From Hydrogenophaga sp. BPS33 (GTDB taxonomy: Bacteria > Pseudomonadota > Gammaproteobacteria > Burkholderiales > Burkholderiaceae_C): DNA of 64,000 bases. Shown here piece by piece: positions 1 to 64,000 of the stretch. The notes below the pieces were generated by a model. It was given only the letters and a program-made list of their open reading frames with translations. It was not told where the DNA came from and searched no databases. The stretch spans positions 6,253,501 to 6,317,500 of the forward strand of contig NZ_CP044549.1 of assembly GCF_009859475.1 (NCBI RefSeq). The letters are read 5' to 3'. The position numbers and the translations under genes are program-made. The stretch's first letter is position 1, and every line of letters begins with the position of its first letter.

Positions 1-506
1 AGCAAGGTGAGCGCATAGGCATCCAGCGCACCCGGGCGCTCGCCGGTCATCCACGGCGAAGCCTTCTCGGCCATGGCTTCGATCTCGCCCAGCAAGCCCC
101 GGTACGCCTTGGCCGCGAAGGCGCGGATCGACTGCTTCGTCGCCTCGTCGTCGGCAAACTTGTCGGGCATGAACACGTGGGTGAACGTGGGGTGCACGGT
201 GTTGTTCATCCAGGTCAGGGCCTGCAGCGCGCGCGTGCGCGCCAGTCCCGAGGCGGGCAGGATGCCGGCCTGCGGCAGCTTGGCATCCAGGTGCAGCAGG
301 ATGGCCACGATCTGCGTGATCACCTGGTCATCGTCCACCAGCACCGGCACCTGGCCGCGCGGGTTGATCGCCAGGTACTCGGGGCTGCGCTGCTCGTTCT
401 TGTGCAGCTTGACACTGTGCGGCTCGAACTCGACACCCGAGAGCTCGAGCATGCTGTGCGGCACGAAGGAACACGCGCCGGGGGCGAAATAGAGTTTCAG
501 GCTCAT
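1..506 (-). CDS. Glutathione S-transferase, 3' part outside window
   Basis: The minus strand reads MSLKLYFAPGACSFVPHSML from an ATG at 506 and stays open to base 1, giving 168 visible residues. The N-terminal thioredoxin-like fold is clear: LYFAPGACS, then INPRGQVPVLVDD, the cis-proline loop that binds glutathione in GSTs. An all-helical second domain follows (ARTRALQALTWMNNTVHPTF, then a PWMTGERP segment). The family conjugates glutathione to electrophiles or acts as a peroxidase; the substrate cannot be told. It is likely cytosolic. It lies 22 bases downstream of the topB stop on the same strand and may be read through from it. The stop codon lies to the left of the window. Confidence 0.85.
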   Translation of the reverse strand, partial: MSLKLYFAPGACSFVPHSMLELSGVEFEPHSVKLHKNEQRSPEYLAINPRGQVPVLVDDDQVITQIVAILLHLDAKLPQAGILPASGLARTRALQALTWMNNTVHPTFTHVFMPDKFADDEATKQSIRAFAAKAYRGLLGEIEAMAEKASPWMTGERPGALDAYALTL

Positions 507-528
507 GCGGACAATCCTTTGGAAAAAA

Positions 529-3471
529 TCAGCTGAGGTGCTGGCCCACGAGGCCGGCGATCTCGAACATCGTCACCTGGTCCTTGCCGAACACCGGGCG
601 CAGCTTGGCGTCGGCGTTCACGCGGCGCTTGTCGGTGGCGTCCTGCAATCCGTGGGCCTTGATGTAGTCCCATAGTTTTTTCACCACCTCGGGACGCGAC
701 ACCGCGCCTTCGCCAATCACCGCCGCGAGTGCGGCGCTGGGCTGCTTGCCGGTGGCGGCCGTGGTCTTGCGCGGTGCCTTCGCCTTCGGGGTGGTCTTGG
801 TCGCCGCGGTTTTCTTCGCCGCGGGTGCCTTCTTGGCCGGGCCCGCAGCGGTCTTCGTCGGCGCGCCGGCCGCTGCCTTGCGCGGCGGGAACTTGCTGGT
901 GCGCGGCTCGAATTCGAAGTTCACCTTGCCGGCCTCCTTGTCCCAGGCCAGGAAGGCCTTGAACGCGCGGCGTGTGCGCATGGAAACAAACTTGTCGAGC
1001 AGGTCGGTCTTGCCGGTGTCCAGCAGCTTGCTCATCTGCTCGCGCGCCACGGGCTGCTGCAGGATGATCTTGCCGCTCTTGAAATCGCAGGTGGGCGTGG
1101 GTTGCGCCATCGTGGGCACGGCCTTCTCGCACACGTAGTTGCTGCCGTGCTCGAACACCGCACCACCGCATTTGGGGCAGCGCCCGAGCGACTCGCTGCC
1201 GGTGAAGTCCACCAGCTCGCCCGATTCTTCGCCCTTCTTGTCATCGCCGAAGTCGAATTCGAGCTTCCAGTTCTTGTCTTCTTCGTTGTACTTGATGACG
1301 ATCTCGGCCACGAAAGGCCAGCCGGCCTTGGAGCGAAAGCCCTCGAGCGGTCCGATCTTCTTGTCGCGCAGCAGTTGCTCGGCCTCCTCCGGCTCGAAAG
1401 TACGGCCGGCCGGTGACTTCCCGAACGAGAAGCCGCAGCCTTCGCTGTTGCCGTTGGCACCGGTGCAGGCATAGCGCCGGTAATTCTCTTTCACCACGCC
1501 ACCGCAATTGGGGCAGGGCGTGGACAGCGTCGTGTAGTTGCCCGGGATGGTGTCGCGGTCGTACTCCTTGGCTTTCTTCACCATGCGTTCGGTCATGGCG
1601 GCGATCTCGCCCATGAAGGCGGTGCGGCTGAGCTTGCCCTGCTCCATCTGCGAGAGTTTGTATTCCCACTCGCCGGTGAGTTCGGCCTTGGAGAGTTCTT
1701 CCACCTGCAGACCGCGCAGCAGCGTCATGAGCTGAAAGGCCTTGGCGGTCGGGATGAGCTCGCGTCCTTCGCGCAGCATGTATTTCTCGGTCAACAGGCC
1801 TTCGATGATGGCTGCGCGCGTGGCTGGCGTGCCCAGGCCCTTTTCCTGCATCGCTTCGCGCAGTTCGTCGTCGTCCACCAGTTTGCCCGCGCCTTCCATG
1901 GCGCCCAGCAGCGTGGCTTCCGAGTAGCGCGCAGGCGGTTTGGTCTTCAGCGCCTTGGGCTCCGCCGATTCGGTGCGCACGGTCTCACCTTCGCGCACCG
2001 GCACCAGGTTCTGGCCCTTGTCGCCATCCTTGGCATCGGCCACGTCCTCGGCCGCTTCCTTGCCGTACACGGCCATCCAGCCCGGTTTGACGAGCACCTT
2101 GCCTTCGGTCTTGAAGTTGTGGTTCAACACCGTGCTGATCCGGGTCGTCACCGTGAATTCGGCGCTCGGGAAAAACACAGCAAGAAAACGGCGCACCACC
2201 AGGTCGTACAGCTTCTGCTCCGCTTCGCTCAGGCCACTGGGCGCCTGCAGCGTCGGGATGATGGCAAAGTGGTCCGACACCTTGCTGTTGTCGAAAACGC
2301 GCTTGCTCGGACGGATGTAGTTGTTGCTGAGCGCCGTCTGCGCGTGCGGCGCGAGGTGCTTCATGCCGCTGCCCGCCAGCATCTCGAAGGTCTGCTTGAC
2401 CGTGGGCAGGTAGTCCTCGGGCAGGGCGCGCGAATCGGTACGCGGGTAGGTCAGCGCCTTGTGGCGTTCGTACAGGCTTTGCGCCAGTTGCAGGGTGGTC
2501 TTGGCCGAGAAGCCGAAGCGCCCGTTGGCTTCGCGCTGCAGGCTGGTCAGATCGTAGAGCAGGCCACTGGCTTGCGTGGTGGGCTTGCTCTCTTCCTTCA
2601 CGCTGGCGGCCTTGCCGCGCACGGCTTCGGCAATGGCCAGTGCGTCGCGCTGGTTCCACACGCGGTCGGCGCGCAACTCGGCATCGGCGTCTTCGCCCGT
2701 GGGCTTCTTGAAGTTCGGATCGAACCACTTGCCCGGGTACTCGCCGGCTTCGGCCAGGAAAGAGGCGTGGATTTCCCAGTAATCGCGCGCCTTGTGCGCG
2801 CGGATCTTTTCTTCGCGTTCGACGACGATGGACAACGTGGGCGTCTGCACCCGGCCCACCGTGGTGAGAAAGAAGCCACCATCGCGCGAATTGAATGCCG
2901 TCATGGCGCGCGTGCCGTTGATGCCGACCATCCAGTCGGCCTCCGAGCGGCTGCGCGCGGCGTCGGCCAGGCCGCGCATCTGCTCGTCGCTGCGCAGTTG
3001 TTCGAAACCATCGCGGATCGCAGCCGGCGTCATCGATTGCAGCCACAGCCGTTGCACCGGCTTGCCCAGACCCTGGTAGCTGCCGTTCTTGAAGCCGCCA
3101 GCGTACTGTTCGATCAAGCGGAAGATGAGCTCCCCCTCGCGGCCCGCGTCGCACGCATTGATGAGGCGGGACACGTCCTTGCGCTTGGCCAACCTGACCA
3201 CAGCGGACAGGCGCGACTTGGTCTTGTCGATCGGCTTGAGTTCGAAGTAGGGTGGCAACACCGGCAGGTGAGCGAAGCTCCACTTGCCGCGCTTCACATC
3301 GAATTGCTCGGGCGCGGCAATCTCCACCAGGTGGCCCACGGCGGAGGTCACGACGTACTTGTCGTTCTCGAAGTGGTCGTCGTGTTTGTCGAACTTGCCC
3401 GCCACCGGGGTAAGCGCACGCACGATGTCTTGGGCCACGGATGGCTTCTCGGCAATGACCAGGGTTTTCAT
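529..3471 (-). CDS. topB: DNA topoisomerase III with H1-like linker and C-terminal SWIB domain
   Basis: Type IA topoisomerase that passes one DNA strand through a transient break and decatenates replication or recombination intermediates. The 980-residue product starts with a TOPRIM domain (MKTLVIAEKPSVAQDIV; DAGREGELIF near 110). The active-site tyrosine lies in LTYPRTDSRALPED near 340. Two C-terminal zinc-finger-like segments follow (CPNCGG...C...C from about 655; CPKCGG...C from about 755). Then comes a linker of roughly 50 residues made of Lys, Ala, Pro and Thr (for example KKAPAAKKTAATK), like histone H1 tails. The last 75 residues are a SWIB/MDM2 fold (VVKKLWDYIKAHGLQD, FEIAGLVGQHL). 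E. coli TopB is about 650 residues, so the extra length is the tail. It is divergent from a SET-domain gene across a 96-base spacer holding a 16-base palindrome. Confidence 0.95.
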   Translation of the reverse strand: MKTLVIAEKPSVAQDIVRALTPVAGKFDKHDDHFENDKYVVTSAVGHLVEIAAPEQFDVKRGKWSFAHLPVLPPYFELKPIDKTKSRLSAVVRLAKRKDVSRLINACDAGREGELIFRLIEQYAGGFKNGSYQGLGKPVQRLWLQSMTPAAIRDGFEQLRSDEQMRGLADAARSRSEADWMVGINGTRAMTAFNSRDGGFFLTTVGRVQTPTLSIVVEREEKIRAHKARDYWEIHASFLAEAGEYPGKWFDPNFKKPTGEDADAELRADRVWNQRDALAIAEAVRGKAASVKEESKPTTQASGLLYDLTSLQREANGRFGFSAKTTLQLAQSLYERHKALTYPRTDSRALPEDYLPTVKQTFEMLAGSGMKHLAPHAQTALSNNYIRPSKRVFDNSKVSDHFAIIPTLQAPSGLSEAEQKLYDLVVRRFLAVFFPSAEFTVTTRISTVLNHNFKTEGKVLVKPGWMAVYGKEAAEDVADAKDGDKGQNLVPVREGETVRTESAEPKALKTKPPARYSEATLLGAMEGAGKLVDDDELREAMQEKGLGTPATRAAIIEGLLTEKYMLREGRELIPTAKAFQLMTLLRGLQVEELSKAELTGEWEYKLSQMEQGKLSRTAFMGEIAAMTERMVKKAKEYDRDTIPGNYTTLSTPCPNCGGVVKENYRRYACTGANGNSEGCGFSFGKSPAGRTFEPEEAEQLLRDKKIGPLEGFRSKAGWPFVAEIVIKYNEEDKNWKLEFDFGDDKKGEESGELVDFTGSESLGRCPKCGGAVFEHGSNYVCEKAVPTMAQPTPTCDFKSGKIILQQPVAREQMSKLLDTGKTDLLDKFVSMRTRRAFKAFLAWDKEAGKVNFEFEPRTSKFPPRKAAAGAPTKTAAGPAKKAPAAKKTAATKTTPKAKAPRKTTAATGKQPSAALAAVIGEGAVSRPEVVKKLWDYIKAHGLQDATDKRRVNADAKLRPVFGKDQVTMFEIAGLVGQHLS

Positions 3472-3490
3472 CTCTACAATCGGCTTTCAC

Positions 3491-3506
3491 GCGCGTGTAC
3501 ACGCGC
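3491..3506. promoter_or_regulatory. 16-base perfect palindrome between topB and the SET gene
   Basis: The sequence GCGCGTGTACACGCGC reads the same on both strands and sits 20 bases before the topB start and about 60 bases before the SET-protein start, in a 96-base divergent spacer. The flank also repeats GCGCACCTGC twice. A symmetric site between two divergent genes is a good operator candidate, but no regulator is identified and GC-rich alternating sequence could arise by chance. Confidence 0.4.
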
Positions 3507-3567
3507 ACATGGGCATGCGCGCACCTGCGCGCACCTGCATGAAACAACCTTACCAAATAAATCGGCC

Positions 3568-4104
3568 GTGACGAAAAGCACCCGCGTGAAGCAGAAGCGC
3601 CTCCCATCTGCCCCAGCCGCTTCGGCCGTGCCCCCGGGCCGCCGCATCCAGACCCGACGTTCCGGTGTGCACGGCAAGGGCGTGTTCGCCGTGGCGGACC
3701 TGGTCGAAGGTGAACCGCTGATCGAATACGTCGGCGAAATCATCACCTGGAAGGAGGCGCTGCGCCGCCACCCACACGACCCGAGCGACCCGAACCACAC
3801 GTTCTACTTCCACATCGACGAGAAGCACGTGATCGACGCCAAGGTGGGCGGCAACTCGGCGCGCTGGATCAACCACAGCTGCAAGCCCAACTGCGAAGCA
3901 GACGTGGAAGACGGCCGCGTGTTCATCCGTGCTCGACGCGACATCAAGGCCGGTGAAGAGCTGTTCTACGACTATGGCCTGGTGATCGACGAACCCTACA
4001 CGCCCAAGCTCAAGGCCGAGTACCCCTGCTGGTGCGGGGCCAAGAAGTGCCGCGGCACGCTGCTGGCGCCCAAACGCGGGGGCCGAGCGTCCAAGTTGGG
4101 CTGA
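3568..4104 (+). CDS. SET-domain protein-lysine methyltransferase-like protein
   Basis: The 178-residue product is almost entirely one SET domain. Visible motifs are GVHGKGVFAVADLVEGEPLIEYVGE, split here as GVHGKGVFA and EYVGEII; the pseudoknot NHSCKPNCE; ELFYDYGLV; and a CWCGAKKCRG post-SET-like cysteine cluster (CxCx4C). These are the S-adenosylmethionine- and lysine-binding parts of eukaryotic-type SET methyltransferases. The start is taken as GTG 3568; GTG 3586 is also possible. There is no ATG in frame nearby and no clear ribosome-binding site. The first 25 residues are basic (TKSTRVKQKR). It is divergent from topB, whose lysine-rich tail is a conceivable substrate. birA starts 46 bases downstream. 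Function in bacteria is mostly untested. Confidence 0.85.
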   Translation: MTKSTRVKQKRLPSAPAASAVPPGRRIQTRRSGVHGKGVFAVADLVEGEPLIEYVGEIITWKEALRRHPHDPSDPNHTFYFHIDEKHVIDAKVGGNSARWINHSCKPNCEADVEDGRVFIRARRDIKAGEELFYDYGLVIDEPYTPKLKAEYPCWCGAKKCRGTLLAPKRGGRASKLG

Positions 4105-4150
4105 ACATGACCCCCACGCTCCACCGCTGCGCGGATCGCGGCGTTTCACC

Positions 4151-4954
4151 ATGACGGATTTGCTCCGGCACGCGGAAGCCATCTGGGAGGCCGTGGTGCC
4201 CACACTGCCCGGCTTCACGGTGGAGGTGCTGCCCAGCATCGACTCGACGAGCAGCGAACTCATGCGCCGCGCGCGCTCGGGTCTTCTCGATCCGGTGCTG
4301 TTGACCGCGGAAGAACAAACCGCAGGACGCGGCCGGCTGGGCAAAGGCTGGCACAGCAGGCCGGGCCAGTCGCTCACGTTCTCCATCGCACTGCCGCTGG
4401 CACCGGCAAGCTGGTCGGGCCTGTCGCTCGCGGTCGGGGTGAGTCTGGCGCACAGCCTGCACCCCGACATCCGCCTGAAGTGGCCCAACGACCTCTGGCT
4501 GCAGCAGCGCAAGCTCGGCGGCATTCTGGTGGAGACGGCGAGCCACGGTGAAGCGTCGACCGGCCTGCGCATGGTGGTGATCGGCGTGGGCATCAATATC
4601 GCACGGCCCGAGGCGGCGGTGATGACGGCCCAGGCGAGCGCCAACGCCGCCAGCCTGCCGGCCATGGCGCCTGCGGGTCTGGCCGAGCTGGAGGTGGGCA
4701 TCACGGCTGGCGAGGCACTGGAGCGCGTGGCGCCCACGCTGATCCGGGATGTGCTGGCATTTGCGTCTCAAGGATTCGGTGCCTTCGCGCAACGCTTTGC
4801 CCAGCGCGACGCCCTGCAAGGCTTGGCGGTGCAACTGTCCGATGGCACCCGGGGCACCGCCTGCGGGGTCGACGACAGCGGTGCCTTGCAGGTATTGACC
4901 GAGCGGGGCATGCAGGCCGTGACCAGTTCGGAAGTGAGCGTGCGCCCGTGCTGA
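4151..4954 (+). CDS. birA: Biotin--[acetyl-CoA-carboxylase] ligase, HTH-less form
   Basis: Attaches biotin through biotinyl-5'-AMP to the lysine of the acetyl-CoA carboxylase carrier protein. The 267-residue product shows the ligase signature: IDSTSSELMRRA, the GRGRLGKGWHS biotinyl-AMP loop, LRLKWPND-like IRLKWPNDLWL, KLGGILVE and GVGINI. A small C-terminal SH3-like domain ends it. It begins directly with the catalytic domain and lacks the N-terminal helix-turn-helix of E. coli BirA, so it should not act as a repressor of biotin genes. Its final codons overlap the next gene by seven bases, so the two are probably translated together. Confidence 0.92.
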   Translation: MTDLLRHAEAIWEAVVPTLPGFTVEVLPSIDSTSSELMRRARSGLLDPVLLTAEEQTAGRGRLGKGWHSRPGQSLTFSIALPLAPASWSGLSLAVGVSLAHSLHPDIRLKWPNDLWLQQRKLGGILVETASHGEASTGLRMVVIGVGINIARPEAAVMTAQASANAASLPAMAPAGLAELEVGITAGEALERVAPTLIRDVLAFASQGFGAFAQRFAQRDALQGLAVQLSDGTRGTACGVDDSGALQVLTERGMQAVTSSEVSVRPC

Positions 4955-5703
4955 GATGGGTCATCGTCCTGCTGGTGCTGGCCAACGCCGGCTACTTCGC
5001 GTGGACGCAGGGCTATCTGGACGGGCTGGGCATGGCACCGGTCGATCAGCGAGAACCCAAGCGCGTGGAGCAGCAGGTCAACCCCGACGTGTTGCGCCTG
5101 CTCAATGGTCCCAAGGACAGCCTGCCCGCGGCCCAAGCGCCAGAGGCCGCGGTCGACGCCTTGCCACCGCGCCCGGATGTACCTCCCCCCATGGCCACCA
5201 CCCCGCCGGCCGTCCCACCAACGGACGCCGCCGCCGACGCCAAGGGGCCGCGCGCATGCTGGCAGGCCAGCGGCTTCGCCGAAACCCAGGTCGAACTGCT
5301 GCGCGCCGAGTTCGCGCTGCTCGGCCTGAGCGCCGATCAATGGCAATTCACCGAACAGCGCAGCGGCGCGCGTTGGATCGTCTACATGGGGCGCTACGAC
5401 AACGCCGCCCAGGTGGACCGCAAGAAGGCCGAACTGCGTGGCATCGGCGTGAACTTCCGCGAACTCACGGCCTCCGGCCTGGCGCCCGGCCTGGCGCTGG
5501 GAACCTATTCGAGCGAGGCGGCGGCACAGCAAGCGCTGCGAGACACCGAACAGGCTGGTGTGCGGACCGCCAAGGTCGCGCAGGAACGTGCCGAGTCGGT
5601 GTCGTTCACGTTGCGCCTGCCCAGCATCACCGACGCTCAACGCACGGCGGTGGACGGCCTGGGCAAGGCGATGGCGGGCAAGACACTGCGCCGCTGCGCC
5701 TGA
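4948..5703 (+). CDS. Membrane-anchored SPOR-like domain protein
   Basis: The 251-residue product starts at GTG 4948 inside birA and opens with one hydrophobic helix (LRWVIVLLVLANAGYFAW). A proline/alanine-rich stretch (about 65-95) follows, then a conserved region starting at CWQASGF near 106. That region contains GARWIVYMGRYD and ELRGIGVNFRELT, and a second block with the phrase LGTYSSEAAAQQAL, the usual wording of SPOR (peptidoglycan-binding) repeats. The layout suggests an inner-membrane protein with a periplasmic domain. The link with birA is one of position only. It converges on the subtilase gene with a 16-base gap. Exact function is unknown. Confidence 0.7.
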   Translation: MLRWVIVLLVLANAGYFAWTQGYLDGLGMAPVDQREPKRVEQQVNPDVLRLLNGPKDSLPAAQAPEAAVDALPPRPDVPPPMATTPPAVPPTDAAADAKGPRACWQASGFAETQVELLRAEFALLGLSADQWQFTEQRSGARWIVYMGRYDNAAQVDRKKAELRGIGVNFRELTASGLAPGLALGTYSSEAAAQQALRDTEQAGVRTAKVAQERAESVSFTLRLPSITDAQRTAVDGLGKAMAGKTLRRCA

Positions 5704-5719
5704 TCGGCGGCTTGCCGCG

Positions 5720-7666
5720 TCAGCGCAAACGCTGGCGGCGGCGCTGCCGCAGCACCATCGCCAGCACCCAGGCCCACAGGCCCAGGCCCCAAAGCAAACC
5801 GGCGGACCCACCACCGCCTCCGCGTGCAGGCGGGGCCGGCATGGCCGCCACGACCACCACCGAGTCTTCACCTCGACGTCCGAAGTTGTCTGCAATGGAG
5901 AGAGAGAACTCGTAGGTGGCTTCGGATACCAGGGTGGCTTTGGCCACCGCACTCCGATCCGCGGTGATCGAGACGGGCGGGCCACCGACCTGGACCCATT
6001 GGTAGGAAACGATGCTGCGGCCGGGAATCGCCACGCTCGAGCTGCCATCCAGCGTGATCACGGTGCCCGGTTCGACCGTGCCCAGCGGCTTGATCACCAC
6101 CGCGGGGCCGGTGGCCAGTTGCGCCGAGGTGTTCGCATCGAGCATGCCAGCGCCACACGTGGTGGCCGTGCAGTTGCACACGCCCGTGCCCGGCGTACCG
6201 CAGGTGGGCCGGCCGATGACCGTCTCGTGCAGGCGTGCACCGGCTTTCATGCGGTCGATGAGCTGGCGTGGGTTCAGGAACGGGTTGACCGAGAGCATCA
6301 GACTGGCCACCCCCGCAGCTTGCGGCGCCGCAAAGCTGGTACCTTGCTTGTACTCGAAGGTCGGGGCGGTAGGCCCCATGAGGCCCTGGTCGCTGTGGGA
6401 CAACATCAGCGTGAGCCTATCGTCGTCGGCGGGATTGTCGGGCATCGCACCGCCCGGCGCCGAGAGGGCGACGTTGCTGCCAAAGCTCGAATACTCGGCC
6501 TTGAGACCATCCCTGCGAACCGACGCGACCGCCATGACGCGGCGGCAGTCGGCCGGTCGGAGCAAGGTCCGGTCGGTGTTGCCGGCGGCCACCACGACGA
6601 GAGCCCCGGCGCTGGTCACGGCATCGATGGTGCTCTGGTAGCCCGGCGCGCTCGCGCAAGTGCGGTCACCACCAAAGCTGAGGTTGATCACTCTGGCGGG
6701 GTTGGGGTTGGTGGGTTGGCCGTTGACGGGCAGTCCTGCCGCCCAGCGCACGCCGTCGAGCAGGTCGGAAAGCCGCGCGCCGCATTTGCCGGACACACGC
6801 ACCGGCAGAATCCGGGTATTCCAGTTCAGTCCGGCGACGCCAATGGCGTTGTTCGTCTGTGCTCCGATCTGCCCGGCAATGAAGGTGCCATGCCAAGAGC
6901 TGGGCATCAGATTGCAACCGGCAAAAATCAGTTGCGCCTGGTCGGAGGCGTCGATGCCATCCCCCGGGTCGCTGGGGTCGGCGTCGCGGCCGTCACCATC
7001 GTTCGCGATGGCAAGTTCGCTCACCATGTCGCGACCCGGCAGCATGCGGCCGCTGGCCAGGGTCGGCAAATCGGGGTGGTCGAAGCGGATGCCGCTGTCC
7101 ACCACCGCCACGACCGTCGATGCGCTGCCCAGCGTGATGTCCCAGGCATCGGGGAGGTTCAGAGCCGCCAGGTTTCCTGGACCAGGCGCCTGCAGGTGCC
7201 ATTGGCCGCCCGGGTTGAGGCTGAACCCCGGGTCATTCGGCACCGCCAAGCGGGGTACCAGCACATCGGGCTCGACCCAGGCCACATCGGGGTGGAGGCG
7301 CGCACGGCGCACGGCGTTGGCCAACGCGTCGCCGCGCATCGGACGTTCAAAGCGCAGCAGTTGGGCATTGCCCGCGTCGCCCACGACACCCTGGGGCAGG
7401 CCGGCCTCCTTGGCCAGACGGCGCAGGCGTTCGCGGCCCTTGAAGCTGGCGCTTTCCCACTGCTGGCGCTCTCGTCCAACGGCGCGCTCTGCCGTGACCG
7501 CTTCAGTCGGAGAGTCCTTGAGTCCGATGATCAGCCCCGTGGCTTCGCCCCTTGCCAGCAAAGACTGCACCTGAGCCGCCGCCGGCAAGGCGGTGAGCCC
7601 CCCACAAAGGGAAATGGCCCACCACAACGGGGCCCAGAACCAGCGGCGCTGGCGGTTCGCTTGCAT
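5720..7666 (-). CDS. Secreted S8 (subtilisin-like) serine peptidase with GlyGly-CTERM-type tail
   Basis: The 648-residue precursor has a signal peptide (WAPLWWAISLCGGLTALPAAAQ), a pro-region, and an S8 catalytic domain with Asp in VVAVVDSGIRFDHPDL, His in SWHGTFIAGQIGA and Ser in GTSFAAPQAAGVASLML. A PKD-like beta domain follows (VITLDGSSSVA, VSYQWVQVGG). The end is diagnostic: five glycines, a hydrophobic helix (LLWGLGLWAWVLAMVL) and an arginine cluster, the layout of GlyGly-CTERM tails processed by rhombosortases in type II-secreting bacteria. The start is ATG 7666 because AAGGAG lies nine bases upstream; an ATG at 7675 abuts that site. The enzyme is probably exported and trimmed at the surface. 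Substrates are unknown. Confidence 0.9.
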   Translation of the reverse strand: MQANRQRRWFWAPLWWAISLCGGLTALPAAAQVQSLLARGEATGLIIGLKDSPTEAVTAERAVGRERQQWESASFKGRERLRRLAKEAGLPQGVVGDAGNAQLLRFERPMRGDALANAVRRARLHPDVAWVEPDVLVPRLAVPNDPGFSLNPGGQWHLQAPGPGNLAALNLPDAWDITLGSASTVVAVVDSGIRFDHPDLPTLASGRMLPGRDMVSELAIANDGDGRDADPSDPGDGIDASDQAQLIFAGCNLMPSSWHGTFIAGQIGAQTNNAIGVAGLNWNTRILPVRVSGKCGARLSDLLDGVRWAAGLPVNGQPTNPNPARVINLSFGGDRTCASAPGYQSTIDAVTSAGALVVVAAGNTDRTLLRPADCRRVMAVASVRRDGLKAEYSSFGSNVALSAPGGAMPDNPADDDRLTLMLSHSDQGLMGPTAPTFEYKQGTSFAAPQAAGVASLMLSVNPFLNPRQLIDRMKAGARLHETVIGRPTCGTPGTGVCNCTATTCGAGMLDANTSAQLATGPAVVIKPLGTVEPGTVITLDGSSSVAIPGRSIVSYQWVQVGGPPVSITADRSAVAKATLVSEATYEFSLSIADNFGRRGEDSVVVVAAMPAPPARGGGGGSAGLLWGLGLWAWVLAMVLRQRRRQRLR

Positions 7667-7790
7667 GAAGCTCATCTCCTTGGCGAACAAAGGTGAAAGA
7701 CGTAACGACTTATTCTGGCAGGTGGGCTTTCCTCCATGCACCGACAAAACAACCGTTCGGCAGTTCCTCACACCCTTGCCAGCCTTTCGC

Positions 7791-8687
7791 CTAGTGGTCG
7801 GCGGCCAAGCTTGGCTGCGTCTCAAACCAGTCCAGCGCCTCGTTCCACAGCGCCTGAGCCTGGGGCCGGAAGTAGCCCATGTGGCCAATCGGCCCCAGCC
7901 CCATGCCCTGTGGATCGATGGTGACAGTGCGCACCGAAGTGTTGCGGTACCCTGCCATGAAGGCGTCGCGCGAGGCGGGCGGCGCCCAGGCGTCGTCCAG
8001 CGCATTCGCCGCGACGATGGGGAAACGCACTTCATCGAAGCGCTCGGTCACCGCGCTCATCTGCGGATCGTCGAAGAAGTAGCGCGGAAAGCGACACCAT
8101 TGGCGCCACTGGCGGTACACGTCCAGCGGCAGGTCTTCGCCCATGCCGAGGCGGCTCCAGGGCAGGTAGCCCGCCAGACGCGTCCACACCGGGCCGATCA
8201 CGCGCCACAACAACAGCACGCGCACCTGCTCGCGCAGCGGCATCCAGCCGTGCCAGCCCGCGCCGGTGGCAAAGGTGTAGGCGCCATCGACCCAGTCGTG
8301 GCGCGGCAGCAGGCCCAGCGCATGGCCACCATAGGAATGGCCGACGATGTAGAGCGGCATGCCTTCCTGCCGCATGGCTTGGACACCCGCGGCCAGATCG
8401 AGCCGGCCCCAGTCGAGGTAGTTCATGCGAAAGCCCTTGAGCGTGGACGGCGCCGAGGCGCCGATGCCGCGGTAGTCGAGCGTGAGCACGTCGAAACCCC
8501 GCCGCGCGGCGTGTTCGGCAAAGCGTTTGTAGAAACCTTGCGGCACGGCGGTAGCACTGCCCACCACGATGTGGGCGCGCGGCGGCGTGGGACTGCGGTA
8601 GCGCCGCGCCGCCAGGGCGTAACCGTCGGCAGCGGTCAGCGTGAGCGGTTCGACGCGGATCTGCGGGCTGGCTTCGGAGGGGGGCAT
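7791..8687 (-). CDS. Alpha/beta hydrolase family protein
   Basis: The 298-residue product is an alpha/beta-fold hydrolase. The nucleophile elbow is GHSYGG near residue 130, preceded by LTLDYRGIGAS and the oxyanion region IVVGSATAVPQGFYKRFA. The candidate acid is in ANALDDAWAPP, and the histidine lies near the C terminus (GPIGHMGYFRP). A lid-like insertion of about 60 residues, rich in tryptophan and arginine, separates them. No signal peptide is seen, so it is likely cytoplasmic. ATG 8687 has AGGAG seven bases upstream. The family includes esterases and thioesterases; the substrate cannot be assigned. It sits between the subtilase and gapA on the same strand, with the gapA terminator just upstream. 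Confidence 0.8.
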   Translation of the reverse strand: MPPSEASPQIRVEPLTLTAADGYALAARRYRSPTPPRAHIVVGSATAVPQGFYKRFAEHAARRGFDVLTLDYRGIGASAPSTLKGFRMNYLDWGRLDLAAGVQAMRQEGMPLYIVGHSYGGHALGLLPRHDWVDGAYTFATGAGWHGWMPLREQVRVLLLWRVIGPVWTRLAGYLPWSRLGMGEDLPLDVYRQWRQWCRFPRYFFDDPQMSAVTERFDEVRFPIVAANALDDAWAPPASRDAFMAGYRNTSVRTVTIDPQGMGLGPIGHMGYFRPQAQALWNEALDWFETQPSLAADH

Positions 8688-8790
8688 GGCGTCGCTCCTG
8701 GACGAACGGGGATGGGTCTGGCAATTTATCGAACGGTCGTGCTATTTTCAATCCCCCGCTGTCGCGCAGGCGCGCCCGAACGGGCAACAA

Positions 8791-8813
8791 AAAAAGCGCC
8801 CGAAGGCGCTTTT
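8791..8813 (-). terminator. Intrinsic terminator of gapA
   Basis: On the minus strand AAAAGCGCC pairs perfectly with GGCGCTTTT across a TTCG tetraloop, followed by a run of T. It lies 22 bases past the gapA stop, the expected place for a Rho-independent terminator. Confidence 0.9.
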
Positions 8814-8835
8814 CTGGATCGCGACAGGAACGCGC

Positions 8836-9907
<1,072 letters not shown>

Positions 9908-9929
9908 GCTTAACTCAATACCAGCGGTC

Positions 9930-12014
9930 TCAGCGTTTCGCGAGCACGGCACGCACCGTGTCCGCCACGTTCTCGGGGGTAAAGCCGAAGTGCTTGAACA
10001 GCACCGGCGCCGGTGCCGACTCGCCGTACGTGTCGATGCCGACCACGGCGGACACGCCGTATTTCCACCAGCCGTCGGTCGCACCCATTTCGACCGCGAT
10101 GCGCGGCAGGCCGGCGGGAAGCACCGAGGTCTTGTAGTCCGCGCTCTGCCGGTCAAACGTGGTGGTGCTGGGCATGGAGACCACGCGCACCGCGATCTTG
10201 TGTTCCGTGGCCAGCAGCTCCTGGGCCTTCAGCGCCAGCTGCACTTCGGAGCCGGTGGCGATGATGACCGCCTGGGCTTTCTTCTTCAGGCCCACTTCGG
10301 CCGGTTCGGCCAGCACGTAGGCGCCTTGGGAGATGTGGCCCAGATCGCTCTTGGGTGCGTAAGGCAGGTTCTGGCGGCTGAGCAGCAGCGCGGTCGGGCG
10401 GCTGGCGTTTTCCAGCGCCACGGCCCAGGCGACGGCGGTTTCGGCCGTGTCGGCCGGGCGCCAGACGTCCAGGTTGGGAATGAGGCGCAGGCTGGCCGCG
10501 TGTTCGATCGACTGGTGGGTCGGGCCGTCTTCACCCAGACCGATGGAATCGTGCGTGAACACGTGGATCACGCGCTGCTTCATCAGCGCGGCCATGCGGA
10601 TGGCGTTGCGGCTGTAGTCGCTGAAAGTGAGGAAGGTGCCACCGTAGGGAATGAAGCCGCCGTGCAGCGCCACGCCGTTCATGACCGCCGCCATGCCGAA
10701 CTCGCGCACGCCGTAGTTGATGTGGCGACCGCCCTGGCCCTGTTCGTTCTTGACCACGTCGCCGGCCATGTTGAAGCGCAGGCTGGGGGTGGACTTGGTG
10801 TTGGTGAGGTTGGAGCCGGTGAGGTCGGCGCTGCCGCCGAGCAGTTCGGGCAGCGCGGCGGTGAAGGTTTCCAGCGCGAGCTGGCTGGCTTTGCGGCTGG
10901 CCACCGTTTCGGCCTTGGTGTGCGCGCCGATGGCGGCGTCCACCGCGACCTGCGCGAAGTTCTTCGGCAGCTCGCCCTTCATGCGGCGGGTGAATTCCTT
11001 GGCGAGTTCAGGGAAAGCGGCCTTGTAAGCAGCGAACTGCTCGTTCCAGTGGGCCTCGAAGGACTTGCCGACGTCCTTCGCGTCCCACGCGGCGTACACG
11101 TCCTTCGGGATGTCGAAGGGCTTGTGCATCCAGCCCAGGGCTTCGCGCGTGAGCTGGATTTCTTCCGTGCCCAGCGGCTCGCCGTGCGCCTTGGCGGTGT
11201 TGGCGCGGTTCGGGCTGCCCTTGCCGATGTGCGTCTTGCAGATGATCAGCGTGGGGCCTTCGGCCTTGTTCTTCGCATCGTGGATGGCGCGGTCCACGGC
11301 GTCCACGTCGTGGCCATCGATCGGGCCGATCACGTTCCAGCCACAGGCGGTGAAGCGCAAGGCGGTGTTGTCGATGAACCAGGGCGTGACCTGGCCGTCG
11401 ATGGAAATACCGTTGTCGTCGTACAGCGCCACCAGCTTGTTGAGCTTCCAGGCGCCTGCCAGGGCCACGGCTTCGTGGCTGATGCCTTCCATCAGGCAGC
11501 CGTCGCCCAGGAAAACATAGGTGTGGTGGTCCACGATCGGGTGGCCATCGCGGTTGAACTCGGACGCCAGCAGCTTCTCGGCCAGCGCCATGCCGACCGC
11601 GTTGGTGATGCCCTGGCCGAGCGGGCCGGTGGTGGTTTCCACGCCCGGGGTGATGCCCACTTCCGGGTGGCCCGCGGTCTTGCTGTGCAACTGGCGGAAG
11701 TTCTTGAGTTCTCCAATCGGCAGCTTGTAGCCCGTGAGGTGCAACAGCGCGTAAATCAGCATGGAGCCATGGCCGTTGGAGAGCACAAAACGGTCGCGGT
11801 TGGCCCACTGCGGGTTGCTCGGGTTGTGGCGCAGGTGGCGGCCCCACAGCGCGACGGCCATATCCGCCATGCCCATGGGCGCTCCCGGGTGGCCCGAGTT
11901 GGCCGCCTGCACCGCGTCCATGGCCAGCGCGCGGATCGCGTTGGCCTGGGTCTGGGGCGTGACGGCCGAAGCGGCGGGAGCGGGGCTGGTGGGGGTGCTG
12001 GCGGCGTCAAACAT
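9930..12014 (-). CDS. tkt: Transketolase
   Basis: Thiamine-diphosphate enzyme moving two-carbon units between pentose, triose and hexose phosphates (pentose phosphate pathway and, where present, Calvin cycle). The 694-residue product has the substrate-binding HPGAPMG and the ThDP motif [13 protein letters not shown]...N (DDNGIS). A pyrimidine-binding domain ([32 protein letters not shown]) and a C-terminal domain ([14 protein letters not shown]) follow. The start is ATG 12014; a longer reading toward 12443 runs into the divergent murU gene and its added residues look like an antisense shadow. The first 18 residues are Ala/Pro/Thr-rich. The upstream neighbour murU is divergent across 169 bases. 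Confidence 0.96.
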
Positions 12015-12183
12015 GGATGGTGCGGGGGGTATTGGAAAAGGGAGGACTGCGCGGCGGCGCAAAACCTGCGATTTTATCGGCCCGGCTGTGGGAGACCCTT
12101 GGAAACAGCCCATGACCACGCGCGCGCTCATAATTCCTGACGCGTGTGGCCCCGTGTGCCCGGCACGCACACCCCACACCACC

Positions 12184-12960
12184 ATGCCCCGACTCGCCGC
12201 CGACCCGTCCAACCCACCCCCGATCCCGGCCATGATCCTCGCCGCCGGGCGCGGCATGCGCATGCGGCCCCTGACCGATGAAACGCCCAAGCCGCTGCTG
12301 GCGGTGCGTGGCAAGCCGCTGATCCAGTGGCCCATGGAGTCGCTGGCGGCCGCGGGTTTCACCCGCTTCGTGGTCAACACCGCCTGGCTCGAAGAACAGC
12401 TGCAGGCGTTCTGCGCCGACTGGCAGGCCCGGCACGCCGGCACACACGTGACCGTCTCTCGCGAAGGCCAGGACTTTGGCTATGCGCTGGAGACCGCCGG
12501 CGGCATTGCGCGCGCGCTGCCCTTGCTGGGCGACGTGTTCTGGGTGCTGGCGGGCGACGTGTTCGTGCCCGATTTCGCGTTCACGCCGCAGAGCGTGGCG
12601 CGCTTCCAGGCCAGCGACGGGTTGGCCCACATCTGGCTGGTGCCCAACCCGCCGCACAACCCGCGCGGCGACTTCGGCCTGAGCCCCGAAGGCCTGGCGC
12701 TGAACGAAGCCGACGTGAAGCACACCTACAGCACCATCGGCCTGTACCGGCGCGAGCTGTTCGAACCGCCCTGGTGCGAGATCATCCCCGGCAACCCGCA
12801 GGGCACGGCCGAGCCGCTGGCACCGCTGCTGCGCCGTGCCATGCACGCGGGGCGGGTGAGTGCCGAGCTGTACGGCGGGCCATGGGTGGACGTGGGCACG
12901 CCCGAACGCCTGGCGGAATTGAACGCCCCCCCCGCGCCGCCTGCGGCGTCACCCCCCTGA
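12184..12960 (+). CDS. murU: MurU-like sugar-1-phosphate nucleotidyltransferase
   Basis: The 258-residue product is a GT-A nucleotidyltransferase: [20 protein letters not shown] is the NTP-binding loop, followed by [23 protein letters not shown] and [11 protein letters not shown]. The closest named family is MurU, which makes UDP-MurNAc from MurNAc-1-phosphate in the cell-wall recycling bypass; mannose-1-phosphate guanylyltransferases look similar. Support for MurU comes from an AmgK-like kinase gene at 45.2 kb, its usual partner. The last 12 residues ([12 protein letters not shown]) are encoded by a dispersed intergenic repeat. ATG 12184 was chosen; the first 16 residues before MILAAG are poorly conserved in type, so ATG 12232 is possible. 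Confidence 0.78.
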
Positions 12961-13020
12961 GGGGGCGCACCCTGGGACCGGCAGAGCCGGATCCTCGGGA
13001 GCCCTGGATGTGGGCGTGTC
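12926..13020 (+). repeat. Dispersed two-hairpin intergenic repeat, copy 1 (partial, diverged)
   Basis: Shares the order of elements seen at 15772, 19708 and 51327: CGCCGCCTGCGGCG, a C-run pairing with a G-run (CCCCCCTGAGGGGG), then CACCCTGGGACCGGCAGAGC and CCTGGATGTGGGCGTG. It has lost the GCGCCTTCGGCGC inner hairpin. It begins inside the murU coding region and ends 19 bases before pepP. Confidence 0.7.
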
Positions 13021-13038
13021 TGCTTCAAAGGCTCCACA

Positions 13039-14445
13039 ATGGCGCCCATGGACGCCACCACCCACACCGACCTCTACGCCGATCGCCGCGCCCGCGTGGC
13101 AGCTCAACTGGGGGCCGGCGGCATCGCCATCGTGCCCACCGCGCTGGAACGCCCGCGCAACCGCGACACCGACTTCATCTACCGCCACGACAGCTACTTC
13201 TTCTACCTCACCGGCTTCACCGAGCCCAACGCGTGGCTGGTGATCAACGCCGAAGGCCACACCACGCTGTTCTGCCAACCCAAGGATCTCGAACGCGAGA
13301 TCTGGGACGGCATTCGACTGGGACCCGATGCGGCGCCCGAGCACCTGGGTGTGAGCGAGGCCTACCCGGTCACCGAGTTGAACCAGCGCCTGCCCAAGCT
13401 GCTGGAGAACCGCAGCACCGTGTGGTACCCCTTCGCCACGCACGAGGGCCTGGAGAGCCGTGTCAACGGCTGGCTGCAACCGGTGCGCGCGCGGGTGCGC
13501 TACGGCGCGCTGTGCCCCGATTCGCAACGCGACCTGTGTGGTGTGCTCGACGACATGCGGCTGATCAAGGACGCATTTGAGCAGTCGACCATGCGCCGCG
13601 CCTCGCAGATCAGCGCCCAGGCCCACATCCGCGCGATGCAACGCAGCGCGGCCATGCTGCGCGCCGGGCAGGACGTGCGCGAATACCACCTGGACGCCGA
13701 GCTGCTGCACACCTTTCGCGAGCATGGCTCGCAATACCCGGCCTACGGCAGCATCGTCGCCGCCGGCGCGAATGCCTGTGTGCTGCACTACCGCGCCGAT
13801 GCCGCACCCATCCGCAATGGCGAACTGGTGCTGATCGACGCGGGCTGCGAACTCGACGGCTACGCCAGCGACATTACCCGCACCTTCCCGGCCAACGGTG
13901 TTTTCACCGGCCCGCAGCGCGAGCTCTACGACCTGGTGCTGGCCAGCCAGGATGCGGCCGTGGCCGCCACCCGGGCCGGAGCACGCTTCGTCGAGCCGCA
14001 CGAGGCCACGGTGGCGGTGCTGGCGCAAGGCCTGCTCGATGTCGGCCTGCTGGACAGGAACAAGGTCGGCAACGCGCAGGACGTGATCGCCAACCGCAGC
14101 TACTTTCCGTTCTACATGCACCGCACCGGCCACTGGCTGGGCATGGACGTGCACGACTGCGGCAGCTACGTGGAACCTTCCGAACTGGGCAGCGTGAGCG
14201 AGCGCAAGGACCCCTTGAGCGGCGAGACCATCAAGGACCGACCCAGCCGCATCCTGCGCCCGGGCATGGTGCTCACCATCGAACCGGGTCTGTACGTGCG
14301 TCCGGGTGAAAACGTACCGGAAAAGTTCTGGAACATCGGCATCCGCATTGAGGACGACGCGATCGTCACCGCCACGGGCTGCGAGCTCATCACTCGGGAT
14401 GTGCCGGTCAAGGCCGACGAGATCGAGGCACTGATGCGCGGTTGA
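13039..14445 (+). CDS. pepP: Xaa-Pro aminopeptidase (M24B)
   Basis: Releases the N-terminal residue from peptides with proline in second position; cytoplasmic, dimanganese enzyme in the family. The 468-residue product has an N-terminal AMP_N domain (about 10-150; DFIYRHDSYFFYLTGF) and a pita-bread catalytic domain. The metal ligands are visible: Asp in LVLIDAGCELDG, Asp in SDITRTFP, His in HRTGHWLGMDVHD, Glu in LTIEPGLYV and Glu in GIRIEDDAI. ATG 13039 has AAAGG eight bases upstream; ATG 13048 is an alternative. It follows murU on the same strand with a repeat between them. Confidence 0.95.
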   Translation: MAPMDATTHTDLYADRRARVAAQLGAGGIAIVPTALERPRNRDTDFIYRHDSYFFYLTGFTEPNAWLVINAEGHTTLFCQPKDLEREIWDGIRLGPDAAPEHLGVSEAYPVTELNQRLPKLLENRSTVWYPFATHEGLESRVNGWLQPVRARVRYGALCPDSQRDLCGVLDDMRLIKDAFEQSTMRRASQISAQAHIRAMQRSAAMLRAGQDVREYHLDAELLHTFREHGSQYPAYGSIVAAGANACVLHYRADAAPIRNGELVLIDAGCELDGYASDITRTFPANGVFTGPQRELYDLVLASQDAAVAATRAGARFVEPHEATVAVLAQGLLDVGLLDRNKVGNAQDVIANRSYFPFYMHRTGHWLGMDVHDCGSYVEPSELGSVSERKDPLSGETIKDRPSRILRPGMVLTIEPGLYVRPGENVPEKFWNIGIRIEDDAIVTATGCELITRDVPVKADEIEALMRG

Positions 14446-14508
14446 CGCAGGTCCAGGAAGGGCCGATGAGCCCACGGGCAAGAGGGTTGGCGGCTTTTCA
14501 GTCTTTTT

Positions 14509-14526
14509 TAAGAATCGTTCTCATTT
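14509..14526 (+). promoter_or_regulatory. Fur-box-like site before the imelysin operon
   Basis: TTAAGAATCGTTCTCATT contains AGAA-TCG-TTCT, the same inverted core as the stronger site at 35591. It lies about 60 bases before the first imelysin gene, where an iron-responsive repressor would overlap the promoter. The genes behind it belong to families known to be iron regulated. Confidence 0.65.
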
Positions 14527-14583
14527 ACACTGAGACCCCCCGCCGGTTCAGGCCGGCTTCGATTCCCTCCCTCAAGCCCCGCC

Positions 14584-15768
14584 ATGAAACCTACTCTGCT
14601 CGTTCTGGCCCTGTCGGCCTCTCTATCCTTGCTGTCGGCCACGGCCCACGCCCAAGCGGCCGCGCCCGCGACTGCCACGGCCCCGGCTGCGGCGACCTAC
14701 GCCACCGTCGCCACGCACTACGCGGCCCTGGTACACGCCAACTACAGCGACACGCTCGCCGCCGCGCAGGAGATGCAGACGGCCATCAAAGCCTTCGTGG
14801 CCGCGCCCTCGGCCGACGGCTTGGCGGCCGCGCGCAAAGCCTGGCTGGGCGCGCGCGAGTTTTATGGCCAGACCGAGGCGTTCCGCTTTTACGGCGGCCC
14901 GATCGACGACGACAAGGGCCCCGAGGGCCAGATCAACGCCTGGCCGCTGGACGAGTCGTACGTGGACTATGTGCAGGGCAAGCCCAAGTCGGGCCTGATC
15001 GCCAACACCAAGTTCAAGATCACCAAGACCAACCTGGCCAAGTTCAACGAGCGCGGTGGCGAGGAAAACATCAGCTCCGGCTGGCATGCCATCGAATTCC
15101 TGCTCTGGGGCCAGGACCTGAGCGAGAGCGGCCCGGGCAACCGCTCGTTCGAAGACTACGTGGACGGCAAGACCCCCAATGCCGACCGCCGCCGTCAGTT
15201 CCTGACCGTGGCGACCGAGCTGCTGGTCGACGACCTCAACTTCCTCGTCAAGGCCTGGGCGCCCGGCCAGAAAAACTACCGCGCGCGCTTCGAGAAGGGC
15301 GGCAAGGAATCGGTGCGCAAGATCATCGTGGGCCTGGGCTCGCTCTCGCGCGGTGAACTCTCGGGCGAGCGCATGGAAGTGGCGCTGAATTCGCAGGACC
15401 AGGAAGACGAACACTCGTGCTTCTCCGACAACACGCACCGCGACATCGTCACCAATGCCACCGGCATTCAGAACGTGTGGCTGGGTCAGTACAAGAAGCG
15501 CGACGGCAGCACCTTGCAAGGCCCGGGCATGCGCGACCTGGTCGCCGCCAAGAAGGCCGATCTGGCCGAGAAGACGACCGCGCAGATCGCCGCATCGGTG
15601 GCGGGTGCCGAATCCATTCCCGCACCGTTCGACCGCGCGCTGGCCAAGGGAGCGGCCGGCCGCCCGGCGATCGAGAAAACCGTGGCGAGCCTGGTCGCGC
15701 AGTCCAAGCTGCTGGTGGAATCGGCCACTGCGGTGGGCATCGCCAAGCTGACGTTGGTGGAACCCTGA
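14584..15768 (+). CDS. Imelysin-family periplasmic protein (EfeM/IrpA-like)
   Basis: The 394-residue precursor starts with a signal peptide (LLVLALSASLSLLSATAHAQ). The imelysin fold is marked by GWHAIEFLLWG near residue 175, the family's GxHxxE motif, and by helices such as AARKAWLGAREFYGQTEAFRF, shown here in part. Family members are iron-regulated periplasmic or surface proteins (IrpA, the EfeO/EfeM peptidase-like domain) proposed to bind iron or assist iron uptake; proteolysis was claimed for some and is uncertain. It is the first gene of a four-gene operon and has a Fur-box-like element just upstream. Spacing to the next gene is about 270 bases and contains two repeats. Confidence 0.88.
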   Translation: MKPTLLVLALSASLSLLSATAHAQAAAPATATAPAAATYATVATHYAALVHANYSDTLAAAQEMQTAIKAFVAAPSADGLAAARKAWLGAREFYGQTEAFRFYGGPIDDDKGPEGQINAWPLDESYVDYVQGKPKSGLIANTKFKITKTNLAKFNERGGEENISSGWHAIEFLLWGQDLSESGPGNRSFEDYVDGKTPNADRRRQFLTVATELLVDDLNFLVKAWAPGQKNYRARFEKGGKESVRKIIVGLGSLSRGELSGERMEVALNSQDQEDEHSCFSDNTHRDIVTNATGIQNVWLGQYKKRDGSTLQGPGMRDLVAAKKADLAEKTTAQIAASVAGAESIPAPFDRALAKGAAGRPAIEKTVASLVAQSKLLVESATAVGIAKLTLVEP

Positions 15769-15771
15769 ACA

Positions 15772-15890
15772 CCCCCCTGCGCCGCTGACGCGGCTTCCCC
15801 CCTCTGTTGCGCGCCTTCGGCGCTTCGAGGGGGGACGACACCTTGGGCCGGCGGAGCCGTCCCTTGGTGTCTGTGGATGAAGGCACGTCT
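15772..15890 (+). repeat. Dispersed two-hairpin intergenic repeat, copy 2
   Basis: Begins three bases after an imelysin stop. Order of elements: GCCGCTGACGCGGC hairpin; CCCCCTC...GAGGGGG enclosing GCGCCTTCGGCGC; CCTTGGGCCGGCGGAGCC; TGTGGATGAAGGCACG. The same order, inverted, is present at 19708 and 51327. Confidence 0.85.
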
Positions 15891-15910
15891 CGCCGGAGCC
15901 GTGCCTTCAC

Positions 15911-15947
15911 TCCCTCGCCCCTCTGGGGAGAGGGCTGGGGTGAGGGG
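15911..15947. repeat. REP-like palindromic repeat
   Basis: Outer arms CCCTCGCCCC and GGGGTGAGGG pair over ten positions (one G-T), and an inner CTCT/AGAG pair forms the tip. This type of CCCTC-CCC palindrome is widely dispersed in proteobacterial genomes. It ends just before a possible GTG start of the di-heme protein, so its G-run could be mistaken for a ribosome-binding site. Confidence 0.7.
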
Positions 15948-16036
15948 CACGCGTGAAGAGGTTTCCCTTTTTGCAATGCCCGCACCTTTGGTTTGCTGTT
16001 TTCATTGCTGCACTTGCATCTTCTGTAGTCCTCACC

Positions 16037-17530
16037 ATGTCGCTCTTTCCCAAAGCCACGCGCTTCGCGCTCGCCATGGGGGTCCTGCTCGGCGGCGCGA
16101 CCGCCTTTGTCCTGCACGCCGACGAAGCACCTGACCCACTCGGTGAGAAGACCGGTGGCGCGACCACGGTCTACGCCACGGGCAAGAACGCGTTTTCCTT
16201 TCCACTGGCCAATCTGGACGACCCGGGGCGCACGCGCTTCGTGATCGGCAATTCTTTCTTCAAGCGCAACTGGGTCGAGGCACCGGCGTCGACCACCGCG
16301 CGCGATGGGCTGGGGCCGCACTTCATCGCGCGCGCCTGCGCCGGCTGCCATGTGTTGGACGGCCGGGGCGAACCGCCCGAGTGGAAGAACACGCTCGGCC
16401 CCGAACCCGAAGGCACGGTGGCCCTGCTGATTCGCCTTTCTGTCGCCGGCACACCCGACCCCAAGGCAGGCGTGCGGCCCGACCCGGTGTACGGCGACCA
16501 GTTCAACAACGCGGCGATCCAGGGCGTGAAGCCCGAGGGCCGGGTGGAGATCCGCTCGCGGCCGATCCACGGCCGCTTCACCGACGGCACGCGTTACACG
16601 CTGCGGCAGCCGCTCTACAAGCTCACCGACCTGGCCTACGGCCCGTTCGCACCGGGCCTGATGGTGAGCCCGCGCATCGCGCCGCAGCTCGCCGGCGTGG
16701 GCCTGCTGGAAGCGATTCCCGAGGCGGAAATTCTGCGCAATGCGCGCGATCAGGCGGCCGCGCCCGGCCCCATCAAAGGCCAGGCCAACCGGGTGTGGGA
16801 CGTGTTCGCGCAGGGTGAACGCGTGGGCCGCTTCGGCTGGAAGGCCAACGTGGCCACGCTGGCGCACCAGACCGCCGGAGCCTTCCATGGCGACATGGGC
16901 ATCACTTCCAGCGTGCACCCGCTAGAGACCTGCACGCCAGCGCAGAAGGACTGCCTGGCCGCGCCCCATGGCGGCGGCCGCACCAACGGCAGCGCGGGCA
17001 TCGTGCCGGCCTCGATGGCGGTGGCACAGAAACCCGAGATCGACGACGACACGTTCGGCCAGGTGGTCTTCTACCAGGCCACGCTGGCGCCCGCGGCGCG
17101 GCGCAACGTGAAGGACGCGCAGGTGCTGCGTGGCCAGGCGCTGTTCGCACAGGCGCAATGCGCGGCGTGCCACCGCCCGAGCTACGTCACCGCAGAAGGA
17201 CCGTTCCCCAAACTGACCAGCCCGGCGCTCAAAGGCCAGCGCATCTGGCCCTACACCGACCTGTTGCTGCACGACATGGGGCCCGACCTCGCCGACGGCC
17301 GCCCCGACTTTCTCGCCAACGGCCAGCAGTGGAAAACACCACCGCTGTGGGGCATCGGCCTGATCAGAGACGTCAACGGCCACACCCGCCTGATGCACGA
17401 CGGGCGTGCCAACGGGGTGCTTGAAGCCATCCTCTGGCACGGCGGAGAAGCGCAGGCATCGAAAGAACAGGTGCTCAAGATGAACCGCCGCGACCGGCAG
17501 TCGCTGGTGCTCTTTGTGGAGTCGCTATGA
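16037..17530 (+). CDS. Di-heme c-type cytochrome, DUF1111 (thiol-oxidoreductase-like)
   Basis: Periplasmic protein with two heme-attachment motifs, CAGCH near residue 100 and CAACH near residue 380. The 497-residue product starts with an export signal (FALAMGVLLGGATAFVLHA) and ends RQSLVLFVESL. Layout and the RARACAGCHVLDGRGE-type context (seen here as ARACAGCHVLDGRGE) match DUF1111, di-heme peroxidase-like proteins that co-occur with imelysins. The start is uncertain: ATG 16037 gives a plain signal peptide, while GTG 15953 adds 28 residues but its G-rich upstream is a REP-like repeat. The stop overlaps the next start (ATGA). It may pass electrons during iron reduction or oxidation; this is inference. 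Confidence 0.85.
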   Translation: MSLFPKATRFALAMGVLLGGATAFVLHADEAPDPLGEKTGGATTVYATGKNAFSFPLANLDDPGRTRFVIGNSFFKRNWVEAPASTTARDGLGPHFIARACAGCHVLDGRGEPPEWKNTLGPEPEGTVALLIRLSVAGTPDPKAGVRPDPVYGDQFNNAAIQGVKPEGRVEIRSRPIHGRFTDGTRYTLRQPLYKLTDLAYGPFAPGLMVSPRIAPQLAGVGLLEAIPEAEILRNARDQAAAPGPIKGQANRVWDVFAQGERVGRFGWKANVATLAHQTAGAFHGDMGITSSVHPLETCTPAQKDCLAAPHGGGRTNGSAGIVPASMAVAQKPEIDDDTFGQVVFYQATLAPAARRNVKDAQVLRGQALFAQAQCAACHRPSYVTAEGPFPKLTSPALKGQRIWPYTDLLLHDMGPDLADGRPDFLANGQQWKTPPLWGIGLIRDVNGHTRLMHDGRANGVLEAILWHGGEAQASKEQVLKMNRRDRQSLVLFVESL

Positions 17531-18600
17531 AAGTTGCCCCTATCCCTCTGGCGCTGGCCTGGACGCTGACCGCCTGCGGCATGGCCACGGCGCAAAACGC
17601 CCCTGTCGTGGCCGCGCCGTACTACTCGGCCGAGCAGGCGATGCAAGGGCTCTACACCCACCATCTGCCGCCGCTTGCGAAGGCCTTCCAGAGCGAAGCC
17701 GATCGGCTGGTGAGCGCCGCGGACCAGCTCTGCCAAGGCCAGGCGACCTTGTCAGCGTTGCGTGCGCAATGGCAGACCACGCTGGAGCGTTGGGAAGCCC
17801 TGTCCACGCCCGCCGTCGGCCCCCTGGTGACGCGGCGCTCGCAGCGCCAGATCGACTTCTGGCCCACGCGGCCGGACCTGCTGCGACGCTCAATGGAAAA
17901 AGCCCCCGCCACGCTGGCCGACATGGAGCGCGTGGGCACGCCGGCCAAGGGTTTTCCGGCGCTGGACCTGTTGTTGCAGCAATGGTCCCGCAAGGCGCCG
18001 ACGCCCGATGCCTGCCGCTACGGCGGATTGATCGCGCGGGGCATCGCCGCCGAAGCACGTGCGCTGCAGAACGAGCTCGGCCCATGGGCCACGAAGGCGT
18101 GGGAAGACGAACCCGAGGTCACCACCGCTTCGCTCGCCGAATGGGTCAACCAGTGGCTCGCGGGTCTGGAGCGGCTGCGCTGGGCGCACATCGAGAAACC
18201 CATCACCACGCACCAGACCACGGGCAACGCGGCCAAGGGCACGCCGGTGCCGTACGCACGGCTGGACCGCGAGAGCAACCTGCGCGACTGGCGCGCGCAA
18301 TGGCAAAGCCTGCGCACCCAAGGCCGCCTGCCACCCGGCGCGCCGCCACCGCCGGCGGGCCAGGCGCTGGTGCCAATGGAAGCGCTGCTGATGGGCCGTG
18401 GGCACCTGGCGCTGGCGCAGAAGTGGGGCCAGGCGCTGGGCCAGGTGAATGCCGGCATGGAGAAGCTCACGCCGCGTTCCAGTGAACGCGAGTTGCTGGC
18501 ACTCGCGAAATCGATGAAGGCGGTGACGGTGCTGTTCCAGAACGAGGTGGCGGCGGCGCTGGATGTGCCTTTGGGGTTTTCCGACGCGGACGGGGACTGA
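17527..18600 (+). CDS. Second imelysin-family protein
   Basis: The 357-residue precursor overlaps the previous stop by four bases. It has a signal sequence with a cysteine at residue 17 (WTLTACGMATAQN) that could be a lipobox-like site, although TAC-G is only an approximate match. The body is helical and imelysin-like: LRAQWQTTLERWEALSTPAVG, in part, the FPALDLLLQ segment near 142 in the place of GxHxxE, and a C-terminal LAKSMKAVTVLFQNEV. The canonical GxHxxE histidine is replaced in this copy (GFPALD), so it resembles the divergent second imelysin of such operons. Likely periplasmic; acts with the first imelysin and the di-heme protein. Confidence 0.82.
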   Translation: MKVAPIPLALAWTLTACGMATAQNAPVVAAPYYSAEQAMQGLYTHHLPPLAKAFQSEADRLVSAADQLCQGQATLSALRAQWQTTLERWEALSTPAVGPLVTRRSQRQIDFWPTRPDLLRRSMEKAPATLADMERVGTPAKGFPALDLLLQQWSRKAPTPDACRYGGLIARGIAAEARALQNELGPWATKAWEDEPEVTTASLAEWVNQWLAGLERLRWAHIEKPITTHQTTGNAAKGTPVPYARLDRESNLRDWRAQWQSLRTQGRLPPGAPPPPAGQALVPMEALLMGRGHLALAQKWGQALGQVNAGMEKLTPRSSERELLALAKSMKAVTVLFQNEVAAALDVPLGFSDADGD

Positions 18601-18603
18601 AAA

Positions 18604-19698
18604 ATGAACACCTCTGCACGCCTCTCACGCAGGCAATGGCTGCTGAGCGCAGCAGCGCTGGGCGTCACGCCTGTGTGGGGAAATTCACCCCATGCGGCGC
18701 GCCTGCTTTCGGCCTGGCAGACGTCGGATGAACACCGCATCGGTGTGATCGGTGTAAACGGCGCGCGCTGGTCGGTGCAGCGCTCGCTGGCGGTGCCCAC
18801 GCGCGCGCACGGTCTGCTGCACGAAGCCGATGGCAGCGTGCTGGCCACGGCGCGCCGACCGGGCGATTGGCTGCTGCGCTGGCACCCCCAAAGCGGGCGC
18901 ACGCAGTGGCACTGGATCGACGACGACCGCCGCTTCAACGGCCATGCCATCGCCAGTGCGGATGGCAACACGCTGTGGACGACCGAGACCGATCTGGCCA
19001 ACGCCCAAGGACGCCTCGGCGTGCGCGATGGCGCTTCGCTGGAAAAAACGGCCGAGTGGGCGACGCACGGCATGGACCCGCACGAGCTCATCGTGCTGCC
19101 CCGGCAGGTGGGCGAGATGGCGGCCGGCAGCCTGATCGTGGCCAATGGCGGCATTCCCACGCTGCCCGAGACCGGGCGCAGCAAGCGCCAGCTCGACCGC
19201 ATGGACGCCTCGCTGGTCGCGCTGGATCCGCGCGATGGCCGCCTGCTCGGTCAGTGGCGCCTTGAAGACCCGTTCCTCAGCATCCGCCACCTGGCGTGGG
19301 ACCCCGCTTCATCGACCGTGGGCATCGCGCTGCAGGCCGAGCACCCCGATGCCGATGCCCGGCAGCGTGCGCCGGTGTTCGCGGTGTGGAACGGTGAGCG
19401 CCTGCAAGCCTCGGTGAATCAACCGACCGTCAAGGGCTACGGCGGCGACATCTGCGCTTTGCCGCAGGGCGGCTTCGTGGTGAGCTGCCCGCGCGCGAAC
19501 ACGTTGGCCTTGTTCGGTAGCGATGCGCGGTGGCAACAGAACGTGGCGCATCGGCAGGCCTATGCCTTGGCCACCGCACAAGGACACTGGTGGGCCAGCG
19601 GTGCCGAAGGCGTGTGGTGCGCCCCTGAAGGCATCGACGCCAAGGCCACCACGCGCACGGGGCGTCTGCAGATCGACAACCACTGGGTGGCCGTGTAG
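18604..19698 (+). CDS. DUF1513 beta-propeller-like exported protein
   Basis: The 364-residue product starts three bases after the second imelysin. It has a short export signal with RRQW (SRRQWLLSAAALGVTPVWG), similar to but not a perfect twin-arginine motif. Repeated units such as HGLLHEADGSVLATARRPGDW, quoted in part, NGHAIASADGNTLWTTE, GMDPHELIVLP and SIRHLAWDP suggest a seven-bladed propeller. DUF1513 proteins close imelysin/DUF1111 operons in many proteobacteria (the PA4370 region of Pseudomonas aeruginosa has this gene set). The role is not known; conserved histidines might bind metal. A dispersed repeat follows the stop. Confidence 0.82.
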   Translation: MNTSARLSRRQWLLSAAALGVTPVWGNSPHAARLLSAWQTSDEHRIGVIGVNGARWSVQRSLAVPTRAHGLLHEADGSVLATARRPGDWLLRWHPQSGRTQWHWIDDDRRFNGHAIASADGNTLWTTETDLANAQGRLGVRDGASLEKTAEWATHGMDPHELIVLPRQVGEMAAGSLIVANGGIPTLPETGRSKRQLDRMDASLVALDPRDGRLLGQWRLEDPFLSIRHLAWDPASSTVGIALQAEHPDADARQRAPVFAVWNGERLQASVNQPTVKGYGGDICALPQGGFVVSCPRANTLALFGSDARWQQNVAHRQAYALATAQGHWWASGAEGVWCAPEGIDAKATTRTGRLQIDNHWVAV

Positions 19699-19707
19699 CT
19701 GCGGGTC

Positions 19708-19839
19708 CGTCTCCGGCGAGCGTGCCTCAACCCAGAGGCATCGAGGGACGGCTTTGCCGGCCCAAGATGCCGTCCCCCGCTCGAAGCGCCGCAGGCGCGC
19801 AACAGAGGGGGGAAGCCGCGTCAGCGGCGCAGGGGGGAG
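19708..19839 (-). repeat. Dispersed two-hairpin intergenic repeat, copy 3
   Basis: Same element as at 15772, inverted: GTGCCT...GAGGCATCGAGGGACGGC, GCCGGCCCAAGATGCCGTC, a G/C-run stem enclosing GCGCCGCAGGCGC, then GCCGCGTCAGCGGC. It fills the space between the DUF1513 stop and the ridA stop (convergent genes), so it may serve as a bidirectional terminator. Confidence 0.85.
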
Positions 19840-20223
19840 CTACATCCTCCAGGCCACGGCGTCGATTTCGACTTTCCAGCCCGGCTGGGCCAAGCCTGCA
19901 ACGAACAACAAGGTCGATGCAGGCCGCGCATCGCCGAGGTAACGTTTGCGCACCGCGCCGTACACCGGCAGATCCGCCGGATCGATGAGGAAGTGCTGCA
20001 CCTTCACCAGGTGTTCCACGCCCATGTCGGCGTCGGCCAGCACCGCCAGCAGGTTGCGCCAAGCCGCATCGGCTTGTGCCTCGACCCCATCGGCCAGGCT
20101 GCCGTCCGGCAGCACGCCGACCTGGCCCGCGATGTGCAGCCATCGGCCACCGGCGGGTGCGCAAATGCCGTTCGAATAAGCGCCCAGCGGAGCGGCGATG
20201 GTGATGGGGTTGTGTACTTTCAT
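19840..20223 (-). CDS. RidA family (YjgF/YER057c/UK114) protein
   Basis: The 127-residue product is full length for RidA enzymes, which hydrolyse reactive enamine/imine intermediates to ketones and ammonia. Visible features: PLGAYSNGICAPAGGRWLHI at the N terminus, AWRNLLAVLADADMG, VKVQHFLID, and the catalytic-type arginine in DARPASTLLFVAGL followed by VEIDAVA. ATG 20223 overlaps the upstream stop (ATGA), so it is translationally coupled to the 431-residue gene. It closes a nine-gene minus-strand operon, where it may clear an imine made by the diiron proteins (inference). Subfamily is not archetypal RidA: the usual glycine-rich start differs. Confidence 0.88.
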   Translation of the reverse strand: MKVHNPITIAAPLGAYSNGICAPAGGRWLHIAGQVGVLPDGSLADGVEAQADAAWRNLLAVLADADMGVEHLVKVQHFLIDPADLPVYGAVRKRYLGDARPASTLLFVAGLAQPGWKVEIDAVAWRM

Positions 20224-21515
20224 ACGGCGGTCGGGGTGGTGGTGCGTTGAGAAGGGTGGCGTATGGCGCTCGCCACCAGGGCGTCGAGCGAACCGTTGGC
20301 CCATGCGCGGTACAGCGCCTCGCTGGTGAACAGGGGCAATTGGAGGCGCTCGCATGCGGCGCACAAGGCCGCCGGCGGGCCTGGGCGCTGGTCGAGCGGC
20401 AGATGGTTGTCGGCCAGGTAGACCAACAGGCAGGGCGCGGCCATCCCGGCCCGTTCGTCTTCCACCTGGTGGCGCAAGCGCGCGGCTTCCATGGCCACGG
20501 TCTGTGCGTCGGCCTCGGTGCCGGCGGTGATCGCGATCAAGCTCACGGCCTGGTTCGCGCGGCTAAGCACGACAGCGCGCCGGCTGACCGTGACGCGCTC
20601 CTGCTGCCACCCACCGCCCGCGCAGGCGCGCGCAAAGTCGGCCAGTGCCCATGTGGGTTCGCCCGCGCACAAGCTCCAGCCCCACTCGAGCTGGCGGCGG
20701 CGCGCGGCGGCCGCGTCCCGGCGTTCCTGCAGGCGCAGCAGTTCGGTCTCGATCTGCTGCTGCTCCAACCGGCAATCCCGCAGCACCGGCGGGAGGCAGA
20801 TCGTGTCGGCAAGAAGGGGGGATGCGTGCTCATGGCGCAAGGACACGACGAGCCGCGCCAGCGCCTCCATCAAGACCCGTTGCTCCACCGCGCCGGCATC
20901 GGGCCGCAGCGCGGGCAGCAGCAGCACGCCACCGGGGTGGCGACGGTCGAAGCGCGCCACGCAGGCCTGCCCGACATGGGCGATCGGCATGCCAGCGCCG
21001 CCGTCGAGTGCAAAGGTCGGGCGCAACAGCGCGCGGGTGTCGTCGAAGAAGGCGGCGAAGGGTGCGCCAAAATCCGTGATCCGGGTCTCTTGCGCCAGGC
21101 CTTCAAGCGCCACGGGATCGCCCGGCAACGCTTCCAACAGGCTCAGCGGCACAGGCTCTTCCAGAGTGTGGAGCAGGAAATCAGGCGCTTCGGACACCAG
21201 AACCACCACCAGCGCGCCCTGCTGCAGCGCGGCCCCGATCGCGCGCCGCGCTTCGCGCGTGCGGTGCGCCAAGCGGTTCGACGCGGTGGGCGGCAGCACG
21301 CGCGCGCTGCGATCGCCTTCTACGTCGCGGTCCCAATGCCGCACCGTGTCGCCCAAGTCCCACACCAGCAAGTCGCAACGCACGGGCAGGTCCCGCCCGA
21401 ACGCGCATGAGGCCACGCCCTGCTCAATCGCCAGTGCGTCGACGCGGGCGATCGAGAGAAAGGGCAGGACCGCCGCAGGTTCGCCAGATGGCGTGGTACC
21501 GCGCCCAGCGGTCAT
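20220..21515 (-). CDS. Uncharacterised 431-residue protein of the diiron operon
   Basis: I do not recognise this family. The N-terminal 210 residues alternate beta and alpha (CDLLVWDLGDTVRHW, QQGALVVVLVSEAPDFLL, GGVLLLPALRPDAGAVE), as in a Rossmann- or amidotransferase-like fold. Residues 230-275 form a likely coiled coil (LEQQQIETELLRLQERRDAA). The last 150 residues are again alpha/beta (SLIAITAGTEADAQ, CLLVYLADNHLPLDQRP, LPLFTSEALYRAW) and loosely recall degenerate restriction-endonuclease-like folds. No signal peptide or membrane segment. Both ends overlap neighbours by four bases, so it is made in step with the esterase and RidA. No catalytic motif can be named with confidence. Confidence 0.75.
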   Translation of the reverse strand: MTAGRGTTPSGEPAAVLPFLSIARVDALAIEQGVASCAFGRDLPVRCDLLVWDLGDTVRHWDRDVEGDRSARVLPPTASNRLAHRTREARRAIGAALQQGALVVVLVSEAPDFLLHTLEEPVPLSLLEALPGDPVALEGLAQETRITDFGAPFAAFFDDTRALLRPTFALDGGAGMPIAHVGQACVARFDRRHPGGVLLLPALRPDAGAVEQRVLMEALARLVVSLRHEHASPLLADTICLPPVLRDCRLEQQQIETELLRLQERRDAAAARRRQLEWGWSLCAGEPTWALADFARACAGGGWQQERVTVSRRAVVLSRANQAVSLIAITAGTEADAQTVAMEAARLRHQVEDERAGMAAPCLLVYLADNHLPLDQRPGPPAALCAACERLQLPLFTSEALYRAWANGSLDALVASAIRHPSQRTTTPTAV

Positions 21516-22534
21516 GCCGACAACGCCTGCGGTTCGACCGCCAGCACACGGTCCAGGAAACGGCCCATGCTCTCGAAAGCCTGGCGCGGCGCTTCCATCA
21601 TGCGGCCGTAGGTGAGGAAGCCGTGCACCGCGCCCCGGTAGACCTCCAGTTCGGCGTGGCCGCCGTAGTCCTGCACGGCCTGGTGCAGCCGCAGGGAGTC
21701 GTCGAACAGCACGTCGAGTTCGCAGGCGCCGATCAGCATCGGCGGCAGCTTGCGCAGGCCGGCGAACATCGGGAACGCCTGCGGCACGGACTCGCCCAGA
21801 CGCCCACCGAGGTAGTGGTGCTCGTAGCGCACCATGGCGGCCTTGGACATGCCGAAGCGGCCATCGGCATAGGCTTCGTAAGAGCGCGTGGGGCGCACCG
21901 GCAGGTAGGCGCCGTACAACAGCAGAAGGGCATCGGGCATGCGCTCACCCGCGTCGCGCGCGCGCATCGCTTCCAGCAGCGCGAGGTTGGCGCCCGCCGA
22001 GTCGCCCGCGAGCACCCAGCGCGTGCCGGGCGGCCGCTCCCGGCGCAGCGCGGCCAGCACGCGCGTGAGGTCGTGGAAAGCGGCCGGGAACGGGTGCTCG
22101 GGAGCGAGCGAGTAATCCAGTGCGAGCACAGGGTGGCGCGTCGCATCGGCCAGGCCGCGCACGATCGCGTCGTGCGTCTCGATCGCGCCCACGCACCAGC
22201 CTCCGCCGTGCAGGTAGATGATCTCGGTGTCTTCGCGCGCGTCGATCGGCAGGTTGCGCCGCATGCGCACGCTGCGTCCCTCGATCACCATCTGCTGTTC
22301 TTCGGCACTGGCCATGCGCGGCGCCGTCTCGATCCACCACTTGCGCTCTTCGATCAGGGCGCGGCGCGCGTCCTCGAACGAAATCTCGTAGCGGCTGGGC
22401 TGACCCTTCTTGCGCTCGGTCAGGATGTCGAGCACGCGCTGCATCTCAGGCGTCGGCTGGGGCCGGTACGCCGGGGACGCATTGTCAAAAACATCGCCGC
22501 CATCGCTGGGCGGCTGCAGATCGGTCAATGTCAC
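21512..22534 (-). CDS. HSL-family alpha/beta hydrolase (esterase/carboxylesterase)
   Basis: The 340-residue product has the hormone-sensitive-lipase oxyanion motif HGGGW near 112 and the nucleophile motif GDSAG near 180. The acid lies in CELDVLFDDS and the histidine in AVHGFLTYG near 307. These enzymes hydrolyse small esters or amides. It starts at GTG 22534 with GGAGAG a few bases upstream, and its stop overlaps the next gene. No signal peptide, so cytoplasmic. In this operon it probably hydrolyses the imported compound or an ester product of it; the true substrate is unknown. Confidence 0.88.
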   Translation of the reverse strand: MTLTDLQPPSDGGDVFDNASPAYRPQPTPEMQRVLDILTERKKGQPSRYEISFEDARRALIEERKWWIETAPRMASAEEQQMVIEGRSVRMRRNLPIDAREDTEIIYLHGGGWCVGAIETHDAIVRGLADATRHPVLALDYSLAPEHPFPAAFHDLTRVLAALRRERPPGTRWVLAGDSAGANLALLEAMRARDAGERMPDALLLLYGAYLPVRPTRSYEAYADGRFGMSKAAMVRYEHHYLGGRLGESVPQAFPMFAGLRKLPPMLIGACELDVLFDDSLRLHQAVQDYGGHAELEVYRGAVHGFLTYGRMMEAPRQAFESMGRFLDRVLAVEPQALSA

Positions 22535-22571
22535 GCCTCTCTCCGTTCTTCAATGGGTCTTTCGCGCGGAC

Positions 22572-23504
22572 TCACACGAGCCCCAGGCGGTCATGCCGCA
22601 TAAGGGGCAGTTCGATGTCGAGTTCGCCCAGCCGTTGGCGCGAGCGCGTGAGCCAGTCCAGCAACACCGCTTCTTCGTCGGCCGCGACGGCGGCTCCCAG
22701 GCCGGCTTGCGCGAGCAAGCGGCGATCCTCCCTGTCCTGCGCCGTGTCGATCTCGGTGGCCAGCGTGGGCACGTGGTAGCCCTTCCACAGGACCTCGCCG
22801 ATCCAGCGGCCGATGTGCTCGGCCACGGCCGTGCGGGCGGTAGCGTCCATCTGCGCGGCGCGGTTCTCCAGGTACAACCAGCCGAAGGTGGCGTGGCGTT
22901 GCTTGGCCTGGGTGATCTTCTCCATCACCGTGGCCACCACGGGATGGCGGCTGTGCTGGCGGTACAGCGTGCTCAGGTCGAACTCCAGTCCGTCTTCCAT
23001 CGCGCAGTGCACCGCCACGTAGGGGTCGAGCGGCTGGCGGCCGTCGAGTGCAAGCCGATAGCGGTGCTGGTTGAACACCGCTTCCCACGCGGGATTCACA
23101 GGGCGATCGAGGTAGCCGCCGAGGTTCTCGGCGATCTGGTGAAAGCACTCGATATGCCAGGCCTCTTCGGTGTTGCGCACGGTCAGGAAGTACTTGGGAT
23201 CGGCCTCGCGCCCCATTTCCAGGCAGAAGCGCACCAGCAACGCGGGCGTCTCGGCCAGACCGGTGTATTCGGTCCAGGCGCGACGGCTCCAGACACGGCG
23301 CGCGGCGTCTCGCGTGGCTTCGTCGAAGGCGCTGGCGCGCAGGTCGTCCCAGACCACGTCGCGATAAGGATCCCAGCGCCCGACCTTGGCCTGCTCGTAG
23401 AGCGAGCGGATCGAATCGATGGTGGTGCTCAAACCCAGCGGAAAACGCTGCTCCACCAGGATGGCGGTGGTGCCGGTGCCAGGCGACGCTTGCAATGCGG
23501 TCAT
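22572..23504 (-). CDS. Ferritin-like diiron-type protein, subunit lacking one metal-ligand Glu
   Basis: The 310-residue product is a paralogue of the next upstream gene. Shared landmarks are RRAWTEYTGLAETPALL, TEEAWHIECFHQIAENLGGY, CAMEDGLEFD and QRHATFGW. In ferritin-like diiron oxygenases the ligands come as Glu, ExxH, Glu, ExxH. Here the first ExxH (E114/H117) and E170 are present, but the second motif reads K201-Q-R-H204, so the glutamate is a lysine. It may be a partner subunit of the complete homologue, or bind a different metal. Start ATG 23504 follows the upstream stop by three bases. Relatives are often labelled iron-containing redox enzyme family. Confidence 0.8.
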   Translation of the reverse strand: MTALQASPGTGTTAILVEQRFPLGLSTTIDSIRSLYEQAKVGRWDPYRDVVWDDLRASAFDEATRDAARRVWSRRAWTEYTGLAETPALLVRFCLEMGREADPKYFLTVRNTEEAWHIECFHQIAENLGGYLDRPVNPAWEAVFNQHRYRLALDGRQPLDPYVAVHCAMEDGLEFDLSTLYRQHSRHPVVATVMEKITQAKQRHATFGWLYLENRAAQMDATARTAVAEHIGRWIGEVLWKGYHVPTLATEIDTAQDREDRRLLAQAGLGAAVAADEEAVLLDWLTRSRQRLGELDIELPLMRHDRLGLV

Positions 23505-23507
23505 CCT

Positions 23508-24443
23508 TCAGATCTCCGTGTCGTACTTGTGGTGGCGGAACATCGGGATGTCGATGCCCCAGGCGTTCTTCATCTCCGCGCGGATGCGCGCCAGCGATGC
23601 AGCGAAGATGGGTTTCTCCAGTTCCTCGACGATGGCGCCCAGGCCGGCTTCCCAGGCCAGGCGGTCGTGCGCCATTTCGACTTCGGTGGAGGGTGACGAA
23701 GGCGCCAGCCACGCCGAGTGGTAGCCGTTGAGCTCGACCTTCTCGATCATGGTGATCACCGCCTGGCGCATGTTCTCGATCTCATCGGCTGTCATGTGCG
23801 GCAGGCGGCTCTGGATGAAGTGCCAGCCGAACGCGCAGTGGCGTACCTCGTCGCGCATGATGAATTTGCAGATCTGGCGCGCCACCGGGTTGGGCGTGAT
23901 CTCCACGAGGTGACGGAACACGTCGAACGCGATCTCCTCGGCCGCGCACACCAACGCGGCAATGGTGCTCTCCAGGCTGGCATCGGGATCGAGCGCAGCG
24001 CGGCGCACGCCGTGCGTGGCCACAGCGCCCTGGTACTCGGTCTTGGCCGGCGCTTCGAAATAGCCACCGAGTTTCTCGGCCATGCGGTAGCAGGCCTCGG
24101 CATGGCGCGACTCTTCTTGCGAACGCAGCGTGAAGTAGAGCTGCATGTCGGGCGCGAACTTGCCCACGCAATAGCGAATCTGCAGCGTCGGGCTCTCGGA
24201 GATCGCGCCGTACTCGCTCCAGGCGCGCCGGCTCCAGTAGTAACGCGCGCCCAAGCGCTGCTCTTCGGTGTAGTCCTCGGGGCGCAGGGCGTCCCAGTCC
24301 ACATCGGTAGCGGGGTTCCACTGGTTGTGCGTGGCGTTGCGCAGCAGGTCGCGGATGCGCGGGATGCGCACGCCCAGGTCGAGCGGGAAACGCTGCTCGG
24401 GACGGTCCAGGATGGTGGGTACTTCGAGATACGCGGTGCTCAT
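23508..24443 (-). CDS. Ferritin-like diiron oxygenase-type protein with full ligand set
   Basis: The 311-residue product has the expected four-helix ligand pattern: E83 in SESPTLQIRY, E111-S-R-H114, E169 in CAAEEIAFDVF and E199-V-R-H202 in RDEVRHCAFGW. This spacing fits diiron proteins of the ribonucleotide-reductase/AurF-like group, which activate O2 for hydroxylation, N-oxygenation or C-C cleavage. No membrane segment. ATG 24443 was chosen; a 12-residue longer start would overlap the upstream stop. Immediately downstream is its degenerate paralogue, and upstream is the ABC transporter operon. It is the probable catalytic heart of the locus; substrate unknown. Confidence 0.84.
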   Translation of the reverse strand: MSTAYLEVPTILDRPEQRFPLDLGVRIPRIRDLLRNATHNQWNPATDVDWDALRPEDYTEEQRLGARYYWSRRAWSEYGAISESPTLQIRYCVGKFAPDMQLYFTLRSQEESRHAEACYRMAEKLGGYFEAPAKTEYQGAVATHGVRRAALDPDASLESTIAALVCAAEEIAFDVFRHLVEITPNPVARQICKFIMRDEVRHCAFGWHFIQSRLPHMTADEIENMRQAVITMIEKVELNGYHSAWLAPSSPSTEVEMAHDRLAWEAGLGAIVEELEKPIFAASLARIRAEMKNAWGIDIPMFRHHKYDTEI

Positions 24444-24471
24444 GAATGGCTTTCGGGGATGGCGGTGGACA

Positions 24472-25557
24472 TCAGGCACTGCGCCGCAGCTCGGCCGCGA
24501 CGGCGTCGCGCACGTTCGGCGGTGTGGCGCTCATGAGCCACTCCTTGATCTTGATTTTTTCCGGGTAGATCTTGAGTTCGTGGAAGCTGTCGGCCAGGCG
24601 TTGCACTTCGTTGGCGGTGTTCTCGTCGACCGCTTTGAGGCTGCCCGCGCCGGAGTACGAGAGCAGGCGGTTCTTGGCCAGGTAGAGGTACACGTCGTGC
24701 TCCATCGGATTGTTGCCGAAGCCGCCGAGCTTCTGGAACTGGCCCACCACCTCTTCGGGCTTGGCCTCGAGCTGGCGCTGCGCGTCGCGCACGTTGCGCA
24801 GCAGGATGGCGACAGCTTCGGGATGGTCCTTGGCGAACTGTTCGCGCGCGACGAAGAAGCCGTAGTCGTAGGTCTTCACGCCGGGCAGCATGGTGGCGTT
24901 GTAGCGGCGGCGCGCCAACTCCATCGTGGGCTGCCACGACAGCCAGGCGTCGATGCGCTTGTTGGCGAAGGCGGCTTCCGCATCGGGCGCGGCCAGGTTC
25001 ACGTACTGGATGTCCGAGAGCTTCATGCCCGCAGCCTCGAGTGTGCGCACCAGGGCGTAGGTGCCGGTGGTACCGCGGTGGTCGGCCACGCGCTTGCCCT
25101 TGAGGTCCTGCACGCTCTTGATGCCCGAGTCGGCGTGGACCAGCAGGTAGCAGGTGTCGCTGGGCAAGGGATACACGCCCAGCGGCACCACCGGCACCTT
25201 GCCGCCCACCGCGTAGATCATGGCGGTGGAGGTGGCGAAGGAGAAGTCGATCGCGCCACCGCGAATGGCTTCAATGATGGGCAGCGTGGCGGGGAAGCCC
25301 GGGCGCCAGTCGATCTTGGCGCCCCCCAGGTCCTTCGACGGGTTCATGCCGCCGATGCCGTAGCGCAGCACGGTGCCCGGCTCGGCCTTGCCTTCGCCGA
25401 TCAACGCGTAGCGGATGGACGCGGGCATCTTGCCCTGCGCCAGGGACAGGCCGGGCACGGCGCTCAGCACGGTGCCGCCGGCGGCGGCCGTCAACAGCGA
25501 ACGGCGCGACAGCGCGCAGGACGATGGGGAGCAAACAGACGAAGACAGGCTAGACAT
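24472..25557 (-). CDS. ABC transporter substrate-binding protein, SsuA/TauA/NMT1 type
   Basis: The 361-residue precursor begins with an export signal containing SRRSLLTAAAGG, twin-arginine-like, and a signal cleavage region ending SLAQG. The ligand-binding protein fold is clear: RGGAIDFSFATSTAMIYAVG, VHADSGIKSVQDLKGKRVA, TYALVRTLEAAGMK and AFANKRIDAWLSWQPTMEL, each quoted in pieces. This family binds sulfonates, taurine, nitrate, or pyrimidine precursors. ATG 25557 is preferred because GGAG lies six bases upstream; ATG 25569 has none. It delivers the unknown substrate to the permease/ATPase pair upstream. Confidence 0.87.
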   Translation of the reverse strand: MSSLSSSVCSPSSCALSRRSLLTAAAGGTVLSAVPGLSLAQGKMPASIRYALIGEGKAEPGTVLRYGIGGMNPSKDLGGAKIDWRPGFPATLPIIEAIRGGAIDFSFATSTAMIYAVGGKVPVVPLGVYPLPSDTCYLLVHADSGIKSVQDLKGKRVADHRGTTGTYALVRTLEAAGMKLSDIQYVNLAAPDAEAAFANKRIDAWLSWQPTMELARRRYNATMLPGVKTYDYGFFVAREQFAKDHPEAVAILLRNVRDAQRQLEAKPEEVVGQFQKLGGFGNNPMEHDVYLYLAKNRLLSYSGAGSLKAVDENTANEVQRLADSFHELKIYPEKIKIKEWLMSATPPNVRDAVAAELRRSA

Positions 25558-25614
25558 CGGGAACTCCATGAAAGTGGTGAAAGAAGGCGGGGAAGGTGGT
25601 AACGGACAAAGAGC

Positions 25615-26328
25615 TCAATGGATGAGACTCTCGAGAAGCGACTCTTTCATCTTGGCGAGATGGGCGTCGCCGCGGTGGCGCGGGCGTGGCAGGTCGATGC
25701 GGATGTCTTGCAGCACGCCGCCGTCGCCGATGACGATCACGCGGTCGGACAGCACCAGGGCCTCCTCGACGTCGTGCGTGACGAGCATGACGGTGCAAGG
25801 CTTCTCCAGCCAGAGCCTCTCGAGCAGTTGCTGCGCGGTCACCCGGGTGAGCGCGTCCAGCGCGCCGAAGGGTTCGTCGAGCATCAGCCAGTCCGGGTGC
25901 TGAATCAGCGCGCGCGCTAGTGCCACGCGCTGGCGCTGGCCACCCGAGAGCTGCGAGGGCCACAGCGTTTCCTTGCCCTGCAGGCCAACGGCCTTCATGA
26001 GTGTGAGCGCGTCTTGTTCGCGGCCGTTGAGGCCCAGTTGCACGTTCTGCAACGCGGTGCGCCACGGCAGCAGGCGGTCTTCCTGGAACATCACGCGGAT
26101 GGTGGGCGGCGCGTGGTCCGCGCGCTGCCCCACAGGCGAGATCTGGCCGCGCACCGGCTTCTCCAGTTTGGAGATCAGGCGCAGCAAGGTGCTCTTGCCG
26201 GTGCCGCTGGCGCCCAGGAAGGAGACGAAGCTGCCAGGCTCGATGTCGAGATCGAGACGGTCGAACACGCGGCTGGCGCCGTAGCTGTGACCCAGGTCGC
26301 GGATCTGGAGGCCGACGACGGCGTTCAT
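25615..26328 (-). CDS. ABC transporter ATP-binding protein (SsuB/TauB type)
   Basis: The 237-residue ATPase has Walker A GASGTGKST, signature LSGGQRQRVALARAL, Walker B WLMLDEPFGALD and the switch histidine in VMLVTHD. It powers import by the adjacent permease. Start ATG 26328 overlaps the permease stop (ATGA). The substrate follows the binding protein and cannot be told from the ATPase. A longer upstream reading in this frame was discarded as it crosses the permease gene. Confidence 0.93.
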   Translation of the reverse strand: MNAVVGLQIRDLGHSYGASRVFDRLDLDIEPGSFVSFLGASGTGKSTLLRLISKLEKPVRGQISPVGQRADHAPPTIRVMFQEDRLLPWRTALQNVQLGLNGREQDALTLMKAVGLQGKETLWPSQLSGGQRQRVALARALIQHPDWLMLDEPFGALDALTRVTAQQLLERLWLEKPCTVMLVTHDVEEALVLSDRVIVIGDGGVLQDIRIDLPRPRHRGDAHLAKMKESLLESLIH

Positions 26329-27191
26329 GGTTGGGCTCCTCGGGGTTGGTAGCTGCTGTGCCAGCGAAGCACGCGCGCTTCGACCAGGCGGGTCAATTGG
26401 TCGGCCAGCAGGCCGGCGAACGAATAGATCAGGATGGCCAGGATGACGCGGTCGTTGCGCATCATTTCGCGCGCGTTCTGCGCGATGAAGCCAATGCCGT
26501 CCTGCGCGTTGATGGTCTCGGCCACCACCAGCGTGAGCCAGGCCACGCCGAGTGAGTAGCGGATGCCGGTGAGGATGGAGGGCATCGCACCCATGAGGAT
26601 GACGTCGCGGATCAGCTCCCACTGGTTCAGGCCGTAGGCGCGGCCCAGCTGGATGAGGCGCGCGTCCACGTTCTTGATGCCGTTGACCGTGTTCAGGTAC
26701 ACCGGGAACAGCGTGCCCATGGCCACGAGAATGATCTTGGGCTCTTCGCCGATGCCGAACCACGCGATCATCAAGGGCACGAGCGCGAGGTGGGGCACGA
26801 CGCGCACCATCTGCAGCGTGCGGTCGACCAGGCCTTCGGCCACGTTGGACATGCCGACCAGGAAGCCCAGCACCAGGCCGAGCGTGGCACCGATGCCGAA
26901 GCCCGCGGCGATGCGCATCAGGCTGACCCCGATGCCCTTCTGCAGCTCGCCCGTTTCCATCAAGTCGAGCGCGGCCTGCAGCACAGCGGTGGGTGCCGGC
27001 AGCGTGCCGGGCGAGACCCAGGCAAAGGTGGCCGACGCTTGCCACAGGATCAACGCACAGATCGGCACGATCCAGGGCAGCAGGTGGTGGAAGTTGAAGC
27101 GCGGCGGGCGCGCGCGTATGGCGCTGGCGGCCTGCGCGGCGGCGGACTCCAGCGGCGGGGCAACGGCGGATGAAGAGCTGGGCGATGTCAC
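26325..27191 (-). CDS. ABC transporter permease (SsuC/TauC type)
   Basis: The 288-residue membrane protein has about six helices (PWIVPICALILWQASATFAW, GFGIGATLGLVLGFLVG, LALVPLMIAWFGIGEEPKI in part) and the EAA loop VARLIQLGRAYGLNQWELIRDV-like segment, visible as GRAYGLNQWELIRD. It starts at GTG 27191 with AAGGA upstream at five bases spacing. The preceding 71 residues of the open frame are shadow sequence. It forms the channel of the importer. Confidence 0.9.
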   Translation of the reverse strand: MTSPSSSSAVAPPLESAAAQAASAIRARPPRFNFHHLLPWIVPICALILWQASATFAWVSPGTLPAPTAVLQAALDLMETGELQKGIGVSLMRIAAGFGIGATLGLVLGFLVGMSNVAEGLVDRTLQMVRVVPHLALVPLMIAWFGIGEEPKIILVAMGTLFPVYLNTVNGIKNVDARLIQLGRAYGLNQWELIRDVILMGAMPSILTGIRYSLGVAWLTLVVAETINAQDGIGFIAQNAREMMRNDRVILAILIYSFAGLLADQLTRLVEARVLRWHSSYQPRGAQP

Positions 27192-27253
27192 AGAGATTCC
27201 TTTGGAGAAGGGGTGTGAGAAAGGGCGGAAGGCGGGCCGACGAAGCGCAGTGC

Positions 27254-28123
27254 TCAGGTCGGCGCGCGGGCCATGTCGCTGGGCAGATCGGTCGTCGCGT
27301 CGTCGTTGATGTGGAATTGGCTGACGCCGCCTGCGTCCTTGGCGCCGAGGTCCACCGAGAAGCCGCAGCGCATGCGCTTGGCCGGGTAGATGGAGCGCCC
27401 ACACATCACGGGCATGTCGGTGTCGGTGTAATAGACCATCTCGCGCACCAGCAACGGGCTGTACGGATCGAGCTGCAGCATCTGCTCACCCTCCTCGCCG
27501 GCCAGAGAGGCCTCAATGCGGTTGTCGCCCCGGCGCAGCCGCACGCGGCGCTTGAGCAGGTCCAGCAGCGACTGGCTGGCCGCTTCGGAGCGCTGCATGG
27601 AGTCGCCGAAGTCGGGGTGGATGTAGCGGTAGTCGTACGACACCGGGCCGCTGGCATCGCTTCGCATGCGCTCCACCTGCAGCACCAGCGTGCCTTTGGG
27701 AATGCGCAGCATGGCCGCCACCTCGTCGCTGCAGGGCAGCATGTCAAAGCGCGCCAACGTGAGCGAAAGCGGACGGCCGCTGCGCGCCCACTGCTCGGGC
27801 AGGTTCATCGAAGGGTCGAAGGCTTCGTCAAAGCGCTCGCGGTTGACGAAAGTGCGGCTACCGCGTTGGCGCGAAAGAAAGCCTTCGCTGGACAGGCGCT
27901 GCAACGCCTGGCGCACAGTGGCGCGGCTGACGTCAAAGATGCTGCACAGCTCGCTCTCGGAATAGAAGGCATCGCTCGGGTAATCACCGCGCGCGATCAT
28001 GTCCTGCAGGCGGTGCACCACCTGCGCGTACAGCGGCAGCGGCGACATGCGGTCCAGGGAAATCGTGCGCCCGCCACTGGCCGGGCGCTTCTGAAGAACA
28101 TCGAGATCGTCGGAGGTGTTCAT
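27254..28123 (-). CDS. GntR/HutC-family transcriptional regulator
   Basis: The 289-residue product has a winged helix-turn-helix (PLYAQVVHRLQDMIARGDYP, SESELCSIFDVSRATVRQAL) and a C-terminal UTRA effector-binding domain (SYDYRYIHPDFGDSM, MVYYTDTDMPVMCGRSIYP). HutC-type regulators respond to small ligands and usually repress nearby uptake and catabolic genes. It is the first gene of the minus-strand operon, 62 bases before the permease. An imperfect palindrome lies upstream at 28149-28168. ATG 28123 was chosen since longer starts (28135, 28156) lack a ribosome-binding site and 28156 falls inside that palindrome. Confidence 0.9.
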   Translation of the reverse strand: MNTSDDLDVLQKRPASGGRTISLDRMSPLPLYAQVVHRLQDMIARGDYPSDAFYSESELCSIFDVSRATVRQALQRLSSEGFLSRQRGSRTFVNRERFDEAFDPSMNLPEQWARSGRPLSLTLARFDMLPCSDEVAAMLRIPKGTLVLQVERMRSDASGPVSYDYRYIHPDFGDSMQRSEAASQSLLDLLKRRVRLRRGDNRIEASLAGEEGEQMLQLDPYSPLLVREMVYYTDTDMPVMCGRSIYPAKRMRCGFSVDLGAKDAGGVSQFHINDDATTDLPSDMARAPT

Positions 28124-28148
28124 GCCTATTGTCATCTTGTTCGCAAGT

Positions 28149-28168
28149 ACGTACATGTCAATATACGT
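28149..28168. promoter_or_regulatory. Candidate GntR-family operator
   Basis: ACGTACATGTCAATATACGT has arms ACGTA/TACGT and 7 of 10 symmetric positions, 26 bases upstream of the chosen regulator start. AT-rich palindromes of this type upstream of HutC/GntR genes are usual autoregulatory sites. Binding is inference. Confidence 0.45.
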
Positions 28169-28326
28169 TCATTGAGCAAGACCCGGGCCAGGGTAAACAC
28201 CAGTAAAAATCGCCGTTCAGCACAAAAAACACGCGCCTAATCGCCCCAAAAGCGCCCGTAGCGCACCAGAGAGGTGAGCGCAGCCCCGCGTTGCCGGGCG
28301 TCGGGGAAAAATAGTGTGAACAGGCC

Positions 28327-28764
28327 CTAGGCGGTCGAGGTCCGTGGCGTGGCCACGTGCTCGCAAGCCACGCCCGTGCGCCGGCACTGGCCGTCGGCCT
28401 CCAGCCAGGGGTGGGCATGTCCGACGCAGCCGGTCTGGCAGATCACGCCACTGGCCTCGGCCATCGCTGCGGCTTCAGCGGCTGCAGCGAACATCTGCGC
28501 GCGCTGCGCCAGCGGTCGCATCGCACCCGTCATGCTCAAGCCCCAGAACAGGCTGGTGCGCGTGACGACGAGCTGGGCGCGCAACTGCACCACCTCGCAC
28601 TCCAGGACCTGCACCCGCTGCGCGTTGGCCCGCATCAACTCGCCCACGCGACGCTGCACACTGGCAAGCTGGCGCGTGAGGGCCGCGTGTTCCACCGCGA
28701 TCTCGCGCGCGGCCAGGCTGTCCTGCCGTGCGGACGGCATGGCGACTGTGGTGGTCAATGTCAT
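28327..28764 (-). CDS. Small coiled-coil, cysteine-containing protein of the heme operon
   Basis: The 145-residue product overlaps hmuV by four bases and has AAGGA nine bases upstream of ATG 28764. Residues 15-70 form a helical, likely coiled-coil region (ALTRQLASVQRRVGELMRAN). The C-terminal third holds four cysteines plus histidines: ICQTGCVGHAHPW, DGQCRRTGVACEH. That cluster could bind metal or heme. I do not recognise a named family. Its tight coupling to a heme importer suggests a role in heme handling; there is no signal peptide. Confidence 0.72.
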   Translation of the reverse strand: MTLTTTVAMPSARQDSLAAREIAVEHAALTRQLASVQRRVGELMRANAQRVQVLECEVVQLRAQLVVTRTSLFWGLSMTGAMRPLAQRAQMFAAAAEAAAMAEASGVICQTGCVGHAHPWLEADGQCRRTGVACEHVATPRTSTA

Positions 28765-29636
28765 AGGTTGTGGTCCTTCCCTGGCATGTGCGGCACAGCG
28801 GCCGCGATGAGCAATTGCGGCACGCCGTCGGCCGCGCGGACGGTGCTGGCCTGTACCTTCCAGACCTCCTGCACCAGCGCAGGCCGCAGCACACGCGCCG
28901 GGTGGCCGCTGGCGCGCAACGCACCCTGGTCGAGCACCCACAAGCGGTCGGCATAGCGCAATGCGAGGTTGGGATCGTGCAGCACCGCGAGCACGCCCAC
29001 GCCTTGTTCGCGCGCCCAGCGCCGCACCATGCCCAGGGTCTCGTGCTGGTGGCGCAAATCGAGCGCGGCGGTGGGCTCGTCGAGCAGGAGCCAGCGCGGC
29101 GCGCCATCGGCGCAGGGCTCCCAGATCTGAGCCATCACCCGTGCGAGCTGCGCGCGTGCGCGTTCACCGCCGCTCAGGCTGGCGATGGCGCGCTGCGCCA
29201 GGTGGGCCACGCCGGTGGCCTGCAGGGCGGCCTGCACGATCGCGGCCTCCTGTCGCGAGGGCTGCAGATGGTGCGGGTAGCGCCCGAGCGCCACCACGTC
29301 CTGCACCTGAAAGTCGAAGGCCACTGCCGTGTCCTGCGGCAACACCGCGCGGTGGCGCGCGAGCCGGTGCACTTGAGCCGGCGTCACGGCGTGGCCGTTG
29401 AGGGTGACCTGGCCACTGTCGGGCGCGCGCAGGCCCGCCAGCACCGAGAGCAGGGTGGACTTGCCCGCGCCGTTGGGGCCGAGGATGGCCCCCACATCAC
29501 CGGGGACGAGTTGCAGGTCCACCCCTTGCAGCAGCGCGCGGCCGGCGGCGCACACGCCCACACCACGCGCGCACAGGTCCTCGCGCTCGCTCAACACGGG
29601 GACCGCGAGCACAGCGTCAAAATGGCGCGCGTTCAC
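28761..29636 (-). CDS. hmuV: Heme ABC transporter ATP-binding protein
   Basis: The 291-residue ATPase has Walker A GPNGAGKST, the FecE-type signature LSGGERARAQLARV, Walker B WLLLDEPTAALD and switch HD. It energises heme import across the inner membrane with the FecCD-type permease. The start is GTG 29636, overlapping the permease stop (GTGA). The rest of this frame upstream is antisense-like shadow. Gene order (binding protein, permease, ATPase) is that of hmuTUV. Confidence 0.93.
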   Translation of the reverse strand: MNARHFDAVLAVPVLSEREDLCARGVGVCAAGRALLQGVDLQLVPGDVGAILGPNGAGKSTLLSVLAGLRAPDSGQVTLNGHAVTPAQVHRLARHRAVLPQDTAVAFDFQVQDVVALGRYPHHLQPSRQEAAIVQAALQATGVAHLAQRAIASLSGGERARAQLARVMAQIWEPCADGAPRWLLLDEPTAALDLRHQHETLGMVRRWAREQGVGVLAVLHDPNLALRYADRLWVLDQGALRASGHPARVLRPALVQEVWKVQASTVRAADGVPQLLIAAAVPHMPGKDHNL

Positions 29637-30682
29637 AGACGCCTCCCGTGCGCGCTTCGCAGCAGCAGCAGGAAAAAGGGCACGCCCACGACCGCCGTGA
29701 GCACGCCCAATGGCAACTCGGCCGGTTGCAGGACGGTGCGCGCCACCGCATCGGCCAGCAACACGAGCACCGCGCCCAGCAGCGCGGAGCCGGGCAGCAC
29801 CCAGCGGTGATCGGGACCGGCCACCAGCCGCACCATGTGCGGCGCGACGAGGCCGATGAAACCGATGATGCCGGTGGTGGCCGTGACCGCTCCCACAGCC
29901 AGTGCCGTGGCCACGATGGCGATCTGCTTCACGCGTTCGATCCGCACACCGAGCAGCACGGCCTGCGCTTCGCCCAGCGCGAGCGTGTTGAGCGGGCGCG
30001 CCAGGCGCAAACCCACCACGCCCGCCAGCAAGGTGATGGTCCCCACCAGCCCCACCGCACTCCAGCGCGCGCCGCCCAGGCTGCCCAGCAGCCAGAACTG
30101 CAGGTTGCGCAACTGCTCGTCGGTGGCGAGGAAGTTGAGCAGACCCAAACCGGCACCGGCCAATGCGTTGACCGCAATGCCCGCCAGCAGCATCAGCCCC
30201 ACGCGCGTGCCGCCCTCGCCGCGCGAGAGCAGGTAGATCAGCACCGTGACCGAGAGTCCCCCGGCAAAGGCCATGAGCACCAGCGTCCAGCTGCCCAACG
30301 CGCGCGGCAGGTCCGGGAACCAGGCATTGCCCATGACGATGGCGCATCCTGCGGCCAGCGCCGCGCCGCTGCTCACACCGATCAGGCCGGGATCGGCCAG
30401 CGGGTTGCGAAAGAGACCCTGCATGAGCGCACCGGCCAGGCCCAGGCCAGCGCCCGCCACCAGTCCCAGCACCAGGCGTGGCAGACGGATGTTGAAGAAC
30501 ACGAGTTCGGCACCGCTGCTGCCGGTGCGGCCCGAGACTGCACCCCGCAACACCGCCGGCAGATCCTGCAAGGGCAGGCTGTACGCGCCCTGCCCCGCAG
30601 CCCAAACCAGCGTGACCGCCAGCAACGCACCGAGCGTGCACAACAGGGCCGGCCCCGAGAGGCGTCCCGGCACGGCGCTCAC
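29633..30682 (-). CDS. hmuU: Heme ABC transporter permease, FecCD family
   Basis: The 349-residue protein has about ten hydrophobic helices and FecCD motifs: IRLPRLVLGLVAGAGLGLAG, NPLADPGLIGVSSGAALAA, TTGIIGFIGLVAPHMVR. GTG 30682 is chosen because GGAGGG lies seven bases before it; a start eight codons upstream at GTG 30706 is possible but has no such site. It forms the heme channel with the ATPase and receives cargo from the periplasmic binding protein encoded before it. Confidence 0.93.
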   Translation of the reverse strand: MSAVPGRLSGPALLCTLGALLAVTLVWAAGQGAYSLPLQDLPAVLRGAVSGRTGSSGAELVFFNIRLPRLVLGLVAGAGLGLAGALMQGLFRNPLADPGLIGVSSGAALAAGCAIVMGNAWFPDLPRALGSWTLVLMAFAGGLSVTVLIYLLSRGEGGTRVGLMLLAGIAVNALAGAGLGLLNFLATDEQLRNLQFWLLGSLGGARWSAVGLVGTITLLAGVVGLRLARPLNTLALGEAQAVLLGVRIERVKQIAIVATALAVGAVTATTGIIGFIGLVAPHMVRLVAGPDHRWVLPGSALLGAVLVLLADAVARTVLQPAELPLGVLTAVVGVPFFLLLLRSAHGRRL

Positions 30683-30743
30683 GGGACTACCCTCCGTGCT
30701 GCGCACTGCGGGGCCGAGCGCCTTCGGAGCGGCCGGGCGGCGC

Positions 30744-31625
30744 TCACGCCCTCACCACGCGGTCGTGCAGGCGTTCGACCACGTCGGGCATGCGGGGGCC
30801 GAAGCCCAGCAGCTCCAGTGCGTCCAGGTGCACCAGGGCGTTGGATGCGCTGTGGCGCGCATAGACCGGCGTGAGCGCCAGCTCGGGGCGCCGCCAGAAC
30901 GCGGCCTCGCCGCCGATGGCCTCGATGCCCTGGGTGGTCGTCAGGATCACATCCGGCGCGGCCTGCGCCATGGCCTCTGCGGTCATGGGCCGGTAGCCCT
31001 TGAACCCGCTGAGGGCGTTGCGCGCACCCATGAAGCGGATCACGGCATCGGCGGCCGTCTGCTCGCCCGACACCTGTGGGCTGCCGCTGTGCGAGAGCAC
31101 GAACAGCACCTTCGGCGCCGGCCCCTTGAACGCCTGCACGCGCGCACCCACCACCTGCCAACGCGCGTCCAGCCGTGCCTGCAAATCGCGCGCAGCGGCT
31201 TCGCGGTTCGCGGCGCGGCCCACGGCGGCGACCTTGCGGCGCACCTCGTCCCAACGGTGGTCGGCGGCGATGAGTTCCACGCGCACGCCGGCACTGCGCA
31301 ACTGGTCGAGCACCACAGGCGGGCCGGCGTCGGTGCCGGCGATCAGCGCATCGGGCCGCAAAGCGAGCAGGCCTTCGGCCGAGAGCTGGCGCATGTAGCC
31401 CACCTTCGGCGTGGCCAGCGCGGCGGCCGGGTAAAGGCTGGTGGTATCGGTGCCCACGAGCTGCTGCTGCGCACCGAGCGCATACACCACCTCGGTGATC
31501 CCACCGCCCACCGTGATCAGGCGCGGCGCTCCGGCCGCCAGGAGGCCCAGCGGCGAGGAAGCCGCGGCCAAGGCCGAGAGCCCCTGCAGCGCGCGCCGCC
31601 GAGAGAGGGGAAGTGGCAATGTCAT
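30744..31625 (-). CDS. hmuT: Periplasmic heme-binding protein
   Basis: The 293-residue precursor has an export signal (SRRRALQGLSALAAASS) and a class III binding-protein fold: RLITVGGGITEVVYALGAQ, VGYMRQLSAEGLLALRPD, LFVLSHSGSPQ, DVILTTTQGIEAIGG. Tyrosine in YMRQLS is a candidate heme ligand, as in HmuT/ShuT proteins. The start overlaps the VOC fragment stop (ATGA). It collects heme from the TonB receptor and hands it to HmuUV. Confidence 0.92.
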   Translation of the reverse strand: MTLPLPLSRRRALQGLSALAAASSPLGLLAAGAPRLITVGGGITEVVYALGAQQQLVGTDTTSLYPAAALATPKVGYMRQLSAEGLLALRPDALIAGTDAGPPVVLDQLRSAGVRVELIAADHRWDEVRRKVAAVGRAANREAAARDLQARLDARWQVVGARVQAFKGPAPKVLFVLSHSGSPQVSGEQTAADAVIRFMGARNALSGFKGYRPMTAEAMAQAAPDVILTTTQGIEAIGGEAAFWRRPELALTPVYARHSASNALVHLDALELLGFGPRMPDVVERLHDRVVRA

Positions 31626-31780
31626 GGCAGGTCGACACAGAAGTACGCCACGCCGCCGCCCTCGCAGCGCTGCACGAAGCCCAGATCGGCGTTGAAGCGT
31701 TTGGAGAGCTCGAAGTCCTTGGCAGGCACGAAGGCTTTGATTTCAACCGCCTGCAGGGCGGTGCTGACGGGCGCGTTCAT
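31622..31780 (-). pseudogene. 52-residue N-terminal fragment of a VOC/glyoxalase-like protein
   Basis: The frame encodes 52 residues ending FVQRCEGGGVAYFCVDLP. The part VEIKAFVPAKDFELSKRFNA is the first beta-alpha unit of a vicinal-oxygen-chelate (glyoxalase-like) domain, but the remaining two thirds are absent; the next gene begins at once. It is flanked by four-base overlaps on both sides (with hmuS and hmuT), so it is still translated in the operon unless silenced. It may be a deletion remnant or a reused small protein. Called pseudogene because the fold is incomplete. Confidence 0.65.
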
Positions 31781-32853
31781 GCAGGGGCCTCCACGCGCAT
31801 CTGCCGCAGGTGCGCGACGATCCGACGCCAGGCGGGCAACTCGCTCTGGCCCGGTTTGCGCGCACCGAAGAACATCGCCATGGGTTCGCCACGGTCGTCG
31901 AACGCTTCCACCGAGGTCACCACGCCGTCGGCGGTGGGTTTCTCGACCACCCATGCATGGGCAATACGGTCTTCGCGCAGGTGCAGGTTGAAGCCCGCGT
32001 CGAGCACGTTGAGCCAGGCTTTGCCGTGGATCTCCATCGGTTCGATGCGCCGCACGGGGCCGGTGTGGATCTGGATGCAGCCCGGGCTGCCCACGAACAC
32101 CATGATGGGCGTGCCGTCGAACGCCGCTTCCGTCAGCAGGTCGCGCAGCGCCGTGGTGGGTACGCGGTGCGTGAAGCGGCCCTCGACCAGCCGAAAGCTG
32201 TGCTGGCGCTCCAGGCCGAACTGCTTGAGCAGACCGAAGAACTGGTGCGTGTCGGTCATCGCACTCCAGGCGTTGCCAAAGGCGTTGACGTCCGGCGAAG
32301 GCGGCAGCACCGCAGCGGACGGCGCGGCGCGTTCGACGAAGGCGCGCGCGGACGTCGTGTCGGTGTGTTGTTCGATCACGGCGCGCCATGCGTGCAAATC
32401 GGTCGGCTCGCGCACGTAGATCTTGTGCACCGCCACGCCATGGCGGTCGAAGAACTGCAGACTCGGCGTGCCCATGCCGGGTTGCGATTTCGATGCCTCG
32501 CTCACCGCGAAGCCGGCATGCCACTGCGCAAAGAAGAGCCGCAGGTCGATGTCTTCGCCCAGCGCCAGGCCCACGTGCCCGCTGGCCGACAGCTTCTGGT
32601 ACACGCCGGTTTTCTCGTGCACCACTGTCTCGTTGCGCGTGAGCGCCATCAAGGGACCACAGGGCTCCAGGGACTGCAGCAGGCTCAGCCAGTCACCGCG
32701 CAAAGGCGTGGCGTGCAAGGGTGCTTCGTGTGTACCGGCATGGGCGGCGATGGCCGCGCCTTCGCTCAGGTCGATCGACTCGGCGGCCTCCTTGGCGCGC
32801 AGGCCACCGGCGCGAGCGGACTGGAAAGCGGTTCGAATATCGCGGGCTTGCAT
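31777..32853 (-). CDS. hmuS: Hemin-degrading factor, HemS/ChuS family
   Basis: The 358-residue cytoplasmic protein has the duplicated HemS/ChuS fold (two repeats, about 25-190 and 200-350; for example GDWLSLLQSLEPCGPLMALT in the first). HmuS-type proteins bind heme delivered by the importer and open or traffic it, freeing iron. ATG 32853 has AAGGA five bases upstream, so the long upstream extension was discarded. It overlaps the VOC fragment by four bases. The context among a TonB receptor and hmuTUV fixes the role well. Confidence 0.93.
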   Translation of the reverse strand: MQARDIRTAFQSARAGGLRAKEAAESIDLSEGAAIAAHAGTHEAPLHATPLRGDWLSLLQSLEPCGPLMALTRNETVVHEKTGVYQKLSASGHVGLALGEDIDLRLFFAQWHAGFAVSEASKSQPGMGTPSLQFFDRHGVAVHKIYVREPTDLHAWRAVIEQHTDTTSARAFVERAAPSAAVLPPSPDVNAFGNAWSAMTDTHQFFGLLKQFGLERQHSFRLVEGRFTHRVPTTALRDLLTEAAFDGTPIMVFVGSPGCIQIHTGPVRRIEPMEIHGKAWLNVLDAGFNLHLREDRIAHAWVVEKPTADGVVTSVEAFDDRGEPMAMFFGARKPGQSELPAWRRIVAHLRQMRVEAPA

Positions 32854-32878
32854 CGTGTTCCTTCTGATCGAGATGGCC

Positions 32879-33211
32879 TCAATGCACGCTCGCAGGTGCG
32901 GTGTGCCACAGGGGCGTGGGTCCGGGCTCGGGCGCCACGGCCTGCGCTGCGTTTTCCAGCTCCAGCTGCCAGCGCGTGCGCAAATTCGCCACCATGATCT
33001 GCATGGGCGGCGTGAGCTGCGGGTGGGCCGACAGGCAGAACAGGTTGGACACCAGCTTGCGCGCCATGTGTGGGCGGTGCGGGCAATCGCGCGCGCTTTG
33101 CGCATAGCCGGTCATGAGCGCGAGCGTGCCGGCCAGCAGGGCTTCCATGCTGGGCAGCGTGTACTCCTCGTCCTGGGCATCGAAGCATGCATCGTGCGGG
33201 GTGGTGGGCAT
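32879..33211 (-). CDS. Small hypothetical protein of the heme operon
   Basis: The 110-residue product (MPTTPHDACFDAQDEEYTLP) has three helical blocks, SMEALLAGTLALMTGYAQSA, HMARKLVSNLFCLSA and PPMQIMVANLRTRWQLEL, and a proline-rich end. ATG 33211 has AGGAG nine bases upstream. No named family recognised. It lies between the receptor and hmuS, as do similar small genes in other heme operons of this group (recollection). No signal peptide. Confidence 0.8.
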   Translation of the reverse strand: MPTTPHDACFDAQDEEYTLPSMEALLAGTLALMTGYAQSARDCPHRPHMARKLVSNLFCLSAHPQLTPPMQIMVANLRTRWQLELENAAQAVAPEPGPTPLWHTAPASVH

Positions 33212-33257
33212 GGCGTGTGGCTCCTGTGAAGTGGCTGTTTGGGAAGTGGGCGGCGGG

Positions 33258-35498
33258 CTAGAACTCGGTGACGAGCGCCAGCGAGATGGCGCGCCCCGGC
33301 GCGGTGTAAGCGTCCAGCACCGGCGAGTTCGAGGCCACGCCGACGACGTTGCCCCACTCCCAGTACTTGCGGTCGGTCACGTTGTGGATCGCCGCGCTCA
33401 ACCGCGTGGAACGGTTGACCTGCCAGCTCGCGCGCAGGTCCAGCGTGGTGTAGGACGGTGGTGCGAACTGATTGGCAATATTCGGGCTCGCGGTGTTGAT
33501 GTCGCTGCGCGCCTTCTTGGCCGTGTATGCCAGCGAAGCGCCGAGCTTCCAGTCGCCCAGGCGGTGGTCCACCCCCAGCACCAGGCGCGCCGGGTTGACG
33601 CTGTTGAGTGGCGCACCCAGACGCGTGTCCTTGCCTTTGGTCTGCCCATAGGCCAAGCGCAGATCCGTGGCCGAGCCCAGCACGAGTTTCCCCTTGAGTT
33701 CGAAGCCGCTCAGACGCACCTGACCGCGGTTGATGGCCTGGTAGGTCAGCGGGTCCAGCGGATTGCCCGCGGTCCCGCTCACCGGCACGAGCTCGTCGAT
33801 GAAATCCTTGTAGCGGCCGCTGAAGACCGCGGCCTCCCACTGCACCGGCCCCACCTTGTCGCGCGCGCCCAGCTCCAGCGTGCGGCTGGTCTCGGGCTTG
33901 AGGTTCGGGTTGGGAACGGTGCGGTAGCTCGCCGGGATGTTCTGGAAATTGTTGTTGAGCTGCAGCGCGCTCGGCGCCTTGAAGCCGGCGGCCACGTTGG
34001 CGAACAGATGGAGTTCCTGCGCTGGGCGGAAGATCACACCGAGCTTGGGCGAAAACGCGGTGTCCGACAGGCTGGCGGCCTGCAACGGGTACAGCGCATG
34101 GTTCGCGGCCTTGAGGTCGAAGCGGTCGTAGCGCAGCGCCGGAATCACGCTCCAGCGGTCGGTGGCGAATTCACTCTGCACGAACAGTGCGGCGTTGGTC
34201 TCGCGTGTCGGCGGGAAGCGCTTGAGCGGGTAGCTCTCGTAGCCCGGCGCGCCGGTGCCGGTGACGAGGTTGTCCATCTTCGAGACCGACACATCGGCGC
34301 CATACACCAGCTTCTGGCTCCAGTCGGCGCCCAGTGCACGCGTTTTTTCGGCCTGCAGCACGCCTTGCCAAAGTTTCTCGTTGTACGTGACGTCGCGCGA
34401 ACGGCTGGTGGGTGGCGGCGATGTGCGCAACTCGCTCGCCACCTCTTGCGATTCGGCCTGCTGGTAGCCCACGGTGGCGCGCAACTCGTCGGCCCAGGCT
34501 GTGCCGAGCTTGAAGCGGCCATCCCAACTGAGACGCGTGCGCTGCATGTCGCTGGTGCCATCGAGATCCAGCACACCGGTCGCGGTGGCACTGCGGCCGC
34601 TGTACGCCTCGATCTCACCGGACTTGTCCACGTGCTCGAGCGTCAGCGTGTGCCGCTGTCCACCTCCGGGCGTCAGAACGACCTTGCCCAGCGCGGACAC
34701 ACTCTTGTCCTTCTGTGGATTGGGCGCCGTGCGGTTGCTGTTGAGCGCATGGTTCTCGCCCAGGTTCTCCAGCGCCTCGCTGCGGCCGAGTTGCACGCTG
34801 CCCAGCCACTGCACGGTATCGCTGGGCTGGCCGACCAGCGTGACGCCCACGCCGCGGCCGCGTTCCTCGGAACTGGCCCGCACGCCCACACGTCCGCCGA
34901 AGGTCTGTCCGGTCTTGAGCAAATCCTTGGGCTCGGTGGTGAACATCGCCACCATGCCAGCGAGTCCGTCGGAGCCGTAGAGCGCAGAACTGGCGCCGCG
35001 CACGATTTCCACGCGCGAGATGAGGCCCAGGTCGTAATAGTCGCGGCCAAACGAAGCCGAGCCGAACACGCCACTGGTGAGTTCGCGCGGAACGCGGATG
35101 CCGTCCACCGTGAGCAGCACGCGATTGCCGTCGAGGCCGCGCAGGTTGAAGCCGGCATTGCCCTCGCGCCCGTTGGAGCCCACTTGCGGGCCGTTGACCG
35201 CGGCAAAGCGCTGCGCTGCTCGGCGCACGCTCATGTTGGGAACTTCGCGCGCGAGATCGCGGATGTCCTGCACGCGCGCGGGATCAAGATCCTCGCCAGT
35301 GATCACGTCGACGCTGGCCGGCACCTCTTCGATCGCGCGCTCGCTGCGCGAGCCGCTCACGACCACTTCGCGCAAAGTGCCAGGGCCGCTGGCTTGCGCC
35401 GCGGCAGAACCAGCCAGCAGCGCGAGGCAGGCCGCGCACAAAGGGCTGAGCGCACGCCGGGAATGGGAAAGGAAGCGAGGGGAATGGGAAGCAGACAA
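33258..35498 (-). CDS. hmuR: TonB-dependent heme/hemoglobin receptor
   Basis: Outer-membrane receptor of about 746 residues. It has a signal peptide (SPLCAACLALLAGSAAAQA), a TonB-box-like REVVVSGSR, and a plug domain (IEEVPASVDVITGEDL, GREGNAGFNLRGLDGNRVLLT in part, SALYGSDGLAG). A 22-strand barrel follows, ending ISLALVTEF with the usual C-terminal aromatic residue. The GSDGLAG plug and operon place it in the heme/hemoglobin class. No ATG occurs in frame at the beginning; TTG 35498 is chosen because AGGTG lies five bases upstream, and TTG 35516 is the alternative. A Fur-box-like site lies 93 bases upstream. Confidence 0.92.
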   Translation of the reverse strand: MSASHSPRFLSHSRRALSPLCAACLALLAGSAAAQASGPGTLREVVVSGSRSERAIEEVPASVDVITGEDLDPARVQDIRDLAREVPNMSVRRAAQRFAAVNGPQVGSNGREGNAGFNLRGLDGNRVLLTVDGIRVPRELTSGVFGSASFGRDYYDLGLISRVEIVRGASSALYGSDGLAGMVAMFTTEPKDLLKTGQTFGGRVGVRASSEERGRGVGVTLVGQPSDTVQWLGSVQLGRSEALENLGENHALNSNRTAPNPQKDKSVSALGKVVLTPGGGQRHTLTLEHVDKSGEIEAYSGRSATATGVLDLDGTSDMQRTRLSWDGRFKLGTAWADELRATVGYQQAESQEVASELRTSPPPTSRSRDVTYNEKLWQGVLQAEKTRALGADWSQKLVYGADVSVSKMDNLVTGTGAPGYESYPLKRFPPTRETNAALFVQSEFATDRWSVIPALRYDRFDLKAANHALYPLQAASLSDTAFSPKLGVIFRPAQELHLFANVAAGFKAPSALQLNNNFQNIPASYRTVPNPNLKPETSRTLELGARDKVGPVQWEAAVFSGRYKDFIDELVPVSGTAGNPLDPLTYQAINRGQVRLSGFELKGKLVLGSATDLRLAYGQTKGKDTRLGAPLNSVNPARLVLGVDHRLGDWKLGASLAYTAKKARSDINTASPNIANQFAPPSYTTLDLRASWQVNRSTRLSAAIHNVTDRKYWEWGNVVGVASNSPVLDAYTAPGRAISLALVTEF

Positions 35499-35590
35499 GA
35501 CGGCACCTGAATCCAAAGGGTTGGAGGACGAGGCTGGCGTCTTGTCTCCAGGGAAACGCCCTGGGCACTGGCTGGCAGATCGCTGATTAT

Positions 35591-35607
35591 ATGAGAACGA
35601 TTCTCAT
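35591..35607. promoter_or_regulatory. Fur box between hmuR and bfr
   Basis: ATGAGAACGATTCTCAT has perfect seven-base arms ATGAGAA/TTCTCAT around a three-base centre, the form of Fur sites in beta- and gammaproteobacteria. It sits in a 198-base divergent spacer and could control hmuR and bfr. A second half site (GATTCTCAA) follows at 35622. Confidence 0.85.
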
Positions 35608-35696
35608 TTGCAAGCTGAACCGATTCTCAAAACTGAAACGCCCAAGTGCTGCGCGCACAATGCGCGCCTCTCAACAAAAAAATGGAAGGAAAACCC

Positions 35697-36173
35697 ATGA
35701 AAGGCGACGCCAAAGTCATTGGCCACCTGCAGGCCCAGCTCAAGAACGAGCTCACGGCGATCAACCAGTATTTCGTGCACTACCGCATGCTCAAACACTG
35801 GGGCCTGGACAAGCTTGCAGCCAAGGAATACGCAGAATCCATCGGCGAAATGAAGCATGCCGACAAGCTGATGGACCGCATCTTCACACTCGATGGCCTG
35901 CCCAATCTGCAGGATCTGGGCAAGCTGCACATCGGCGAAGACGTGCCCGAAATCCTCAAAAGCGACCTCGGCCTGGAAACCGGCGCACAGGCCACCATCA
36001 AGGACGGCATTGCCCATTGCGAATCGGTGCGCGACTACGTCTCGCGCGACCTGCTGCAGGCGATCCTGGACGATACGGAAGAACACATCGACTTCCTGGA
36101 AACCCAGATCGACCTCGTCGGCAAGGTCGGCATCCAGAACTACCTGCAGAGCCAGATGGGCGAACTCAGCTGA
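35697..36173 (+). CDS. bfr: Bacterioferritin
   Basis: Twenty-four-subunit iron store with diiron ferroxidase sites and heme between subunits. The 158-residue product shows E18 in LKNELTAINQYFVHYRML, E51xxH54 in EMKHADKLMDRI, E94 and the E127-x2-H130 region (DTEEHIDF). The heme-axial methionine is M52 (EMKHADKL). ATG 35697 has AAGGA eight bases upstream; an in-frame earlier reading is not supported. It has its own terminator and is divergent from hmuR across a Fur-box-like site. Confidence 0.95.
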   Translation: MKGDAKVIGHLQAQLKNELTAINQYFVHYRMLKHWGLDKLAAKEYAESIGEMKHADKLMDRIFTLDGLPNLQDLGKLHIGEDVPEILKSDLGLETGAQATIKDGIAHCESVRDYVSRDLLQAILDDTEEHIDFLETQIDLVGKVGIQNYLQSQMGELS

Positions 36174-36200
36174 TCCGCAAGGCGTCCCACTTTCACCACA

Positions 36201-36229
36201 AAGCCCCGGTCTGTCCGGGGCTTTTTTTT
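36201..36229 (+). terminator. Intrinsic terminator of bfr
   Basis: AAGCCCCGG pairs with CCGGGGCTT across a five-base loop, followed by eight T, 27 bases past the bfr stop. Confidence 0.92.
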
Positions 36230-36241
36230 GGACTTTTGAAT

Positions 36242-36260
36242 ACGATCAATTATCATTTGC
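36242..36260 (+). promoter_or_regulatory. Weak Fur-box-like site before bfd
   Basis: ACGATCAATTATCATTTGC matches 11 of 19 positions of the classical Fur consensus on the opposite strand (GCAAATGATAATTGATCGT). It is 46 bases before the bfd start, in an AT-rich stretch. Confidence 0.5.
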
Positions 36261-36306
36261 GAACTTGTTGCGGCCCCCAAGGCTGTTTTCCCAGGTACCC
36301 ACATCC

Positions 36307-36531
36307 ATGATCGTTTGCGTTTGCCATCGCGTCAGTGACCAGACCATCGCACGTTGCGCGCGATCGGGCATGGCCTTTGACGACCTCCAGCTGGAGCTGG
36401 GTGTGGCCACGCAATGCGGCCAGTGTGAGTCCTGCGCCCGCGCGCTGTGGTCGGAATGCACACCGCAGCAATCGGTGGTGCACCTGCAGCTGCACCCCGC
36501 GACGACGCCGGCCCAGGCAGCGGCCGCCTGA
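36307..36531 (+). CDS. bfd: Bacterioferritin-associated ferredoxin
   Basis: The 74-residue [2Fe-2S] protein has the family's CxC...CxxC ligands: [10 protein letters not shown] at the start and QCGQCESCA near residue 40. In Pseudomonas Bfd reduces bacterioferritin iron so it can be released. The start is ATG 36307; a much longer frame upstream is antisense to bfr and discarded. It lies 133 bases after bfr, with the bfr terminator and a Fur-box-like site between, so it is probably a separate, iron-starvation-induced transcript. Confidence 0.93.
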
Positions 36532-36767
36532 TCGCCGATCTGCAGCAAGTCCCTCCTGACTTTCCCTGCCTGCCTCTCGCAGGCCGCAAGCCCTGCCGCA
36601 TACTGCGTCCAAGGGCGCTGGTGCAGATCCCACCGATTTCCCGCTGAAAAGTCAAAAGCGTCACAACGCCCGTGCCGCTCAAGTACTGCGGGTTTTCCCG
36701 ATCACTCCATTTAGAATGCGCAATTCGATTCCGCATTGCAAGACAACAACTCGCTGGAGACACGAGC

Positions 36768-39095
36768 ATGAGCATGGAAAACACCGTCGAGAACAAGCGC
36801 GCCGAGCTGCGCCGCGCCGCCCTCAAGTACCACGAGTTCCCCGTTCCCGGCAAAGTGGCCATCGCCGCCACCAAGCAACTCGTCAACCAGCGCGACCTGG
36901 CGCTGGCGTATTCACCCGGCGTGGCCGCGCCCTGTGAAGAGATCGTGGCCGACCCGATCAACGCCTTCAAGTACACCAGCCGCGGCAATCTCGTGGCTGT
37001 CATCACCAACGGCACCGCCGTGCTCGGCCTGGGCGACATCGGCCCGCTGGCAGCCAAGCCCGTGATGGAAGGCAAGGGCGTGCTGTTCAAGAAGTTCTCG
37101 GGCATCGATGTGTTCGACATCGAGATCAACGAGAAGGACCCGGACAAGCTGGTCGAGATCATCGCCTCGCTCGAACCCACGTTCGGCGGCATCAACCTCG
37201 AAGACATCAAGGCGCCCGACTGCTTCTACGTGGAGCGCAAGCTGCGCGAGCGCATGAAGATCCCGGTTTTCCACGACGACCAGCACGGCACCGCCATCGT
37301 GGTCGGCGCGGCCATCCTCAACGGCCTGAAAGTGGTCGGCAAAGACCCGAAGAAGGTCAAGCTCGTGACCTCGGGCGCCGGCGCCGCAGCATTGGCTTGC
37401 CTGGGCCTGTTGGTCAAACTGGGCATTCCGCGCGAAAACATCTGGGTCACCGACCTGGCCGGCGTGGTCTACGAAGGCCGCACCGAGCTGATGGACGAGG
37501 ACAAAATCCAGTTCGCACAAAAGACCGATCACCGCACGCTCACCGACGTGATCGCGGACGCCGACATCTTCCTGGGCCTCTCGGCCGGTGGTGTGCTCAA
37601 GCCCGACATGGTCCGAAAGATGGCGGCCAGACCCATCATCCTCGCCTTGGCCAACCCGAACCCCGAGATATCACCCGAAGACGTGAAGTCGGTGCGTGAC
37701 GACGCGATCATGGCGACCGGACGCACCGACTACCCGAACCAGGTCAACAACGTCCTGTGCTTTCCGTACATCTTCCGCGGCGCGCTCGATGCCGGTGCCT
37801 CGACCATCACCGATGAAATGGAAGTCGCCGCGGTGCATGCCATCGCCGAGCTGGCACAAGCCGAACAAAGCGAAGTGGTGGCCGCAGCCTATGCGGGTGA
37901 AAAGCTGGCTTTCGGTCCCGAGTACCTCATTCCCAAACCCTTCGATCCGCGTCTGATGATGAAGATCGCGCCAGCCGTGGCGCAGGCGGCGGCCGACAGC
38001 GGCGTTGCATTGCGGCCCGTGGCCGACATGGCCGCCTACCGCGAAAAACTGCAGAGCTTCGTGTTCGCTTCGGGCACCACCATGAAGCCGATCTTCGCCG
38101 CCGCGAAGGTGGCGGCGCGCAAGCGCGTGGCGTATGCGGAAGGCGAAGAGGAACGCGTGCTGCGCGCCTGCCAGATCGTGGTCGACGAAGGCCTGGCGCG
38201 GCCCACCTTGATCGGTCGCCCAGCCATCATTGCGCAACGCATCGAGAAATTCGGCCTGCGGCTGCGCGAAGAGCTCGACTACGACGTGGTGAACGTCGAA
38301 CAGGACAACCGCTACCGCGACTTCTGGCAGACCTACCATCGCATGACCGAACGCAAGGGCGTGACGCAGCAACTGGCGAAGATCGAAATGCGCCGCCGCC
38401 TCACGCTGATCGGGGCGATGCTGCTGCACAAGGGCGAGGTCGACGGCCTGATCTGCGGCACCTGGGGCACCACCCAGCACCACCTGAAGTACATCGACCA
38501 GGTCATCGGCAAGCGCGCCGGCGGAAGCCCCAGCACCGCGCAGGACGTGCAGATCTATGCCTGCATGAACGGCCTGATGCTGCCCGGGCGCCAGGTGTTC
38601 CTGGTCGACACCCACGTGAACTACGACCCCACACCCGAAGAACTGTGCGAGATCACCGTCATGGCGGCCGAGGAAATGCTGCGCTTCGGCCTGCAACCGA
38701 AGGTGGCCCTTCTGTCGCACTCCAACTTCGGCTCCAGCGACGAACCGAGTGCCGTGAAGATGCGCCGCACGCTGGCGCTGCTGCGCAACCAGGCACCGTG
38801 GCTGGAGGTAGACGGCGAAATGCACGGCGATGTGGCGCTGGACGCTGATGCGCGCAATACCCTCATGCCCAACAGCACGCTCCAAGGCGGGGCCAATCTG
38901 TTGGTGCTGCCCAACATCGACGCGGCCAACATTTCTTACAACCTGCTCAAGACCGCTGCAGGCGGCAATATCGCCATCGGACCGGTGCTGTTGGGTGCAG
39001 ACAAGCCGGTGCACATCCTGACCCCCAGCGCCACCGTGCGGCGCATCGTCAATATGACAGCGCTGACCGTGGCCGACGCCAACGTTTCGCGTTGA
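36768..39095 (+). CDS. maeB: NADP-dependent malic enzyme with phosphotransacetylase-like domain
   Basis: Oxidatively decarboxylates malate to pyruvate. The 775-residue product has an N-terminal malic domain ([27 protein letters not shown]), an NAD(P)-binding domain ([16 protein letters not shown]) and a C-terminal phosphate acetyltransferase-like domain ([20 protein letters not shown] in part, [14 protein letters not shown]). This architecture is that of MaeB, where the C-terminal part regulates rather than catalyses. ATG 36768 has GGAGA seven bases upstream. A 15-base perfect inverted repeat terminator follows. Confidence 0.96.
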
Positions 39096-39140
39096 AGTCT
39101 GCTGAAAAAGCAAGCGCTAACTTTTTCAAACGTTTCTGAG

Positions 39141-39179
39141 GCAAGGCTTTGCTGATCTTTTCAGCAAAGCCTTGCTTTT
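39141..39179 (+). terminator. Strong intrinsic terminator of maeB
   Basis: GCAAGGCTTTGCTGA pairs perfectly with TCAGCAAAGCCTTGC across TCTTT, followed by TTTT, 45 bases past the maeB stop. Confidence 0.88.
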
Positions 39180-39314
39180 CACCCCCATCTCAGGCACACT
39201 AGCGCGCTTGGAATTCAGGGTTAACCCGCCCCTTGAACGGTCAAAAAATTCGTACTTTCGTGCTGATTTTTGCGTTTTTGCCGCGGATTGGCCCCATCAG
39301 GAGCTAGTGGTTTC

Positions 39315-39749
39315 ATGGATCTGAAACAGGTCCGGACGCGTTTCAAAAGCACCAGGGGAATGGCCTCCAAGGCCTTGGCGATCACGTTGATCGCCGCACT
39401 TGGCACCATACTGGTGCAAGCCCGAACCCCTGATGCCGCAGCCGCCGGATCCAACGCCGCCGTGATGGTGGAAGTTTCAGGTTTGCCGGTGCAGGGCCAG
39501 GAAGTGCTCGGCCGGATTCGACAAGGCGGTCCGTTTCGCTACGACAAGGACGGCTCGGTGTTTGGCAATCGCGAACGCCTGTTGCCAGGTGAAAAGCGCG
39601 GGTACTACCGGGAATACACGGTGCCCACCCCTGGGGTTCGGCATCGGGGAGCCCGACGGATCGTGTGTGGGGGGTTCAAGCCCCGGGTTCCTGACACGTG
39701 TTATTACACCGAAGACCACTACAGCAGCTTTCGGCTGATCCTGCAGTGA
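39315..39749 (+). CDS. Secreted guanyl-preferring ribonuclease, barnase family
   Basis: The 144-residue precursor has a signal-like segment (SKALAITLIAALGTILVQA) and a microbial RNase domain from about residue 50. Barnase catalytic positions align well: Glu in YYREYTVP (E73), arginines in RGARRIV (R83/R87), His in TEDHYSSFRLI (H102). LGRIRQGGPFRYDKDG also matches family wording. It should cleave RNA to guanosine 2',3'-cyclic phosphates outside or in the periplasm. ATG 39315 was chosen; ATG 39360 gives a shorter signal. The next gene encodes the matching inhibitor 60 bases downstream. Confidence 0.88.
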   Translation: MDLKQVRTRFKSTRGMASKALAITLIAALGTILVQARTPDAAAAGSNAAVMVEVSGLPVQGQEVLGRIRQGGPFRYDKDGSVFGNRERLLPGEKRGYYREYTVPTPGVRHRGARRIVCGGFKPRVPDTCYYTEDHYSSFRLILQ

Positions 39750-39809
39750 ACCTTCGGCGGTGTGAACGGTTTTTTTTATTCAACTTTGACCTTAGAAAGA
39801 GACACGGAG

Positions 39810-40352
39810 ATGGACACGCCACTTCGTAACGTACGTTCCAACATCGTCCAGTCGATCCGCGCCCATGGCGTGAAAGACCTGCAGGCCGCGGCCGAGCACT
39901 TGGGACACCACTTCCTGTACGCCAATCTGGCAAAGGCCCAGAGCAAGCAGGACGTGCTGGAATTGATCGCTGCGCAATACACCCTGCCGGCGCACTTCGG
40001 CAAAAACTTCGATGCGCTGTACGACTGCATGACCGACATGGTCCACAAGTCGGGTCCGCAGACCGGCTTCATCGTGGTGCTGGAACACATTCCGGCACAC
40101 GCCAAGTTCGACAAGGAAGCACGTGAGCAGTTGCTCGACATCTTCCGCGATGCCGCCGACTACTGGTCCGACCGGAAGATCCCGTTCCGCTGCTTCTATT
40201 CGTTCTCCGTGGCGCGCGCGCCCAAGGGCGAAGAGCCGATCGAGGTGCAGACCGATGAACCGATGCCCACCGACAAGATCCTGGATGTGAGTCCGATGGC
40301 GTTGCGCATGAGCAGCCCCTTCAACGCGGGTTACTGGCTGGCCGCAGCCTGA
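39810..40352 (+). CDS. Barstar-family ribonuclease inhibitor
   Basis: The 180-residue product carries the barstar core between residues 45 and 130: DVLELIAAQYTLPAHFGKNF and FDALYDCMTD, whose Trp/Asp-rich counterpart in barstar (NLDALWDCLTG) covers the barnase active site. The tail (PKGEEPIEVQTDEPMPTDKI) is longer than in classical barstar (89 residues). It protects the cytoplasm from the neighbouring ribonuclease before export. ATG 39810 lies within a GAGACACGGAG purine stretch. A bidirectional terminator follows. Confidence 0.9.
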   Translation: MDTPLRNVRSNIVQSIRAHGVKDLQAAAEHLGHHFLYANLAKAQSKQDVLELIAAQYTLPAHFGKNFDALYDCMTDMVHKSGPQTGFIVVLEHIPAHAKFDKEAREQLLDIFRDAADYWSDRKIPFRCFYSFSVARAPKGEEPIEVQTDEPMPTDKILDVSPMALRMSSPFNAGYWLAAA

Positions 40353-40370
40353 CCCTCGAAGCAACGGGAA

Positions 40371-40396
40371 AAAGCCGCGACGCCTGCCGCGGCTTT
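40371..40396. terminator. Bidirectional terminator between barstar and rsmA
   Basis: AAAGCCGCG pairs with CGCGGCTTT across an eight-base loop; an A-run precedes and a T-run follows, so it can stop transcripts from both convergent genes. Confidence 0.85.
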
Positions 40397-40398
40397 TT

Positions 40399-41163
40399 TT
40401 ACGCCTGCAGGGCCTGCATCAAGCCGACGTACTCGCCCACAGGCACCTCTTCGGCCCTTCGCTGCAGGTCGAATCCGCCGCTGTAGCCTTGTTCGTCGAG
40501 CCAGCGGCCCAGGGTGTTGCGCAGGATCTTGCGGCGCTGGCTGAAGGCCACCTGCACCATCGCCCCAAAGCGCACGATGTCGATGTTCGGCGGCTCGGCC
40601 AGCGGCAACATCCGCACGATGGCACTGTCGACGCGCGGGGGCGGATCGAAGCTCTCCGGCGGTACGAACAGCACGTTGTCCATGGCGTAACGCCATTGCA
40701 GCATCACGCTCAGGCGACTGTAGTCGGCCGTGGCGGGACGCGCGACCATGCGGTCGATCACTTCCTTCTGCAGCATGAAGTGCTGATCCCGCACCACGTC
40801 GACGTGGCCGAGCAGATGGAACAGGATGGGCGTGGAAATGTTGTAGGGCAGGTTGCCGACGACGCGCAGCTTCTGCGCTGGCCATCGCAGCGACAACGCG
40901 GTGAAATCCACCTTCAGCACATCCGACTCGATCACATCCAACTGCCCGTGGGACCGCAACCGGGCAGCGAGGTCCCGGTCGAGTTCGATCACGGCCAGCC
41001 GCCCCAGGCGCTCGACCAAGGGTTGCGTGAGCGCGGCCAAGCCCGGCCCGATTTCGACCATCGCATCGCCGCGCGCAGGCGCAATGGCGGCCACGATGGC
41101 GTCGATGATGGCGTCGTCGGTCAGAAAGTGCTGACCAAAACGCTTGCGGGCGATGTGTTTCAT
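40399..41163 (-). CDS. rsmA: 16S rRNA dimethyladenosine transferase
   Basis: Dimethylates A1518 and A1519 of 16S rRNA (KsgA). The 254-residue product shows [11 protein letters not shown], the SAM loop [24 protein letters not shown], and the catalytic [12 protein letters not shown]. Length is normal. It is the last gene after surA and lptD on the minus strand. In E. coli the order is lptD-surA-pdxA-rsmA; here pdxA is missing between surA and rsmA (a 37-base gap). Confidence 0.97.
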
Positions 41164-41200
41164 GCCATGTGGCCGTCGCTCGACCCAGCGGAACTATGCC

Positions 41201-42595
41201 TCACGGCTGCGGGGCTTCCCGAAGCTCCACAAACGCGCGGCCCCGCACGTCCTGTGCCCAGGTGTTCAAGGCCTCGTCGATCTTTTTCTCGCGCACCAGG
41301 CCACGCACCATCTCACGTTGATCGCGCTGCGACAAAGTGTTCTGGCGGCGCTCTTCCACGCGGATGAGGTGCACACCGAAACGGGACACCAGCGGCTCTG
41401 ACATCTCGCCAGGCCGCAGGTTGGCCATGGCCTGCTCGAACTCGGGCACGAACTGGCCGGGATTGGCCCAGCCCAAGTCGCCGCCCTGCGGGGCCGAACC
41501 ATCCTGGCTGTGTTCGCGCGCCAGGGCTTCGAAAGTCGCCTGGCCGCTGGCAATCTGCTGGCGATAGCCGGCCAAGCGCGACAACGCCTCGGCTTCGCTG
41601 AGTTGGGCACTGGTGCGCAACAGGATGTGGCGCGCACGGGTCTGCGTGATGGTGGCACCCGGCATGGCGCCTTGGCGCTTGTCGACCACCTTGAGCACGT
41701 GGAAACCGGCGGGGCTGCGCAAGGGGCCTGCCACACCACCGACGTTGAGCGCGCGGGTGGCGTTGACGAAGAGCTCGGGCAGGCGGTTCGCTGCGCGCAT
41801 GCCGAGCAGGCCCCCGTTGGCCCGCTCGGGCGCATCGGAGAATTCGCGTGCCACGGCAGCGAAATCGCCCCCCGCACGCGCCCGTTCTGCGGCCTGTTGC
41901 GCGCGTGCCTGCAACTCCTGCACCCGCTGTTCACTGGCGCCTTCGGGCACGGTCACCAGCACGTGCCCCAGATTCAGTTCCAGGCTATCGGCCGAGCCGC
42001 TGCCCTGCTGATCGCGGATGAATTCGTCGATGTCTGCCTCGCTCACGCGCACGCGCGAGTCCACTTGCCGCTCATGGATGCGTTGCAGCAGAATCTGCCG
42101 GCGCAGGTCGCCGCGAAAGCGGTTGATGTCCAGGCCTTCGGCCGCGAGGCGCCGGCGAAGTGCCTCGGGCGTCATCTGGTTCTGAGCCGCAACGCTCAGC
42201 TCGGCCTGCGTCACGGCGGCTTCGTCCACGGTGATCCCGAGTTCGGTGGCCTGTTGCAGCTGCGCGCGCTCGTTGATGAGCTGCTCGAGCACTTCGCGCG
42301 CCAGCACCTCGCGCGATGGCATGGCACCACCCCGTTCGCTCAGTTGCTGTTCCACACGCGCCAGACGCTGGCGCACCTCGCTATTGGTGATGGGTTCGGA
42401 GTTGACCAGGGCGACGATGTAGTCGGCGGTGGCCTGCCCCGTCGCGGGTGCGGATGTCGGCGGACTCGGATTGCGCGGTACATTGAGCTGGCCCGAGGGG
42501 CGCAGGCCCTGGGCCTGCGCCGCACTGGTCCACAACAGAGAAGCACACAGGCACCAGGCGGACAGGCGTGATGGAGCGGTAGAACGGTCAGTCAT
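41201..42595 (-). CDS. surA: Periplasmic chaperone and peptidyl-prolyl isomerase SurA
   Basis: The 464-residue precursor has a signal peptide (LSAWCLCASLLWTSAAQAQG), a SurA N-terminal chaperone domain (VNSEPITNSEVRQRLARVEQ), and two parvulin domains (LELNLGHVLVTVPEGAS, and ATITQTRARHILLRTSAQLSE in part). It escorts outer-membrane proteins, including LptD, across the periplasm. The start overlaps the lptD stop by eight bases. The presence of two PPIase domains gives normal length. Confidence 0.96.
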   Translation of the reverse strand: MTDRSTAPSRLSAWCLCASLLWTSAAQAQGLRPSGQLNVPRNPSPPTSAPATGQATADYIVALVNSEPITNSEVRQRLARVEQQLSERGGAMPSREVLAREVLEQLINERAQLQQATELGITVDEAAVTQAELSVAAQNQMTPEALRRRLAAEGLDINRFRGDLRRQILLQRIHERQVDSRVRVSEADIDEFIRDQQGSGSADSLELNLGHVLVTVPEGASEQRVQELQARAQQAAERARAGGDFAAVAREFSDAPERANGGLLGMRAANRLPELFVNATRALNVGGVAGPLRSPAGFHVLKVVDKRQGAMPGATITQTRARHILLRTSAQLSEAEALSRLAGYRQQIASGQATFEALAREHSQDGSAPQGGDLGWANPGQFVPEFEQAMANLRPGEMSEPLVSRFGVHLIRVEERRQNTLSQRDQREMVRGLVREKKIDEALNTWAQDVRGRAFVELREAPQP

Positions 42596-45065
42596 ATTGG
42601 GTGAACCGGCTGGGCGGGTTGATTTCTTCGCGCAGGTATTGGTAGCGCGGCACGTTTTCCTTGAGTGTCTTCAAGGGATTGGATCCCAGGCGGGAGAAAC
42701 CGCTGAATTCCAGCTGGAACAGGATGCGCTGGTTGGCGGTCAGCGCGCTGCGTTGCAGGCGCTCGACCACGACACGGCCAATCCAGCAACCCGCATCGTA
42801 CTCAAAACCGGCGACCAGATCGACCACCTTGCGGTCGGGCACGCTGTAGTTGATGCGGCCGACCGCGTACCACTGGCCTTCCCCCAGGGCACGCCCCGGC
42901 ACGCTGGTGCGCGGTTCGTCCCACAGGTCGTTGAGCGGCCATTGCCAACCGAATTCGTACTGTTCGCTCACGCCGCGCTGCAGCCGGTACGCGGCGCTGA
43001 GCACGCGGTAGCGGCTGGGCGTGTAGCGCGCGGCCAGCGTCGTGCGCACGGACTCGCGGCTGCCCGGGCTGTATTGGAAGTTGGTGTCCACCATCCACTT
43101 CGGGCTCCACTGCACGCGTGTGGCCAGGAGGATGTCGCTCAGACGCTCCTGCACGGGGTCGCCCCCGGGCAGGCCACTGGCGTTGGGCAGGAAGACGTTT
43201 TGGTTGCGGATGAGGTAGCGTTGGGCCAGGCCCACGCGCACGATTTCCGCGCCCGATTCAGGGTCCAGCAGGCGCGAGCTCGCGCCCACGGTGATGGCGC
43301 GGGTGTCGGAGATGCGGTCGTTGCCGCCGAACACGTTCTCCGAAAAGATGGTGGCGAAGTTGAAGTCGTTCGCCGCGGAGTCGTAGTTGGGCAGCATGCT
43401 CTGGTCGCGGTAGGGCGTCCAGGTGAAGAAGGCGCGCGGCTCCAGGGTCTGCACGAAGTTGCGGCCGAAGTAACGGGCATCGCGCTCGAAGATCAACCCA
43501 CCGTCCAGGCTCACGGTGGGCAGCACGCGCGAGGCGGAGCGCGAGCCGGTGGCGATCGGGGAGTCGAACTGGTATTGGGTGGCGTGCAACTGCGCGCGCG
43601 GCTTGATGAACCAGCCCGGCGCCTCCCAGCGCCGGCTCAGTTCGGCAATCGTCATGGAGCGCGACCCATTGGTTTGCCCGGTGAGGCGGGGGTCGGATTC
43701 GAAGCGGGTGTAGTCGCCCGTCACCGACCAATGCCAGTCGTTCACGCCGGCGATGCGCGCGTCGCCTCGGCTGTAGCGCAGCGCCACCGAGGGCATGCGG
43801 TCGTACGGCGGCGTGATGGGCGAGTCGATGTCCTGCAGGGTCTGCCAGCTGTAGGCGCCCGCGCTCAAGGCCCAGGGCCCGCGGTTCCAGCTGTACACGG
43901 CGTTGGCCGCGAGCAGGCGGTTGGTCAACGAGGCCGTGGCGCGCGGGAAGTCGCGCCAGTAGTTGTCGTCGCTCACGCGGTTGATGTCGAGCCGCAAGCC
44001 CGCCGACCCGCCCAGCCCCAGCCGCGAGCCGCTCAGGTTCTGGTCGTGGATCCAGCTGTAGCCCCAGCGGTTGGCGTCGCGCAGTGGGTCCGACGGCATG
44101 AACGCACCGCGCACCTGGCCATAGTAGCTGGGCTGCAGGTAACGCACCTCGGCGCCCAGGTCGACACCGCGCTTGCTCATCAACGTGGGGTAGAGCGTGG
44201 CGTCGAGGTTGGGCGCAATGTTGAGGTAGTAGGGCACGGTGAGTTCGAGCCCGTTGACGTTGTCGAGGTTGATCGTGGGCGGCAACAGCCCCGACTTGCG
44301 CTTGTCGCTGAGCGGGAAGGTGAAATATGGCCAGCCCAGGATGGGCACGCCCTTGAACTCGACCACGCCACCGGTGGCCTTGCCCATCTCTTCGACGTTG
44401 TCGAATTCGATCTTGGTGGCGCGCACGAGCCAGGCGGGCATCCAGTCGGCGCCGGGCACGCGCGGGCAGGTGGAGTAGCGCGCGTTGTGCGCCACGCCAT
44501 GGTCTGCATCCAGAAAATCGATCCGGCTGGCGTCGCCCTTGCCTTCGTTCTTGAGCAGCGTGAACTCGGGTTCCTCGAACTGGCCCTTGAACGTGTCCAC
44601 GTTGATCTGCAGCTCGGGGCCTTCAAAGCGGTCGCCGCCGCGGTTGATCAACACGTTGCCGCTGGCCTTGGCTTCGCCGTCGCGCTGGTCGTATTCCAGC
44701 CGGTCGCCCTTGATCACCATGTCGTGGCGGCGCAGTTCGGCGCTGCCTTCGACGGTGGTCACGCCTTCGGTCTGGCTTTCCAGGCGGTCGCCCGAGACGA
44801 AGGTCGGCGCCTGCTTCTGCACGTCTTCGGGCAGGTTCTCCTGCAACATGCGGCTGCCCTTGAGCTGGGCCGCGGGCGTGGGTGCCACTGGTTCGTCACC
44901 ATCGCCCGATTGCGCGAGCGCCCAGCCCGGCGCCACGAGCGCACCCAGGGCGATCGCTGCGAGCAGGCCTTGCACCGCGCGCGCCACGGGCGCTGCCACG
45001 AACAACGGGGCGGCGAGCAGGCCGCGCGAGCGGTGGGTAGGTAGCGGTTCGGTGCGGCGCTTCAA
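42588..45065 (-). CDS. lptD: LPS-assembly outer-membrane protein LptD
   Basis: Inserts lipopolysaccharide into the outer leaflet with LptE. The 825-residue precursor has a long N-terminal signal region (LLAAIALGALVAPGWALAQ), an OstA-like jellyroll (TFVSGDRLESQTEGVTTVEG, NVLINRGGDRFEGPEL) and a large beta-barrel ending SRFTQYD. Only two cysteines are present, C200 (YSTCPRV) and about C760 (AGCWIGR), against four in E. coli. The start is TTG 45065; no ATG is in frame near the signal peptide and no clear ribosome-binding site is seen. It heads the lptD-surA-rsmA operon and is divergent from amgK. Confidence 0.95.
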   Translation of the reverse strand: MKRRTEPLPTHRSRGLLAAPLFVAAPVARAVQGLLAAIALGALVAPGWALAQSGDGDEPVAPTPAAQLKGSRMLQENLPEDVQKQAPTFVSGDRLESQTEGVTTVEGSAELRRHDMVIKGDRLEYDQRDGEAKASGNVLINRGGDRFEGPELQINVDTFKGQFEEPEFTLLKNEGKGDASRIDFLDADHGVAHNARYSTCPRVPGADWMPAWLVRATKIEFDNVEEMGKATGGVVEFKGVPILGWPYFTFPLSDKRKSGLLPPTINLDNVNGLELTVPYYLNIAPNLDATLYPTLMSKRGVDLGAEVRYLQPSYYGQVRGAFMPSDPLRDANRWGYSWIHDQNLSGSRLGLGGSAGLRLDINRVSDDNYWRDFPRATASLTNRLLAANAVYSWNRGPWALSAGAYSWQTLQDIDSPITPPYDRMPSVALRYSRGDARIAGVNDWHWSVTGDYTRFESDPRLTGQTNGSRSMTIAELSRRWEAPGWFIKPRAQLHATQYQFDSPIATGSRSASRVLPTVSLDGGLIFERDARYFGRNFVQTLEPRAFFTWTPYRDQSMLPNYDSAANDFNFATIFSENVFGGNDRISDTRAITVGASSRLLDPESGAEIVRVGLAQRYLIRNQNVFLPNASGLPGGDPVQERLSDILLATRVQWSPKWMVDTNFQYSPGSRESVRTTLAARYTPSRYRVLSAAYRLQRGVSEQYEFGWQWPLNDLWDEPRTSVPGRALGEGQWYAVGRINYSVPDRKVVDLVAGFEYDAGCWIGRVVVERLQRSALTANQRILFQLEFSGFSRLGSNPLKTLKENVPRYQYLREEINPPSRFTQYD

Positions 45066-45212
45066 GGGAATGGGACTTCGATGGCCAGGCCGCCAGAACG
45101 GGCATGAAAGCCGGCCGCTGCCTGCAGGGTGGGTTTGTAGAATCTCTGGGCATTATCCACGGCCCGCCCCTTGGTCGAGCCTCTCGGCCAACGCCTCCAT
45201 CCGACCACCCGC

Positions 45213-46304
45213 ATGACCCCGTCTCAACCCGCCGTTGCCTGGGCCGACCCCGCTCGCGAAGCCGCCTTCCAGCTCTGGCTTGCGCCGCTGGCCTTGCAAC
45301 TGGGCCTGCTGCCCGACACCCTGCGTCCCGCCTCCGCCGACGCGAGCTTTCGCCGCTACCTGCGCATCGACGCGCGGGCTGGCGCCAGCCTGATCGTGAT
45401 GGACGCACCGCCCGCGCACGAGAACTGCCAGCCCTTCGTGCACGTGGCCGAGCTGATGCGTGGCGCCGGGTTGCTGGTGCCCGAGGTGCTCGACTGGAAC
45501 GCGCCGCAAGGCTTCATGCTGCTGAGCGATCTCGGTCATCAGACCATGCTCGACGGCATCGATGCCGCCCATGCGCAAGCCAACCACGCGCGCTACATGC
45601 AGGCGCTGGACGCCTTGCTGGCCTGGCAGCTGGCGTCCAAGCCCGGCGTGCTGCCGCCGTACAACGAGGCGTTGCTGCGCCGTGAACTGCAGCTGTTCCC
45701 CGACTGGTACCTGCAGCAGCACAAGGGCCTCACACTGGACAGCGCGCAAGCGCAGACGCTGCAGAAGGCCTTCGACACCATCGTGGCGCACAACCTCGCT
45801 GCCCCGCAGGTGTACGTGCACCGCGACTTCATGCCGCGCAACCTCATGTTGCCACTGCAACCCGGCGATACAGCGGCGCAGCAGCTCGGGGTGCTCGACT
45901 TCCAGGACGCGGTGCATGGCCCCATCACCTACGACATCGCCAGCCTGATGCGCGACGCCTTCCTGAGTTGGGACGAGGACTTCGTGATCGACGTGACGGT
46001 GCGCTACTGGGAGAAGGCGCGCAAGGCCGGTCTGATGGACTTCGAGGACTGGCACAGCGACTTCGGCGCTTTCTACCGCGGCGTGGAATGGATGGGCCTG
46101 CAGCGCCACCTGAAAGTGGCCGGCATCTTCGCGCGGCTCACGCTGCGCGACGGCAAACCCAAGTACCTGGCCGACGCGCCGCGCTTCATTGGCTACATCC
46201 GCCACGCTGCGCACCGCTACCGCGCGCTCGGGCCCTTCCTGCAGATGCTCGACGGGATCGAAGGCCTGCAGGCCGCGTCGGGCTACGCCTTCGGGCGCGT
46301 CTGA
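45213..46304 (+). CDS. amgK: AmgK-like anomeric MurNAc/GlcNAc kinase
   Basis: The 363-residue product is an aminoglycoside-phosphotransferase-like kinase: VYVHRDFMPRNLML holds the catalytic Asp and Asn and LGVLDFQDAVHGP the metal-binding Asp. The N-terminal part (ASFRRYLRIDARAGASLIVMD, in part) matches AmgK, which phosphorylates MurNAc and GlcNAc at C1 in the cell-wall recycling bypass of Pseudomonas. There, amgK sits next to murU; here the murU-like gene is at 12.2 kb. ATG 45213; rsmE starts six bases past the stop. The position beside lptD is the same as in Pseudomonas. Confidence 0.85.
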   Translation: MTPSQPAVAWADPAREAAFQLWLAPLALQLGLLPDTLRPASADASFRRYLRIDARAGASLIVMDAPPAHENCQPFVHVAELMRGAGLLVPEVLDWNAPQGFMLLSDLGHQTMLDGIDAAHAQANHARYMQALDALLAWQLASKPGVLPPYNEALLRRELQLFPDWYLQQHKGLTLDSAQAQTLQKAFDTIVAHNLAAPQVYVHRDFMPRNLMLPLQPGDTAAQQLGVLDFQDAVHGPITYDIASLMRDAFLSWDEDFVIDVTVRYWEKARKAGLMDFEDWHSDFGAFYRGVEWMGLQRHLKVAGIFARLTLRDGKPKYLADAPRFIGYIRHAAHRYRALGPFLQMLDGIEGLQAASGYAFGRV

Positions 46305-46309
46305 CCCTT

Positions 46310-47038
46310 ATGCCACGCTTCTTCTGCGCGGCGGCGCTGGTGCAGGGCCAGCCTCTCGCTCTGCCGGCGGCCACCGCGCGCCACGTGCAGGTGCTGCGCC
46401 TGCAACCGGGGCAGTGCATCACGCTGTTCGACGGCGAAGGTGGCGAGTGGGATGCCACCATCACCCGCATGGGCCGCAATGACGTGGAGGTGACCGTTGG
46501 CGCACACCACGCCACCGAACGCGAGCCGAGGCGCGCCGTGCACCTGGCGATGGGCATGCCGGCCAACGAGCGCATGGACTGGCTGGTGGAGAAGGCCGCC
46601 GAGTTGGGCGCGGCCAGCCTGCAACCGCTGCACACCGCGCACAGCGTGCTGCGCTTGAACGGCGAGCGAGCGGCGAAGAAGCAGATGCACTGGCAGTCGG
46701 TGGCGGTGGCGGCCTGCGAACAGTGCGGCGGCAACCGCGTGCCCGCCGTGCACCCAGTGGTCGATTTCGCGGCCTGGCTCAAGGCCCTGCCCGCCGGCGA
46801 TGGTGCACTGCGGTGCTTGCTGTCGCTGGCCGATGGCACGCGCCCCTTGCATCAGGTGCTGGTCGAGACGCCGCTGGAGACCTCCGTGTGCTTCCTCAGT
46901 GGACCCGAGGGTGGGTTGAATCCCCAGGAAGATGCGCTCGCTCGCGCAGCCGGTTTTGTGCCGGTGACACTCGGTCCGCGCGTGCTGCGCGCCGAGACGG
47001 CAGCGCTGGCAGCCCTGGTGCTGGCGGCAGGCGGCTGA
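46310..47038 (+). CDS. rsmE: 16S rRNA (uracil-1498-N3)-methyltransferase
   Basis: The 242-residue SPOUT methyltransferase shows the RNA-binding start MPRFFCA, LVEKAAELGAASLQPLHT and the knot motifs LSGPEGGLNPQE and LGPRVLRAETAALAAL that bind SAM. It methylates U1498 of 16S rRNA. Start ATG 46310 is five bases after the amgK stop. It converges on the racemase gene with a one-base gap. Confidence 0.95.
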   Translation: MPRFFCAAALVQGQPLALPAATARHVQVLRLQPGQCITLFDGEGGEWDATITRMGRNDVEVTVGAHHATEREPRRAVHLAMGMPANERMDWLVEKAAELGAASLQPLHTAHSVLRLNGERAAKKQMHWQSVAVAACEQCGGNRVPAVHPVVDFAAWLKALPAGDGALRCLLSLADGTRPLHQVLVETPLETSVCFLSGPEGGLNPQEDALARAAGFVPVTLGPRVLRAETAALAALVLAAGG

Positions 47039-47039
47039 G

Positions 47040-47735
47040 TCAGCGCCCGACCGCCCGGGCCAGCGCCGCGCGCGCGAGCAGACGCGTGGAATCCAGGGTC
47101 GGCAGCGGCGAATTGGCGTCGCTCATGATCAGGGGTATCTCGGTGCAGCCCATCACCACGGCATCGCATCCCGCGTCTTTCAAGTTGGTGAACACGTGCT
47201 GGAAGCGCGCCACGCTCTCGGGCTTGAACGTGCCGTTGACCAATTCGTCCATGATGATGTGCCCGATCGCGTCCCGGTCCGCCTCGCTCGGGCGCACCGC
47301 CTGCAAGCCTCGCGCGGCGAGCTTCTCCGGATACACCTCGCTGTTCACCAGCCAATGCGTGCCGGTGATGCCCAGGCGCCGGTAACCGCGCTGCGCTGCG
47401 GCTTGCGCTACTACCTCGGCAATGTGCAGCCAGGGCCGGGGCGAATGCGGTTCGACAAGGTGGAACGCCTGGTGGATGGTGTTGTCCGGACAGATGAGAA
47501 AGTCCGCCCCGATCAAGGCAAGCTTGCGCGCCGAGGTGAGCATGAGGTCGGCGACGGCCTGCATGTCGTTGCGATCGAGTGCGGCCACGTAGTCGGCCAG
47601 CGAGAGCGAATGCAGCGAAACCTCGGGATGTGCGTGGGGGCCGAGCAGCGCAGCCCCCTCTGCGCACAGCGTGCGGTAACAAAGGGCCGCACCTTCGGCC
47701 GAGCAGGCAACGATGCCAATGTGTTGGGGTGTCAT
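47040..47735 (-). CDS. Aspartate/glutamate racemase family protein
   Basis: The 231-residue product starts HIGIVACSAEGAALCYRTL and belongs to the Asp/Glu/hydantoin racemase fold. The second catalytic cysteine is present (VMGCTEIPLI). At the first site, where most members have CNT, it reads CPDNT, so the base is Asp or the nearby Cys. Such single-Cys members (YgeA-like) act on other amino acids or in one direction. Cytoplasmic. The substrate is unknown. Downstream is the stop of rsmE; upstream is a chemoreceptor. Confidence 0.87.
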   Translation of the reverse strand: MTPQHIGIVACSAEGAALCYRTLCAEGAALLGPHAHPEVSLHSLSLADYVAALDRNDMQAVADLMLTSARKLALIGADFLICPDNTIHQAFHLVEPHSPRPWLHIAEVVAQAAAQRGYRRLGITGTHWLVNSEVYPEKLAARGLQAVRPSEADRDAIGHIIMDELVNGTFKPESVARFQHVFTNLKDAGCDAVVMGCTEIPLIMSDANSPLPTLDSTRLLARAALARAVGR

Positions 47736-47801
47736 GAACAGGTCTCCGGTAAGGCCTGTCCACTATAGCCAGGCATGCTTCCACGCACGTTTCCCGCGTG
47801 T

Positions 47802-49361
47802 TCAGACGGCCGCCACGCGAAACACCGCCACCGATGCGTCCAGGCGCGTGGCCTGGTCCTTGAGGCTTTCGGCCGCTGCCGCGCTCTCTTCCACCAGCGC
47901 CGCGTTCTGCTGCGTCATCTGGTCCAGCTGCGTCACCGCCACGTTCACCTGCCCGATCCCATCGCTTTGCTCGCCCGCGGCCGCCGTGATCTCACCAATG
48001 ATGTCCGAGACCCGCTGCACCGAGCCCACGATCTCGCTCATCGTCTGCCCCGCATCAGCCACCTGCCTCGATCCGGCCTCCACCTTGTCCACGCTCGCCC
48101 CGATCAGCTCCTTGATCTCCTTGGCCGCCTGCGCCGACCGCTGCGCCAGGCTGCGCACCTCGCCGGCCACCACCGCAAAGCCCCGACCCTGATCGCCTGC
48201 GCGAGCCGCCTCCACCGCCGCGTTCAGCGCCAGGATGTTGGTCTGGAATGCGATGCCATCGATCACGCCGATGATGTCGCTGATCTTCTTGCTGCTGTGG
48301 TTGATCTCTTCCATGGTGCTCACCACCTGGCCCACCACCTGCCCGCCGCGCACCGCGATCTCGGCCGCGCTGGCCGCCAGCTGGTTTGCCTGGCGCGCCG
48401 CGTCCGCGCTCTGGCGCACCGTGCTCGTGAGCTGCTCCATGCTCGCCGCCGTCTCCTGCAGGTTGCTCGCCGTCTGCTCCGTGCGTGCGCTCAGGTCCTG
48501 ATTGCCCGTCGCAATTTCGCTGCTCGCATCGGCCATCGCGCCCACGCCACTGCGGATGTCGCGCACGATCGCGGACAGGGCGTTCTGCATGCGCTCGATG
48601 CCCGCGAGCACGCGCGCGGATTCGTCGCTGCCCTGCACCCGCACCCGGTGCGTGAGGTCGCCTGCGGCCACGGTTTCGATGGCGCGCGCGGCGGCATCGA
48701 GCGGGCGCGTGATGCGCAGGCTGATGGCATAGCCGAGCGCCATCGCCAGCACGAGCAAGGCGCCAGCCACGCTCAAGGTGAGCCAGGTCGAACGTTGCTG
48801 CAACTGCCCCAGCGCGGCCACCATGTTGTCCACGCGCGCGGTCACGGCATTGCTGATGTCGGTGAAGGCCTCGTCGGCGGCACGCACATCGGCCTTGGCG
48901 GGCTCCATGGCGCGGTTGGCGCTCCAGGGATCGTGGATCTCGCCACGCGTGACGCCCGTGTGGATGGTCTCGACGGCGTTGCGGTACTTCTGCAAGCCGG
49001 CGGCCATGCGGTCGAGCGCGCCTTGTTCAGCGGCTTGCAGGGCAGGCCTGAGCGCGTCCAACCGCGCCTGACCCGATGAAGCCTGCTCGCGCCAGGACTG
49101 GAGGTAGCGTGCCAACGCCTCTTCGTCGGCCAGGTTGAGGAACATGTCTTTTTCATAGCGGCGCATGTTGGCCACGTCGGCGCGCACATCCCCCAAGGCG
49201 CGCACGGCGGCGACTTCGGTCTGCACCAGCTCCTGTCCCGTGGCCACCGCGTGCCGCAGGCTCAGCAACGCCGAGGCCGCGACCGAAAGAATGCCCAGGG
49301 CACACACGGCCAGGAGCAGCGCGAGCTTGGCGCGAACAGAGATGCGGGATAGCCAGTTCAT
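47802..49361 (-). CDS. Methyl-accepting chemotaxis protein 1
   Basis: The 519-residue receptor has a first membrane helix ([21 protein letters not shown]), a periplasmic four-helix ligand domain with the conserved [11 protein letters not shown], a second helix ([21 protein letters not shown]), a HAMP domain and a signalling hairpin (tip near [20 protein letters not shown]). It transmits chemical signals to CheA-CheW. ATG 49361 is chosen over a TTG one codon earlier. It ends [10 protein letters not shown], with no CheR-binding tail. A 164-base DNA tract is identical to one in MCP 2. Ligand unknown. Confidence 0.93.
48193..48356 (-). repeat. 164-base tract identical to MCP 2
   Basis: The stretch encoding the signalling tip is base-for-base identical to 54365-54528. 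The two receptors differ clearly in their other parts. Single-base difference at the D/E codon just outside (48191 region). This points to recent gene conversion or duplication. Confidence 0.85.
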
Positions 49362-49579
49362 CAAAAAAGCCTTGTCGTCAAAACATCGGACGCCACCATG
49401 GCGCCGCTATATCTTTTTCGGAACCGGCGACATCAACTTGAGCCCCTTTCACCACCCAAATGCCAACAACGCGACGGCATCGTTCACCTATCAGCTCTTA
49501 TTTTTGAAGTTCGGATGACAGTTTCACGGCAAATCTATGACGCAGCACCGTACAGCTTTCGCGATATAAACATCCACTT

Positions 49580-50755
49580 ATGAACAAGAACCTCTGGTTG
49601 CTGGCCGCCGCACAAGGCCTGTTTCTCACCAACAACGTGGTGTTCATCGCCATCAATGGCCTGGTGGGTCTGGCGCTGGCGCCGTTCGGCTGGATGGCGA
49701 CCTTGCCGGTGATGGGCTATGTGGTGGGGGGCGCCTTGTCCACACCGCTGGTGGCGCGCACGCAAAGCGCGCTGGGCCGTAAGGCTTCGTTCCAGATCGG
49801 TCTGCTGGTCGCATTGGGCTCGGCCTTGTTGTGCGCCTGGGCGGTGATGGACCGTAACTTCTGGCTGCTCGTGGCCGCCACGGTCATTGCCGGTTACTAC
49901 AGCGCCAATGGCCAGCTCTACCGTTTCGCCGCCGCCGAGCTGAGCACGCCCGCGTTTCGCGAAAAGGCGGTCTCGCTGGTGCTCGCCGGCGGCCTGGTGG
50001 GGGCGGTGCTCGGACCCAACCTGGCGACACGCACCAAAGACTGGCTGGGTGTGCCGTTCGCGGGTGCCTACCTGGCGCTGGCGGTGGTGGCCTTGCTGTC
50101 GATGGCGGTCATCGCGGGGATGCGGTTCCCACCCACGCCCGCGCCCGTCGCGGGCGCCAGCCGCGGCCGCCCCCTCTCGGTGATCGTGCGCCAACCGGTG
50201 TTCATCGTCGCCACAGCGGGCGCGGCGCTGAGCTTTGGCGTGATGAACCTGTTGATGGCTGCCACACCACTGGCCATGCAGGTCTGCGGCTTCCCTTTCG
50301 ACGATGCCGCGCTGGTGCTCGAATGGCATGTGATCGGCATGTTCGCACCGGGTTTCTTTACCGGGCACCTGATCGCGCGTTTTGGCGTGCTCAGCATCAT
50401 GGGCGTGGGCGTCGCGCTCAACATCGTGTGCATCCTGGTGGCGCTCTCGGGCGTGGACTTGCACCAGTTCCTGATCGCACTGTTCCTGCTCGGCGTGGGC
50501 TGGAACTTTCTCTTCACCGGTGCGACCACGCTTTCCTTGCAGGCCTACCGGCCCGAAGAGAAAGACCGCGCACAGGCCACCATCAACTTCTGCGTGTTCG
50601 CGGTCATGGCGCTGACGTCCTTCGCATCCGGCGCGCTCGTCACCACACAAGGCTGGCAATGGCTCAACATCGGCTCATTGGTACCGGTGGCGCTCACCGG
50701 ACTGGCGCTGGTCTGGCTTGCCTGGGTCCAGCGGCGGGCACACAATGCCGCCTGA
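49580..50755 (+). CDS. MFS transporter
   Basis: The 391-residue protein has about twelve hydrophobic helices (LWLLAAAQGLFLTNNVVFIA, FQIGLLVALGSALLCAWAV, LIALFLLGVGWNFLFTGATT) and the loop-2 pattern ARTQSALGRKA. It is a major facilitator superfamily permease; the substrate cannot be told. AT-rich upstream region of 218 bases probably holds its promoter. yidB-like gene follows 42 bases downstream. Confidence 0.88.
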   Translation: MNKNLWLLAAAQGLFLTNNVVFIAINGLVGLALAPFGWMATLPVMGYVVGGALSTPLVARTQSALGRKASFQIGLLVALGSALLCAWAVMDRNFWLLVAATVIAGYYSANGQLYRFAAAELSTPAFREKAVSLVLAGGLVGAVLGPNLATRTKDWLGVPFAGAYLALAVVALLSMAVIAGMRFPPTPAPVAGASRGRPLSVIVRQPVFIVATAGAALSFGVMNLLMAATPLAMQVCGFPFDDAALVLEWHVIGMFAPGFFTGHLIARFGVLSIMGVGVALNIVCILVALSGVDLHQFLIALFLLGVGWNFLFTGATTLSLQAYRPEEKDRAQATINFCVFAVMALTSFASGALVTTQGWQWLNIGSLVPVALTGLALVWLAWVQRRAHNAA

Positions 50756-50797
50756 CCGAGCGGTCCATCCCGGACCGCCACCACAGGAATCGACACC

Positions 50798-51310
50798 ATG
50801 GGACTTCTGGACTCTTTGATCGGCGCGGCCACCCAAGGCTCGCTGGGCTCTTCGCAAGGTGAGCGTGCATCCGCCAGCGGCCTGCCAGGCGGACTGGACC
50901 CGCAGATGCTGATCGCGCTGCTGGGCTCGGTGCTCGCCAGCTCGGGCGGCTTGCAGGGCCTGCTGGAAAAGCTGCAATCGGGTGGCCTGGGTGACGCGGT
51001 GCAGTCGTGGATCGGCACCGGCGCGAACCAGCCCGTGTCGGGCGAACAACTCGGCGGCGCGCTCGGCCCGGACCTGATGGGCATGATCGCGTCGCAACTC
51101 GGTGGCAGCCAGGCACAGGCCTCGGGCACCTTGGCAGACCTGCTGCCGAGCCTGATCGACCAGCTGACGCCCAAGGGGCAACTGCCCGACGACAACGCAC
51201 TGGGTGGCCTCGGTGGCCTGGGCGCCTTGCTCGGTGGCGGTCAAGGTCAAGGCGGCGGCAATGCCGCGGATCTCATGGGCATGCTGGGCGGCTTGATGGG
51301 CAAGCGCTAA
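50798..51310 (+). CDS. YidB-like DUF937 protein
   Basis: The 170-residue product has a glycine-rich, low-complexity layout: GLLDSLIGAATQGSLGSSQG at the start, a helical middle (GGLQGLLEKLQSGGLGDAVQ, SWIGTGANQPVSGEQL) and GMLGGLMGKR at the end. The GLGDAVQSWIGTGANQPV block is the hallmark of DUF937 (YidB). ATG 50798 has AGGAA ten bases upstream. The role is unknown. A dispersed repeat follows the stop. Confidence 0.87.
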   Translation: MGLLDSLIGAATQGSLGSSQGERASASGLPGGLDPQMLIALLGSVLASSGGLQGLLEKLQSGGLGDAVQSWIGTGANQPVSGEQLGGALGPDLMGMIASQLGGSQAQASGTLADLLPSLIDQLTPKGQLPDDNALGGLGGLGALLGGGQGQGGGNAADLMGMLGGLMGKR

Positions 51311-51326
51311 AACACGCATCGAGCGA

Positions 51327-51444
51327 AGTGCCTTCATCCAGGGGCATCAAGGGTCCGGCTCCGCCGGCCCAAGATGCCGTCTCCCCTCCAAGCGCCGAAG
51401 GCGCGCCAGAGAGGGGGGAAGCCGCGTCAGCGGCGCAGGGGGGT
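51327..51444 (-). repeat. Dispersed two-hairpin intergenic repeat, copy 4
   Basis: Inverted copy of the 15772 element: GTGCCTTCATCCAGGGGC, GGTCCGGCTCCGCCGGCCC, a CCCCTCC/GGAGGGG-type stem around GCGCCGAAGGCGC, then GCCGCGTCAGCGGC. It fills the gap between the convergent yidB-like gene and the hydrolase. Confidence 0.85.
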
Positions 51445-51452
51445 GTGCGGAG

Positions 51453-52295
51453 TCACCTCAAGTCCAGCCAGGCCTTGAGCGTGCCGAACACGCGCGACGG
51501 ATCGGCCTCGTTGAAGATCTCATGGTACAGGCCGTCGAAGGCCTGGCTGTGCACCTGGTTGCGCGGAGCGTCGGCGGCAAAGGCACGGCTGCCCGCCGGC
51601 TTCACCAGGTGGTCTGCGCCCGCGTACATCAGCAAGGTGGGCACACGCCAGCGGGGCGCGGCGGCCACCACCCGCGGGCCGTTCTGGTCGATGAAGCGCG
51701 CCAGGCGCGCGCTGATGCGGTCGTGCACCAGTGGGTCTTTCTGGTAAGCCCTGACCACCGCCGCGTTGTGCGAGATCTTGCTGGCGTCCAGGCCATTGGA
51801 GAAGGTGCGATTGGGCGCGAAGCGGTACAGCAGATCGATCAGCTTTCGCTTCATTTGGCCAATGCCCGCATCCAGCGCGGGCGAGGACAGCACCAGGGCA
51901 TCCACCGGCGCGATGCCCCGCTGAACGAAGGTCGCGGCGACCAGCCCGCCCATGCTGTGGCCCAGCAAGATCAACGGGCAGGCCCAGGGCTCGGCAATGT
52001 GCTTGCGCGTGTCGTCCACCACCTCGGCCAGATCGTCGAGCAACGCATCGTCGTCCGGCAGCACACCGCGCTGCCCGCCGGATTCGCCGTGACCACGCTG
52101 GTCGTAGGCGCGCACGCAAAACCCCCATTCGTTGAGGCGGTGCGCGACCGGGTCGTAGCGCCACGCATGCTCTCCCAGACCATGGACGATGAGCACCACC
52201 CCGCGCGGTCGCTGGCGCGACGGCAAGGGCCAATCGAACAAGGCCAGATTCAGGCCATCGCGCAGCGTGAAGGGCGCCTGGGTGGTGTCGTGCAT
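51453..52295 (-). CDS. Alpha/beta hydrolase, monoacylglycerol-lipase-like
   Basis: The 280-residue protein has oxyanion HGLGEH, the AYDQRGHGESGG motif, nucleophile GHSMGG near 125, Asp in YAGADHLVKP and His in YHEIFNE. This set is that of serine aminopeptidase/monoglyceride-lipase (Hydrolase_4) enzymes, which act on lipid or lysophospholipid esters. No signal peptide. It follows the M20 peptidase by 16 bases on the same strand and probably shares its transcript. Confidence 0.9.
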   Translation of the reverse strand: MHDTTQAPFTLRDGLNLALFDWPLPSRQRPRGVVLIVHGLGEHAWRYDPVAHRLNEWGFCVRAYDQRGHGESGGQRGVLPDDDALLDDLAEVVDDTRKHIAEPWACPLILLGHSMGGLVAATFVQRGIAPVDALVLSSPALDAGIGQMKRKLIDLLYRFAPNRTFSNGLDASKISHNAAVVRAYQKDPLVHDRISARLARFIDQNGPRVVAAAPRWRVPTLLMYAGADHLVKPAGSRAFAADAPRNQVHSQAFDGLYHEIFNEADPSRVFGTLKAWLDLR

Positions 52296-52311
52296 GGAGG
52301 CCCTAGCCGGT

Positions 52312-53808
52312 TCAAGGCATGCGGGCCACGACCTGGGCCACGGTGGCGGTCAACCGGCGCGCGTAGTCCAGGTGCAGGAATTCGTTCGGGCCGTGCGCGT
52401 TGCTCTTGGGGCCGAGCACGCCGCACACCATCATTTGCGCGGTCGGGAAGCCTTTGCTGAGCATGTTCATCAGCGGAATCGTGCCCCCCTGGCCGATGGT
52501 GCCGCAGCCCGCGTTGAAATGTGCCTGCGACGCGTCCTGAAGCGCTTGCTCGAACCAGGGCGCGGTGCTGGGCGCGTTCCAGCCGCTGGCCGCGCCCTCG
52601 CCTTCGAAGGTCACCTTGGCCTGGTAAGGCGCGTTGTCTTCCAGCAAGGCCTTGAGCTGCTGCACGGCAATGGGCGCATCCACCAGCGGCGGCAGGCGCA
52701 GGCTGAGCTTGAACGCGGTGTAGGGCCGCAGCACGTTGCCCGCGTTGCGCATTTCAGGAAAGCCGTCGGCACCGGTGACCGAGAGCGTGGGGCGCCAGGT
52801 GCGGTTGAGCAGGCCCTCCACCGGGTCGGTGGTGGTGGGCAAGGCGAACACGGTGGAACCTGCGCAATCGTGGTGCGCCCACGGAAAGCGTTTGTGGATC
52901 TCGTCACCCAGGATGGCCGCGGTGACGCGCGCCTGCTCGATGCGCTCGGCCGGAATCTCGCAATGGAAGCTGGCGGGCAGCAAACGGCCGGTGGCACTGT
53001 CTTCCAGGCGGTCCAGCACCTGCCGCATGATGCGAAAGCTCGACGGCACCAGGCCCGAGGCATCGCCGGAGTGGATGCCTTCGGTGAGGATCTCGACCTT
53101 GAGCACACCGCTGGCCATGCCGCGCAAGCTGGTGGTGAGCCAGAGCTGGTCGTAGTTGCCGGCGCCGCTGTCCAGGCAGATCACCAGGCCCACGTCGCCC
53201 AGCCGCGGGCGCAGCGCGTCGACATAGGGCAACAGGTCGCCTGAGCCACTTTCCTCGCAGGTTTCGATCAGGCCCACGATGCGCGGATGGGCCGCGCCCT
53301 GGGCCTTGAGCGCCTGCAATGCCTCGATGCTGGCGTAGACCGCGTAGCCATCGTCAGCGCCGCCGCGGCCAAACAGCTTGCCGTCGTCGATCTTGGGCGT
53401 CCAGGGCCCGAGGTCGTTGCGCCAGCCGGTGAACTCGGGCTGCTTGTCGAGATGGCCATACATGAGCACCGTCTGGCCGGAAGCCGGTGCGGGCGTGCCG
53501 TCCTTGCCGGCACTGGCCGGCACCTCGAAGAAAAGCACCGGTGTGCGCGGTGCGCCATGGGCATCGTTGAGGCGCACCACTTCGAGCTGCAAGCCCGGCA
53601 CGTTCTGGGCGCGCACCCAGTCGGCCGCGTTCTGCAACACGCGCTCCAACAGGCCGTGCGCGGCCCAGTCCGCGTCGAACGCGGGCGATTTGGCGGGCAC
53701 TTCGATGTAGCGCTGCAGCTCGGGCACGATGGTCTGCGACCAGGCAGCATCGACATGGGATTGCACGGCCGATGGGTCGAGCAGGTGGGCGGGCAGGCGG
53801 GCGTTCAT
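52312..53808 (-). CDS. M20-family metallopeptidase
   Basis: The 498-residue protein is a zinc exopeptidase with ligands His/Asp in YGHLDKQPEF, Asp in GRGGADDGYAVY, Glu-Glu in CEESGSGDLL and His near the end, plus a lid domain between about 210 and 330. M20 members cleave dipeptides or deacylate amino acids. Cytoplasmic. The substrate is unknown. ATG 53808. A 145-base spacer separates it from MCP 2 upstream. Confidence 0.88.
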   Translation of the reverse strand: MNARLPAHLLDPSAVQSHVDAAWSQTIVPELQRYIEVPAKSPAFDADWAAHGLLERVLQNAADWVRAQNVPGLQLEVVRLNDAHGAPRTPVLFFEVPASAGKDGTPAPASGQTVLMYGHLDKQPEFTGWRNDLGPWTPKIDDGKLFGRGGADDGYAVYASIEALQALKAQGAAHPRIVGLIETCEESGSGDLLPYVDALRPRLGDVGLVICLDSGAGNYDQLWLTTSLRGMASGVLKVEILTEGIHSGDASGLVPSSFRIMRQVLDRLEDSATGRLLPASFHCEIPAERIEQARVTAAILGDEIHKRFPWAHHDCAGSTVFALPTTTDPVEGLLNRTWRPTLSVTGADGFPEMRNAGNVLRPYTAFKLSLRLPPLVDAPIAVQQLKALLEDNAPYQAKVTFEGEGAASGWNAPSTAPWFEQALQDASQAHFNAGCGTIGQGGTIPLMNMLSKGFPTAQMMVCGVLGPKSNAHGPNEFLHLDYARRLTATVAQVVARMP

Positions 53809-53952
53809 GGCGGGGATCTCCGGCGTGCGCAGTCGGCAAAAACGCCGACGCCCGGCGGGCAGATGCCCCCGGGGTTTGCGGTTCAGAGAAACAGTATAGG
53901 CAGGCGCGCCGCTTTGTGCGCCCCGTGTGCGCCCTGCCCCGGCCTTGAACGT

Positions 53953-55536
53953 TCAGCTCTCGTGCGACGTAGAAGCCGAGACACCCAGTTGGAAGAACCC
54001 CACCGCCGTCGCCAGGCGGGAAGCCTGGTCCTTGAGGCTTTCGGCCGCTGCCGCGCTCTGCTCCACCAGCGCCGCGTTCTGCTGCGTCATCTGGTCCAGC
54101 TGCGTCACCGCCACGTTCACCTGCCCGATGCCGTCGCTTTGCTCACCGGCGGCAGTGGTGATGTCGCTGATGAAGGCCGAGACCTTCTCCGCGTTGGCCA
54201 CGATCTCGCCAATGGTTTGACCGGCCTGCGTCACCAGGCGCGAACCGTCTTCCACCTTGCCCACGCTGGTGTCGATCAGGCTCTTGATTTCCTTGGCCGC
54301 CTGCGCCGAGCGCTGCGCCAGGTTGCGCACCTCGGCCGCCACCACCGCAAAGCCCCGACCCTGCTCGCCTGCGCGAGCCGCCTCCACCGCCGCGTTCAGC
54401 GCCAGGATGTTGGTCTGGAATGCGATGCCATCGATCACGCCGATGATGTCGCTGATCTTCTTGCTGCTGTGGTTGATCTCTTCCATGGTGCTCACCACCT
54501 GGCCCACCACCTGCCCGCCGCGCACCGCCACCTCGGCGTTGGCCACGGCCATTTGCGTGGCCTGGCGCGCCGCGTCCGCGCTCTGGCGCACCGTGCTCGT
54601 CAGCTGCTCCATGCTCGCCGCCGTCTCCTGCAGGTTGCTCGCCGTCTGCTCCGTGCGCGCGCTCAGGTCCTGGTTGCCGCTGGCGATTTCCTGGCTGGCG
54701 GTGCCAATGCTGTCGGTGGAGTTGCGCACTTCACCCACGATGCGGGCCAACGAGGCCTGCATGTGCCCCAGGGCGCGCATGAGCTGCGCCGTTTCGTCCT
54801 GCCCTGCGACGTCCACCGGCTTCGTGAGATCGCCGCGCGCGATGGCACTGGCCAGGTGTTGCGCATCGTCGAGCGGGCCGCAAATGCTGCGCATGTTGGA
54901 CAAGGTGGTGGGCACCACCACCAGCGCGGCGATCGCCACGGCCAAGCCGAACAGCATCAACGCCTGGCGGCTGGTGCTTTGTCCCGCCTGTCGCGCACTC
55001 GCGGCGTCGGCCATCAGCGCCTCTTCCACACGTTGCAGGTTCTGCAGCAAGGCCTCAAAGCTGGTGTGCGCGCGGTTGAGCATGCGGTTGGCCACGGTGG
55101 CCGAGTCGTAGCCGCTGTTTTCGAGCTGACGCGTCACCGGTTCGACCGCGCTCACATATTGCTCGAGCTGGGCCTTCATGTCGCGCACGAGGGCGTCGTC
55201 CTGCTCCTCCTGGCCACCGAGCAGCGTGTCCATCTGGCGCTGCGCCTCGTCGCGCGCGGCCAGCCACTGCGCCTTGGCCTTCAACACCTGTTCTGGCTTC
55301 TCGTAGGCAATGACCATGTCTTTCTCGAAGCTGCCCATGTTGCGCAGCGCCACCTGCAGGCGCGAAAGGGTGAGCGTCTCTTCGAACGATGTGGCGACAA
55401 AGGTCTCGTTGACCGCATGCAAGCGCCCAATACCCCACCATCCCGCGCCACCCACCAGGGTCAGCAGCAACAGTACGATGGCAATGGCACCCATCATGCG
55501 GGTTCGGATCGAAAACTGGCGCATCAAATTCTGCAT
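53953..55536 (-). CDS. Methyl-accepting chemotaxis protein 2
   Basis: The 527-residue receptor has a first helix ([20 protein letters not shown]), a four-helix periplasmic sensor ([20 protein letters not shown]), a second helix ([20 protein letters not shown]), HAMP, and a signalling domain sharing a 164-base DNA tract with MCP 1. It ends [10 protein letters not shown] without a CheR pentapeptide. It lies directly downstream of MCP 3 on the same strand (61-base gap). Ligand unknown. Confidence 0.93.
54365..54528 (-). repeat. 164-base tract identical to MCP 1
   Basis: Identical to 48193-48356, encoding the part of the signalling hairpin tip up to the GGQVVGQVV region. Flanking codons differ between the genes. 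Confidence 0.85.
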
Positions 55537-55597
55537 GTCGGTCTCGCTCTTCTTTCTTGTGTTGGAGTTGAGGTGTCAGGAGTCGGCCTTGAGCGAC

Positions 55598-57412
55598 TCA
55601 AAAACTTTCCCAGTCGCCTTCGCTGCTGCTGGCAGCGGTGGTCACGATCGGGGCGGGTTTGGTGGCGGACAGGGTCACGCTCGCCGTTGCAGGTTTTGGC
55701 GTCCGTGACACGGGCGCGCTCGGTGCAGGTACGACCGGCGCGGGCAATGCCGCCGCGCGCGCTCGCTCGACCGGGAGCTGGCGCGGCGCGGCCTTGGCTG
55801 GCATGGGCTCGGGCGCAACGCGGCGTTGCAGCGTGGGCGGGGCCTGGACCGGGGTGGCCGTGCTGCGGCTGTCCAGGCGGAACACCTGCACCACTTGCAC
55901 CAGGCTCGCGGCCTGATCCTTCAGGCTCTCGGCAGCCGCTGTGCTCTCCTCCACCAGCGCCGCGTTCTGCTGCGTCATCTGGTCCAGCCGCGTCACCGCC
56001 ACGTTGACCTGGCCGATGCCGTCGCTCTGCTCGCCCGATGCGGCCGTGATCTCGCCAATGATGTCGGAGACACGCTGCACCGAGCCCACGATCTCGCTCA
56101 TCGTCTGACCCGCATCGGCCACCAGGCGCGAACCCGTTTCCACCTTGTCCACGCTCGCACCGATCAGGCCCTTGATCTCCTTGGCCGCTTGCGCCGAACG
56201 CTGCGCCAGGTTGCGCACCTCGCCCGCCACCACCGCGAAGCCCCGGCCTTGTTCGCCCGCCCGCGCGGCTTCCACTGCCGCGTTCAGCGCGAGGATGTTG
56301 GTCTGGAACGCGATGCCGTCGATCACACCGATGATGTCGTTGATCTTCTTGCTGCTGTGGTTGATCTCGTTCATGGTGGTGACGACCTGGCCGACCACCT
56401 GGCCACCGCGCACGGCGATCTCCGCCGCGCTCGCGGCCAACTGGTTGGCCTGGCGCGCCGCGTCCGCGCTCTGGCGCACGGTGCTGGTGAGTTGCTCCAT
56501 GCTCGCCGCCGTCTCCTGCAAGTTGCTCGCCGCTTGCTCCGTGCGCGCGCTCAGGTCCTGGTTGCCCGAGGCAATTTCCACCGACGCGGTGTTGATGCTG
56601 TCGGTGGCGCTGCGCACCTGGCTCACGGTCTGGATCAACGACGTCTTCATGGCGTTGAGGGCATTGAGCAAGGCGCCCAGCTCATCCTGGCGCTTGGTCT
56701 TCACTTCACGCGTCAGATCGCCACTGGCCACCGCCGTGGCCATGGCCACGGCCTCGTGTAACGGCGCCGTCACCGACACCGTGATGCGCCAGGCCACCAG
56801 CGTGGCCACCGCCACGGCGCCGGCGGCCAGCAGCAGAAGCCACATCACACTCTGGCGAATGGTGGCGGCCGACTGCGCCACGGCGTCCTCGACCAGGCCG
56901 TCCTGGAAAGCCTGCAACTCACCCTGGGTACCGCTATAGCGGTCGGCAGCAGGCATGACAGTGGTGTTCAACTGCCGGATCGCCGCGTCAAGGTCACCCG
57001 CCTTGAGCGTGTCGAAGAAGGTTTTGCGCACGGCCATGTAGTCGCCACGCGCATCGGAAATCCTGGCCAGCAAGGCTTTGCCCTCGCTGCTCGTGATCTC
57101 CGTTTCCAGCGTCTTCTGCAGCTCACTGATGCGCGCCGACGTCTGCGCCACCAGGGGCTTGAAATGGGCGTCGACTTCGGGATCGGCGCGCGACTTGGCC
57201 ACCGCCAGCGCGCGGTTGATGTTCAGCCGCGTGCCCGCGGCCCACTCGGTGATCGCCGCCGCGTGGCGCTCCAGCACGACCACGCGCTCGGTGGCCACCT
57301 GTGCGGTGCGCAGTGCGTTCCACGCCAGGGCAGTCAGTAGGAGCAGCAACACCAGCACGCTGGCAAAGCCGAGGCCCAGCCGCTGGCTCATCTTGAGTCG
57401 ATGGAAGGACAT
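55598..57412 (-). CDS. Methyl-accepting chemotaxis protein 3 with CheR-docking tail
   Basis: The 604-residue receptor has two helices ([40 protein letters not shown]), a periplasmic 4HB sensor, HAMP and the conserved hairpin. After the hairpin a Pro/Ala-rich flexible tail of about 80 residues ends in GDWESF; DWESF fits the xWExF pentapeptide that tethers the CheR methyltransferase (NWETF in E. coli Tar/Tsr). It could therefore assist methylation of the tail-less MCP 1 and 2. cheW follows 57 bases downstream... on the minus strand cheW is upstream at 57469, so the order is cheW, MCP 3, MCP 2. Confidence 0.93.
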
Positions 57413-57468
57413 GTGTGGAAGCTCCAGGTCGGGTGCGGTGGGCGGCAGGCGCTGTGGTCCGGCTTGTT

Positions 57469-57999
57469 TTACTGCAGGGCTTGGCTGGTGCTGTCGGTCA
57501 GGCCCATGTCGCGGCCGGACATGAAGGCTTCGATGTCCATCAGGATCAGCATGCGTTCACCCACGCTGGCGATGCCCGTGATGAAGGCCGTCTCCATGTT
57601 GCTGCTCATCTCTGGCGCGGGCTTGATGACGTCGCCCGCGAGCTCAAGCACGTCCGAGACCGAGTCGACCACCGCACCGACCACGCGGCCGTGCACGTTG
57701 AGCACGATCACCACCGTGAAGCCGTTGTACTCCACCTTCTCGCAACCGAGCTTGATGCGCAGATCCACCACCGGCACGATCACGCCGCGCAGGTTGACCA
57801 CGCCTTTGATGAAGGAGGGCGCGTTGGCGATGCGGGTCGGTTCTTCGTAGGACCGGATTTCCTGTACGCGCAGGATGTCGATGCCGTATTCCTCGCCGCC
57901 CAGGCGGAAAGTCAGGAATTCGGCGCCCGCTTGCTGGGCGGTGGCGACACGGTTGCTCTCGCCGCGGGCAAGGTGGGTGGCTTCGTTGCGCATGTCCAT
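57469..57999 (-). CDS. cheW: Chemotaxis coupling protein CheW
   Basis: The 176-residue product couples receptors to the CheA kinase. It shows the CheW beta-barrels: [57 protein letters not shown] and [23 protein letters not shown] 57999 is preferred as GAGGA lies seven bases upstream, against an earlier start at 58044. It is first in a minus-strand run with MCP 3 and MCP 2. A role as adaptor for those receptors is likely. Confidence 0.95.
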
Positions 58000-58144
58000 G
58001 GATCGGTCCTCGGTATGACGGGTAAGTCCATGGCATATCGGCACCGGGGCCGGCGGCTGAAGCGGAAAAAGCGCCGGAAATGCCCTCCATTCATCGCCAA
58101 GGCAGGCGCTGAAGACGGGAAAGCGTCGGTGGATGAGTGCCCGC

Positions 58145-58726
58145 TCAGCTCGAAAAACGGAACACGGCCGTGCTGGCCATCAGGTTCGGCAGTACCCGCA
58201 CCTCGCGACCCTCGTGCAGGCCAAAGCTGTCTTCGATGGTCAAGCCATTGCGCCGCGCCAGCACCTCGAAGTCGGCATGCGTGCCGACGCGGATGTTGGG
58301 CGTGTCGTACCACTGGTACGGCAAGCGCTTGGTCACCGGCATGCGCCCCTGCAGCACATGCAGGCGGTTCGGCCAATGCGCGAAATTGGGGAAGGCGACC
58401 ACGCCGAGGCGGCCCACACGCGCCGTCTCGCGCAGCATCGTCTCGGCATTGCGCAGATGTTGCAGGGTGTCGATCTGCAGCACCACGTCGAACGCGTCGT
58501 CCTCGAACATGGTCAGGCCCTCTTCGAGGTTGAGCTGCAACACGTTCACGCCCCGCCGCATGCAGGCCAACACCTTGGTATCGTCGATCTCCACGCCGTA
58601 GCCCGTGCATCCTCTCGCGCTTTGCAGGTGCGCCAGCAAGGCGCCGTCGCCACAGCCCAGGTCGAGCACGCGCGAGCCCTGCGGCACCAGGCGGGCAATG
58701 GACTCCATCAAAGGCTTCTCGCTCAT
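58145..58726 (-). CDS. metW: Methionine biosynthesis protein MetW
   Basis: The 193-residue SAM-dependent methyltransferase-like protein has the motif [26 protein letters not shown] and the partner motif [13 protein letters not shown]. MetW assists MetX in methionine synthesis in proteobacteria (homoserine activation). The start overlaps the metX stop (ATGA). It is cytoplasmic. The gene pair is a standard metX-metW unit controlled by the upstream riboswitch. Confidence 0.93.
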
Positions 58727-59892
58727 TGGACTACCTCGGAGATGGTCTGATCGAAATAGGCGCGTACCGCGTTGAGGTAACGCGCATCGTCGAGCAGGAA
58801 CGCGTCATGCCCGTGCGGTGCATCGATCTCGGCGTAGCTCACGTCACGCCGGTTGTCGAGCAAGGCCCTGACCATCTCACGGCTGCGCGCGGGCGAAAAG
58901 CGCCAATCGGTCGTGAAGCTCACGAGGAAGAACTTTGCCCTGGCTCGCGCCAGCGCGGCGGTGAGGTTGCCGTCGAACTCGCGCGCCGGGTCGAAATAGT
59001 CGAGCGCGCGCGTGATCAACAGGTAGGTGTTGGCGTCGAAGTACTCGCTGAACTTGTCGCCCTGGTAGCGCAGATAGCTCTCGATCTGGAACTCCACATC
59101 CTGTGTGGTGTAACGGTAGGCCAGTTCGGTGACGGCGGACGGGTCGCCGGCGTCGACCGAGCGCAGGCTGCGCCCGAACTTCTCGTTCATCACGTCGTCG
59201 CTGAGATACGTGATGTGGCCGATCATGCGGGCAATGCGCAGGCCGCGCCGCGGCAGCGTGCCTTCTCGCAGGTAATGGCCGCCGTGGAAATCGGGATCGG
59301 TGACGATGGCGCGGCGCGCCACTTCGTTGAAGGCGATGTTTTCGGCCGTGAGGTTGGGCGCGCTGGCCACCACCACGGCATGGCGCACGCGCTCGGGGTA
59401 CTGCAAGGTCCAGCTCAGGGTCTGCATGCCGCCCAGGCTGCCGCCCATGACGGCGGCCAGCGTTTCGATGCCCATGCGGTCCAGCAGGCGCGCCTGGGCA
59501 TCGACCCAGTCTTCCACCGTGACCACCGGGAAGTCCGCCCCCCAGGGTTTACCCGTAGCAGGGTGGGTGTGCGTGGGGCCGGTGGAGCCGAAGCACGAGC
59601 CCAGGTTGTTCACGCCGATGACGAAAAAGCGGTCGGTGTCCACCGGTTTGCCGGGACCGATCATGTTGTTCCACCAGCCTTCGCTGCGCGCGGCCGGCTG
59701 TCCGCTCTCATCCGCGTGCCAACCCGCGACGTGGTGCGAGGCGTTGAGCGCATGGCAGATCAGCACGGCATTGGACCGCTCGGCGTTGAGCGTGCCGTAG
59801 GTTTCCACCACCAGTTCGTACGCCGGGAGCACGGCGCCGCTGCGCAGGGGCAGGGGATCGGTGAAACGGAAGGTTTGAGGCGTGACGATCAA
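58723..59892 (-). CDS. metX: Homoserine O-acyltransferase
   Basis: Activates homoserine with an acyl-CoA for methionine synthesis. The 389-residue alpha/beta-hydrolase fold has nucleophile motif GGSLGGMQ (Ser in AVMGGSLGG), the oxyanion [26 protein letters not shown], and catalytic Asp/His in STDWRFSP-type FTTDWRFSP and [10 protein letters not shown]. It starts at TTG 59892 with AGGACAGAGA just before it. The acyl donor (acetyl or succinyl) cannot be fixed from sequence alone. It is preceded by a SAM-II riboswitch and a terminator-like hairpin. Confidence 0.95.
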
Positions 59893-59919
59893 TCTCTGTC
59901 CTGAAGGCGGTGGCCGCCC

Positions 59920-59954
59920 AAAAAAAACCCGGTACCGCCAAGAGCGAGACCGGG
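59920..59954 (-). terminator. Terminator-like hairpin in the metX leader
   Basis: On the minus strand CCCGGT and ACCGGG enclose a weak inner stem, followed by eight T. It lies just downstream of the riboswitch and before the metX start, the position of an expression platform. Confidence 0.65.
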
Positions 59955-59958
59955 AATC

Positions 59959-60013
59959 TCCCCTTTAGCGGCATTTTTAAAGCGCCCGCAATCTGGATCA
60001 AATCGGCGCGGCA
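59959..60013 (-). ncRNA. SAM-II riboswitch
   Basis: The minus strand reads GCGCCGATTTGATCCAGATT, then GCGGGCGC and the 3' part TGCCGCTAAAGGGG. This follows the SAM-II order: the P1 stem GCGCC/GGCGC around GATTTGA-CC-ATTGC, then AAATG and GCTAAAGGGG, matching the published metX aptamer wording (GATTTAACC, ATTGC, AAATGTAGCTAAA). It lies about 70 bases before metX. A TATACT -10-like element at 60016-60021 puts the transcript start just before the P1 arm. It should shut metX-metW off when S-adenosylmethionine is plentiful. Confidence 0.92.
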
Positions 60014-60141
60014 GCAGTATAAGTTGAAGTTCCCTGGCTTGAGATTCCGCAGTAACCCCAGTTCGTGTTGCGGGCGCGCATCGGCGCCCGCGCGGCTTTG
60101 CATATCCTGAGAAATAGTTAGTAGATGCAGGCCAATCAGCG

Positions 60142-60179
60142 CATAATCGCCCGGCGAGCGTGATACACGCTCGTTTTTT
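60142..60179 (+). promoter_or_regulatory. Promoter-like element and leader hairpin of the RNA-binding protein gene
   Basis: CATAAT at 60142-60147 resembles a -10 box. Eight bases later CGAGCGTG pairs with CACGCTCG across ATA, followed by six T (60155-60179). A terminator-like hairpin at the very 5' end, about 90 bases before the start codon, could attenuate or protect the transcript. The leader contains AT-rich patches, as in cold-responsive genes (inference). Confidence 0.5.
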
Positions 60180-60270
60180 ACAAGTGATCGGTTGGTTTCG
60201 CGCGCTACAGGTTTTGTGTGCTACGGGGCTCCATCGCTAATTTTTTTCAGTGTTATTAGGAGTCCCATCC

Positions 60271-60678
60271 ATGGGCAACAAACTGTACGTGGGCAACCTG
60301 CCCTACACCGTGCGCGACGAAGACCTGCAACAAGCTTTCGGCGCCTATGGCTCTGTCAACAGCGCCAAGGTGATGATGGAACGCGAAACCGGCCGCTCCA
60401 AGGGCTTTGGCTTCGTGGAAATGGGCAGCGATGCCGAAGCGCAATCCGCGATCGAAGGCATGAACGGTCAATCGCTGGGCGGTCGCAGTCTGGTGGTCAA
60501 CGAAGCCCGCCCCATGGAAGCGCGCCCTCCGCGCACCGGCGGCTTCGGTGGCGGCCGTAGCGGCGGCGGCGGTTTTGGTGGCGGCGGCGGCGGCGGTGGC
60601 GAAGGTGGTTTCCGCAGCCCCTACGGCGGCGGTGGCCGTCGTGACGGCGGTGGCGGCGGTGGCCGCGGCGGTTACTGA
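60271..60678 (+). CDS. RNA-binding protein with RRM and glycine-rich tail
   Basis: The 135-residue product has one RNA-recognition motif: RNP2 KLYVGNLPY near residue 4 and RNP1 KGFGFVEM near 46. The C-terminal 50 residues are mostly glycine with arginines (FGGGRSGGGGFGGG, GRRDGGGGGGRGGY), resembling RGG tails. Such short RRM/Gly proteins occur in cyanobacteria and betaproteobacteria, often as cold-induced RNA chaperones. ATG 60271 has TAGGAG seven bases upstream. A long 5' leader with a hairpin precedes it and a terminator follows. Partners are unknown. Confidence 0.92.
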   Translation: MGNKLYVGNLPYTVRDEDLQQAFGAYGSVNSAKVMMERETGRSKGFGFVEMGSDAEAQSAIEGMNGQSLGGRSLVVNEARPMEARPPRTGGFGGGRSGGGGFGGGGGGGGEGGFRSPYGGGGRRDGGGGGGRGGY

Positions 60679-60716
60679 TCTCCCCCCATTGTCGGCTTGA
60701 CAGCTGACAACCCAAG

Positions 60717-60746
60717 AAGCCCTGCGGCGATGCCACAGGGCTTTTT
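60717..60746 (+). terminator. Intrinsic terminator of the RNA-binding protein gene
   Basis: AAGCCCTG pairs with CAGGGCTT, with GGC/GCC as an inner pair, followed by T6. It lies 38 bases past the stop. Confidence 0.85.
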
Positions 60747-60772
60747 TCATGTCCGCGAGGTTCTGCGGGCCC

Positions 60773-61585
60773 TCAGCGACCTTCCCCCTGCCGGTGCTTG
60801 CGCGGCCGGCCGGTGAGCACACGGTCGAACAGCGCGTTGGGCAGCAGACGCAGGAGTTTGGCCACCACACCCATTTGCCAGGGAATCACGCGGTAGCTGG
60901 CACCTGCCTGGATGGCGTTGAAGGCGCGATCGGCAAAGGTGTCGGCGCTCAATAGAAAAGGCATGCTGTAGCGGTTCTCGCGCGTGAGCGGGGTGTCGAC
61001 GTAGCCGGGCAACACGGTGACCACGGCCACGCCGCTGCCCCGCAGCTCACCGCGAAGGCTCTCGCAGTAGGCCACCACCGCCGCCTTGCTGGCGCAATAG
61101 GCACCGTGCCCCGGCAACCCCCGGATCGCAGCCACGCTGCCAATGCCCACGAGCACGCCCGTGCCGCGCGCGCGCATTGCATCCACGAAGGGATGGAAGG
61201 TGGCGGCCAAGCCGACGTTGTTGGTGGCAAAGGTGCGTGCCATCACGTCGATGTCGGCGCGTTCGGCGGTGTCCATGCCCACGCTGATGCCGGCGTTGGC
61301 GATCACCACGTCGGGCACACCCTGGGCACGCAGGCAGGCTTGGCCAGCGTCGACGATGCTCTGGGTGTCGGCCACGTCGGCGCCATAGACCCGGCATAGC
61401 GCATCACCGTAGCCCTGGGCCTTCGCCCAGGCTTGCATGTCGTCGGTGCGCCGGGCCACCAGCGCCAGCCGATACCCTGCCCGCGCGAAACGCCCGGCCA
61501 GCGCCTGGCCAATGCCACTGGAGGCTCCGGTGATGAACACCAAGGGCCCATGGGGGTTCGGCGGTGGGGTCTGCGTGGCATCCAT
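60773..61585 (-). CDS. Short-chain dehydrogenase/reductase
   Basis: The 270-residue enzyme has the cofactor motif TGASSGIGQAL, NAG in ANAGIS, catalytic Ser in GSVAAI and YCASK in GAYCASKAAV. These are the classical SDR elements for NAD(P)-dependent oxidoreduction of alcohols, sugars or lipids. The C terminus ends RKHRQGEGR. Substrate unknown. It starts 23 bases downstream of the lptC stop... the gene before it in transcription is lptC, so it probably shares the lptC-kdsC transcript. In other genomes lptA would usually occupy this place. Confidence 0.9.
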   Translation of the reverse strand: MDATQTPPPNPHGPLVFITGASSGIGQALAGRFARAGYRLALVARRTDDMQAWAKAQGYGDALCRVYGADVADTQSIVDAGQACLRAQGVPDVVIANAGISVGMDTAERADIDVMARTFATNNVGLAATFHPFVDAMRARGTGVLVGIGSVAAIRGLPGHGAYCASKAAVVAYCESLRGELRGSGVAVVTVLPGYVDTPLTRENRYSMPFLLSADTFADRAFNAIQAGASYRVIPWQMGVVAKLLRLLPNALFDRVLTGRPRKHRQGEGR

Positions 61586-61608
61586 GGGATTGAAGGGTTG
61601 GGGTGGCG

Positions 61609-62280
61609 TCAGCGGGGCGAGAGCTGCACTTTCACACGGCCCTTGAACCGCGCCACCTGGTCTTCGCCGGTGTAGTCCAGGCTGTCGGCCACCAGGCGGT
61701 CGCTGCCCCGCAGCAGCACGACCGGCTGATCGGAGACGATGCGGTCGGGTTCCAGAAAGATGTGCAGGAATTCGCCCTGGAATTCCAGGCGGGGTTGGGT
61801 TTTCCCATCCAAGCCGGTGCCGGCCTCGCGCACGACCACGGCGTTGCCCCGGAGCACGAACTCGGTGTTGTCGGCATTGGTAGTGACCAGACGCGCGCTG
61901 GCCAGCATGGGCAGCCCCTGTTCTCCGATGTGGCGGATGCGCGCGTTGTCGATCTCGACCATGTCATTGGCCGGATAGTGGCGCGCCTCCACGCCCGACA
62001 GCTGGCTCTTGAGCTCCCCCTTGGCGTCGAACGATTTGACCGAGAACCGACGCATGAAGTAGTCGGGCTCGCTGCTCACCGGCCGAGGCTGCGCGGCGAC
62101 TTCGGGCGCCGGTGTGGCGCGCAGAAGCCAATAGGACGCGAGCGCCAGCAGGCCCATCAGGATCACGGGCAGGTAGATCGACAGGCTGTCCATGAGCTTG
62201 CGCTTGCGCCGGGGAGGTCGTGGCTCGGCCGCAGCCTGGTCGACACTGTCAAAGAAATCCAGAGGGTCCGAGGTGCTCAC
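61609..62280 (-). CDS. lptC: LPS export periplasmic protein LptC
   Basis: The 223-residue protein has a single N-terminal membrane helix (SIYLPVILMGLLALASYWLL) and an LptC/OstA beta-jellyroll (SVKSFDAKGELKSQLSGVEA, TNADNTEFVLRGNAVVVREA). It bridges the LptBFG transporter to LptA. Start GTG 62280 overlaps the kdsC stop (GTGA). lptA and lptB, which usually follow, are not present in this window. Confidence 0.93.
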   Translation of the reverse strand: MSTSDPLDFFDSVDQAAAEPRPPRRKRKLMDSLSIYLPVILMGLLALASYWLLRATPAPEVAAQPRPVSSEPDYFMRRFSVKSFDAKGELKSQLSGVEARHYPANDMVEIDNARIRHIGEQGLPMLASARLVTTNADNTEFVLRGNAVVVREAGTGLDGKTQPRLEFQGEFLHIFLEPDRIVSDQPVVLLRGSDRLVADSLDYTGEDQVARFKGRVKVQLSPR

Positions 62281-62831
62281 CGCGCGGCCGCCTCCAGCTC
62301 AGAGGCGTAGCGGCCGTGGGCGACCAGCAGCAGGTCGCACAGTTCGCGCACAGCGCCAGCGCCCGGCAGGCGCTGTGTGACGTGGTGCGCCACAGCCAGC
62401 ACCTCGGCATGCGCGGTGGGGGGCGCCACTGCGAGCGAGGCGCGGCGCAGCAGGGGCAGATCCGGCCAGTCGTCTCCCATGGCTGCAGCGGCGCTCCAGC
62501 CCTGGCCCAGTTCGGCCAGGATGGCATCGGCCGCAGGCGCCTTGTCTTCGGTGCCCAGGCGCAGGTGAACCACGCCCAGTGCTGCGAGGCGGGTACGCAG
62601 GGCGAGCGAATCGCGCCCGCTCACCACGGCGGGCGTGATGCCCGCGCGTTGCAGCAACTTGATGCCGTAGCCATCCAGTGTGTGGAAGCGTTTGAGGTTT
62701 TCGCCCGTGTCGCCGCAGTAGAGGCCGCCGTCGGTGAGCACGCCATCGACGTCGAAGAACACCACGCGCACAGGCTGGGCGCGCAGCAGCAATTCGGGAG
62801 GGAAGTTCAGGACAGGGCGCAAAGGGATCAC
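62277..62831 (-). CDS. kdsC: 3-deoxy-manno-octulosonate-8-phosphatase family protein
   Basis: The 184-residue HAD phosphatase has DVDGVLTDG (nucleophile Asp), SGR (motif II), DKAPA with the motif III Lys, and GDDWPDLPLL. KdsC removes phosphate from KDO-8-phosphate in LPS synthesis. Starts at GTG 62831, two bases after the kdsD stop. Length is normal. Confidence 0.95.
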   Translation of the reverse strand: MIPLRPVLNFPPELLLRAQPVRVVFFDVDGVLTDGGLYCGDTGENLKRFHTLDGYGIKLLQRAGITPAVVSGRDSLALRTRLAALGVVHLRLGTEDKAPAADAILAELGQGWSAAAAMGDDWPDLPLLRRASLAVAPPTAHAEVLAVAHHVTQRLPGAGAVRELCDLLLVAHGRYASELEAAAR

Positions 62832-62833
62832 GG

Positions 62834-63832
62834 TCAGATCACCTTCGCGCGCATGAGATCGTTGCTGTTGAGCGCGCCTTGCAGGCGGCCCGCATGGTCG
62901 ACCACCAGCACGCTGGTGATCCGGCGGGCTTCCATGAGATCGGCCGCCTCCACCGCGAGCGCGTCTTCGCGCACGGTCAACGGGTTGGCATGCATGACGT
63001 CGCGCGCCACCATGGAGCGCAAATCGGTGCCGCTGCCGGTTTTCTCGATCAGGCGGCGCAGATCGCCGTCGGTGAAGATGCCGAGCACCTGCTGCTCGGC
63101 GTCGACGATGGCGCTCATGCCCAGGCCCTTGGCGCTGATCTCACGCATGAGATCCATCAGACCGGCGTCCGGGCCGATCCGGGGCACGGCGTCCGCGCTG
63201 CGCATGACGTCACTGACGTGGGTCAGCAACTTGCGCCCCAGTGCCCCGCCCGGGTGAGAGCGCGCGAAGTCGTCGGCCTTGAATCCGCGCGCATCGAGCA
63301 AGGCCACGGCCAATGCGTCGCCCAGCGCGAGTTGCGCCGTGGTGCTGGCGGTGGGGGCGAGGTTGTGCGGGCAGGCTTCCTTGTCCACCGAGGCATCGAG
63401 CACCACATTGGCGTGGCGGCCGAGGGTGGAATCCGGTCGACCGGTGATCGCCAGCAGCGGCACGCCCATGCGTTTGATCAGCGGCAGGATGGCCGTGAGC
63501 TCTTCGCTTTCACCGCTGTTGCTGATGCCCAGCACCAGGTCGGTGCCGGTGATCATGCCCAGATCGCCGTGGCTGGCCTCTGCCGGATGGACGAACATGG
63601 CCGGCGTGCCGGTGGAGGCGAGGGTGGCGGCGATCTTGCGGCCGATGTGGCCGCTCTTGCCCATGCCCATGACCACGACCCGGCCCGTGATGCCGAGCAC
63701 CAGTTCCATGCCGCGGGTGAAGGCGCCGTCCAGGCGCTGCGCCACGGCGGCAACCGCCTGCGCCTCGATGCTCAAGGTCTCCTGTGCCATGGCCATGGCA
63801 CGGTCGGGCTCGAAGGTGGAAGGCAAGGTCAT
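62834..63832 (-). CDS. kdsD: D-arabinose-5-phosphate isomerase
   Basis: Converts ribulose 5-phosphate to arabinose 5-phosphate for KDO synthesis. The 332-residue protein has a SIS domain (GKSGHIGRKIAATLASTGTP, ISNSGESEEL) and two CBS domains (from about 205 and 270). His in HGDLGMI is near the active site. ATG 63832 is chosen; an upstream extension overlaps the divergent gene. First gene of the kdsD-kdsC-lptC run. A CPA2 antiporter gene is divergent 61 bases away. Confidence 0.94.
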   Translation of the reverse strand: MTLPSTFEPDRAMAMAQETLSIEAQAVAAVAQRLDGAFTRGMELVLGITGRVVVMGMGKSGHIGRKIAATLASTGTPAMFVHPAEASHGDLGMITGTDLVLGISNSGESEELTAILPLIKRMGVPLLAITGRPDSTLGRHANVVLDASVDKEACPHNLAPTASTTAQLALGDALAVALLDARGFKADDFARSHPGGALGRKLLTHVSDVMRSADAVPRIGPDAGLMDLMREISAKGLGMSAIVDAEQQVLGIFTDGDLRRLIEKTGSGTDLRSMVARDVMHANPLTVREDALAVEAADLMEARRITSVLVVDHAGRLQGALNSNDLMRAKVI

Positions 63833-63893
63833 GCGTGCAATTATCGCTGCGGGCATGCCACCATGCGGGCAGCCAACCAGTACCATCCGCCTC

Positions 63894-64000
63894 ATGAATG
63901 CCCTTGACATCGCCCTGCTGTACTTGCTGGCCGCGGTCATGGGGGTGGTGATCTGCCGCACGCTGCGGCTGCCGCCGATGCTGGGCTACCTGGTGGTAGG
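63894..64000 (+). CDS. Monovalent cation:proton antiporter-2, start only
   Basis: The first 35 residues read MNALDIALLYLLAAVMGVVI and CRTLRLPPMLGYLVV. The PPMLGYL phrase and the hydrophobic run are those of the first helices of KefB/KefC-type CPA2 antiporters, which move K+ or Na+ against protons. The stop lies past the right edge. It is divergent from kdsD, a pairing common in Burkholderiales. Confidence 0.8.
   Translation, partial: MNALDIALLYLLAAVMGVVICRTLRLPPMLGYLVV

Follow-up and report, generated by a model that had tools for sequence, protein, structure and literature searches.

Nine minus-strand genes in the window (the whole 64-kb stretch of DNA analysed) form one conserved unit, at whose centre lie two adjacent genes for related diiron-type proteins, the complete DIc and the degenerate DIa. 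The unit probably imports and oxidises a small molecule by means of this diiron-type pair, and oxidation of an imported substrate, as first proposed for these genes, is still their most economical reading. In full, we read the unit as a laterally variable operon for uptake and O2-dependent oxidative catabolism under the control of a HutC-type GntR regulator, a reading to which we give a probability of about 0.5.

Gene content and conservation of the unit

The open reading frames and their coordinates bore out the original prediction of nine genes that overlap or lie at most 62 bp apart (Table 1), and Pfam and NCBIfam searches upheld the family names given to them. Calculated from the coordinates, the intergenic gaps range from -4 to 62 bp: -4 between the Rid and 431-aa genes, -4 between 431-aa and HSL, 37 between HSL and DIa, 3 between DIa and DIc, 28 between DIc and the binding protein, 45 between binding protein and ATPase, -4 between ATPase and permease, and 62 between permease and GntR.

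Table 1. Features of the locus, with positions in the window
Feature	Position	Strand	Basis
GntR-family regulator, HutC/UTRA type	27254..28123	-	PF00392 and PF07702
ABC permease, SsuC type, GTG start	26325..27191	-	BPD_transp_1; best NCBIfam match SsuC
ABC ATPase, aliphatic-sulfonate (SsuB) type	25615..26328	-	Pfam/NCBIfam
Periplasmic binding protein, SsuA/NMT1 type	24472..25569	-	Pfam/NCBIfam; nearest solved chain by sequence 2x26
DIc, complete diiron protein, ferritin-like/R2-like	23508..24443	-	AurF Pfam marginal
DIa, degenerate diiron partner	22572..23504	-	E199 replaced; separate clade
HSL-type alpha/beta hydrolase	21512..22534	-	PF07859 (Abhydrolase_3) 164.5 bits; motifs HGGGW and GDSAG read by eye
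431-aa protein with class I glutaminase-like domain, long helix and putative PD-(D/E)XK-like domain (C-terminal part)	20220..21515	-	Model
Rid-family protein without catalytic arginine	19840..20223	-	PF01042 (Ribonuc_L-PSP) 73.4 bits; Ser at Arg105 position
Block absent from a same-genus genome	19688..28353		blastn against G038
Candidate GntR operator GTMTA-N6-TAKAC, 1 mismatch	28151..28166		Pattern match

A failure of the gene order to recur in other genomes had been named in advance as grounds for refutation. We ran this check and found the order kept, with differences in the importer and in the place of the 431-aa gene. DIc and DIa are adjacent in all ten loci compared (the window and nine further loci, from about seven lineages), and in nine of these a GntR relative and a binding protein precede the pair and the same kind of Rid protein follows it. 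This recurrence of the core in nine further loci rules out chance adjacency. In L036, we found no match to a binding protein or GntR regulator in the 3.5 kb upstream of the pair, and the ORF preceding the pair had no NCBIfam or Pfam match at E <= 1e-5. G230 and G327 each carry a lone diiron gene, 34% like DIc, and the other parts are absent nearby; G265 has neither Rid nor hydrolase. The distribution is scattered and block-like: blastn showed that a genome of the same genus (G038) lacks an 8.67-kb block and is collinear with the window on both sides of it, as far as 19687 and from 28354 onwards. Among the 20 of 48 direct families listed (25 of 43 inverted pairs listed), none is a clear direct repeat flanking the block.

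The regulator carries both GntR and UTRA domains (Pfam), as in HutC, and missed the HutC equivalog cut-off (102 versus 220 bits; NCBIfam). The candidate operator is the sole match in 64 kb to a pattern derived post hoc from Achromobacter loci, with 0.13 matches expected and at least one found in 11 of 100 shuffles.

For the importer, the best NCBIfam match of the permease was SsuC (268.8 bits, cut-off 347), while the ATPase matched the aliphatic-sulfonate type (263.6 bits, cut-off 395) and the binding protein the NMT1/SsuA type (143.1 bits, cut-off 163.5); the curated cut-offs for SsuA, SsuB and SsuC of the SsuABC sulfonate importer were thus all missed. The importer type also varies, being Ssu-type in the window and represented by a Liv-type binding protein in eight of the nine other loci. 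This swap removes the predicted sulfonate-, nitrate- or pyrimidine-type importer from the system as such: because the importer differs between loci, it is the enzymes that define the system, and because the importer is not part of what is conserved, its class says little about the substrate. The names of solved relatives of one Liv-type binding protein were mostly generic and gave no ligand. Exchange of Ssu- and Liv-type importers on one enzyme core nevertheless yields two unrelated binding proteins that should share the same or a similar ligand, and such a pairing is a practical route towards the substrate.

The diiron pair and its companion proteins

DIc barely passes the AurF Pfam (PF11583; 30.0 bits, cut-off 29.6), and DIa falls under that cut-off at 12.4 bits. 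Compared by sequence with solved structures, DIc gave weak matches (18 at E <= 10, best 0.0012), and its profile gave six, the best of which (4.2e-5) was a designed helix bundle. The DIc model is an R2-like bundle to which R2lox, a protein with a Mn/Fe cofactor and a Tyr-Val ether cross-link, and VlmB, an azoxy synthase that forms an azoxy (N-N) bond, tied as nearest, with 12-16% identity among the top-ranked structures; the fold match carries no information on the reaction. Six putative metal ligands of DIc are kept in 60 of 60 aligned relatives, and their arrangement (E, ExxH, E, ExxH) on the modelled helical bundle is consistent with an R2-like diiron site. In DIa, ligand E199 is replaced in all eight sequences (Lys in seven, Tyr in one). 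DIa and DIc are 29-34% identical, and DIa forms a separate clade in the tree (support 0.993). Judged by sequence, the pair looks like a single enzyme plus a degenerate partner. The predicted combination of a complete and an altered protein stands; the idea of two oxidases is not supported. Many diiron monooxygenases require an electron-transfer partner; neither a reductase nor a ferredoxin turned up in the ORFs that we read from the window, L031, L032, L038, L042 and L054. A 2Fe-2S protein adjoins a distant plasmid relative.

The Rid protein scores well above its Pfam cut-off (27.3 bits) and has the conserved Glu, but none of the nine Rid proteins of the module has Arg at the Arg105 position, where six, the window's among them, have Ser and three Ala. 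Imine-deaminating Rid proteins (RidA, Rid1-3 and RutC) need this Arg (PMC4433059 and PMC8113886, partial text), Ser occupies the site in about 10% of RidA-subfamily proteins (PMC8113886, partial text), and the arginine-less Rid4 to Rid7 have been termed 'mysterious' (PMC4433059). We compared and set aside 2-aminomuconate deaminase, which keeps the Arg (PMC6742747, partial text). Because Ser replaces the catalytic Arg, the reactive-imine removal assigned to this protein by the original prediction is doubtful, and identification as a plain imine deaminase (RidA) is weakened. The purpose of Rid proteins without the catalytic arginine becomes testable through this operon.

Relatives of the HSL hydrolase occur in L038 (40%) and L054 (42%). 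A second hydrolase (HGGYWR) is kept in eight of the ten loci, the window and L042 being the exceptions; NCBIfam places it closest to a lipase family, under cut-off, and among 28 solved structures kynurenine formamidase 4e11 ranked third (E 2.6e-17), after 9n8r (Lipase 1) and 2pbl. The 431-aa protein has no Pfam match at E 0.1 and no NCBIfam match at E 0.01, and its model shows a long helix together with two domains, one glutaminase-like and the other, in the C-terminal part, possibly of nuclease-like fold. It recurs in eight of ten loci, L038 and L036 lacking it. The window protein found no tblastn match in L031-L035 at E <= 1e-5, direct blastp against its Liv-locus namesakes gave E values from 1e-14 to 0.97, and their kinship is firm only by profile comparison of the window-type and Liv-type sets. 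A Pfam search of set A5 (n = 10) returned three weak families, each matched by a single member of the set (E 0.02, 0.034 and 1). A role in sensing or scaffolding would be a guess.

Proposed function and alternatives

In the preferred reading, the periplasmic protein would capture a small, probably nitrogen-bearing organic molecule for import by the ABC transporter, after which DIc and the degenerate DIa, as a putative metal-containing heterodimer, would oxidise it with O2. The alpha/beta hydrolase, whose motifs are present, may then cut the product at an amide or ester bond, and the Rid protein may act on or bind the released intermediate; with the catalytic arginine absent, a role as classical imine deaminase is improbable. 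Site conservation and gene pairing were observed behind the oxidation step. We counted against this reading the lack of a visible reductase, the arginine-less Rid and the parts missing in some loci.

Unlikely, though the best placed of the alternatives, is ring opening of an N-heterocycle, in which DIc/DIa and O2 would produce an N-formyl or N-acyl enamine for the hydrolase to deacylate and Rid to deaminate. Kynurenine formamidase 4e11 among the solved relatives of the second hydrolase fits this scheme, but lipase/esterase entries are closer, the best NCBIfam family, under cut-off, is a lipase one, and the window has the HSL enzyme only. Precedents are the 4-hydroxypyridine pathway with its alpha/beta-hydrolase deformylase (PMC7356986, partial text) and the Rut pathway (PMC8113886, partial text), and a Rid6 protein of a nicotine cluster has enamine removal as its predicted task (PMC7688666, partial text), whereas the Rid here lacks Arg. 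Dioxygenase-type ring cleavage would account for the reductase missing from the unit, although the titles and abstract openings listed by our searches of the open-licence literature showed no diiron ring-cleaving enzyme of such kind. A bolder form, which we consider less likely than either this scheme or the N-oxygenation discussed next, makes DIc/DIa a new enzyme class, a heterodimeric R2-like diiron dioxygenase able to open a nitrogen heterocycle with no reductase dedicated to it, and gives the arginine-less Rid a catalytic part there; if true, it would supply the first defined catalytic role for the arginine-less Rid subfamily travelling with DIc/DIa.

Rather improbable is N-oxygenation of an amine by an AurF/VlmB-type enzyme, with hydroxylamine, oxime or nitroso products passing to the downstream enzymes. 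The AurF/CmlI/DnfA site includes a third His, which precedes the last ligand Glu by four residues (DnfA His209/Glu213; PMC9478400, partial text), but all 60 aligned DIc relatives have Ile or Val at position 195, which weakens an AurF-type N-oxygenase identity, and VlmB ties with R2lox in the structure comparison. Destruction of a toxic compound instead of use of a nutrient would suit the scattered blocks and the absence of central-metabolism enzymes from the window unit, yet a dedicated importer accompanies the pair in nine of ten loci, which runs counter to the needs of a resistance unit, and we regard this role as improbable.

The block is flanked by imelysin, di-heme peroxidase and DUF1513 genes and, by reading, heme-uptake genes. 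In G038 and no fewer than nine other loci of the genus, these flanking genes cluster with the operon absent, so adjacency to iron-uptake genes says little, and the site lacking the block weakens membership of an iron-uptake locus. A small biosynthetic operon, for example for a siderophore-like or signalling metabolite, could draw on these neighbours but is very improbable given their independence of the operon and an importer and hydrolases that suit catabolism better.

Comparison with known systems

RutA/F is a flavin system, as opposed to the diiron pair here, and the RutG importer is not an ABC system; Pfam and NCBIfam found no RutA-type oxygenase among the nine genes. Like our unit, the Rut uracil pathway unites an importer, a ring-attacking oxygenase, a hydrolase and a Rid protein in one operon, but RutC keeps the Arg that the window Rid lacks (PMC8113886, partial text). 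In the kpi pathway for 4-hydroxypyridine, an oxygenolytic step precedes an alpha/beta hydrolase whose proposed substrate is an N-formyl intermediate; the pathway uses an amidohydrolase-family dioxygenase in contrast to the diiron pair, and PMC7356986 does not mention RidA. AurF, CmlI and DnfA have the broad Pfam PF11583 in common with DIc, at a marginal score, but have the extra His ligand missing in DIc, and the DnfA gene, unlike our unit, is accompanied by genes for a reductase and a glutamine amidotransferase (PMC9478400, partial text). Besides this DnfA paper and the nicotine paper PMC7688666, a paper on riboflavin was compared and set aside (PMC12746152, partial text). We saw no operon of this kind in the titles and abstract openings listed by our searches of the open-licence literature.

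Phenylacetyl-CoA epoxidase resembles DIc/DIa in joining a catalytic ferritin-like diiron subunit, PaaA, to a related structural subunit, PaaC (PMC4498308, partial text), and DIa, predicted to have the same fold as DIc and an incomplete metal site, is likewise encoded beside it. PaaA and PaaC are 17% identical (PMC4498308, partial text), versus 29-34% for DIa and DIc, and the DIc model lies nearest not to these subunits but to R2lox and VlmB; PaaB, the reductase PaaE and a CoA ligase are absent from the nine genes. In the alignments, one member of this uncharacterised enzyme pair lacks part of the putative metal site, and the role of an R2-like diiron protein with a metal-site-deficient sister becomes testable from one small operon.

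Architecture of the operon across ten loci

All nine genes of the minus-strand operon lie where the original prediction had placed them. Family scans identified a GntR/UTRA regulator, SsuC-, SsuB- and SsuA-type importer parts (all three under curated cut-offs), an HSL-type alpha/beta hydrolase and a Rid protein. The complete diiron protein, DIc, scored slightly over the AurF Pfam cut-off and its degenerate partner, DIa, under it; the 431-aa protein had zero matches in these scans.

We compared ten loci (the window, L031-L036, L038, L042 and L054), which represent about seven independent lineages because four are from Achromobacter. The expectation that gene order would be kept elsewhere held for DIc and DIa, side by side in 10/10 loci, and for GntR plus binding protein upstream of the pair and Rid downstream (each 9/10), and failed for importer class and the position of the 431-aa gene, which vary. 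The sole exception on both sides is L036, a 6.3-kb contig stopping ~0.2 kb past the hydrolase, with no GntR or binding-protein match in its 3.5 kb upstream. The binding protein is Ssu-type in the window only and Liv-type in eight other loci, with Liv permeases and ATPases downstream in L031, L032, L038, L042 and L054, the loci where ORFs were read. The 431-aa family is present in 8/10 loci, within the operon in the window and divergent beside GntR in the remaining seven carriers; L038 and L036 had no match in this comparison. A second alpha/beta hydrolase (HGGYWR/HGGFWR-type) occurs in eight loci, being absent from the window and L042, and an HSL-type hydrolase adjoins Rid in three (window, L038, L054), with a partial match (36%) on the opposite side in L042. 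L054 (genome G649) holds all enzyme parts in one locus.

A perfect 16-bp palindrome, a candidate operator, lies upstream of GntR in all four Achromobacter loci. The pattern GTMTA-N6-TAKAC, derived from it post hoc, had a single match in the 64-kb window at up to one mismatch, upstream of GntR (0.13 expected; at least one match in 11/100 shuffles), and it matched once in L031 and once in L042, in both cases at the GntR start region; L038 and L054 had none.

Coordinates of the features discussed
Sequence	Positions	Feature
Window	14584-19698	run of genes for imelysin, di-heme peroxidase, another imelysin and DUF1513
Window	15771-15792, 19817-19838, 51423-51444	22-bp GC-rich repeat, three copies
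Window	28151-28166	GTMTA-N6-TAKAC match
L037 (own genome, contig 1 4639800-4659700)	10023-12240	distant diiron gene, then arginine-less-clade Rid and alpha/beta hydrolase
L040 (G002)	9921-11559	diiron-like ORF, shorter than others, then NMT1-type binding-protein-like gene
L043 (Variovorax sp. RA8 plasmid 2)	7935-9987	distant diiron relative adjoining 2Fe-2S protein, CoA-type enzymes and Liv importer

Presence of the block and rarity of DIc

By blastn, the same-genus genome G038 is collinear with the window up to 19687 and again from 28354, with 48 bases opposite 8.67 kb. The neighbouring DUF1513 gene had 42 matches in 39/67 same-genus genomes, and 30 loci were retrieved, including our own; among the 29 others, with 1.5-kb flanks, a gene from beyond the block was found at no fewer than 10 and a Rid query matched none. 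The operon is a real, conserved unit of solid architecture, gained or lost as a block, and its gain in this genome seems more likely than many losses. GC content is 67.5% in the block versus 66.7% in the window, and composition therefore gives no sign of foreign origin. The imelysin, di-heme peroxidase and DUF1513 genes resemble an iron-uptake block. The 22-bp repeat has three copies in the window (0.01 expected), one of them directly after the operon's last gene.

A search of genome contigs with DIc reduced 64 pattern matches to six confirmed relatives (Verticiella sediminum, four Achromobacter species and one alphaproteobacterial MAG). Among plasmids, three records matched: one from Paraburkholderia (62%) and two others (24-25%). 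DIc matched 19/147 relatives' whole genomes (E <= 1e-3), strongly only its own (100%) and G089 (67%). Six of 399 genomes of the order matched (E <= 1e-20): the same two strongly, then three congeneric genomes (34-35%) and a sixth (26%). Two of 399 family genomes (E <= 1e-30; our own and G649) and 1/398 phylum genomes (E <= 1e-15; our own) matched. With so few strong matches at these levels, the DIc orthologue is rare in the sampled genomes. An alignment of DIc, DIa and one member of the more distant DIx subfamily matched 1112 of 7999 scored database proteins (E <= 1e-10); the truncated names visible for the 120 listed were ferritin-like, rubrerythrin, hypothetical protein and, once, 'P-aminobenzoate N-oxygenase AurF', with no tested function seen among them.

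Rid proteins, other diiron loci and the type of operon

Eight Rid proteins encoded with the diiron pair are 47-88% alike mutually, versus 27-37% to three other Rid proteins of the own genome. That genome has 18 Rid-family matches, 17 above the Pfam cut-off. Eight of these besides the window's Rid were compared and four matched, including one close relative (54.5% identical) in L037, where it adjoins the sole further own-genome diiron match at E <= 1e-3. The catalytic arginine is missing in 9/9 aligned module Rid proteins (Ser in six, Ala in three; L033 and L035 left out). For Rid proteins without it, PMC8113886 describes enamine deaminase activity as undetectable, and PMC4433059 says likewise of imine hydrolysis and puts Ser there in ~10% of RidA-subfamily proteins.

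At the four DIx loci (L037, L039 of G038, L057 of G183 and L071 of G265), Rid adjoins in 2/4, an alpha/beta hydrolase lies close by in 3/4 and a tripartite-type binding protein, read from translations, is present in 4/4. The L037 genes also adjoin a LysR gene. G230 and G327 each carry a lone diiron gene (34% to DIc), and the sequence around it matched neither Rid nor a hydrolase nor a partner. The L043 relative possibly belongs to a reductase-coupled branch of the family.

The operon is built around an uncharacterised diiron pair, and we infer that its chemistry is catabolic. It falls within the importer-oxygenase-hydrolase-Rid type as a variant whose gene make-up is new, with no novelty claimed for its chemistry.
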